Shown here: positions 1 to 41,742 of the stretch, piece by piece
Layout of the letters: each line of letters begins with the position of its first letter
How positions within the stretch are numbered: position 1 is the stretch's first letter
From: Deltaproteobacteria bacterium
GTDB lineage: Bacteria; Desulfobacterota; Desulfobulbia; Desulfobulbales; Desulfurivibrionaceae
DNA: 41,742 nucleotides
NCBI GenBank assembly: GCA_021822005.1
Contig: JAJZSH010000003.1
Span: 1-41,742, forward strand
Reading direction: 5' to 3'
Notes under the pieces: model-generated
What the model saw: only the letters and a program-made list of their open reading frames with translations
What the model was told of the DNA's origin: nothing
Database searches by the model: none
Made by a program: the position numbers and the translations under genes

Positions 1-24
1 GGCTGAAATCCCGATCAGGAAACC

Positions 25-915
25 GTGCATGATGCCGCGCGCATGGCCCTGGCCCGCCTCTATGCCGGGGGCTGCCGGGCCGTTGCCGACATCGGCAACA
101 GGCCGGAAAGCCGTTTGCTGGGGGAGGGCTTCAAGACCGAGGTGCTCTTTTTTCTTGAGCTGCTTGGGCTGTGCGGCGAGTCCGAAGAATCGGCCCTGGC
201 AGCCTTGTCCGGGATCGGCGGCGCTCTCCGCTGTACGGCCCATGCCTCGTATTCGGCTGGACCGGCGCTGATCCGGGCCTTGAAAGAGAGGACACGAGCC
301 GGCAAGAGTCTGTTCTCCATGCATGTGGCCGAGTCTGTCCAGGAGATCGAATTTTTGCGCACCGGCGGCGGTCCGTTCCGGGATTTTCTTGGGGAGCGGG
401 GTGTGGAGGTTGCGGCCTTCACCGCGCCCGGCATGGGCGCGGTCCGGTATCTGGATTCCCTGGGCGTGCTGGATGAGCAAACCCTCTGTGTCCATGCCGT
501 GCATGTGGAGGATGAGGAGATTTCCCTCCTGGCCGCACGCGGGGCCGCAGTCTGCCTCTGCCCAGGCAGCAACCGGTTCATGGGGGTGGGTGCTGCTCCG
601 GTGCAAAAAATGCTCGCGCATGGCATCCCCCTGGTGCTGGGTACGGACAGTCTGGCCAGCAATCCACACCTGAGTCTCTGGCGGGAAATGCAGGTGTTGC
701 GGGAAGACCATCCGGATATCCCGCCAGAGGCGGTCTTTGCCATGGCCTCGGTCAATGGCGCGCGTCTTCTCGGGATCGGGGGAAAGCTCGGCAGCGTCGC
801 CCCCGGGGTTTCCTCTTCTCTGCCGGCGGTGCGCTGCCCGGCGAAGAACGAGGCGGAAGTCTTTGAATATCTCACCTCAACAGGCACGGATATCCAGCTT
901 GAGTGGCTTGAGTAG
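25..915 (+). CDS. Amidohydrolase family protein, aminodeoxyfutalosine deaminase-like (5' part cut by window edge or disrupted)
   Basis: ORF with amidohydrolase-type segments (SMHVAES, CVHAVHVEDEE, CLCPGSNRFMGVG, LGTDSLASN); lies immediately upstream of mqnA. N-terminal HxH metal site not in window. Confidence 0.75.
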   Translation: MHDAARMALARLYAGGCRAVADIGNRPESRLLGEGFKTEVLFFLELLGLCGESEESALAALSGIGGALRCTAHASYSAGPALIRALKERTRAGKSLFSMHVAESVQEIEFLRTGGGPFRDFLGERGVEVAAFTAPGMGAVRYLDSLGVLDEQTLCVHAVHVEDEEISLLAARGAAVCLCPGSNRFMGVGAAPVQKMLAHGIPLVLGTDSLASNPHLSLWREMQVLREDHPDIPPEAVFAMASVNGARLLGIGGKLGSVAPGVSSSLPAVRCPAKNEAEVFEYLTSTGTDIQLEWLE

Positions 916-919
916 CGGA

Positions 920-1759
920 ATGAAAATCACGGCCAGAATCGGGATGGTGAACTTCATCAACACCGCGCCCCTGTATGAAGTGTGGCGGCAGACCGTGCGC
1001 CGCGTTGACTGGCAGGTTACCGAGGCCCCGCCCTCCGTGCTCAACCGCATGCTCCATGAAAACGAGCTTGACCTCGGTTTTGTTTCCTCCCAGGAATACG
1101 CCCTGCACCCCGGGGAGTACAGGATTCTGAGCGACCTCTCCATCTCGGCCACCGGGCCGGTGGGCAGCGTTTTTCTCTTTTCGAAGGCGCCCTTTGCCCA
1201 GCTGGGGGGAAGGCTCGTCCTGCTCAGCTCCCAGTCCCAGACCTCGGTGAGCCTGGTAAAGATCATCCTGGAGGAGTTTTATCAGGTCCGGCCCCGATAC
1301 CGTGTCGGTCTGGCCGCGGAAATCGACGCAGAGATGGAGAGGCCCGTAGCGGTGCTGGCCATAGGCGACGAGGCCTTGCGTCTGGCCGAAGGAGGAAGGT
1401 ATCCCCACCGGCTGGATCTTGGGGAGGCGTGGCAGGCCCGAACCGGTCTGCCTTTTGTCTTCGCGGTCTGGGCCGTGCGGGAGGATTTCTGCCGGACAGC
1501 TCCGGACATTGTCCTGGCCATTCATCAGGAGCTGCACCGTTGTCTGCGGCAGGGAAAGGAGCGGCTGCGGGAGATCAGCGCCACGGTGGCTGGGCGGGTT
1601 CCCATGGACGAGGAGGCCTGTTACCGGTATCTCCAGGGGATTGAATATGATCTGGGCAGCGAAAAGCTGGAGGCGCTGAGGCGATTTTTCGAGTATCTTG
1701 TTTCGCGTGGCGAGATTCCCGCCATGGCGCTTCCCCTCAAGGTCTGCGGAAAACAGTAA
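920..1759 (+). CDS. mqnA: Chorismate dehydratase MqnA (futalosine menaquinone pathway)
   Basis: ARIGMVNFINTAPLYE...LGFVSSQEYALHPGEYRILSDLSISATGPVGSVFLFS is typical of MqnA; ATG at 920 in the 737..1759 frame. Confidence 0.88.
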   Translation: MKITARIGMVNFINTAPLYEVWRQTVRRVDWQVTEAPPSVLNRMLHENELDLGFVSSQEYALHPGEYRILSDLSISATGPVGSVFLFSKAPFAQLGGRLVLLSSQSQTSVSLVKIILEEFYQVRPRYRVGLAAEIDAEMERPVAVLAIGDEALRLAEGGRYPHRLDLGEAWQARTGLPFVFAVWAVREDFCRTAPDIVLAIHQELHRCLRQGKERLREISATVAGRVPMDEEACYRYLQGIEYDLGSEKLEALRRFFEYLVSRGEIPAMALPLKVCGKQ

Positions 1760-1763
1760 GCAT

Positions 1764-2471
1764 ATGAAGAGTCCGGACGAAAAGAAGAAATTTGTTCAGG
1801 AAAAGTTCTCCTCCATCAGCGGGAAATACGATTTTCTCAATTCGGTGTTGAGTTTCCAGATCGACCGCTACTGGCGCTGGGTCACCACCCGGGAATTGAA
1901 GGAATTTCCGGAGGGCGTGGTGCTCGATCTCTGCGCCGGAACCCTGCCCCTGTCCCTTGAACTGACCCGGCAGGCCAGACAACGCCAAGTGCTGGCCGTG
2001 GATTTTTGTGAAGACATGCTGCGGGCCGGGATGCAGCATCTTCCAGCCGATGACCGGAAAGGGCGTATAGGGCCGGTGTGCGGCGACGGAGAGCAGATTC
2101 CCGTAAAAACCGGCACGGTCTGGGGAGTCACCGTGGCCTTCGGGGTTCGGAATCTGGCGAGAACCCAGCAGGGATTGAATGAAATGCACCGGGTGCTGAA
2201 GCCGGGCGGCAAGCTGCTGATCCTGGAATTTTCCAGGCCGCAAAACCCGCTGGTCAAGACGGTCTATAATCTTTATCTCAACCGGGTGTTGCCGAAGATT
2301 GCCGGTCTTGTTTCCGGCGACACGGAGGCCTATGAGTATCTGGCCAGCTCCATCGCGGAATTTTATGCCCCGGAAGAACTGCTGGGCATGATGCGGCAGG
2401 CCGGGTTTGCCAGAACCTACCATCGGCCGCTGACCTTTGGGGTGGTGACGGTCTATGCGGGGGTGAAATGA
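1764..2471 (+). CDS. ubiE: Demethylmenaquinone methyltransferase UbiE/MenG family
   Basis: VQEKFSSISGKYDFLNSVLSFQIDRYWR, LDLCAGT, VAFGVRNL, HRVLKPGGKLLILEFS. Confidence 0.92.
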   Translation: MKSPDEKKKFVQEKFSSISGKYDFLNSVLSFQIDRYWRWVTTRELKEFPEGVVLDLCAGTLPLSLELTRQARQRQVLAVDFCEDMLRAGMQHLPADDRKGRIGPVCGDGEQIPVKTGTVWGVTVAFGVRNLARTQQGLNEMHRVLKPGGKLLILEFSRPQNPLVKTVYNLYLNRVLPKIAGLVSGDTEAYEYLASSIAEFYAPEELLGMMRQAGFARTYHRPLTFGVVTVYAGVK

Positions 2472-3046
2472 AAAAAATTGTCCTGGCCATAACCGGAGCC
2501 ACCGGAGCGGTCTACGCTCTGGAGTTTCTCAAGATCTGCCAGACCCTTGAGGTTGAGGTGCATGGGCTTTTGTCCGAGGCTGGAGAACAGGTGCTGGGGC
2601 TGGAGCTTGGTATGTCCCGCACGGATCTTGATCTTTATGTTGCACGCTGGCATGATCTGCATGATTTTGCCGCGCCCATGTCCAGCGGCTCCAGCGATTT
2701 CAGCGGCATGGCCGTCCTGCCCTGCACCATGGGGAGCCTCGCCGCCATTGCCAACGGCGTCTGCGGGAACCTGATCCACCGGGCCGCCGATGTCATGCTC
2801 AAGGAGCGGCGGCCCCTGGTGCTGGCGGTTCGGGAAACGCCATTGAATAGAACCCACCTCACCAATATGTTGCAGGCGCACGAGGCGGGGGCCATCATCT
2901 GTCCGCCCATGCCCGCCCTGTACCACCGGCCGCGGAGCATCGAAGAGATGGCCCGTCTCTTTGCGGGCCGGGTGGCGGGACTGCTCGGGATCGAGGTTGA
3001 GGGGCTGCCCAGATGGCAGGGCATTGCCCCGGAGGAAGAGACATGA
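2468..3046 (+). CDS. ubiX: UbiX family flavin prenyltransferase
   Basis: ITGATGAVYALEFLK...PCTMGSLAAIANGVCGNLIHRAADVMLKERRPLVLAVRETPLNRTHLTNM; ATGA overlap with the ubiE stop. Confidence 0.9.
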   Translation: MKKIVLAITGATGAVYALEFLKICQTLEVEVHGLLSEAGEQVLGLELGMSRTDLDLYVARWHDLHDFAAPMSSGSSDFSGMAVLPCTMGSLAAIANGVCGNLIHRAADVMLKERRPLVLAVRETPLNRTHLTNMLQAHEAGAIICPPMPALYHRPRSIEEMARLFAGRVAGLLGIEVEGLPRWQGIAPEEET

Positions 3047-3086
3047 CAACGGGGCGCAACCGGCGCATTGCCAGAGAGGGACGGTG

Positions 3087-3938
3087 ATGTTGCGGAAGGT
3101 GAAGGCCCTGCTTGAGATGATCAAGTTCGGGCATACCATTTTCGCCCTGCCCTTTGCCCTGATCGGAGCGTTCCTGGCAAAACGTGGGGTTCCCGAGGCC
3201 GCCACCTTCGGCTGGATCGTCCTGGCCATGGTTGGGGCCCGGACCGCGGCCATGGGCTTCAACCGCATCGCCGACCGGAAGTTCGACGCGGCCAACCCCC
3301 GGACCGCGGATCGGGCTATCCCGGCCGGCGCGGTGCGGCTGGTGGAAGCCTGGGCCATGGTTTGCCTCTTCACCCTGCTGTATTTCGTCGCCTGCTATCA
3401 ACTCAACCCTCTTACCCTGTTGCTGTCCCCCTTCGCGCTGGGGCTTACCTTTCTCTATTCCCTGACCAAGCGTTTCACCTGGCTGTGTCACGTGGTTCTC
3501 GGTCTGGCCCTGGCATTCTCGCCCCTGGGCGGCTGGGTGGCGGTCAAGGGAACCCTGCTTGATTTTCCCGTTGTTCTGTCTCTGGGGGTGCTCTTCTGGG
3601 TGGCGGGATTTGATACGGTGTATGCCTGTCTTGATGCCGATTTTGACAGGGAAGCAGGGCTCTATTCCCTGCCTTCACGGTTTGGTCGGGAAAAAGCTTT
3701 CAGGCTCGCGGTTTTTTTTCATGGTCTGGCCTTTCTTTTGTTTGTCCTCACGGGTATAATGTCGGGGCTGAATTTTTATTATTATCTGGGAATCGCTTTC
3801 ACGGCCGGAGCCCTTTTTTATCAGCATATCGCCGTCAACCCGAAGGATTTGTCCCGTATTCAGCTTTCATTTTTTACCATGAACGGGCTTATCAGTCTTA
3901 CCTTGTTTGTGGCAACCTGGCTTTCGTTGGTCGTTTGA
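3087..3938 (+). CDS. UbiA-family prenyltransferase (MqnP-like)
   Basis: KFGHTIFALPFALIGAFLA, MGFNRIADRKFDAANPRTADRAIPAG, FDTVYACLDADFDREAGLYSLPSRFG; ATG at 3087 in the 2961 frame. Confidence 0.88.
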   Translation: MLRKVKALLEMIKFGHTIFALPFALIGAFLAKRGVPEAATFGWIVLAMVGARTAAMGFNRIADRKFDAANPRTADRAIPAGAVRLVEAWAMVCLFTLLYFVACYQLNPLTLLLSPFALGLTFLYSLTKRFTWLCHVVLGLALAFSPLGGWVAVKGTLLDFPVVLSLGVLFWVAGFDTVYACLDADFDREAGLYSLPSRFGREKAFRLAVFFHGLAFLLFVLTGIMSGLNFYYYLGIAFTAGALFYQHIAVNPKDLSRIQLSFFTMNGLISLTLFVATWLSLVV

Positions 3939-3969
3939 CCGGAAAAATCTCATAATAAAAGGAACTGTC

Positions 3970-4971
3970 ATGCAATTTGGAAAATTTCATAAAGCCGTTC
4001 TCGTTTTGTTCGCTCTTGGGGCCACCGTTGTCTTTGCAACCAGCGTCTGGTCCAAGCCGGAAAAGAAGGCAGGGGAAGTCGCGGCCCTTGTAAACGGCGA
4101 GCCCATTGTTGCCGCGGCTGTGCAGGGAGAGATAAAGGGGATTCTGAGTCGTTTCCAGGAACAGGGTCGCAAACCCAGCGAAACCGAGATGGCCTCGCTC
4201 CGTGAATCGGTTCTCGAAAAGATGATCAAGCTTGAATTGTTGAGCCAGGAGAGCAAGAAGGCCGGAGTTGCCGTCAACAGCACCGATATTGACAACGAGC
4301 TGAAAGGATACAAGAAGGGCTTTGCCGATGACAAGGCTTTTGCCAAGGCCCTTGGCGAGGCCGGCATCACTGAGGCGGAATTGCGCAAGCAGATTGGCAA
4401 GAACCTGGCCATCCAGAAATTCATCGATACCAAATTCAAGGGCAAGGCCCAGGTGAGCGAGCAGGATGCCAAGGATTTCTACAACAACAACCAGGATAAA
4501 TTTGCCCAGCCGGAAATGGCTCATGCCCGTCATATCCTTATCACGGCAAAAGAGGCAGAGCCCAAGGCGGATAAGGATCGCAAACGCGCAAAACTTGTCC
4601 AGATCAAAAAACAGCTGAAGGACGGCGCTGATTTTGCCGAATTGGCCAAGCAGTTTTCAGATTGTCCGAGCAAGGAGCGGGGCGGGGATCTGGGCTTTTT
4701 CCCCAGAGGCCAGATGGTGAAGCCTTTTGAACAGGCGGTTTTCAAAATGATGCCCGGCGACGTCAGTGACATCGTGGAAACGGAATTCGGCTACCACCTG
4801 ATCAAGCTTGAAGAGAAAAAGCCCGCCAAGACGGTGAGCTTTGATGAGGCAAAGGCCAAGATCACCGCCTATCTCACCCAGGAAAAGGTCACTGGCAATA
4901 TCGAGGCCTTTCTCGCCGAGGCCAAAGGCAAGGCGACCATCAAGATCCTGAGCCCCCAGGCGAAAAAATGA
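3970..4971 (+). CDS. PpiC/SurA-type peptidylprolyl isomerase, signal peptide
   Basis: VALVNGEPI-like segment, parvulin core MAHARHILITAKEAEPKAD...FAELAKQFSDCPSKERGGDLGFFPRGQMVKPFEQAVF...GYHLIKL; hydrophobic N-terminus. Confidence 0.9.
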   Translation: MQFGKFHKAVLVLFALGATVVFATSVWSKPEKKAGEVAALVNGEPIVAAAVQGEIKGILSRFQEQGRKPSETEMASLRESVLEKMIKLELLSQESKKAGVAVNSTDIDNELKGYKKGFADDKAFAKALGEAGITEAELRKQIGKNLAIQKFIDTKFKGKAQVSEQDAKDFYNNNQDKFAQPEMAHARHILITAKEAEPKADKDRKRAKLVQIKKQLKDGADFAELAKQFSDCPSKERGGDLGFFPRGQMVKPFEQAVFKMMPGDVSDIVETEFGYHLIKLEEKKPAKTVSFDEAKAKITAYLTQEKVTGNIEAFLAEAKGKATIKILSPQAKK

Positions 4972-5102
4972 CGGACTCGCAAAAAAGGGAAAAAGGCCAC
5001 AGGTCCGTAACACAAAAAACAAAGAGTTACAAAGCGATAACCGTCGCCGGTCGCTTTCGCTTCCTGCTGTAATCGCGGCTTTTTGCGATTTCAGCAAAAA
5101 AT
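4965..5102. repeat. Dispersed ~138-bp element, copy 1 (after PPIase gene)
   Basis: About 90% identical by eye to 16949-17084, including an identical ~50-bp core ataaccgtcgccggtcgctttcgcttcctgctgtaatcgcggctttttgcg; near-terminal inverted repeat TCGCAAAAA/TTTTTGCGA. Confidence 0.88.
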
Positions 5103-5131
5103 AGGTTCCGCCGGGAATTCAGCTGGAGTCG

Positions 5132-5184
5132 GGGGTCATGGTTTGTTGTAAACCATGACCCCTTCTGTTTGTGTTTTTTCGGAG
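5132..5184. terminator. Intrinsic terminator-like hairpin
   Basis: 13-bp perfect stem GGGGTCATGGTTT-gttgt-AAACCATGACCCC followed by a T-rich tract. Confidence 0.75.
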
Positions 5185-5418
5185 AGAAGGGCGGAGAAGC
5201 GTTTTTTTTAACGCTGGTGGAGTCCAGCCAGTGGCTGATGTTGTTTCGAGCAGCCCCTGTTCCGGGTTTGCCATCAAGATGGCGGCAGTGTTAACGGCGT
5301 TTATGCCGCCCTTCGCCAGGCGAACGGCCAACTGGTTGATTATCCGTCGCCGCTAACGCTGCTCATCCAAGCCTGTCGAAGGACGAATGAAGAGGGTCAC
5401 CTTGAAAACAACTTGGAA

Positions 5419-7680
5419 TTAGAAAGAGGGGTCGCTGCAGTAGAGCCTGCGGAATTTTTCCATTTCCCGCTGTACCGCCGGAGCAAGATCGAGGTCATAG
5501 CGGGCGACATATTCCGCCGCCATGCGGTGGGTGTTGAATATGGGGCAGTTGAGGGTGAGGTTGGCGATGCATTTGTCAATATATTGATTATGCAGGGCTG
5601 GGTCATAAAACAGCCGCAGCATTTCCGGGAAAACAGTATAGAATGAGGCCGAGTCTTCGTTGTAGAGAAGGGATGAGGGCTGCTCGCTGAAATGCTCCGG
5701 GGAAACTGACTCTTCATAGCCGAATTTCCAGCCGGTCCGGCCATCGTGATAGCCTTCAACCCACCAGCCATCCATGATGCTGACGTTGGGCACGCCGTTC
5801 ATGGCGGCTTTCATCCCGCTGGTGCCGCTGGCTTCCAGGGGGCGTTTGGGGCTGTTCAGCCAGGCGTGGGAACCGGCAACCATCATTTTGGCGAGGTGCA
5901 TGTCGTAGCCCGGAATGAAGACCAGTTTGGCCAGGCCATGACTTTTCAGGTACAGTTCTTCCTGAACAGCCAGGACGTTTCTGATCAGATCCTTGCCCGG
6001 CTCATCCGAGGGGTGGGCCTTGCCCGCATAGATAAAATTCACCGGCCAGTTGTTTTCCGTAATCATCGCGGCCAGCCGGTCCAGATCTTCAAAGATCAGG
6101 TCCGCCCGTTTGTAGGTGGAAAAGCGTCGGGCAAAACCCAGGGTGAAGGTGGTGTGCTCAAGGGGTGCTTCCCCTTCGCTGCGGTAGGAAAGGTAGTTTG
6201 GCGGATCAATCCAGGTCGCAAGGCGCTGGTTGCGATGGGTGATGAGCATCCGGTTTACATAATCCACCAGTATGTTCGTGTCCGTCCGCCAGGCCTGCTC
6301 AAAATAGGTGCGGAACTTGTTGTTTTGGTGCAGGGCCTCCGCCCCGGCAAAGACACTGGGATCTCTCCGCCAGTTGTGCAACTCGGGAAAGGTGTCGTAC
6401 AGTTCCGCCCTGGCATCGCTTGTCCAGGTGAGATGATGCACTCCGTTGGTGATCGCCGTGATTTTGTCCGCATACTGAGGGAACTGCGTCTGGGTTACCT
6501 CCTTGTGAAGGCGGCTCACGCTGTTGGTGGACCGGTTGAGCTTCATGGCCATGGCGGTGAAATTGTAGACGGAGCGGTTGTGTTCGTCCAGGGCCAGGAG
6601 ATTCAGAACGCGCTTGCAGAACGGGTTGATCAATTCCTCGTACACGGAAATGTTGAAGCGGTCATGTCCGGCCTTGACCGGGGTATGGATGGTAAAGACG
6701 AGGCGCTTGGCGACTTCTGCCGCGGCAGTGAGGATATCGTGGTCCGTGGTCTTTTTTTCATACTGGGGGCCATGTTTTTTCTGGAGGAGCTGGGTGATCA
6801 GGGAGAGAACCACGCCCACGCCGTGCTGTTCGTTCAGGTGAATGGTGCGGGAAGTAAGGCCCAAGGCTTCCATGACCGGGACAACGCCGGCGCCGAGAAG
6901 CCTGCGCTGGGTTGCTTTCACCTTTTCTGAACTGCTGTCGTACAGGTGTTGAGCGGCATCCTGAATCCAGGCCGGCGAGCGGGCGGTTTGATAATCAAGG
7001 AGAATTTCCGGCACAAAGGAGTCGAGTCCCTCGCTGATCTCCATTTTGAGCCACAATTGGGCGTGGGCCACGGATCGTATCCCCTGGAGATCATAAAAAG
7101 GAACCTCAATGGTGAGAGGTTGGGTGGGGGATTCCGGATCGTGCAGCAGATACAGCCCCGGGGTACTTTCCGGTTCCCATTGGGAGGCCCAGGCCACCTG
7201 CCCGATTTTTGAGTCGACCATCTGGGAAAAATATCCTTTCCGGTACAGCAGGGAAATCCCGACCACCGGAATTTTGCAGTCCGCGAAACTTTTCAGGGTG
7301 TCTCCGGCAAGGATGCCGAGACCGCCGCTGTAGTTGGGGATCTTGACTGGACCCTGCAGGAACAATTGCAGGAAACGGTTGATGGATCCGTCCGGATGTT
7401 CTGTTATCTCAAGTTTATGGAGTCTGTCGCGCACCGGGTGAAAAACATCCAGATCCGCCCCGATTTCCATGGAGATGTAGGTGACGGATTCGCCGGCCGG
7501 GGAGGTGAGGGCCTGCCAGACCGAGTCAAGAACCTCTTGGGAAACACCGAAAAAAGTGCCGAACCTGTTTGTGGCGAGCATGTCACGGAGACGATGCTTG
7601 CCGTCTGGTGAAAGCGGGGCCTTGGGCGCCGCTGATTCTTTGGGACTGGTTTTACTGGGCGATGGGCGAGAAGATTTCAT
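5419..7680 (-). CDS. glgP: Alpha-glucan (glycogen/maltodextrin) phosphorylase
   Basis: PNYSGGLGILAGDTLKS, LNEQHGVGVVLSLI, TNGVHHLTW, GKAHPSDEPGKDLI, EASGTSGMKAAMNGVPNVSIMDGWWVEGY. Confidence 0.93.
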   Translation of the reverse strand: MKSSRPSPSKTSPKESAAPKAPLSPDGKHRLRDMLATNRFGTFFGVSQEVLDSVWQALTSPAGESVTYISMEIGADLDVFHPVRDRLHKLEITEHPDGSINRFLQLFLQGPVKIPNYSGGLGILAGDTLKSFADCKIPVVGISLLYRKGYFSQMVDSKIGQVAWASQWEPESTPGLYLLHDPESPTQPLTIEVPFYDLQGIRSVAHAQLWLKMEISEGLDSFVPEILLDYQTARSPAWIQDAAQHLYDSSSEKVKATQRRLLGAGVVPVMEALGLTSRTIHLNEQHGVGVVLSLITQLLQKKHGPQYEKKTTDHDILTAAAEVAKRLVFTIHTPVKAGHDRFNISVYEELINPFCKRVLNLLALDEHNRSVYNFTAMAMKLNRSTNSVSRLHKEVTQTQFPQYADKITAITNGVHHLTWTSDARAELYDTFPELHNWRRDPSVFAGAEALHQNNKFRTYFEQAWRTDTNILVDYVNRMLITHRNQRLATWIDPPNYLSYRSEGEAPLEHTTFTLGFARRFSTYKRADLIFEDLDRLAAMITENNWPVNFIYAGKAHPSDEPGKDLIRNVLAVQEELYLKSHGLAKLVFIPGYDMHLAKMMVAGSHAWLNSPKRPLEASGTSGMKAAMNGVPNVSIMDGWWVEGYHDGRTGWKFGYEESVSPEHFSEQPSSLLYNEDSASFYTVFPEMLRLFYDPALHNQYIDKCIANLTLNCPIFNTHRMAAEYVARYDLDLAPAVQREMEKFRRLYCSDPSF

Positions 7681-7927
7681 CGGTCAACGCGGGCTCGTGG
7701 GAATAAAGGGGCAAGAAATTTTTTGTTTGGAACGCGCAGGAGAACAGAAAGTCAAACGATCACTCTGCATTGTTTGATGAAAAGATAAGATATAACGTGT
7801 TCTCCCGGCCATGCAAGCGAATTATGCCAGGCAGGCCTGCCGGGTTGTTTTTTCAGGGACTTGAAAAGGTGGATTTATCCCTGTGTTACAGCCTCTCTCA
7901 ACGCAACAAAACATATAAAAAAACTCG

Positions 7928-7956
7928 TTGAAATTTCACAAAGAGTTCTGTATGAT
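7928..7956 (+). promoter_or_regulatory. Putative sigma70-type promoter for pal
   Basis: TTGAAA (7928-7933), 17-bp spacer, TATGAT (7951-7956), upstream of pal. Confidence 0.6.
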
Positions 7957-8045
7957 CTTTTTGATTATTAAATTATACTTAATTGTATAAGGGGTTGTTT
8001 TCATATAAAAATCTGTTACAAGATGTATCAGGAGGAAGGAGAAAA

Positions 8046-8594
8046 ATGAAAAGAGGAATTCTGCAGTATCTGGCAATGGCATGTGTGGTTGTTTCCCTTT
8101 CCCTTTTTGCTGGCGGTTGTGCCAAGCAAAAGGTGCAGAGCGATAAGGACATGGCTGGTGGCGTAAAAGCTGATACCGGCGCGGGCATGGGAAAGGAAGA
8201 GTCTCTTGCTTCAAAATGGATTGGTGGCGACAGTGGCGCGGTTTTGGAAGGACGGACCACCGCCCCGATGCTGCCCATTTATTTTGACTTTGACAAATCC
8301 GATATCAGGGCGGACCAGAAGGATCGTATCAAGAAAAATGGCGATCTCCTGATCGGTTCAGCAAAAGCCCGTGTTCGGGTAGAAGGCAATACCGATGAGC
8401 GTGGCACCAACGAGTACAATATGGCCCTCGGCGAAAGACGTGCCGTGACCGCGGTGAAGTATCTTGTCAATATGGGCGTTGCGGAAGGCCGGATTGACAC
8501 CCTCAGCTTTGGTGAGGAAAAGCCCCTCAACTTCGGTCATGATGAGATGGCTTGGGCACAAAATCGCCGTGACGACTTTGTTATTGTCAAGTAA
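8046..8594 (+). CDS. pal: Peptidoglycan-associated lipoprotein Pal (OmpA family)
   Basis: Lipobox LFAGGC; IYFDFDKSDIRADQ...VEGNTDERGTNEYNMALGERRA. Confidence 0.92.
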   Translation: MKRGILQYLAMACVVVSLSLFAGGCAKQKVQSDKDMAGGVKADTGAGMGKEESLASKWIGGDSGAVLEGRTTAPMLPIYFDFDKSDIRADQKDRIKKNGDLLIGSAKARVRVEGNTDERGTNEYNMALGERRAVTAVKYLVNMGVAEGRIDTLSFGEEKPLNFGHDEMAWAQNRRDDFVIVK

Positions 8595-8735
8595 GCTTCT
8601 TTTCTAAGAAGATTGTTACAATCTGAGATGGGAGCATGTATATGTTCCCATCTCTTTTTTTTTGCTTTGTAACGGTAGGGCGGGTTATGAAGCGATACCT
8701 GAAAATTTTCTGCTGATAACAAACCGGAGACATGT

Positions 8736-9290
8736 ATGAAGATGAAATTCCTTTGGGGACTGTTTTTTGTGTGTGTGGCACTGAGCGCCTCTTCGGGGCT
8801 TGCCCTTGCGGCGCAGGATCGTGGGAAGATCGCAACTATCAGCATCCAGAAAATTCTTGGCAGCTCCAGGGCGGCCCAGGAAGCCCAGAAAGTCTTGCAG
8901 GCTGAGGTTGACAAGTTTCGATCAAAGTTCAAGGCGGACGAAGATGCCCTGACCGCCATGAAAAATGAGATTGAGAAGAAAGGTTCTGCCTGGAGCGAAG
9001 AGGTTCGCGCGGAGAAAGAGCGTGAATACCAGAAAAAACTTCGTGATTATGGCCTGAAAACCGAGGATGCAAAACTTGAGATGCAGCAGCTCGAGAAAAG
9101 ATACATGGAGCCGATTTTGAAACAGCTGCATGAAATTATCGCTGAGATCGGCAAGAAAAACGGTTATTCCCTGATTCTCGAGAACACCATGAAAGGCCTG
9201 CGCAACAGAACGGGGTTGCTCTATGCCGATGACGCACTTGATATCAGTGATCAGGTTCAGAAAGAACTCGATGGCCGCCTGAAAAAATAA
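8736..9290 (+). CDS. OmpH/Skp family periplasmic chaperone
   Basis: Signal peptide plus coiled-coil OmpH-like sequence ending ...DDALDISDQVQKELDGRLKK. Confidence 0.82.
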   Translation: MKMKFLWGLFFVCVALSASSGLALAAQDRGKIATISIQKILGSSRAAQEAQKVLQAEVDKFRSKFKADEDALTAMKNEIEKKGSAWSEEVRAEKEREYQKKLRDYGLKTEDAKLEMQQLEKRYMEPILKQLHEIIAEIGKKNGYSLILENTMKGLRNRTGLLYADDALDISDQVQKELDGRLKK

Positions 9291-9472
9291 TACGGCATTA
9301 GCAGGTTGTTGAAAAACGCTGTTTTTTGGCGGCCTGCGTGCGATACAGGGATGTGTCGCTAATTTTGCTCACTGCCCAAGTGGCCAAGATTGTGGGAAGG
9401 CGGGAAATCTACTTTGCCGTTTTCGTTGCTGAAAAATCCAAGAATGGACTTTTCAGCATTCTGCTAGGAATT

Positions 9473-9525
9473 ATCAACAAAAAGAGGCACTGCGGGAGAT
9501 TACCGCAGTGCCTCTTTTTGTTGAT
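9473..9525. terminator. Bidirectional terminator between skp and the MFS gene
   Basis: Perfect 23-bp stem ATCAACAAAAAGAGGCACTGCGG-gagatta-CCGCAGTGCCTCTTTTTGTTGAT between convergent genes, with T/A tracts in the stem. Confidence 0.85.
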
Positions 9526-11020
9526 CCTCCGCAAGTGGAATGAAAAGGATCAACCCCATTCCGGGAAGCGAGAGCAGGAAGCTGATCCCGAAAAAATAGC
9601 CATACCCTGCCCATGCGGCGAGAAAGCCGCTCAATACCCCGGCATACAGACCGCTGAAACTCATCAGCCCTGTGCCGATGGCGTAATGCGCCGCCTTGAA
9701 CCGCGGCTGGCATAAGCGCATGAGAAAGACCATGAGCACCGCGGTTCCAAGGCCTCCGGCGAACTGGTCAAAGGCATGCACGCAGACAACGGCAAGGAGG
9801 TTGTTCCCGCCGATTGCAGCGGGGATGGAATTGCCGGTGTTGAGCAGGACGAAGTCCTTGAGTTTCAGGGCCAGAAACATATAGGCCAGATTGGTGAAAT
9901 TCTGGGCAAGCAAGAGTGGCCAGATCATTTTTTTTAAAGAGTATTTCGAGATAAGCCAGCCGCCGAGCATTGCGCCGATTATGGAGAACGGCAGGCCAAC
10001 CCCGCCGGAAATCCAGCCGTAATGTTTTTTTATGCCCAGGTCGACCATGAATGGCGCAACCATGCTGGAGAGCATGTATTCCCCGGTCCTGATCAGGACG
10101 ATAAATGCCAGGATGGGACCGATTTTTTCACGATCCATAAAGGAAAAGAAGGCTTCGCTGAAAAAGGCGTTGCCCTTGTGCCGCAGCCATTTTTTAATTT
10201 TCCTTCGCTTAAAGCCGATAACCATGAGTGCGGTGACCAGGAGCATGCTGATCAGGGCGGTCAGGTCGATATTGAGCAAGAATCCGTGGCGCGGCAGCAG
10301 GCCCTGCCTGGTGATTGTCTGGCCCAGCAGGCGCAAGGCGACCATGAAAAGTGCGGCAACAACGGCAAGCCTGAGCAGGCGGCCTGCTTTGGCCGTCGGC
10401 AGCAATAGGGTCAGGGGGAGGCGGGCTGCTTCGCTGCGGGGCAAATACCGCAGATGGTAGACGGAAAAAAGCGCCAGAATAAGGGCCGATCCCCCAAAGG
10501 CAACAGGCCAGCCAGAGGTTGTCCCAATGGTTGCGATAATTCCGGCGCCGGCCATCATGGCAATCCGATAGGCCATGACCCGATAGCCGACAAAACGAGC
10601 CTGTCCGGCAGTGTCCAGGGTCTCCAGATAATAGCCGTCAATGGCGATGTCGTGGGTGGCGGCCAGGAAACTTCCGACAAAAAAGGCCATGCCGATGAGG
10701 GGCGTGGCCTGGGGCAGAGGGGCAAGAGCCGCGGCGGTCAGCAGAAGTCCCGCCAGCAGAATCTGCATGATGAGGAGCCACTGGCGTTTGGTGCCATACC
10801 GGTCAACATGCGGCGCCCAAAGAAATTTTAAAGCCCAGGGCAAGCCGAAAAGAGAAGTAAGCCCGATTCCTTCAAGGCTTACGCCGTTGTCCCGGAAAAA
10901 TACGGTGGAAACGGTGCGAATGATTGAGTAGGGCAATCCTTCGCAGAAGTAGGTGGTAAAGGCCCATACTTGGGGGATGGCTGGTTTTGGACCGGAGATC
11001 TTTTTTTCTGTTGCTGTCAT
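9500..11020 (-). CDS. MFS transporter, AmpG/PAT-like
   Basis: Multiple hydrophobic helices; QVWAFTTYFCEGLPYSIIRTVSTVFFRDNGVSLEGIGLTSLFGLPWALKFLWAPHVDRYGTKRQW; ATG at 11020. Confidence 0.82.
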   Translation of the reverse strand: MTATEKKISGPKPAIPQVWAFTTYFCEGLPYSIIRTVSTVFFRDNGVSLEGIGLTSLFGLPWALKFLWAPHVDRYGTKRQWLLIMQILLAGLLLTAAALAPLPQATPLIGMAFFVGSFLAATHDIAIDGYYLETLDTAGQARFVGYRVMAYRIAMMAGAGIIATIGTTSGWPVAFGGSALILALFSVYHLRYLPRSEAARLPLTLLLPTAKAGRLLRLAVVAALFMVALRLLGQTITRQGLLPRHGFLLNIDLTALISMLLVTALMVIGFKRRKIKKWLRHKGNAFFSEAFFSFMDREKIGPILAFIVLIRTGEYMLSSMVAPFMVDLGIKKHYGWISGGVGLPFSIIGAMLGGWLISKYSLKKMIWPLLLAQNFTNLAYMFLALKLKDFVLLNTGNSIPAAIGGNNLLAVVCVHAFDQFAGGLGTAVLMVFLMRLCQPRFKAAHYAIGTGLMSFSGLYAGVLSGFLAAWAGYGYFFGISFLLSLPGMGLILFIPLAEDQQKEALR

Positions 11021-11267
11021 GGTGAAGACACATACTCGATGAAAATATTCTCTATTATACAGATCGATTTCTGTATATAATTTTTTATGCGGCAATGCGC
11101 CACATACAGCGCTTTTTTTCTTGCGGTAAAGAAGAAACCGCGGCGAATACGCAACCGCATGGAGACCTTGCTGCATTGTCGGCAACGCTGAAAGGAAGGG
11201 GATGAGGAAAAAGTCGGCTGAGTCTTTCGCTTTTCATCCGGATATCAATTCTTCCAAGGAGTGAATT

Positions 11268-12023
11268 ATGGCGAGAAATCTCATTATCATGGACAGCTCA
11301 GCCAGCATGCGGCGCATAATCCGGACCATGATTCAGGCCACGGTAAATGATGCGGTTGTCTCCGAGGCCCGGGATGCGGAGGAGGCAAGGGGGCTCATCG
11401 AAGATGCCCATTACCATCTGGTAATCTTTTCCAGGGAATCGTCCGATAAAAAATGGCTCGAATTCGCTCAAAAACGACTTGCCCTGCCGGAGGGACAAAG
11501 AACAAATTTTATCCTGTTTACCTCAAGCAAAAAGCAGGATTATTTTGAAGAGATCAAGCGCTATGGGATAGAGGAATATCTCACCATTCCCTGCGCTGCC
11601 AACGATCTCGGGGAACTCATCACCAGGATTTGCACACCCTTTTCCCTGCGCAAGGCCAGGCGTTACAGCGTTCCCGATGCCATCGCCAGTCTGGAGCAGG
11701 GGAGCAACAGTTTTGCCGCTGAGGTCATCAATTTCAGTGAGGGTGGGGTGCTGTGCGAACTCGATGCTCCTGCGCAGTTAAACTGGTTTATGCCTGCAAT
11801 GATCAGTATGGAGTTTAACCTTGATGGCGCCACGCTGAAAGTCGCGGGGCTGTATTCCGTGGCCAGGCGTCTGATGGTGGTTGAAGCGAATCCGGATTAC
11901 TCACCAAGACGTATCCGCCTGGCCTACAGGTTTATCAGTGTCCCGGAGGAAAGCAAAAAACAATTGGCCCAGGTTTTCAGGGTGATTGAGCAACAGGAAG
12001 GCCTGCTCGGGTACGAAGACTAG
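11268..12023 (+). CDS. Degenerate receiver domain fused to PilZ-like domain
   Basis: CheY-like N-terminus ([18 protein letters not shown]) without an obvious phosphoacceptor Asp; C-terminal [12 protein letters not shown]...[13 protein letters not shown] PilZ-like. Confidence 0.7.
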
Positions 12024-13912
12024 CGCTGCTTCCCGCAGAGGGCAAGGGCCTCGACGATGATCGCCGGGGCATCGATATTTCCCTTATGGCGGAGCTGGGC
12101 CTGGGTGCCGTGTTCCATGAATTTATCCGGCAACCCCAGCACCTTTGTCTGAATGCCCCAGAGATTTTTCTGGGCAAAAAGTTCAAGAATGGCGCTGCCA
12201 AAGCCGCCTTTTTTCACGTTGTCCTCGATGGTTATCACCCTGCCGGTCCGACTGGCCCACTCACAGATCAGCGCATCATCCAGGGGCCGGACAAAACGCG
12301 GGTTGATCACCGCCGCCTCCAGCCCGAGTTTTTTTAGCCCTGTTGCCGCCTCCAGGGCAGCAGAAACCCTGTTGCCGATGGGGAGCAAAAGGATATCCTT
12401 TCCTTCCCGCAGAAGCTCGCCTGTTCCCAGAGGGATACGTTGCAGCGCATCGTCCAGGGAAACGCCTTCCCCGTTTCCGCGCGGATAACGGACTGCCGCG
12501 GGGCCTGGGTGCAGAATGGCCGTGTGGAGCATGTGCCGCAGTTCATTTTCATCCTTGGGGGCCATGATCACCAGATTGGGGATGAAGCGCAGGAAGGAAA
12601 GGTCAAACACTCCGTGGTGGGTCGGCCCGTCGTCCCCGACAAGGCCGCCCCGGTCAATGGCCAGGGTAACGGGCAGATTGGGCAGGCAGACATCGTGGAT
12701 AATCTGGTCAAGGGCCCGCTGGAAGAAGGTGGAGTAGATGGCCACCACCGGCAGCAATCCTTCCGTGGCCATGCCTGCCGCATAGGTAACCGCATGCTGT
12801 TCGGCAATCCCCACATCAAAAAAACGCTCGGGAAACCGTTGGGAAAAATCGTTCAAGCCTGTGCCGGCGGGCATGGCGGCAGTGATGGCGACAACCCTGG
12901 GGTCCTGTTCCGCGATCTGCACCAGGGTTTCGCCAAAGATTTTGGTGTAGCTGGGCGGCGCAGGAGGCGAGGGGACGGGCAGGCCGGTGTCGATGCAAAA
13001 TGGGCCAACCCCGTGAAAATCGCCCGGATTTTTTTCCGCCGGCTCGTAGCCCTTGCCTTTGGTGGTCAGCACATGGATGAGGGTGGGGCCGGTGCTGAAA
13101 TCGCGGACATTGCCCAGGGCCTCAATAAGGTTTTCCAGCTTGTGGCCGGGGATGGGGCCTATGTATTCAAACTTGAGGGCCTCGAAGAGCATGCCGGGGG
13201 TAAAGAAGCCCTTGAAGCTCTCCTCGCTTTTCTTGAGAACAGAGAGGATGTTCTCCCCCACGTTGGAGAAGGACTTGAGGAAATGTTCCATCTCCTTCTT
13301 GACGCGCACCGCTGTTTTGCTGGTCAGTTTTCTGCTCAGGAAACTGGAAAGCGCCCCCACATTGGGTGAAATGGACATCTCGTTGTCATTGAGGATGACA
13401 ATGAGGTTTTTGTGGAGATGGCCGGCCTGATTGAGGGCCTCAAAGGCCATGCCGCCGGTCATGGAGCCATCGCCGATAACGGCGATGCTCTTGTGGGGGT
13501 CGCCCTTCAAATCCTTGGCCGTGGCAATGCCCAGGCTGGCCGAGATCGAGGTGCTGCTGTGGCCGGTATCAAAGGCGTCATAGGGGCTTTCCGCCCTTTT
13601 GGGAAAGCCGCTGATCCCCTGATACTGGCGCAGGGTGTGGAACTGATCCCTGCGGCCGGTAATCAGCTTGTGGGTATAGCTCTGATGGCCCACGTCCCAG
13701 ACCAGCTTGTCTTCGGGGGTATTGAAAACATAATGGATGGCCAGGGTGAGTTCAACCACCCCCAGGCAGGGCGCCAGGTGTCCGCCGGTCTGCGAAACGG
13801 TCTGGATGATCGTCTCTCTGATTTCCGCAGCCAGCGTCCCGAGTTGTTCCACAGAGAGCTTTCTGAGGTCCACAGGGGAATTGATGCTGTCAAGTAAAGG
13901 GGTATGGCTCAT
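12020..13912 (-). CDS. dxs: 1-deoxy-D-xylulose-5-phosphate synthase
   Basis: [92 protein letters not shown]. Confidence 0.97.
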
Positions 13913-13953
13913 CGTGGCCTTTTCCTCCGGGTAATACCCTGATGGGTGTCCGG

Positions 13954-14844
13954 CTAGTTGTTCCGTTCGTAAATATAGCGGGCAAGGGCGCGGAGCGGCT
14001 CGGCTTTGGCGTCAAAAATTTCCAGGGCGGTCACGGCCGCCTCAACAGCCTCCAGGGCCATGAGCTTTGTTTTGGCAACGCCGAAGAAGGCAGGGTAGGT
14101 TGCCTTGTTCCGCTGTGCGTCGGCTCCGGCGGTCTTGCCGAGATCTTCCGTGGTTCCTTCAACATCCAGCAGGTCGTCAACTATCTGGAAGGCAAGACCG
14201 ATCTGCACGCCGTATTGGCTTAATGCTGCAAACTGTTTCTCGTCGGCCATGCCGAAAATCGCCCCGGCCTGCACGGAAGCGGTAATAAGCGCCCCGGTTT
14301 TGTAGCCATGGATCAGCCGCAGGTGGTCAAAGGGGATTGTCTGGCCTTCGGCGGCAAGGTCCAGGGATTGGCCGCCGACCATGCCCTTCGGGCCGATGGC
14401 TTTGGCGATGATGTTGATCATCCGGAGCTGGGCTGACGGGGAGATGGTCTGCTGGACATCGGGATGGCTCAGCAGCTCAAAGGCGAAACTGAGCAGGCCG
14501 TCCCCGGCCAGGATGGCTTCCGCTTCACCGAATACCACGTGGCTGGTCGGTTTGCCGCGGCGGAGGGCATCATTGTCCATGGCCGGCAGATCGTCATGGA
14601 TCAGGGAATAGGTGTGGATGCATTCCAGGGCGCAGACAACGGGTAAAAGAGGTTCGGTGGCGGCATGCAGGGCCTCTGCCGCAGCCATGGCCAGGATGGG
14701 ACGGATCCTTTTGCCCCCGGCGAAAAGGCTGTAGCGCATGGCCTTGATATGGGCGGAAAGAGGCCCCTCCTCCGGCAGCATATAGCGCGCCAGGGCCTGT
14801 TCGACAACCGCGCATTGTTGAGTCAGGTATTTTTTAAATTCCAT
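13954..14844 (-). CDS. ispA: Polyprenyl (farnesyl/geranyl) diphosphate synthase
   Basis: [68 protein letters not shown]. Confidence 0.93.
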
Positions 14845-14882
14845 GGCTGGGAAATTCCCGGGGGGTGCAAGCGAGACAGGGG

Positions 14883-15131
14883 TTAGGCGTCGTCTTCATC
14901 AGGAGCCGTGCCGGAAGTATTAAAGGGCATGCTGATGAGTCTGCCGTCTTTTTTTAAAAGGAGATCAACTTTTTGCTGTGCTTCCTCCAGTTTGTGGTTG
15001 CACAGCTCAGCCAGTTTGATTCCCTCGTCAAATTTTTTCAGGGATTTCTCAAGGCTCAGGTCGCCGTTTTCCAGCTCCCGGGTGATCTGCTCAAGCGACT
15101 CCAGGGCTTCTTCAAAAGATTTTTTGGACAT
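14883..15131 (-). CDS. xseB: Exodeoxyribonuclease VII small subunit
   Basis: [57 protein letters not shown] at 15131. Confidence 0.92.
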
Positions 15132-15323
15132 GATCCCTCCCGAGGTTTTTCTCAAAAAAGAGTGGTCCCCGTCTGTCGGCAAGTATGAATAGAATTTTTT
15201 AAAATAATTGAAGTTGCGGTTCAGGGCAATGTCTTTCCAAAAAAACATGAGTATGGTAGGTTGGTTGGCATCGTCTAATCATGTTCGCGTGGCTCAAAAC
15301 GCTTTTTTTGAAGAAAAACCTCC

Positions 15324-16238
15324 ATGCCATACTCACTGCAGGATCTTCTCCCCCAATTCAGCCGCTGGCTTTCCGTGGAAAAGGGTTATTCCCCCAAGAC
15401 CGTTGAAAGCTATGGCCGGGATCTTGCCGAATTCGCATCGTTTACAGGGTCTGATCAGGATGTCCGCCAGATCGAACCCCGTGCCGTCCGCTCCTATGTG
15501 TATGCCTTAAACGGCAAAAACAAAGGCAGCTCCGTGGCCAGGAAGCTTTCCGCCCTCCGCACCTTTTTTCGTCATCTTCTCCGCGAGGGGGTTATAGTGC
15601 ATGACCCTGTCGCGCCCATTGCCACGCCGAAACAGGAAAAACACATGCCTGTTTTTCTTACGGTGGACGAGGTTTTTACCCTGCTGGAGATGCCGGGCAC
15701 CGAGGATGCCTTTGCCTTTCGTGACCGGGCGATTCTTGAGATCCTCTATTCCACCGGGCTGCGGGTCGCCGAGCTTGCGGCCCTTGACCTGGAGCGTCTT
15801 GACGTCGAAGAGGGCATGCTCCGGGTTACCGGCAAGGGCAACCGGGAACGTCTGGTGCCGGTGGGCAGCCCGGCTCTGGAAGCCCTGGGTCAATACCTGC
15901 CCCAGCGGACCTTGTTGATCCGCGAACGGATCGGTCGCGGGGATGCGCCGGAAAACAGGGCGGTTTTTCTGAACCACCGGGGGTTGCGGCTCACCACCAG
16001 AAGCATCGAACGGCTGGTGAAGCTCTATGCCCTGCGGGCCGGAATCGCCGCCCGGGTAACGCCCCATGCCCTGCGCCATTCCTTTGCCACCCATCTTTTG
16101 GAAATGGGGGCGGATCTGCGGACGGTGCAGGAATTGCTGGGGCATGTCAGCCTGTCAACCACCCAACGGTATACCCATCTGAACATGGATCATCTGAACG
16201 AGGTCTATGACCGGGCCCATCCAAAGGCGGGAAGATGA
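15324..16238 (+). CDS. xerC: Tyrosine recombinase XerC/XerD family
   Basis: N-terminal SAM-like domain and catalytic segments STGLRVAELAALDL, PHALRHSFATHLLEMGADLRTVQELLGHVSLSTTQRYTHL. Confidence 0.9.
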   Translation: MPYSLQDLLPQFSRWLSVEKGYSPKTVESYGRDLAEFASFTGSDQDVRQIEPRAVRSYVYALNGKNKGSSVARKLSALRTFFRHLLREGVIVHDPVAPIATPKQEKHMPVFLTVDEVFTLLEMPGTEDAFAFRDRAILEILYSTGLRVAELAALDLERLDVEEGMLRVTGKGNRERLVPVGSPALEALGQYLPQRTLLIRERIGRGDAPENRAVFLNHRGLRLTTRSIERLVKLYALRAGIAARVTPHALRHSFATHLLEMGADLRTVQELLGHVSLSTTQRYTHLNMDHLNEVYDRAHPKAGR

Positions 16239-16247
16239 AAGGGGATG

Positions 16248-16283
16248 AGGCGTAAGGTGCAAGGATCAAGGCGTAAGGTACAA
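16248..16283. repeat. Short tandem duplication (period 21) AGGCGTAAGGTRCAA
   Basis: aggcgtaaggtgcaa at 16248-16262 and aggcgtaaggtacaa at 16269-16283. Confidence 0.7.
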
Positions 16284-16287
16284 ACTT

Positions 16288-16340
16288 AGGGGCCGTTACG
16301 AAATAACCATTACATTTTTTACCATTTCGTTACGGCCCCT
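16288..16340. terminator. Large imperfect hairpin downstream of xerC, terminator-like
   Basis: aggggccgttacgaaat / atttcgttacggcccct, 17-bp stem with one mismatch, ~19-nt T-rich loop; no classic U tract. Confidence 0.5.
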
Positions 16341-16426
16341 TATGCCGATCACGACATTACAATGTTACAGTTATTTTTGAACGACGGCTTATGGTTGTTG
16401 GGGATGAATATTTAGGAGGAGTAGCT

Positions 16427-16993
16427 TTGAAGATCAGATCGACCACAATCGTTGCCGTCCGGCACAGGGGTGAGGTGGCCCTGGCCGGGGACGGCCAGGT
16501 ATCGCTGGGCAATACCATCATGAAACATGAGGCGCGCAAGGTGCGCCGCCTGTATGAAGGCAAGGTGATCACCGGCTTTGCCGGGGCCACGGCCGACGCC
16601 TTTACCCTGTTTGACCGGCTGGAGCAGAAGCTTGAGCAGTATGACGGCAACCTGATGCGGGCGGCGGTTGAGCTGGCCAAGGACTGGCGCACGGACAAGA
16701 TGCTTCGCAAGCTTGAGGCTTTTCTGGTGGCGGTGGACAAGAATCATTCCCTGCTCCTTTCCGGCACCGGCGACGTGATCGAGCCGGACGACGGGGTGCT
16801 GGCCATCGGCTCGGGCGGGCCATACGCCCAGGCCGCAGCCAAGGCCCTGGTGGCGCACAGCGAGCTTTCCGCCGAGGAGATCTGTAGAGAGGCGATGCGG
16901 ATCGCCGCTTCCATCTGCGTCTATACCAATGACCGCATTGTTGTGGAAAAAATGATGGACTCGCAAAAAGGGAAAAAGGCAACAGGTCCGTAA
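16427..16993 (+). CDS. hslV: ATP-dependent protease subunit HslV (probable TTG start)
   Basis: [61 protein letters not shown]; aggagga 6-7 nt upstream of TTG 16427; C-terminal [12 protein letters not shown] tail lies in the repeat element. Confidence 0.92.
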
Positions 16994-17084
16994 CCCAAGA
17001 TCAAAGAGTTACAAAGCAATAACCGTCGCCGGTCGCTTTCGCTTCCTGCTGTAATCGCGGCTTTTTGCGGTTTCAACAAAAAAT
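16949..17084. repeat. Dispersed ~138-bp element, copy 2 (overlaps 3' end of hslV)
   Basis: Pairs with 4965-5102; begins aaaatgatggactcgcaaaaaggg. Confidence 0.88.
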
Positions 17085-17140
17085 GGCTGCCGAATAATAA
17101 AGAGGTCCGACAGCCGGTTTTATATAAGGAAAATTGTGAG

Positions 17141-18532
<1,392 letters not shown>

Positions 18533-18585
18533 CTGTCAGTTGATGATGACTTCGCAACAACTTAAAAAAAACGCGACATTCCGTC

Positions 18586-18605
18586 ATTCCGGCGAAGGCC
18601 GGAAT
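18586..18605. repeat. Small dispersed-type palindrome
   Basis: ATTCCGGC-gaag-GCCGGAAT within tcattccggcgaaggccggaatcc. Confidence 0.6.
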
Positions 18606-18669
18606 CCGACGAGTTGTTATGATTCCATCAGTTGATAGCTTACAGAGTTTTCTTTTTAACGAGGCCATC

Positions 18670-19188
18670 ATGATTGAACACGACTTGAAATACTGCCCCA
18701 AGTGCCGGGACGAGTACCGGCAGGAAATGGAAACCTGTGCAACCTGCGCTCTGCCTCTTGTCCTGGGTGCGGACTTGGCGGCAATGGAAAAAAATAAAGG
18801 CGGTTCTCGCCAAAACCGGAAAGGGGTCTTGACCCCGGATGACCAGCTGGTCGTCATCTTCCAGGCTCCCCTGGCCGACCTCAAGCACCTCAAGGATCTG
18901 CTTGAGGGGGAACAGATCGGCGCCATGATCAGCAAGGAAGCTGGGGGATGCGCCAGTGGCGGCTGCGCCCCCAAGTTTCAGCTCCAGGTCCGGCAGGAAG
19001 AGGTGCGGGACGCCTTGCAGGTGCTTGCCCAAGAGCATCGCCGGGCAACCGCTCTGGCTGAACACGACGCTACCCACGCCGAAGCGGTTTTTAACCCGGA
19101 GGCCGAGGAGGCAGTATGTCCGGCCTGCGGCTTTGCCTTTGCCACCACCACCACGACCTGTCCGGACTGCGGCCTGTGTTTCGGCTGA
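18670..19188 (+). CDS. Zinc-ribbon protein with CxxC motifs at both ends and a DUF2007-like middle
   Basis: YCPKCRDEYRQEMETCATCALPL ... VCPACGFAFATTTTTCPDCGLCFG. Confidence 0.7.
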   Translation: MIEHDLKYCPKCRDEYRQEMETCATCALPLVLGADLAAMEKNKGGSRQNRKGVLTPDDQLVVIFQAPLADLKHLKDLLEGEQIGAMISKEAGGCASGGCAPKFQLQVRQEEVRDALQVLAQEHRRATALAEHDATHAEAVFNPEAEEAVCPACGFAFATTTTTCPDCGLCFG

Positions 19189-19368
19189 ACCGAATGGGCT
19201 TTTTTCGGCTTGCAGGGCGGGTGAAGGTGGGATGAACCTGTATCATCTTCTTGACAAGATCGGGAAGATGGATGAAGAATTGATTTCGGTTTGGGTAAAT
19301 AAAGGTGCGGTGAAGGGTGGCAAGAGATCAGGCCGATGATTCGTAGCGAAGGAATAGCGGGAATTTAG

Positions 19369-19698
19369 ATGATGAACGAAGCTGATACATGTCGAATTCT
19401 GGTTACTCCGTCCCTCCTCCAAGCGGGTTGAGGAAATCCAATCTGGCGAATTGCCGAACAGCATTACTTCACCGACGGCCAGATCGTCCTTGTCGGCGAT
19501 GGTCATAAAAGGCAGAAGGGAAAGAAGGTCGACTACCTGCTTCGTTATGAGAAATCTTCTCCCATCGCTGTGTTTGTGACAACGACAGAGAAGTTTGGAG
19601 CTGGCGTTGAACCCCAGCTGGCCGAAGATTACGCCAAGATACTCGGACTATCCTTTGCTTACTCAGCCAACGGTCACGCCATCGAGGGACCAAAATGA
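19369..19698 (+). pseudogene. Truncated HsdR-like (type I restriction R subunit) N-terminal fragment with in-frame TGA
   Basis: Frame reads MMNEADTCRILVTPSLLQAG*GNPIWRIAEQHYFTDGQIVLVGDGHKRQKGKKVDYLLRYEKSSPIAVFVTTTEKFGAGVEPQLAEDYAKILGLSFAYSANGHAIEGPK*; stop at 19429-19431 where family members usually have AGW. Confidence 0.75.
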
Positions 19699-19868
19699 AA
19701 CCAATCAACGAAGACGAAGCGGAAATTCTGATCGAAGAACACCTCCGTTCCCGTGGCTGGGACGTTACGGATTTTACCGTCAGCCGCAAGCGCTGGCGTG
19801 ACCACTTCGATGGGGAAGAAATCGACCGCGTTTTTCTGTTATGAGGGCAAACCACCGGCCATCCTCGA
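19695..19868 (+). pseudogene. Second restriction-enzyme N-terminal fragment, frameshifted and truncated
   Basis: MKPINEDEAEILIEEHLRSRGWDVTDFTVSRKRWRDHFDGEEIDRVF then, after a 1-nt frame change, CYEGKPPAILELN up to the palindrome at 19869. Confidence 0.55.
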
Positions 19869-19906
19869 ACTAAACAACCACCGGCTTTAGCCGGTGGTTG
19901 TTTAGT
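19869..19906. repeat. REP-like perfect palindrome
   Basis: ACTAAACAACCACCGGCT-tt-AGCCGGTGGTTGTTTAGT, 18-bp arms. Confidence 0.88.
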
Positions 19907-20784
19907 CTTTCTATGCTTGACCCAGCCAGAACAATCCGCACCTTTTCCACCATGTGATCCGGAAAATAGCTTTCTTTTGCCTTGCGCAGGCCGGGAATAC
20001 CGAGATCCTGTTCCCGGTTGACATAGGCAAACCCGGCAAGGTTGTCTCGGGCAAACCATTGATTGACCACCTGGGCCAACCCCTGAAACTGGGGCATGGC
20101 CTTCTCGAAATGGCAGACCGCGGTTGAGGGATTGAGCGCTTCGCCCACGGTGAACGCCTCGATGTTCCCCTCAATCCGGATGGCGCATCCGGTCAGGGGG
20201 AATTCTCCGTAGTGCCGCAAGGTTTCTTCTATCGCCTGATATTCCCCGCACAATCCCGGCTCGGTCCTGCAATCCCTGGCGGCGCACCAGCGTTCCTGCA
20301 TGGCCAGACATTCGGGAACCGTTTCCGGAGTGATCATCTCGTACTGGCAATCGTACGCGGCCAGGCACTGGTTGATGTGGTTTCGTTTCCGGGTGAAATG
20401 TCTGCCGGCTAGGGTGGCGAGGCCTTCCCTGCGGTAGACATAATCGGCATTGTCCCGATCCTCGACCGCCGTTGCCCCGGGCGGCAAGGTTACTCCTGCG
20501 AGTCTTTCTCTTGGGAAGCGATCCGCTCCCGAAATTCTGCTGCCATATTCTTTGAAGACCTCGGTCAGCGCGACCGGGCCGACGGGATTTCCCAGAAGAA
20601 CCAGACCCATTTTCGTCTCGGCAAAAAGGAGGAGCGAGTCTTTGAACTCCTCTGTCCAGATCGGCCGCGTGTGCCGCCAGGCATAGAGATTCGTGAAGGT
20701 CAGTTCCGAAATCTCGGGAGGAAACCGCCGGAGATATTCCGTAACGGACAGCCTGTCATCGAGGGTAAGCGGGCGCAGGGTCAT
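19870..20784 (-). CDS. DUF2156 family protein (phosphatidylglycerol lysyltransferase C-terminal-like)
   Basis: MTLRPLTLDDRLSVTEYLRRFPPEISELTFTNLYAWRH...GRHFTRKRNHINQCLAAYDCQYEMI...YVNREQDLGIPGLRKAKESYFPDHMVEKVRI; start at 20784. Confidence 0.8.
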   Translation of the reverse strand: MTLRPLTLDDRLSVTEYLRRFPPEISELTFTNLYAWRHTRPIWTEEFKDSLLLFAETKMGLVLLGNPVGPVALTEVFKEYGSRISGADRFPRERLAGVTLPPGATAVEDRDNADYVYRREGLATLAGRHFTRKRNHINQCLAAYDCQYEMITPETVPECLAMQERWCAARDCRTEPGLCGEYQAIEETLRHYGEFPLTGCAIRIEGNIEAFTVGEALNPSTAVCHFEKAMPQFQGLAQVVNQWFARDNLAGFAYVNREQDLGIPGLRKAKESYFPDHMVEKVRIVLAGSSIERLNNHRLKPVVV

Positions 20785-20933
20785 GGGATTCCTGTGAAGG
20801 TATGGGATAGAATCAGTATAAAGGCGCAGCCGGATTCCTGCAAATGATTCCCTTGCCAAAGGCGCGTTGCTTTTCTTGCAAATGCGGAGAAATCCGTATA
20901 GATTGTGCCTCTTGTGAAAAATAGAAAAACACC

Positions 20934-21035
20934 CTTCGACAGGGCTCTCCTGAGCAACGTCGAAGAGCTCAGGGCGAACGGTAGCCATCTTGAAGTCATT
21001 ATAGTTTCTTCCGTTCATGCTGAGCCCTGTCGAAG
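20934..21035. repeat. Interrupted inverted repeat of dispersed type (cttcgacagggctc...gagccctgtcgaag)
   Basis: Left arm cttcgacagggctc...agctcagggcgaacgg and right arm ccgttcatgctgagccctgtcgaag. Confidence 0.75.
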
Positions 21036-21137
21036 CACAATAAAGCATTTTGCAAGAGTCCCAATCGTCTGGTTTGTTGCTGACCGGCGTACGATAAGAG
21101 AATTTTGAGGATTTTCCTCCCAAGAAAAGGTGAACAG

Positions 21138-21986
21138 ATGGAAGTGGTGCTTGCCAAGAACGCAGGCTTTTGCATGGGGGTGCGGAGGGCGGTTGATACC
21201 ACCCTCGGCATGGTCCAGAAGGGAGAGGCCACCATTGCCACCTTTGGCCCTCTGATCCACAATCCGCAGGTTCTGAAACTGCTTGAGGAGCAGGGGGTGA
21301 GGATTCTCAGCGAGATTCCGGCCCAGGCCACCGGGGCCATTATCATCCGGGCCCACGGCATCCCCCCTGACGAGAAAAAGAAGCTTGAAGCCACCGGTGC
21401 TCGGGTCGAGGATGCCACCTGTCCCCGGGTTCTCAAGGTGCAGGCCATTATTGCCAGATACAAAAAAGAGGGCTACTCCACGGTGATCATCGGCGACCGT
21501 GACCATGCCGAGGTGGAAGGTCTCATGGGCTATGCCGGCAATACCGGGCAGGTGGTGAACAGCGAGCCGGATGTCGCGGCCCTGCGGCTTGACGGGCCTT
21601 ACATCATCGTCAGCCAGACCACCCAGGACGAGCGCCTTTTTGAAAGGCTCAAGGAAGCGATCCTGCAAAAATATCCCCAAGGCGAGGTGTTCAACACCAT
21701 CTGCGATTCCACCCATAAACGGCAGGAGGAGGTCCGCCAGCTCTGCCAGGAGGTGGAGGCGTTGGTGGTGGTGGGCGGCAAGACCAGCGCCAACACCAAG
21801 CGGCTGGGCGAGATTGCCGAAAGCCTGGGCTGTCCGGTGTTCATGGTGGAGTCGGAAACGGATCTTGATTCTCAGGCCCTGGGGCGCTATGGCCGGGTAG
21901 GGGTAACGGCCGGGGCTTCAACCCCGAACTGGGTGATCAGCCGGATTGTGGAAGTGCTGGAGAATATAACGGCGAAGACGCCTTGA
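21138..21986 (+). CDS. ispH: 4-hydroxy-3-methylbut-2-enyl diphosphate reductase
   Basis: AKNAGFCMGVRRAVDTTLG, IIIRAHGIPPDEKKKLEATGARVEDATCPRVLKVQ, VVVGGKTSANTKRLGEIAE, GVTAGASTPNWVI. Confidence 0.96.
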   Translation: MEVVLAKNAGFCMGVRRAVDTTLGMVQKGEATIATFGPLIHNPQVLKLLEEQGVRILSEIPAQATGAIIIRAHGIPPDEKKKLEATGARVEDATCPRVLKVQAIIARYKKEGYSTVIIGDRDHAEVEGLMGYAGNTGQVVNSEPDVAALRLDGPYIIVSQTTQDERLFERLKEAILQKYPQGEVFNTICDSTHKRQEEVRQLCQEVEALVVVGGKTSANTKRLGEIAESLGCPVFMVESETDLDSQALGRYGRVGVTAGASTPNWVISRIVEVLENITAKTP

Positions 21987-21998
21987 GAGGGATGAAGA

Positions 21999-23051
21999 AT
22001 GCTGAGCTGGTTTAAGAAGAAACTCGGAGGCGCGCAGGATCTCCAGCCGGAGCAGGGCGCGGGATCAGAGACAACTGCGCCTGTCACGGCGGAGGCCCCG
22101 GGGCAGCAACAGGAGAATGGGGCCAGGTTTTTTCTGCGACTCAAGGACGGATTGTCCCGAACGCGAAAAACCTTTGTCCGCCAGATTGACGCGCTTTTTC
22201 TCGGCAAGAAGAAGATTGACGCCGAGCTGCTTGAGGATCTTGAAGAGATTCTGATCATGGCGGATATCGGCGCCGCCACCACCCAGGAACTTCTTGAAAA
22301 AACCCGGGAGCAGGTCCGGCGCAACGCCTTGGGCGACGCCCTGGCGCTCAAAAAAGCACTGAAAGAGATGATCCTTGGCTATCTGCTCAATGCGAACCGG
22401 CCCGCGGAGCGCGTGCTGCCGAGGCAGAGCCCCTTTGTCATCATGGTGCTGGGGGTCAACGGGGTGGGCAAGACAACGACCATCGGCAAGCTGGCGTACA
22501 AGTTCACCCAGGCAGGTCAGAAGGTTCTGCTGGTGGCCGCCGATACCTTTCGGGCCGCGGCCAGCGAACAGCTGCAGATCTGGGGCAAGCGGGTCGGGGT
22601 GGAGGTTGTGGCCCAGCAGGCCGGGGCAGACCCATCCTCCGTGGTGTACGATGCCCTTGACTATGCCAGGCCGCGCAATTTTGATGTGGTGCTGGTTGAC
22701 ACGGCAGGCCGGTTGCACACCAAGGTCAACCTGATGGAAGAGCTGAAAAAGATCAAGCGGGTCATGGATAAAAAGATTCCCGGCGCGCCCCATGAAATCC
22801 TGCTGGTGCTCGATGCCACCACCGGCCAGAATGCCATTTCCCAGGCGCGCCTGTTCAACGAGGCCGTGGATGTTACCGGCCTGGCCCTGACCAAGCTTGA
22901 CGGGACAGCCAAGGGGGGGATTGTGATCAACATCTGCCACGAGTTCAATATTCCCATTCGTTTCATCGGGATCGGGGAACAGATGGAGGATCTGCGTGAT
23001 TTTGAGCCAAACGAGTTTGTGGAGGCCCTGTTTGCCGAGGGTGAGGCATGA
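21999..23051 (+). CDS. ftsY: Signal recognition particle receptor FtsY
   Basis: [90 protein letters not shown]. Confidence 0.96.
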
Positions 23052-23882
23052 TTGTGTATCGTCGGCATAAGCCGCCGGGCTGTGGCGGGTTTTTACTGGT
23101 TGTTGCCTTGCTCCTGTTCGCCCTGGGCGGCGCCCCTCTTATCCTTGATGTTCTGGGGTTTCTTTTTTTTTACAGGAGTAATTCTTGTTCTCATGGTCTT
23201 TGTCGGGATCTGGGGTTTTTCCCAGTATATCCGGCGGATGGCGAGCCGCTACGAGCAATCCCAGACCGAAAGCCACAACCAGTTTGTCTTTCTGCTGGTC
23301 AATATCCTGATCCGCATTGCCCAGGCGGACGGGGTTGTCACCAAGGCCGAGCTTGGCCCCATCGAGAATTTTTTCCGCGTCCATCTCCGCTACAACCAGA
23401 GCCAGATGTACTGGGTGCGTGACCTGATCCAGGATGCCCTTGCCTCCCAGGCCTCCCTCGAAGCCATGCTTGCCGAGTTCAAGGGCCATTTCGCCTATGA
23501 ACCCCGGCTGATCCTGCTGGAGCTCATCTATCAGGTGCTTTACACCAATGCCCAGGTCTCCCCCCAGGAACTGGCCATGGTGCAGACCATTGCCGATTTT
23601 CTCGGCATTGCCGCCCATGACCATCACGCCATCCGGAGCAAATATGTCAGCGGCAGCCGTGGTCGGGCCTTCTCCGGCCAGGGGAGGAGTGAGGCCCAGT
23701 ACTATGAAATCCTCGGGCTGGCGCCGGGGGCGTCATTGGCGGAAATAAAGAGCGCTTACCGGAAACTGAGCATGCAGTATCACCCGGACAAGGTGGCGCA
23801 CCTGGGCGAGGAGTTTCGGCACGTGGCAGAGGAGAAGATGAAGGAGCTGAATCAGGCCTATCAGCACCTAAAAAAGATGTAA
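23048..23882 (+). CDS. TerB + C-terminal DnaJ domain membrane protein (DjlA-like), reading frame changes at a T9 tract (23163-23171)
   Basis: Frame from 23048 gives [41 protein letters not shown]; frame of 23052..23882 gives [23 protein letters not shown]...TerB-like...[32 protein letters not shown]. Removing one T joins them. Confidence 0.8.
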
Positions 23883-24023
23883 ACGCTCAGCAGCACCGCA
23901 TCTGCTTCGCAGTCTCGCTGTGCTCGCTCAGCTGTCATCGGCCTGCTCATGTGCAATAGCACACTTTGCAGGCCTCTTTCGCGCATCTACGGCAGCAGCG
24001 AAGCGGCGCTGCTGAACGTTTAC
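23879..24023. repeat. ~145-bp structured inverted-repeat element
   Basis: Outer arms GTAAACGCTCAGCAGC / GCTGCTGAACGTTTAC (one mismatch) and inner arms GGCCTGC / GCAGGCC. Confidence 0.7.
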
Positions 24024-24085
24024 GTTTCAGTGATCGAGCGTTTCTGTGAATGATTATAAAAAAAACGGCCTGAGCAGGGTGGGGC

Positions 24086-25168
24086 ATGAATATCCTTGTC
24101 CTTGAGCCCTATTACGGCGGATCGCATAAGGCGTTTCTTGCCGGCCTGACTCAGCATCTCCCCTATTCCTTTGACCTGCTGACCCTGCCCGCCCACAGTT
24201 GGAAGTGGCGGATGCGTCTTGCGGCCCCGCATTTCGCCGGGGTTCTTGCTGGCGATCCGCATTACGCAGGCAAGGATTTTGATCGTATTCTCTGTTCCTC
24301 CTTGGTCGATGTCGCCGCCCTGTGCGGTCTTTTGCCGCCAAACTTGCGTGGTATCCCTCTCCTTACCTATTTCCACGAAAACCAGTTTGCTTATCCGGTG
24401 CAGGTGTCTGAGGCGCGGGATGTGCATTTTGGCCTGACCAACCTCACCACGGCCTTGGCCTCGGACGGGCTTGCCTTTAACTCACAATATAATCTGGATT
24501 CTTTCCTGGCGGGCTGCCGGGAGCTTCTGGCAAAGATGCCGGACATGTCTTTGGCGGGATACGAGGAGGCGGTCCGCGCCAGGGCGACCATCCTCCATCC
24601 GGCCCTGGATTTCAGCGGGATTGACTCCTGTCCGGATGAGAAGCAGGAAGGCAGAGCGCCGGTTCTTGTCTGGAACCACCGCTGGGAGCACGATAAGAAC
24701 CCGGAATTGTTCTTCAGCACCCTGTACGGGCTTAAGGAGCAAGGGGTTCCCTTTGGCCTGATCGTGCTGGGCGAATCCTTTAAGAATCAGCCCCCTGTTT
24801 TTGCCCAGGCAGCGCAGAGGCTTGCCGGGCGGATTGTCCATTTCGGCTATGCGGAAGATCGTCAGGAATATTGCAGATTGCTCTGCCAGGGGGATATTGT
24901 CGTTTCCACCGCCAGGCACGAGTTTTACGGCATGGCGGTTCTTGAGGCGGTCCGCGCAGGCTGCCGCCCTCTGGTGCCGGATCGCCTGTCGTACCGGGAG
25001 CTTTTTTCCCCAGCCTTCCGCTACCAGGATGCCGACTTTGCCCGGGAACTGATGGCGGCCATGGAGGCGGGAAGGCTCGCGACGCATGAGGCGCACGCCC
25101 TGACCAGCCGGTTTTCCTGGCCGGAGTTGACCAGCGGCTACCAACAATGGTTTGAAGCGTTAGGTTAA
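24086..25168 (+). CDS. DUF3524 / tRNA-queuosine alpha-mannosyltransferase-like glycosyltransferase
   Basis: MNILVLEPYYGGSHKAFLAGL, PAHSWKWRMR, CSSLVDVAALCGLLP, TYFHENQFAYPV, FNSQYNLDSFL, WNHRWEHDKNPELFF, STARHEFYGMAVLEAVRAGC. Confidence 0.82.
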   Translation: MNILVLEPYYGGSHKAFLAGLTQHLPYSFDLLTLPAHSWKWRMRLAAPHFAGVLAGDPHYAGKDFDRILCSSLVDVAALCGLLPPNLRGIPLLTYFHENQFAYPVQVSEARDVHFGLTNLTTALASDGLAFNSQYNLDSFLAGCRELLAKMPDMSLAGYEEAVRARATILHPALDFSGIDSCPDEKQEGRAPVLVWNHRWEHDKNPELFFSTLYGLKEQGVPFGLIVLGESFKNQPPVFAQAAQRLAGRIVHFGYAEDRQEYCRLLCQGDIVVSTARHEFYGMAVLEAVRAGCRPLVPDRLSYRELFSPAFRYQDADFARELMAAMEAGRLATHEAHALTSRFSWPELTSGYQQWFEALG

Positions 25169-25359
25169 CAGGGGGCGGATTCGCCAAAGTTTTTTGTGAG
25201 AAATTCACATTCGGCAGGGGAGAGATCAAAGCGGATCTCCGCTTCCCGGATTACTATATCCCGTTTTTTTTGCGGACTGTTGAGCAACTCTTCGCTCATC
25301 CAGCGGATCGCCTTTTTCACTTTGTCACTGCCGGTTGGCAGCCTGCGGTCACAGCCCAT
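25165..25359 (-). CDS. Small conserved-looking protein of unknown function (64 aa)
   Basis: ORF fills the gap between convergent genes; KKAIRWMSEELLNSPQKKRDIVIREAEIRFDLSPAECEFLTKNF. Confidence 0.55.
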   Translation of the reverse strand: MGCDRRLPTGSDKVKKAIRWMSEELLNSPQKKRDIVIREAEIRFDLSPAECEFLTKNFGESAPC

Positions 25360-25373
25360 CTTCTCCCTCCTTT

Positions 25374-27569
25374 TTAGACCGGTTTTACCATGATGCCGCC
25401 AAGGGGCGGAACCGAGACCAGGACATGGAACGGGGCCTCGCCCAAGGGCTCGGCAATGGCCTGCTTGCGGTCCGGATTATACACATCGCTGCCGCCGAAC
25501 TCGGCGGTATCCGTGGAGAGGATTTCCTGGTACCAGCCCGCCGCGGGCACCCCGAGTTTATAGTCGTGGAGAACCTGGGGGGTGAAGTTGAGCAGGCAGA
25601 CCACATGCTCCTTCGGGTCTTTGCCCTGGCGGCAGAAGGCGATGATGCTGTTGTCCACATCCTTGAAATCCATCCACCTGAAGCCGTCGAAGGAAAAATC
25701 AATCTCCCAGAGGCTGCGGGTATCCTTGTAGACCGCGTTCAACTGCTGAACGAATTTCTGCAGCTGCTGGTGCATGGTGTTCTGCTCGGTCAGATGCCAG
25801 TCCAGGCTCACCTTGCAGTACCACTCGGAGATCTGGCCGAATTCCGCCCCCATGAACAGGAGCTTCTTGCCCGGATGGGTCCAGAGGAAGAAGAAGAGCA
25901 ACCGCAGGTTGGCGAATTTCTGCCATATATCCCCCGGCATCTTGAAAAGCAGGGAGCGTTTGCCATGCACCACCTCGTCATGGGACATGGGCAGGATGAA
26001 GTTTTCGGTGAAGGCGTAGAGCAGGGAAAAGGTGAGGGCGTTGTGATGGTATTTGCGGAAGATGGGCTCCTTGCTGAAATAGCCCAGGATGTCGTTCATC
26101 CAGCCCATGTTCCATTTGTAGCCAAAGCCCAGGCCGCCCCAGTCCAGGGGCTTGGAAACCCCGTAGAAGCTGGTTGATTCCTCGGCGATCATCAGGGTGT
26201 CGGGATAGCGGCTGTAGATGATGGCGTTCATGTGCTTGATAAACTCGATGGCCTCGATGTTTTCCTTGCCGCCGTAAATGTTCGGCACCCAATCCCCGTC
26301 ATGCCGGGCATAGTCGAGATAGAGCATGGAGGCCACCGCATCGACCCGCAGGCCGTCGATGTGGAACTTGTCCATCCAGAAAAGGGCGTTGGCAAGGAGG
26401 AAGTTCTGCACCTCCTTGCGGCCGTAGTTGAAAATCAGGGTGCCCCACTCGGGATGCGCGCCCTGCCGGGGGTCTTCGTGCTCGTAGAGGGCGGTGCCGT
26501 CAAAGCGGCTCAGGGCATGGCCGTCGGAGGGAAAGTGGGAGGGCACCCAGTCGAGGATAACGCCGATCCCGTGCTGGTGGCATTGGTCCACGAAGTACAT
26601 GAAATCCTGGGGCGTGCCGTGGCGGCTGGTTACGGCAAAATACCCGGTGACCTGATACCCCCAGGACTCGTCAAGGGGATGCTCCATGATGGGCATCAGC
26701 TCGATGTGGGTGAAGCCCATTTCCTTGACATAGGGGATCAGGGAACCGGCCAGTTCCTGAAAGGAGAGCATCCGCGAGGGGTCTGCCGGGTCGCGCCGCC
26801 AGGAGCCCAGGTGGACCTCGTAGGTGGACATGGGCTGCTCATAGCTTTTTCGGCCTTTCCGCTCATTAAGCCAGGCCGCGTCATTCCAGGCATAGCCATT
26901 AAGCCCCCAGACAATCGAGGCGGTTTTTGGCCGGATCTCCGCGAAAAACTGAAAGGGGTCGGCTTTTTCGAGAAGCGCGTCCTGCTGGGTCTTGACCTCG
27001 AACTTGTACGGTTCTCCCTGGCCAATGTCCGGGATAAACAGCTCCCAGATGCCGGAGTTGCCTAAAACCCGCATCTGATGGACCCTGCCGTCCCAGTAAT
27101 TGAAGTTGCCCAGGATGCTGACCCTCTTGGCGCTTGGCGCCCAGACGCGGAAGATTGTCCCGAAGACGCCATCAATCGTTACGAGCTGTGCGCCAAGGGT
27201 GTTGTAAATTTCGTAGTTCGTGCCGTTGTTGAAAAGATAGCGGTCGTACTCGGACATCTGGGGCAGGAAACGGTATGGGTCCTTGAAAATGTGCCGGTTT
27301 TCATCGTAATAGGCCGCTTCGTACTCGTAGGGGAAAGGCTCGGTGCAATTGGTAATGACAATCTCGAAAAAGCCTTCCGGTCTTGTCTTGTACATCTCCT
27401 TTTTTTCCCCGTTGGCGATCAGCCAGCAGGCGTTGGCATTGGGCTGGAAGGTTCTGATGACCGAGGAGGCGGCATCGTGGTCCAGAACGTGGAAGCCGAG
27501 AACCTGAAAGGGGTCATGGTGTTCGGAGGCAATAATCCGGTTGATTTCGGAATTTATATCAGAGGTCAT
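25374..27569 (-). CDS. glgB: 1,4-alpha-glucan branching enzyme
   Basis: HHDPFQVLGFHVL, YEVHLGSWRRDP, IELMPIMEHPLDESWGYQVTGYFA, DWVPSHFPSDGHALSRFDGTALYEHEDPRQGAHPEWGTLIFNYGRKEV, DGLRVDAVASMLYLDY; start at 27569. Confidence 0.96.
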   Translation of the reverse strand: MTSDINSEINRIIASEHHDPFQVLGFHVLDHDAASSVIRTFQPNANACWLIANGEKKEMYKTRPEGFFEIVITNCTEPFPYEYEAAYYDENRHIFKDPYRFLPQMSEYDRYLFNNGTNYEIYNTLGAQLVTIDGVFGTIFRVWAPSAKRVSILGNFNYWDGRVHQMRVLGNSGIWELFIPDIGQGEPYKFEVKTQQDALLEKADPFQFFAEIRPKTASIVWGLNGYAWNDAAWLNERKGRKSYEQPMSTYEVHLGSWRRDPADPSRMLSFQELAGSLIPYVKEMGFTHIELMPIMEHPLDESWGYQVTGYFAVTSRHGTPQDFMYFVDQCHQHGIGVILDWVPSHFPSDGHALSRFDGTALYEHEDPRQGAHPEWGTLIFNYGRKEVQNFLLANALFWMDKFHIDGLRVDAVASMLYLDYARHDGDWVPNIYGGKENIEAIEFIKHMNAIIYSRYPDTLMIAEESTSFYGVSKPLDWGGLGFGYKWNMGWMNDILGYFSKEPIFRKYHHNALTFSLLYAFTENFILPMSHDEVVHGKRSLLFKMPGDIWQKFANLRLLFFFLWTHPGKKLLFMGAEFGQISEWYCKVSLDWHLTEQNTMHQQLQKFVQQLNAVYKDTRSLWEIDFSFDGFRWMDFKDVDNSIIAFCRQGKDPKEHVVCLLNFTPQVLHDYKLGVPAAGWYQEILSTDTAEFGGSDVYNPDRKQAIAEPLGEAPFHVLVSVPPLGGIMVKPV

Positions 27570-27809
27570 ATGCGGTTTCTGTCTGGTGTGGGTTGTTGGG
27601 GACTTTGCAAGTTGCTGCAAGAGTAGATGAGAAATTCTAGCACGGATCAGCTGACAAACTCCAACTTTTTTCCGGCGAGGGATTAGAAATATTGCCTTTG
27701 CAGGATTTCTTGACTGACAGCCTGGGCAGATGCTAAGTTGCAGGCGGATTTGCATCGGTCGCCCGCGGCGATCAACGACACGGAACGCAGACATGGGGCC
27801 TCTCTCCCG

Positions 27810-28364
27810 ATGATCGAAACCCTGCAAGGCTATTTCCTCATTGCCACCTCCCAGATGCCGGACCCCCGTTTTGCCGGCAAGGTCGTCTATCTCTGCGCCC
27901 ATAACGAGGAGGGGGCCATGGGGCTGGTGGTAAACGAGCCCATTGCCGAGATCAGCTTGGCGGATGTTTTCGCGAGCGCCGATATTCCGCTGCCGCCAGG
28001 ACTCTTGCCGACGGTATACCTGGGAGGTCCGGTGGAGGTGGCAAACGCCTTTTTCCTGTACAGCTCCGAGTACAGGGCGGAGCATTTTCTCGAGGTGAGC
28101 AAGAGCGTTCATCTGACGAGCGACCCGCAGCTGCTCTATGATCTCGCCTCGGGCCAGGGTCCGAAAAATCTGCTGGTGGCCCTGGGCTATTCCGGCTGGG
28201 GGCCGGGACAGCTGGAAGCAGAGCTCGCCGTGGACGGCTGGCTCACCCTGCCCGCGGATGACGAGATCATCTTTCATACCCCGGACAGGTTGCGGTGGCA
28301 GAAGGCGGCCCAGCGGCACGGCATTGATATCGCCCTGTTCGGCGATGTGGTGGGCACGGCCTGA
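27810..28364 (+). CDS. AlgH/YqgE (UPF0301) family protein
   Basis: LQGYFLIATSQMPDPRFAGKVVYLCAHNEEGAMGLVVNEPI...VYLGGPVE...LVALGYSGWGPGQLEAEL; start at 27810. Confidence 0.93.
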   Translation: MIETLQGYFLIATSQMPDPRFAGKVVYLCAHNEEGAMGLVVNEPIAEISLADVFASADIPLPPGLLPTVYLGGPVEVANAFFLYSSEYRAEHFLEVSKSVHLTSDPQLLYDLASGQGPKNLLVALGYSGWGPGQLEAELAVDGWLTLPADDEIIFHTPDRLRWQKAAQRHGIDIALFGDVVGTA

Positions 28365-28404
28365 GCATGAATATGCCAAGGGCACACAGATACGGAAAAA
28401 CCTC

Positions 28405-31263
28405 ATGCCCTTAACGGACTACCACGCAAAATATTACGCGCATGAGCTGACCAAGCGCTGCCCGCCGGACAGTGTCGAAAAGCTCGCCGGCGCGGTGGTG
28501 AGCGCCCAGGTCGATCTGAATCCGCATCAGGTGGATGCGGCCCTTTTCGCCTTCCAATCGCCGTTGTCGAAGGGAGCGCTGCTGGCGGATGAGGTTGGCC
28601 TTGGCAAAACCATTGAGGCTGGTCTCGTACTTTCGCAGAAGTGGGCGGAACGAAAGCGGCGTATTCTCATCATCACCCCTTCCAACCTCCGTAAGCAGTG
28701 GTTTCAGGAGCTCGCCGAAAAATTCTTCCTGCCCTGCCGCATCCTTGAGGCTAAATCCTACAATGTCGCCATCAAGCAGGGGCAGTTTCGTCCGTTTGAG
28801 GCGCCAGAAATCGTTATTTGCTCCTATCAGTTCGCCAAGAGCAAGGCTGGGGATGTTCAGTCGATCCCCTGGGATCTGGTGGTGATTGACGAAGCGCATC
28901 GGCTGCGTAACGTCTACAAGCCATCGAATGTGATCGCTAAAACCCTCAAAATGGCGTTGGTCGGCAAGGACAAGTTGCTGCTCACCGCTACGCCGTTGCA
29001 GAACTCCCTGCTGGAGCTGTTCGGCCTGGTGAGTTTCATCGATGAACACACCTTTGGCGACCTGAAGAGCTTCCGTGAACAGTTTGTCAATCTCAACCAG
29101 GAACAGGTATTCGAGGCTCTCAAGGCGCGCCTTGCGCCCGTCTGTCATCGCACCCTGCGCCGTCAGGTCACCGCGTACATCCCCTACACCAAGCGGCTGC
29201 CCCTGGTGGAGGAATTCACCCCGGAGGAAAGCGAGGACCGGCTCTATCACCTGGTCTCCGAGTACCTGCAACGCGAAAATCTGCAAGCCCTGCCAGCCGG
29301 CCAGCGGTCGCTGATGACCCTGGTGCTGCGCAAGCTTCTTGCCTCATCCACCTTTGCCATCGCTGGTGCGCTGACCTCCATTTCCGACCGGCTCAAGGCC
29401 AAGCTCCGTCGGCAGGAGCCGGCGCAGTCGTTGGAGGAGGATCTGGACGAGGACTACGAGGCGCTGGACGAAACCGCCGAGGAATGGTCCGCCGACGAAC
29501 CCGGGGAATTCTTTACCGAGGCAGACCGCGCCGCCCTTGAACAGGAGATTGCCGATCTCGATTCGTTCACCGCGCTGGCTGTCTCCATCGAACACAACGC
29601 CAAAGGCAAGGCCCTGCTTAAGGCGCTGGACATCGCCTTTGCCAAGGCCAGGGAAATAGGCGCGGAACAAAAGGCGATCATCTTCACCGAATCGCGCCGC
29701 ACCCAGTCCTACCTGTTGCGCCTTCTGGCGGACAGCCCATTTTCCGAGGGTATCGCCCTGTTCAATGGCTCCAATACCGATGAGCGTTCCAAGCAAATTT
29801 ACAGCCAGTGGCTTGAGCGCCACCAAGGCAGCGACCGGCTCACCGGTTCCCGCACTGCCGACATGCGTTCAGCGCTGGTGGACTACTTCCGCGAGCAAGG
29901 CCGCATCATGATCGCCACCGAGGCCGGGGCCGAGGGCATCAATCTCCAATTCTGCTCCCTGGTGGTGAACTACGACCTGCCCTGGAACCCCCAGCGCATC
30001 GAGCAGCGCATCGGCCGTTGTCATCGTTACGGTCAGAAACATGACGTGGTGGTGGTCAATTTTCTCAACCGCAAAAACGCCGCCGACCAACGTGTCTTCG
30101 AACTGCTGGCCGAAAAATTCCAGCTCTTTGAGGGCGTGTTCGGCGCCAGCGACGAGGTGCTGGGCGCCATCGAGAGCGGCGTTGATTTCGAGAAGCGCAT
30201 CGCCGCCATCTATCAACGCTACCGCAGGCCCGATGAAATCCAGACTGCTTTTGATCAGCTCCAGCTCGAATTGAGCTTGGAGATCAACGAATCCATGACC
30301 CGCACTCGGCAGAAGCTGCTGGAACATTTTGATGACGAGGTGCGCGAGAAGCTCAAGGTGCGTGACGAGGCCTCCCGCGCCTACCTTAACCGCTACGAGC
30401 GGCTACTTATGCAACTTTCCCAGCATGAATTGGCTGGCCACGCTGTGTTCCGAGACGACTCCTCTTTCCTCCTCGAATCGTGTCCATTCCCGGGTGACAT
30501 CCCGCTCGGACTTTATGAACTGCCGCGACGTTCCGGCGAGGCGCACCTGTATCGCTTGAATCACCCGCTAACCGAAGCCTTGGTGGCCCAGGCAAAAGGC
30601 CGCGACCTGCCGCCAGCGGAAATTCATTTTGATTACGGCCAGCACGACGGCAAGGTCTCGCAACTGGAACCGTTTATCGGCAAGACTGGGTGGCTCACTC
30701 TCTCGTTTTTTACCATCGAATCCCTGGACCAGGCAGAAGACCATCTAATTTTTGCGGCAGCTACCGACGATGGCGAGATATTGGGTGAAGAGGTGGCGGC
30801 CCGGCTTTTGACTCTGCCCGGAGACCTGGTCGGAGAAGCTCAACTCGGGTCAAGAAATACACACCTGGATACTATTGTCCAGCAGCGCCAGTCCGTCATC
30901 CAACTTGACATCTCCCAGCGCAATGCCCGTTTCTTCGAGGCCGAGGCAGACAAACTTGATGGTTGGGCCGATGATCTCAAGATGGGGCTGGAACGCGAGA
31001 TCAAGGAGCTGGACCGACAGATTAAAGAGGCCCGGCGTGCTGCAACAGCGGCCTTGACTCTGGAAGAAAAGCTCGTTGGTCAGAAACAGATCAAGGCTCT
31101 GGAAGCGCAACGCAATCAGAAGAGACGAACCCTCTTCGAAGCCCAGGATAAGGTAGACGCGCAACGAGAAGAGTTGATTGCCAAGATTGAAGGGAAGTTG
31201 CAGCAGAAAACTGGGTTAGTCCAGCTTTTTGCTATTAGATGGTATATAACAGATGAAAAATAG
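28405..31263 (+). CDS. SNF2-family DEAD/DEAH helicase (defence/R-M associated)
   Basis: LADEVGLGKTIEAGLVLSQKW, VVIDEAHRLRN, LTATPLQNSLLELFGLVSFID, IATEAGAEGINLQFCSLVVNYDLPWNPQRIEQRIGRCHRYGQ; long C-terminal coiled-coil. Confidence 0.9.
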   Translation: MPLTDYHAKYYAHELTKRCPPDSVEKLAGAVVSAQVDLNPHQVDAALFAFQSPLSKGALLADEVGLGKTIEAGLVLSQKWAERKRRILIITPSNLRKQWFQELAEKFFLPCRILEAKSYNVAIKQGQFRPFEAPEIVICSYQFAKSKAGDVQSIPWDLVVIDEAHRLRNVYKPSNVIAKTLKMALVGKDKLLLTATPLQNSLLELFGLVSFIDEHTFGDLKSFREQFVNLNQEQVFEALKARLAPVCHRTLRRQVTAYIPYTKRLPLVEEFTPEESEDRLYHLVSEYLQRENLQALPAGQRSLMTLVLRKLLASSTFAIAGALTSISDRLKAKLRRQEPAQSLEEDLDEDYEALDETAEEWSADEPGEFFTEADRAALEQEIADLDSFTALAVSIEHNAKGKALLKALDIAFAKAREIGAEQKAIIFTESRRTQSYLLRLLADSPFSEGIALFNGSNTDERSKQIYSQWLERHQGSDRLTGSRTADMRSALVDYFREQGRIMIATEAGAEGINLQFCSLVVNYDLPWNPQRIEQRIGRCHRYGQKHDVVVVNFLNRKNAADQRVFELLAEKFQLFEGVFGASDEVLGAIESGVDFEKRIAAIYQRYRRPDEIQTAFDQLQLELSLEINESMTRTRQKLLEHFDDEVREKLKVRDEASRAYLNRYERLLMQLSQHELAGHAVFRDDSSFLLESCPFPGDIPLGLYELPRRSGEAHLYRLNHPLTEALVAQAKGRDLPPAEIHFDYGQHDGKVSQLEPFIGKTGWLTLSFFTIESLDQAEDHLIFAAATDDGEILGEEVAARLLTLPGDLVGEAQLGSRNTHLDTIVQQRQSVIQLDISQRNARFFEAEADKLDGWADDLKMGLEREIKELDRQIKEARRAATAALTLEEKLVGQKQIKALEAQRNQKRRTLFEAQDKVDAQREELIAKIEGKLQQKTGLVQLFAIRWYITDEK

Positions 31264-31273
31264 ACAAAAAAAA

Positions 31274-31329
31274 GGGAGTGTTTGGTGCGGCGGGCCGCTT
31301 TGCGGTCTCTAACCACACCCTTAACTCCC
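31274..31329. other. Structured intergenic inverted repeat between the helicase and HEPN genes
   Basis: GGGAGT...ACTCCC outer arms, TGGTG...CCACA, inner CCGC-ttt-GCGG. Confidence 0.5.
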
Positions 31330-31413
31330 ACGGTGTCAGGTATGAAAAACTAATGAACCCGTACTCATTTTTAAAGTAAACATGTCAAGCTAGCCAAGTC
31401 AAGAGGATTGTTT

Positions 31414-33192
31414 ATGAGAGTATTGCCACAGGAGATGGTTGCTGACGCCAAATTATTACCCCAAGAAAAGTACTTTCTGGAGCTTTGGTATAGCATGACC
31501 CATATGCAATCATTAGACTCATATCGGGTCAGGTGCATGAACTCTCGCACCATTATACGTGAACTCTCCGAAGAGCTTGATATTGGGATAATAAAGGAAA
31601 ATGAGTTTAAAAATCTTTGCGCTGAGACAAAAGCGATTCTGGAGAACGATCCTATAATCCTGCATGATTTTCCCCAATACTGGACGACCATAAAGCCCTA
31701 TCTGGAATCCCCCCCGTCATCTCAAAAGAAAAAAACCGATAATGAAAACAAAGAAAAAAGCCAATTACAGTACGTGTCCAGCGATTTTTTCTGCAGTTTA
31801 GAGAAAGCCTACTTTGAAAAAATTATCGCCATGCTTCCCGGCTCCATCAGGCCGGACAATGGAAAAGACTTAAAAGTCTTGGTGGATGCCCTTATCGGCG
31901 ATTTGCTTGATAGGGGGTGGCCATTGGAAACGCTTTTTGGTTGGCATAGGCACTTTTTGGTAAAGAAACCCCGTAAAGACTATACTTTTCAAGAAAACTT
32001 AAATTTCATGCTCAAGGTGTTTACAAGCCCTCCGATACAACATCAGGTGACACTCCGGCTTCAAGGCAGTAACACCCTAGGCAAACTTAACAGCTATGGA
32101 GATTTTTCCTTTGTCGAAAGTGTGGATGTTGCCGACAGCCGGTCACGAAATAAATTTCAAAAAAAACAAGGTGCCACTTTTGCCCAGACCATACTCGGTG
32201 AGGTTGATGCCCTCTCTGCGGCAATTCGTGGCAGGGAAAAATTTGAGCAACTTGTTGATCTTCTTCGTTTTGATCTTGAACCGGCAAAATTGCGAATCGA
32301 CCCTCGCTGTTATGTAAAGAGATTGGATAATGGGAAGGAAGATTTCCCCGCAATTCACGCATCCGTGCCAAACCCAAGCGAAAAATTTGGACATGACGAG
32401 TTTGTTGCCTTTGCGCAGAATCTTGATACCGTCTGCAATAAAAGCGGAATTGAAGCGAGCTCAAGAAGACAGCTGCAGGCTGCCATCAGACAATATCGGT
32501 TTGGCAGGGACAGCGAGAACTATAATGATAAATTCTTAAACTGGTGGATGGGGCTGGAGGCACTAAGTCGTGTTGGGAATGGAAAAGAGATAGGGGCGAC
32601 GGTGGCATGCAATGTCAGCCGAGCAATGGCTGTACCCTATCTGCACAGATTAGTTCGAGACCTTGCCACGACTCTTAAATTTTGCCGAATAAATTGGCCT
32701 GCCAAATTGGTTGAAGTTTCAGGCTGCGACCAACTTGAAAAGCTTACCTTGAATCAACTTGTCACTGTCCTCCAATCCGGCGAACACCAACTGCTCTGGG
32801 ATCAATGTGAGGCCTTCCCAACGGTTTGTTTCAGGGGTAAAGAAATTGGTGACATTCTCTCCGATCCTAAAAAAACTGCGGGTCGCATGAAAAGCCACCT
32901 ACAGCACCTCGAATGGCATCTGGAGCGCCTTTATCGAATACGCTGTTGTATTGTACATGGAGCACCTGTTCGGTTCCGCCTTGGGCTTCTTGCGGCCAAC
33001 CTGGAATACTACCTCAAGCAAGTTATCCTGCTGGTGCTAAATACTTTTAGGAGTAGCGACCACGTTGGTAGTCTTGCGGAGTTTTTTGATCGAGCCTCAT
33101 TCGCATATGACCGGGCAATAAAAGAGCTTGATGGTGGGGATGCCGGGGTGGAAGAGGTTCGGTCCACAGTTAACCTTGGTTTTGTTTTGTAG
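31414..33192 (+). CDS. HEPN-domain (Apea-like) protein with large uncharacterised N-terminal region
   Basis: C-terminal LNWWMGLEALSRVGNGKEIGATVACNVSRAMA and RIRCCIVHGAPVRFRLGLLAANLEYYLKQVI with R-x4-H (RCCIVH). ATG 31414 preceded by agagg. Confidence 0.75.
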   Translation: MRVLPQEMVADAKLLPQEKYFLELWYSMTHMQSLDSYRVRCMNSRTIIRELSEELDIGIIKENEFKNLCAETKAILENDPIILHDFPQYWTTIKPYLESPPSSQKKKTDNENKEKSQLQYVSSDFFCSLEKAYFEKIIAMLPGSIRPDNGKDLKVLVDALIGDLLDRGWPLETLFGWHRHFLVKKPRKDYTFQENLNFMLKVFTSPPIQHQVTLRLQGSNTLGKLNSYGDFSFVESVDVADSRSRNKFQKKQGATFAQTILGEVDALSAAIRGREKFEQLVDLLRFDLEPAKLRIDPRCYVKRLDNGKEDFPAIHASVPNPSEKFGHDEFVAFAQNLDTVCNKSGIEASSRRQLQAAIRQYRFGRDSENYNDKFLNWWMGLEALSRVGNGKEIGATVACNVSRAMAVPYLHRLVRDLATTLKFCRINWPAKLVEVSGCDQLEKLTLNQLVTVLQSGEHQLLWDQCEAFPTVCFRGKEIGDILSDPKKTAGRMKSHLQHLEWHLERLYRIRCCIVHGAPVRFRLGLLAANLEYYLKQVILLVLNTFRSSDHVGSLAEFFDRASFAYDRAIKELDGGDAGVEEVRSTVNLGFVL

Positions 33193-33228
33193 CAATACCT
33201 TGCCGGATGGCGTTGAGAAGGATAAGCA

Positions 33229-33348
33229 ATGAAGAAACAAAAACTCGAACTGACCTGGATTGGCAAGGAGGAGCGGCCGAGACTGTGTCAATGGCTCTTA
33301 GGACAGAAGATAAATGTTCCTTTTTCCCTGGTGAACCAAAGGCAATAG
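33229..33348 (+). pseudogene. Truncated duplicate of the mod methyltransferase 5' end (39-codon remnant)
   Basis: MKKQKLELTWIGKEERPRL... matches MKKQKLELTWIDKEVRPRL at 36164; 62-bp alignment 33224-33285 vs 36159-36220 with 6 mismatches by eye, then no similarity. Confidence 0.88.
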
Positions 33349-33352
33349 ATTC

Positions 33353-34393
33353 GTGACCCTCGAACTGTCCGATGTAAAACGACTGCTCCAAGATCACCTT
33401 CAAGAGGGCCTACTCCTTGTTGTTGGGACAGGTTTGTCTATCGCTGAGGGTCTGCCCGGTATGTGGCCACTCGGCGAGCACCTCAAGAAGGTAATTCCCG
33501 AGCGTTTGATCACTTTCCCCGACACCGCCTGGGAGGATGTGGTTGTGGCACTGGATGCCGGTGACCATCTTGAAGCGGCAATGGCCAAGGCGGATTTGAA
33601 GGCCACGACAGTTGATGCAATTGTCGCAACAACCGCCAACCTAATTCTGGAAAAGGAACTAGAGGTTGTTGAGCAAGTTCTTTCTGGTGCGAAGGTTCTT
33701 CCTTTCACCGTATTTGTTAAGCACCTTTTTAAGGCGGGGAAGAAATTCCATCTCATTACGCCCAATTATGATCGACTTATCGAGGTTGCTACGGAGGCGG
33801 CCGGCGTCGGAGTTAATACCCGTTTTGTCGGGAATCTAATCGGTCACTCTGACCCCAAAAGATCTGCCGATTCTCATCGGGAGTCTTTCATGGCAGGAAA
33901 AAACGCGATGTTCCGACCCGTTCCAAACCTTTGTGTTTATAAACCGCATGGTAGCTTGGACTGGTTCGATATTGGTGGGAGTGTGGTTCGGTGCCCTATG
34001 AAAACCGGACAGGCGCCGCTCATCATTACTCCCGGGGCAAGCAAGTACAGGGAAAGTTTCCGCTGGGCTTTCGATGATCAGCGTACTGCCGGAAATAAAT
34101 GTGTGGCTAATGCCACTCGCTTAATGTTCATCGGTTATGGGTTTAACGATGATCATTTAGAGCAGCATATTTGCCCTGGCCTAAAGCTCACGAAGCCGAC
34201 GGTTATCATAACGAAACAACTTTCGGAAAACGCACAAAAAGTTATAGCCAGTAGCGGTGGTGTCCAGGTCATAGCGTTGTGCGCAGTTTCAGATGGTGAC
34301 CCCCGGACTCGCATTACCAATTCTAGCGGTGAACAACTAATAGTTGACGAACAACTTTGGCACTTAGATGGATTTAACAAAGGAGTGATATGA
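33353..34393 (+). CDS. SIR2-family protein (predicted NAD+-hydrolysing defence effector)
   Basis: VVGTGLSIAEGLPGMWPLGEHL, HLITPNYDRLIEVATEAAG, YKPHGSLDWFD, RLMFIGYGFNDDHLEQHI; GTG start. Confidence 0.86.
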   Translation: MTLELSDVKRLLQDHLQEGLLLVVGTGLSIAEGLPGMWPLGEHLKKVIPERLITFPDTAWEDVVVALDAGDHLEAAMAKADLKATTVDAIVATTANLILEKELEVVEQVLSGAKVLPFTVFVKHLFKAGKKFHLITPNYDRLIEVATEAAGVGVNTRFVGNLIGHSDPKRSADSHRESFMAGKNAMFRPVPNLCVYKPHGSLDWFDIGGSVVRCPMKTGQAPLIITPGASKYRESFRWAFDDQRTAGNKCVANATRLMFIGYGFNDDHLEQHICPGLKLTKPTVIITKQLSENAQKVIASSGGVQVIALCAVSDGDPRTRITNSSGEQLIVDEQLWHLDGFNKGVI

Positions 34394-36156
34394 TGGCGTC
34401 TATCGTAATGTCATTTGAAGGTGAAATCCCCATGGGGCGGGTTATGTCAGTCGATACGATGCGAGTGTTTATACATGTCGATGACCACGAATTACTCAAG
34501 AAGGTAATGGTTGGTAATTTAATCGCCATCAATGGCGCTACGGGGCATCAATTTCTAATATCCATCGTTGAGCGGATCACACGGTTGCCATCGGATGCTG
34601 TTGTTGCCAGCGAGGCATTGGATGATGAGACATTGCCTCAGCCAGAGGAAATGCAAGACACCATTAGAGCGGTATTGGTCGGAACATACAGGGTCAAGGA
34701 TGGTGACTCCGGGCCGTCATTCAAACGGGGCGCAGATTCGTGCCCCCAGATTGATCAGCCATGTCACCTTATCCAAGGGGCAAATTTGACGGCATTTATG
34801 GGCGTCTTGTCTCAAGATGTTCCGGCAGACAAAGCACTTCGTTTAGGTCATTTTGCCATTGACCCGACCGCTGAGGCAGTGGCAGACGGAGACAGATTCT
34901 TTCAGCGACATGCAGCAATTCTTGGGAGCACCGGTAGTGGGAAAAGCTACACTGTCGCGGCACTTCTAGAGAGGGCAAATACTCTCAGCCATCCAAACAT
35001 TCTACTCCTCGATATGCACGGGGAGTATGTTTCGCTCGCGAAAGGACAAGAGTATGGATACGCGGAATATTTCAAAATTGCCGGTCCTGGCGATCTTGTA
35101 GCGCCGGGGGCCCACTGTTTGTTTCTTCCATACTGGCTATTGAACCGAGAAGAAATGCTTTCAATGCTACTGGATCGGAGTGATCAAAATGCACCGAACC
35201 AGGCTCAAGTTTTTACGAGTTTGGTCAGCGATGGTAAACGTAAAACCTTGGTTGACGAAGGAAGGTCCGAAGTGGAAGCTTCTTTCACCGTTGATTCACC
35301 AATCCCTTATGATATTGATGCCGTAGTTAAAGAATTGGATCGACTCGACAATGATCGTGAACCTGGTGCTCGGGCAGGTACTGATCGGAAGGGTGAGTGG
35401 AATGGGAAGTTAACAAGATTTATCAGCCGTCTGCGAGCAAAGTCAGAAGATCGACGCTATGGGTTCCTCTTTCAGCCACCTCCGGAAAGCAGCACATACG
35501 ATTGGCTTTCAATGCTGGCCGTAAGACTCCTTGCAACAAATGGCGAACATAGTTCGGGGATAAAAGTTGTGGATTTCTCAGAGGTACCCTCCGACGTATT
35601 GCCAACTGTTGTAAGTGTAATGGCACGAGTCCTTTACGATGTGCAATTCTGGATGAACGCTGAGTTGCGAACTCCTGTGTGCCTCGTTTGTGATGAGGCT
35701 CACCTTTATTTACCAGTAAGAGCAGATGCGGATGCAGCAGCAAAAAGGGCTCTCGATACTTTTGAGCGAATCGCCAAGGAAGGTAGGAAATATGGGTTTG
35801 CGCTCCTGGTAGTAAGTCAGCGTCCTTCGGATGTAAGCAAAACTATTCTGAGTCAATGTAATAATTTCATCGCATTAAGACTCACCAACGAACAGGATCA
35901 ATCGGCAGTAAAGTCTGTGATGCCTGATAGCATGGCGGGTATAGCTGATGTATTGCCACTCCTTGATATTGGAGAGGCGATTGTCCTAGGCGATTCAATC
36001 CTTCTCCCTTCGCGGATCAAGTTGGACAAACCAAAGGCAACACCGCTGAGTCTGACCAAAAACTTTTGGCGAGAGTGGGGCGAAAAGTCTTCTGATACGG
36101 CAGCAATTGTGGCGGCCGTTGAGAGCTTGCGACGGCAAAGTAAAGTAAGGGTGTAG
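34390..36156 (+). CDS. HerA-like ATPase/translocase (partner of SIR2)
   Basis: Walker A GSTGSGKSYTVAALLE, DMHGEYVSLA, Walker B CLVCDEAHLYLP, FALLVVSQRPSDVSKTILSQCNNFIALRLTNEQDQ; ATGA overlap with SIR2 stop. Confidence 0.92.
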   Translation: MMASIVMSFEGEIPMGRVMSVDTMRVFIHVDDHELLKKVMVGNLIAINGATGHQFLISIVERITRLPSDAVVASEALDDETLPQPEEMQDTIRAVLVGTYRVKDGDSGPSFKRGADSCPQIDQPCHLIQGANLTAFMGVLSQDVPADKALRLGHFAIDPTAEAVADGDRFFQRHAAILGSTGSGKSYTVAALLERANTLSHPNILLLDMHGEYVSLAKGQEYGYAEYFKIAGPGDLVAPGAHCLFLPYWLLNREEMLSMLLDRSDQNAPNQAQVFTSLVSDGKRKTLVDEGRSEVEASFTVDSPIPYDIDAVVKELDRLDNDREPGARAGTDRKGEWNGKLTRFISRLRAKSEDRRYGFLFQPPPESSTYDWLSMLAVRLLATNGEHSSGIKVVDFSEVPSDVLPTVVSVMARVLYDVQFWMNAELRTPVCLVCDEAHLYLPVRADADAAAKRALDTFERIAKEGRKYGFALLVVSQRPSDVSKTILSQCNNFIALRLTNEQDQSAVKSVMPDSMAGIADVLPLLDIGEAIVLGDSILLPSRIKLDKPKATPLSLTKNFWREWGEKSSDTAAIVAAVESLRRQSKVRV

Positions 36157-36163
36157 AGAAGCA

Positions 36164-37837
36164 ATGAAGAAACAAAAGCTCGAACTGACCTGGATCGATA
36201 AGGAGGTGCGGCCGCGACTGGAGCCGCGCATTCTGCTGGAAGATCCAGAGTTGTCCTACCATGCGGCGCACCGGGTGACGGAGGGCGACATCTTCGACAA
36301 CCGGCTGATCTTCGGCGACAACCTGTTGGCCTTGAAGGCTTTGGAGCAGGAGTTTACCGGCAGAGTGAAGTGCGTGTTCATCGACCCGCCGTACAATACT
36401 GGTTCCGCCTTCACCCATTACGACGACGGGGTGGAGCATTCGATCTGGCTGTCGCTGATGCGCGACCGGTTGGAGATTATCCGGCGGCTGCTTTCTGAGG
36501 ACGGTTCGTTGTGGATCACCATTGACGACAACGAGTGCCATTATCTCAAGGTGTTGTGCGATGAGGTGTTCGGCAGAGCAAACTTTTTGTCCAACTTCAT
36601 TTGGCAGAAGAGTTACGGTGGAGGCTCTAAAGCTCGCTGGTTTGTTGGGCTGCATGAGCACATGCTTTGCTACGCCAAAGACATGTCGAAATTACCGGAT
36701 ATGTGGTTGCCCCCTGATCCAGAAGCAGTAAAGAAATACTACAAGTTCTCGGACGGTAAGCTTGCAGATAGAGGCCCGTATCGTTTGCAGCCTCTTGCAA
36801 CGACCAGCATGGATGATCGTCCAAATCTTCGGTATCCGATAATGCTGGAGGATGGCCGAGAGATATGGCCAGAAAAGCAATGGCAGTGGTCAAAAGACCG
36901 TGTCGAGCGTGCCTTAATTGATGACGGGATTGTCATTTCCGAAAAAAAAGGCAAGATGACGGTCTCATATAAACAGTACCTACGTGACCCTTTAGGTGAA
37001 GAACGTGGCCGTAAACCAGTATCAATTATTACCGGGCATTACACGCAGCACGGCACGTACGAGAGCATGGAATTATTCGGCTTGGAGAACAAATTTTCGT
37101 TTCCCAAGCCAGAAGGGTTGATTCATACGATCTTGGAGTGTTGCACCAACCCCGGCGATCTAGTCCTCGACTCCTTCTCCGGTTCCGGCACTACCGGCGC
37201 CGTGGCCCACAAAATGGGCCGACGTTGGATCATGGTGGAACTGGGTGAGCACTGCCACACCCACATCATTCCCCGTCTCAAAAAGGTCGTTGATGATGAA
37301 GACCCAGGCGGCATTAGCAAGAGCGTCAACTGGCGGGGAGGTGGCGGCTTCCGTTACTACCGCCTGGCCCCATCCCTCCTCGAAAAGGATCGCTGGGGCA
37401 ACTGGGTGATCAACCAGACCTATAACGGCGCCATGCTGGCCGAGGCCCTTTGCAAGCTGGAGGGCTTCACCTACGCCCCTTCGGATGCCATCTACTGGCA
37501 GCATGGCCACTCCACCGAGCGGGACTTCGTCTACGTCACCACCGCCAGCCTCACCCACGAGCAGTTGCAGGAACTCGCCTACGAGGTGGGGCCGGAACGG
37601 TCGCTCCTCGTCCTTTGCACCGCCTTTCGGGGCCGGGGCGACTATGCCAATCTCACGGTCAAGAAGATTCCCCGCCAGGTCCTCTCCCGCTGCGAATGGG
37701 GCCACGACGATTACAGCCTGAAAGTGGAGAATCTGCCGGCTGCGCCACCCTCACCCCTGACCCCTCTCCCAGAGGGCGAGGGGAGAAAAGGCGGATCAAG
37801 GCAAGCGTCACTGTTCGGCGAGGAGGGGCAGGCATGA
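36164..37837 (+). CDS. Site-specific DNA methyltransferase, type III Mod-like (beta class)
   Basis: LIFGDNLLALKALEQEF, CVFIDPPYNTGSAFTHYDDG, later NPGDLVLDSFSGSGTTGAVAHKMGRRWIMVE. Confidence 0.93.
   Translation: MKKQKLELTWIDKEVRPRLEPRILLEDPELSYHAAHRVTEGDIFDNRLIFGDNLLALKALEQEFTGRVKCVFIDPPYNTGSAFTHYDDGVEHSIWLSLMRDRLEIIRRLLSEDGSLWITIDDNECHYLKVLCDEVFGRANFLSNFIWQKSYGGGSKARWFVGLHEHMLCYAKDMSKLPDMWLPPDPEAVKKYYKFSDGKLADRGPYRLQPLATTSMDDRPNLRYPIMLEDGREIWPEKQWQWSKDRVERALIDDGIVISEKKGKMTVSYKQYLRDPLGEERGRKPVSIITGHYTQHGTYESMELFGLENKFSFPKPEGLIHTILECCTNPGDLVLDSFSGSGTTGAVAHKMGRRWIMVELGEHCHTHIIPRLKKVVDDEDPGGISKSVNWRGGGGFRYYRLAPSLLEKDRWGNWVINQTYNGAMLAEALCKLEGFTYAPSDAIYWQHGHSTERDFVYVTTASLTHEQLQELAYEVGPERSLLVLCTAFRGRGDYANLTVKKIPRQVLSRCEWGHDDYSLKVENLPAAPPSPLTPLPEGEGRKGGSRQASLFGEEGQA
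37748..37784. repeat. Dispersed-type GC-rich palindromic repeat inside mod 3' coding region
   Basis: accctcacccctgacccctctcccagagggcgagggga, encoding SPLTPLPEGEG. Confidence 0.65.
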
Positions 37838-38898
37838 CCTCAAAAATATCAGCCCTGCCCGCCAAGGCGCTCCTTCACGACCTTCGCAGTCTGATCGAAG
37901 AAACCCGCGCCACTGTCGCCACCACGGTCAACGCCGCCCTGACCATGCTTTACTGGCGAGTCGGCAAGCGTATCCATCAGGAGATTTTTCAGGGAGAACG
38001 GGCTGACTATGGCGAGGCAATTGTCGCTACAGTGTCGCGACAATTGGTCGCCGAGTATGGTTCTGGATTCGCGGGAAAAAGCCTCCGGCACATGATGCGT
38101 TTTGCCGAGGTGTTCCCGGATGAGCAGATTGTCTCTACGCTGTGGAGACAATTGAGCTGGTCCCATTTCAAGGAGATCATTTACCAGAAAGATTCCCTCC
38201 AGCGCGACTTCTATGCCGAGATGTGCCGGATGGAACGCTGGAGCGTTCGCACCCTGCGCCAGAAGATCGACTCCATGCTCTTCGAGCGCACGGCCTTATC
38301 CAAAAAGCCCGGCGAATTGATTCGCCTGGAGCTCGACGCCCTGCGCCATGAAGACCTGCTTACCCCGGACCTAGTCTTCCGCGACCCGTACTTTCTCGAT
38401 TTTCTCGGCCTTAAAGACCGGTATCGGGAAAAAGACCTGGAAGATGCCATCCTGCGGGAACTGGAACTGTTCCTCCTCGAACTCGGGGCCGGGTTTTCCT
38501 TTATCGCCCGCCAGAAGCGCATCCAGGTGGATAACGACGATTACTACCTCGACCTGCTGTTCTTCCACCGCAGATTGAAACGGCTGGTGGCCATCGAACT
38601 CAAACTCGGCCAATTCAAACCGGCCGACAAGGGCCAAATGGAACTCTATCTTCGCTGGCTGGACAAATACGAACGGCAGGCAGGGGAAGAGCCGCCCATC
38701 GGCCTGATTCTTTGCGCCGGGAAGAAACATGAAACAGTGGAACTTCTAGAACTCGAACAAAGCGGCATCCGGGTAGCGGAGTACCTGACCGGACTGCCAT
38801 CGCGCGAGATTCTGGAAAAGGAACTTCATAAGGCCCTTGCCCAGGCCCGGCAACGGTTTGCGCTGCAACAGGAACAAAAAAATGAGGTGGAGCCGTGA
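37834..38898 (+). CDS. DUF1016/YhcG-like PDDEXK nuclease domain protein
   Basis: ALTMLYWRVGKRIHQEI, FAEVFPDEQIVSTLWRQLSWSHFKEI, DDYYLDLLFFHRRLKRLVAIELKLGQFKPADKGQMELYLRWLDKY; ATGA overlap with mod stop. Confidence 0.92.
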   Translation: MTSKISALPAKALLHDLRSLIEETRATVATTVNAALTMLYWRVGKRIHQEIFQGERADYGEAIVATVSRQLVAEYGSGFAGKSLRHMMRFAEVFPDEQIVSTLWRQLSWSHFKEIIYQKDSLQRDFYAEMCRMERWSVRTLRQKIDSMLFERTALSKKPGELIRLELDALRHEDLLTPDLVFRDPYFLDFLGLKDRYREKDLEDAILRELELFLLELGAGFSFIARQKRIQVDNDDYYLDLLFFHRRLKRLVAIELKLGQFKPADKGQMELYLRWLDKYERQAGEEPPIGLILCAGKKHETVELLELEQSGIRVAEYLTGLPSREILEKELHKALAQARQRFALQQEQKNEVEP

Positions 38899-41609
38899 AC
38901 CGCCATGTCAACGCCATCTCCGGCCGTTTGTCGCTTCGGCCGCCCCAGCGGACTTCGCTTGAAATACTCCACCGCATCACCGAAATTGCGCCGCCGGGCA
39001 AGGAGGCCGATACCGCCGCCACTCTGGAGGCGATTCGCGGCGAGTATCCATCTGTCACCGACTTTGAGCGGGAGTTTCCTTCGCTCTGCTTTGCCCTGGC
39101 CACCGGGGTCGGCAAGACCCGCTTGATGGGTGCCTTTGTCAGCTATCTCCATTTGGCCCACGGCATCAACAATTTCTTCGTGCTGGCGCCCAATCTGACC
39201 ATCTACAACAAGCTGATCGCCGATTTTACGCCGAATACCCCCAAGTATGTCTTTAAGGGGATTGCCGAGTTCGCCGTCGAGCCGCCTACCGTCATCACCG
39301 GCGACACCTATGAGAGCGGGGTGGGTGTCCGGGAGGAGGCGCGGAGGCAAAGCCGGTTGCCGGGCATTGCGGGATATGATGGCGTCCACATCAATATCTT
39401 CAATATTTCCAAGATCAACTCCGAGGTGCGGGGCGGGAAATCTCCCCGGATCAAGCGGCTCTCCGAGTATATCGGCGAGAGTTACTTCGATTACCTCGCG
39501 GGCTTGCCGGATTTGGTGCTGCTCATGGATGAGTCGCATCGCTACCGGGCCAGCGCCGGGGTGCGGGCTATCAACGAATTGAAGCCGATTCTAGGCCTGG
39601 AACTGACCGCCACACCTTTTGTGGAGACCGGCAAGGGGCCGGTGCCATTCAAGAACGTTATTTATGACTACCCCTTGGGCCGGGCCATGGACGACGGTTT
39701 TGTCAAGGAGCCGGCGGTGGTGACCCGCAAGAATTTCAATCCGGCCGGCATGTCGGCGGAAGAGATCGAGCGGTTGAAACTGGAGGACGGCATCCGGCTG
39801 CACGAGAGCGTCAAGGTGGAGCTCGAAACCTACGCCCGTGAAGCCGCCCAGCCTATCGTCAAACCCTTTCTGCTGGTCATCGCCCGCGACACCACCCATG
39901 CCGGCCAGCTTCTTGCCCGGATTCAGTCTGCCGAGTTCTTCGGAGGGCGTTACCAGGACAAGGTCATCCAGGTGGACTCAAGCCGAACCGGCAAGGACGA
40001 GGAGGAGATGATCGAACGGCTCCTCAAGGTCGAGCACACCGAGGAACCGACCGAAATAGTCATTCATGTCAACATGCTCAAAGAGGGCTGGGACGTGACC
40101 AACCTCTACACCATTGTGCCGCTCCGCGCCGCCAATGCCCGCATCCTCATCGAGCAATCCATCGGCCGGGGGTTGCGGCTGCCCTACGGCAAGCGGACCG
40201 GGGTCATGGCGGTGGACCGGCTCAATATCGTGGCCCACGACAAGTTTCAGGAGATCATCGACGAGGCCAACCGGCCCGATTCGGCCATCCGCCTGCAAGC
40301 CGTAGTTATTGATGGGGAAGAGCTGGAGAAGAAAACGGTGACCGTGGTGTCGCAGTCGCAGCTGGCCACCAAGCTGGGGTTTCATCCTGCCCAAGTGACG
40401 GCAAGCACTGCAGTGGCAGGGCAGGATGAAAAGCCGCTCTTTGCTGATCCGCAGGAACAGAAGGTAGCGCAGACCGCCTGGGAGGTGATCAAGAATTTTG
40501 AAAACCAGCCGCGAACCGTGCCATCCCTCACCCACCTTGCCAATCCGGAAATTCAGGCTGCCATTGTCAAGGCGGTGGAGGAACGGCAGCCTCCGCCGCT
40601 CGGCCTGGAAGGCTTCGCCGAAAAGCCGGATATTGCCGCCGTGGTGGCGAAGACCGTAGAGCTGGTTGCGGAACAGACCATCGACATCCCGCGCATACTC
40701 GTGGTGCCAAAGGGTGAGGTAAAGTCGGGCTTCAAGTCGTTCAGGCTCAAGCTCGACACCCTCAAGTATCCGGCCGTGTCCGAGGATCTTTGGGTGCAGT
40801 ATCTCCGTACCGGTGAAAGCATGGCGGTGACACCAGCCCGTGGCCACAACGAGGAACCGCTTCTTTCGAACTACATTGTCCGTTGCCTGATGGATTTCAG
40901 CGATGTTTCCTACGATGACCACGCCGATCTGCTCTATGATCTCGCCGGTCAGGCGGTCCGGCATTTTGAGAACTACCTGAAGCCGGAGGAGGTCATCGAC
41001 GTAGTCCGCTGCCATCAACACGACATTGCCCGTTTTATCCACGCCCAGATGCAGGAACACTACTGGGAGGAGGTCGCCGAATACGAAGTGAAGGTGAGCA
41101 AGGGGTTCACCGAACTGAAAGCGAGCGCCTATACCTGCGCCACGGCGGAGTCTCTTGCTGATTACCGGGTCTCCCCGACCGACAGGAGCAACATGGCCAG
41201 ATATCTCTTTGGCGGCTTCGCCCGTTGTCTTTATCCGGTGCAGAAGTTCGAATCGGATAGTGAACGCAGGCTGGCGGTGATTCTGGAACGGGAGGCCTTG
41301 AAATGGTTCCGGCCCGCCAAGGGCCAGTTTCAGATTTTCTACCGCCAGGGCGCGGATCACCGCGAATATCAGCCCGATTTTGTCGCGGAAACCGCCGAGG
41401 CGGTCTATATGCTCGAACCGAAAATGCGCAAGGACCTCGAAGACCCGGTGGTTATCAGCAAAAAGGAAGCCGCTGTCAAATGGTGCGCCAATGCGACGGA
41501 GTATGCTGCGAGCCACGGTGGTAAGCCCTGGCTCTATGTGCTGATTCCCCATGACGAAATTGCGGAAAATATGACCTTGGCGGTACTTGCGGAACGATTC
41601 GCCACTTGA
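38895..41609 (+). CDS. Type III restriction Res-like helicase-nuclease
   Basis: CFALATGVGKTRLMGAFV, VLLMDESHRYRA, GLELTATPF, NMLKEGWDVTNLYTIVPLRAANARILIEQSIGRGLRLPYG; C-terminal YQPDFVAETAEAVYMLEPK nuclease-like. GTG start overlapping the preceding stop. Confidence 0.93.
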   Translation: MNRHVNAISGRLSLRPPQRTSLEILHRITEIAPPGKEADTAATLEAIRGEYPSVTDFEREFPSLCFALATGVGKTRLMGAFVSYLHLAHGINNFFVLAPNLTIYNKLIADFTPNTPKYVFKGIAEFAVEPPTVITGDTYESGVGVREEARRQSRLPGIAGYDGVHINIFNISKINSEVRGGKSPRIKRLSEYIGESYFDYLAGLPDLVLLMDESHRYRASAGVRAINELKPILGLELTATPFVETGKGPVPFKNVIYDYPLGRAMDDGFVKEPAVVTRKNFNPAGMSAEEIERLKLEDGIRLHESVKVELETYAREAAQPIVKPFLLVIARDTTHAGQLLARIQSAEFFGGRYQDKVIQVDSSRTGKDEEEMIERLLKVEHTEEPTEIVIHVNMLKEGWDVTNLYTIVPLRAANARILIEQSIGRGLRLPYGKRTGVMAVDRLNIVAHDKFQEIIDEANRPDSAIRLQAVVIDGEELEKKTVTVVSQSQLATKLGFHPAQVTASTAVAGQDEKPLFADPQEQKVAQTAWEVIKNFENQPRTVPSLTHLANPEIQAAIVKAVEERQPPPLGLEGFAEKPDIAAVVAKTVELVAEQTIDIPRILVVPKGEVKSGFKSFRLKLDTLKYPAVSEDLWVQYLRTGESMAVTPARGHNEEPLLSNYIVRCLMDFSDVSYDDHADLLYDLAGQAVRHFENYLKPEEVIDVVRCHQHDIARFIHAQMQEHYWEEVAEYEVKVSKGFTELKASAYTCATAESLADYRVSPTDRSNMARYLFGGFARCLYPVQKFESDSERRLAVILEREALKWFRPAKGQFQIFYRQGADHREYQPDFVAETAEAVYMLEPKMRKDLEDPVVISKKEAAVKWCANATEYAASHGGKPWLYVLIPHDEIAENMTLAVLAERFAT

Positions 41610-41626
41610 TAAACAGGAGAGGAAGA

Positions 41627-41742
41627 ATGGCAAGTATACACCAGTTTCTTGGGGAAGAGGCCGATCTCGGCCCGGAAAAACGCATCACCATTCTCTCGGC
41701 GCCGCTGGCCTCCTCGGTGAGCTGGCTGGGTGGTACGGAGCA
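41627..41742 (+). CDS. Partial CDS, agmatinase/arginase-family N-terminus (runs off window)
   Basis: MASIHQFLGEEADLGPEKRITILSAPLASSVSWLGGTE..., resembles the agmatinase N-terminal pattern; aggagaggaag RBS. Confidence 0.5.
   Translation, partial: MASIHQFLGEEADLGPEKRITILSAPLASSVSWLGGTE

Follow-up and report, generated by a model that had tools for sequence, protein, structure and literature searches.

A divergent ApeA homologue with a predicted HEPN ribonuclease site in a variable cargo slot of an SNF2-Mod-YhcG-Res defence system

The gene at positions 31414 to 33192 of a 41,742-nucleotide stretch of DNA from a Desulfurivibrionaceae bacterium (this whole stretch is called the window below) encodes, as judged by homology, a divergent yet full-length protein of the known ApeA family, whose bacterial members cut RNA and act against phages. 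It lies between the helicase gene (SNF2) and mod of an SNF2-Mod-YhcG-Res system, in a slot where related systems hold differing defence genes. We consider it likely that the protein combines an N-terminal region for sensing or assembly with a C-terminal HEPN RNase, that it is triggered by a DNA breakdown product, and that it serves as slot cargo with a backup role.

Results

The apeA gene and its predicted active site

The window contains the following features, with L numbers designating the other loci compared in this study:

28402..31263, + strand: DrmD_b-like SNF2 helicase, the host system's first core gene, with 79-87% identical genes in related genomes
31268..31332, + strand: stable hairpin (-29 kcal/mol, 56-nt) with no T tract, between helicase and apeA
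31414..33192, + strand: apeA homologue, 592 aa, start ATG at 31414
31414..32463, + strand: residues 1-350, the ApeA N-terminal region, with homology to the corresponding part of solved Ec1ApeA and Ec4ApeA
32542..32559, + strand: W-x2-LE motif (residues 377-382; W378, E382) of the conserved C-terminal HEPN region, invariant in 14/14
32941..32958, + strand: R510-CCIV-H515, predicted HEPN RNase active site, the sole R-x4-H in the protein, invariant in 14/14
33221..33286, + strand: 19 codons left over from the 5' end of a mod gene, more similar to mod starts in related systems than to the downstream mod
33353..34393, + strand: SIR2-domain protein, second cargo in the slot (PADLOC SIR2 4e-104)
34390..36156, + strand: HerA ATPase, partner of SIR2 (PADLOC HerA 1e-227)
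36164..37837, + strand: type III DNA methyltransferase Mod, core (PADLOC MTase_III 7e-201)
37834..38898, + strand: DUF1016/YhcG-type PD-(D/E)XK protein (PADLOC PDC-S02), found at the corresponding position in related systems too
38895..41609, + strand: type III restriction subunit Res, core (PADLOC REase_III 4e-217)

The location of apeA between the SNF2 helicase and the 5' remnant of mod, as given in the preliminary description of this DNA, was confirmed. The open frame on the + strand extends from 31408 to 33192 and is intact over 592 codons; the initial methionine of the relatives aligns with the ATG at 31414, and an in-frame TTG at 31408 is the less likely start. The hairpin between SNF2 and apeA was not seen in the related loci, and scans for terminators and promoters gave results at chance level.

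Within the protein, WWMGLEALSRVG begins at residue 377 and RIRCCIVHG at residue 508, and the C-terminal half is predicted to be helical. The HEPN pattern with R-x4-H that had been described earlier is indeed present, and R510, H515, W378 and E382 were each found in all 14 aligned relatives, down to about 20% identity. The R-x4-H motif by itself was discarded as proof of a HEPN domain, since at least one such motif occurs in 61% of shuffled versions of the window protein; the significance of the active-site pair derives from its conservation and not from its mere presence. An AlphaFold2 model built from three sequences (window, L002 and L003) reached a mean pLDDT of 46.7, too low for a judgement of the fold, and was set aside.

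Homology to solved ApeA proteins

The PADLOC model for ApeA matched residues 16-518 (1.6e-11), and a phmmer search against the Protein Data Bank returned Ec4ApeA (9hxm) at 2.3e-24 over residues 14-573, followed by Ec1, Ec3 and Ec2ApeA. A profile made from eight relatives retrieved all four solved ApeA proteins (Ec1, Ec2, Ec3 and Ec4) at about 1e-31 or better, with an Ec4 score inflated by the close Ec4ApeA relatives that the profile contains. Apart from 9hxm, the solved E. coli structures are 9hxn (Ec1), 9hxb-9hxi (Ec2) and 9hxj (Ec3).

The first ~370 residues had initially been described as matching nothing, which proved to be wrong: residues 1-350 alone matched Ec1ApeA (phmmer E 4.9e-10), and an N-terminal profile of six rows, made without enterobacterial sequences, matched Ec4ApeA at 5.7e-23 over 1-345 and Ec1ApeA at 7.9e-20. 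An unassigned N-terminal region was thereby ruled out, this part being the ApeA N-terminal region found in the solved structures. It looks like an orphan because neither Pfam nor NCBIfam holds a model that matches the window ApeA; likewise, no Pfam model reached its cut-off for the relatives tested. A region named ApeA-NTD1, described as consisting mostly of beta strands (PMC3710099), may correspond to the N-terminal region of the window protein, which has no Pfam match. Together with the invariant R-x4-H, the homology to ApeA supports the prediction, already made in the preliminary description, that this is a HEPN RNase effector.

The window protein resembles E. coli ApeA over its whole length, including the N-terminal region, and both have R-x4-H and W-x2-LE in common. 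However, identity to the plasmid-borne relatives of Ec4ApeA is about 22%, and the window gene is embedded in an SNF2-Mod-YhcG-Res system, unlike the Ec4-type genes on plasmids, which stand by themselves. The best full-length relative found was 45% identical. Because the window branch is divergent, its ligand may differ from that of E. coli ApeA.

Distribution and gene context of ApeA relatives

The ApeA family is rare and patchy in the whole genomes sampled. Relatives were present in four of 263 genomes of the window's class (its own genome included), in none of 16 genomes of the same genus, in 4/396 genomes of the window's phylum and 3/390 of the phylum of L002, and in 3/186 and 4/185 genomes of two orders. 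No relative was found in the phages collection or, in five scans, in viral contigs. The closest full-length relatives, with 40-45% identity, are encoded on the Pelobacter propionicus plasmid pPRO1 (L006) and in two Verrucomicrobiota genomes (L002, L003), and a tree of 17 proteins, some long branches of which are unsure, placed the window protein together with these three (100/100).

Contact with a modification system, of four kinds in total, was seen at nine of the 14 ApeA loci from chromosomes or whole genomes (the window, L002, L003, L014, L015, L027, L028, L075 and L077), and L026, L029, L076, L078 and L079 show no obvious contact; L030, where the match covers about 53 residues and the sequence contains further good ORFs, was omitted from these counts. 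In L002 the gene lies within a BREX locus in the order brxA, brxB, brxC, apeA, pglX, pglZ, and in L003 and L015 it is found between HmaA and HmaB, followed by HmaC. The type I restriction-modification (R-M) locus of L027 has the order hsdM, hsdS, apeA, RelA/SpoT-domain gene, hsdR. In L077 apeA is followed by hsdM, in L028 hsdR is located near apeA, and in L075 a fragment resembling the N-terminus of HmaA precedes apeA immediately. A type IIG enzyme and a helicase, in convergent orientation, are present at the ApeA locus of L006. On plasmids of Enterobacterales and Burkholderiaceae, the relatives are stand-alone genes. On the 17-protein tree the label embedded or alone was clustered (9 of 500 shuffles were as low), with near-copies and biased sampling of plasmids contributing to this clustering.

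Three further observations were made at these loci. The apeA-containing BREX locus of L002 also has an AIPR/AbiU-like gene (16210-17997), located between pglX and pglZ. The RelA/SpoT-domain gene between apeA and hsdR (L027, 10690-11568) could be a further embedded effector or its control. In L014, a genome of the same family as the window, positions 10465-11076 carry an in-frame fusion of an HsdM-like start, assigned by reading of the sequence and not by family search, to a C-terminal ApeA fragment, a decayed relic.

A variable cargo slot between SNF2 and mod

Related genomes have the SNF2 gene, then a gap and then Mod, YhcG and Res, which is the window's order, wherever the contig is long enough. 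SNF2-Mod-YhcG-Res systems hold differing defence genes in this single slot between SNF2 and mod. In the window the slot contains ApeA and then SIR2-HerA; its contents elsewhere are:

L058: SLFN_AlbA_2 and ParA-like genes
L059: GMT-wHTH-domain protein, DUF5131 and SLFN_AlbA_2
L061: the first two cargo genes of L059 (GMT-wHTH-domain protein, DUF5131), by sequence
L060: SMC-like ATPase
L062: AIPR/AbiU-like gene and SMC-like ATPase
L063: AbiEii-like AAA ATPase
L064 and L065: empty
More distant plasmid systems: AIPR and VapC in L066, SIR2-HerA in L068, nothing in L067

Between ApeA and SIR2-HerA, the window retains a duplicate mod start of 57 nt that is 96% identical to the mod of L058 and 89% identical to the window's own mod. 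The mod 5' end forms a direct repeat in the window (33221-33286 and 36156-36221, ~89% over 65 nt). In L058, part of the SNF2 3' end is duplicated inside the slot, at positions 5301-5490 (190 nt, 89%).

The two remnants, the mod start in the window and the SNF2 end in L058, look like what would be left behind if two versions of the system had recombined and thereby stacked their cargo. Since the first mod copy resembles the mod of related systems more than it resembles the window's own mod, SIR2-HerA and the new mod allele probably arrived later, by recombination into an older SNF2-ApeA-mod arrangement. Among related systems, identity between the Mod proteins is 80-96% in the first 150 residues and falls to 24-32% in the middle (residues ~150-300 of the product of window 36164-37837), a drop to be expected where target recognition domains have been swapped.

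A SNF2 helicase directly upstream is a feature also of systems with the DISARM and Hma helicases (DrmD_b, HmaA). The window helicase was nevertheless rejected as a marker of DISARM or Hma, because its score against DrmD_b (683) misses the cut-off of 950 and no drmA, drmB, drmC or HmaB/C partners were found among the window proteins scanned, up to the contig end at 41742.

Discussion

The window ApeA is probably, to judge from its sequence, a stand-alone HEPN RNase that halts infection at the cell's expense. HEPN domains are metal-independent RNases (Anantharaman 2013, PMC3710099), and such a site is predicted here at R510-x4-H515 of the C-terminal domain, with the N-terminal region likely serving in sensing or assembly. 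In healthy cells ApeA would most likely be silent. Upon infection, DNA degradation by phage or restriction nucleases would lead to the accumulation of small products that bind ApeA, and we infer that the activated HEPN domain would then cut cellular RNA, so that growth and phage production stop and the cell pays for it. The title of a preprint on E. coli ApeA names deoxydinucleotides as its activator (Juozapaitis 2026, reference 19 in PMC13405049), and they would be the activator here as well if that report holds for the window branch.

ApeA does not appear to need Mod or Res, because plasmids carry relatives by themselves and ApeA is cited as a defence system in its own right; it would function as a single protein that travels as cargo within DNA-modification defence systems. 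As several unrelated systems host it, and in view of the activator named in the preprint title, the evidence points to a DNA breakdown product rather than Mod/Res activity as the sensed signal. In the slot between SNF2 and mod, ApeA could act once restriction is beaten or once phage nucleases degrade DNA.

This backup role, and not the assignment to ApeA, is what would be called into question if the slot were simply a recombination hotspot for any defence gene and ApeA were functionally unconnected to restriction, a reading to which we give somewhat less than an even chance. The contents of the slot are mutually unrelated, remnants of core genes in two slots show recombinational stacking, and stand-alone ApeA relatives exist, all of which fits with it. 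However, the contact of nine of the 14 sampled chromosomal ApeA loci with modification systems of four kinds argues against this reading, and so does the clustering of the embedded label on the tree, read with the near-copies and plasmid sampling in mind.

A closer link to the host system is provided by the example of PrrC, likewise a HEPN RNase within a restriction operon (the type I R-M system PrrI). By analogy, binding of SNF2, Mod or Res would keep ApeA inactive, and a phage inhibitor of restriction would free it. PrrC works in this manner in its type I operon, the principle has been extended to HEPN families linked to R-M systems (Anantharaman 2013, PMC3710099), and apeA is located among core genes in the window as well as in BREX, Hma and type I operons. 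Nevertheless, we regard such a guard function as unlikely: the host systems have no common protein as a possible partner, related ApeA proteins exist alone, and the window ApeA differs from PrrC/RloC in its N-terminal region and in having no ABC ATPase domain that is matched by Pfam. Even more doubtful is direct cutting of phage RNA instead of host RNA, which is known from some HEPN families (RnlA/LsoA; PMC3710099) but for whose phage-specific targeting the sequence offers nothing. That apeA is a dead or decaying gene can hardly be maintained, although fragments of the same gene occur in a genome of the same family (L004/L014) and a broken copy in L079, given the intact frame and the presence of every invariant residue.

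ApeA itself, HEPN genes in R-M operons and the embedding of defence systems are all known. The ApeA/BMEI1217 HEPN family was listed as embedded in R-M operons in epsilonproteobacteria (Anantharaman 2013 table, PMC3710099); it shares with the loci described here the active R-x4-6H HEPN domain and the R-M embedding, but the hosts here are SNF2-Mod-Res, BREX and Hma systems. That one defence can be nested within another has also been published (Payne 2024 preprint, as cited in PMC12255303). Such embedded defences, and DarTG2 inside type I R-M, likewise have a second defence between the core genes of the first, whereas the window host is a type III-like SNF2-Mod-YhcG-Res system with a slot of varying content. 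In the open-access literature searched, neither this variable slot nor ApeA within BREX or Hma was found described.

While the protein itself is fairly ordinary, its position as swappable cargo in a type III-like restriction-modification cluster is of greater interest. A protein missed by Pfam and NCBIfam now belongs to a family with solved structures and a reported activator, which makes its function directly testable, and SNF2-Mod-YhcG-Res systems have a variable cargo slot with traces of how cargo stacks. It is conceivable, if rather improbable, that SNF2-Mod-Res, BREX, Hma and type I R-M systems repeatedly took up ApeA as a reader of DNA destruction, resulting in a two-stage circuit in which DNA cutting would generate a deoxynucleotide signal and, if the infection persists, RNA cleavage. 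The proposed link between restriction and ApeA is testable: if it exists, DNA fragments produced by one defence would trigger the other.
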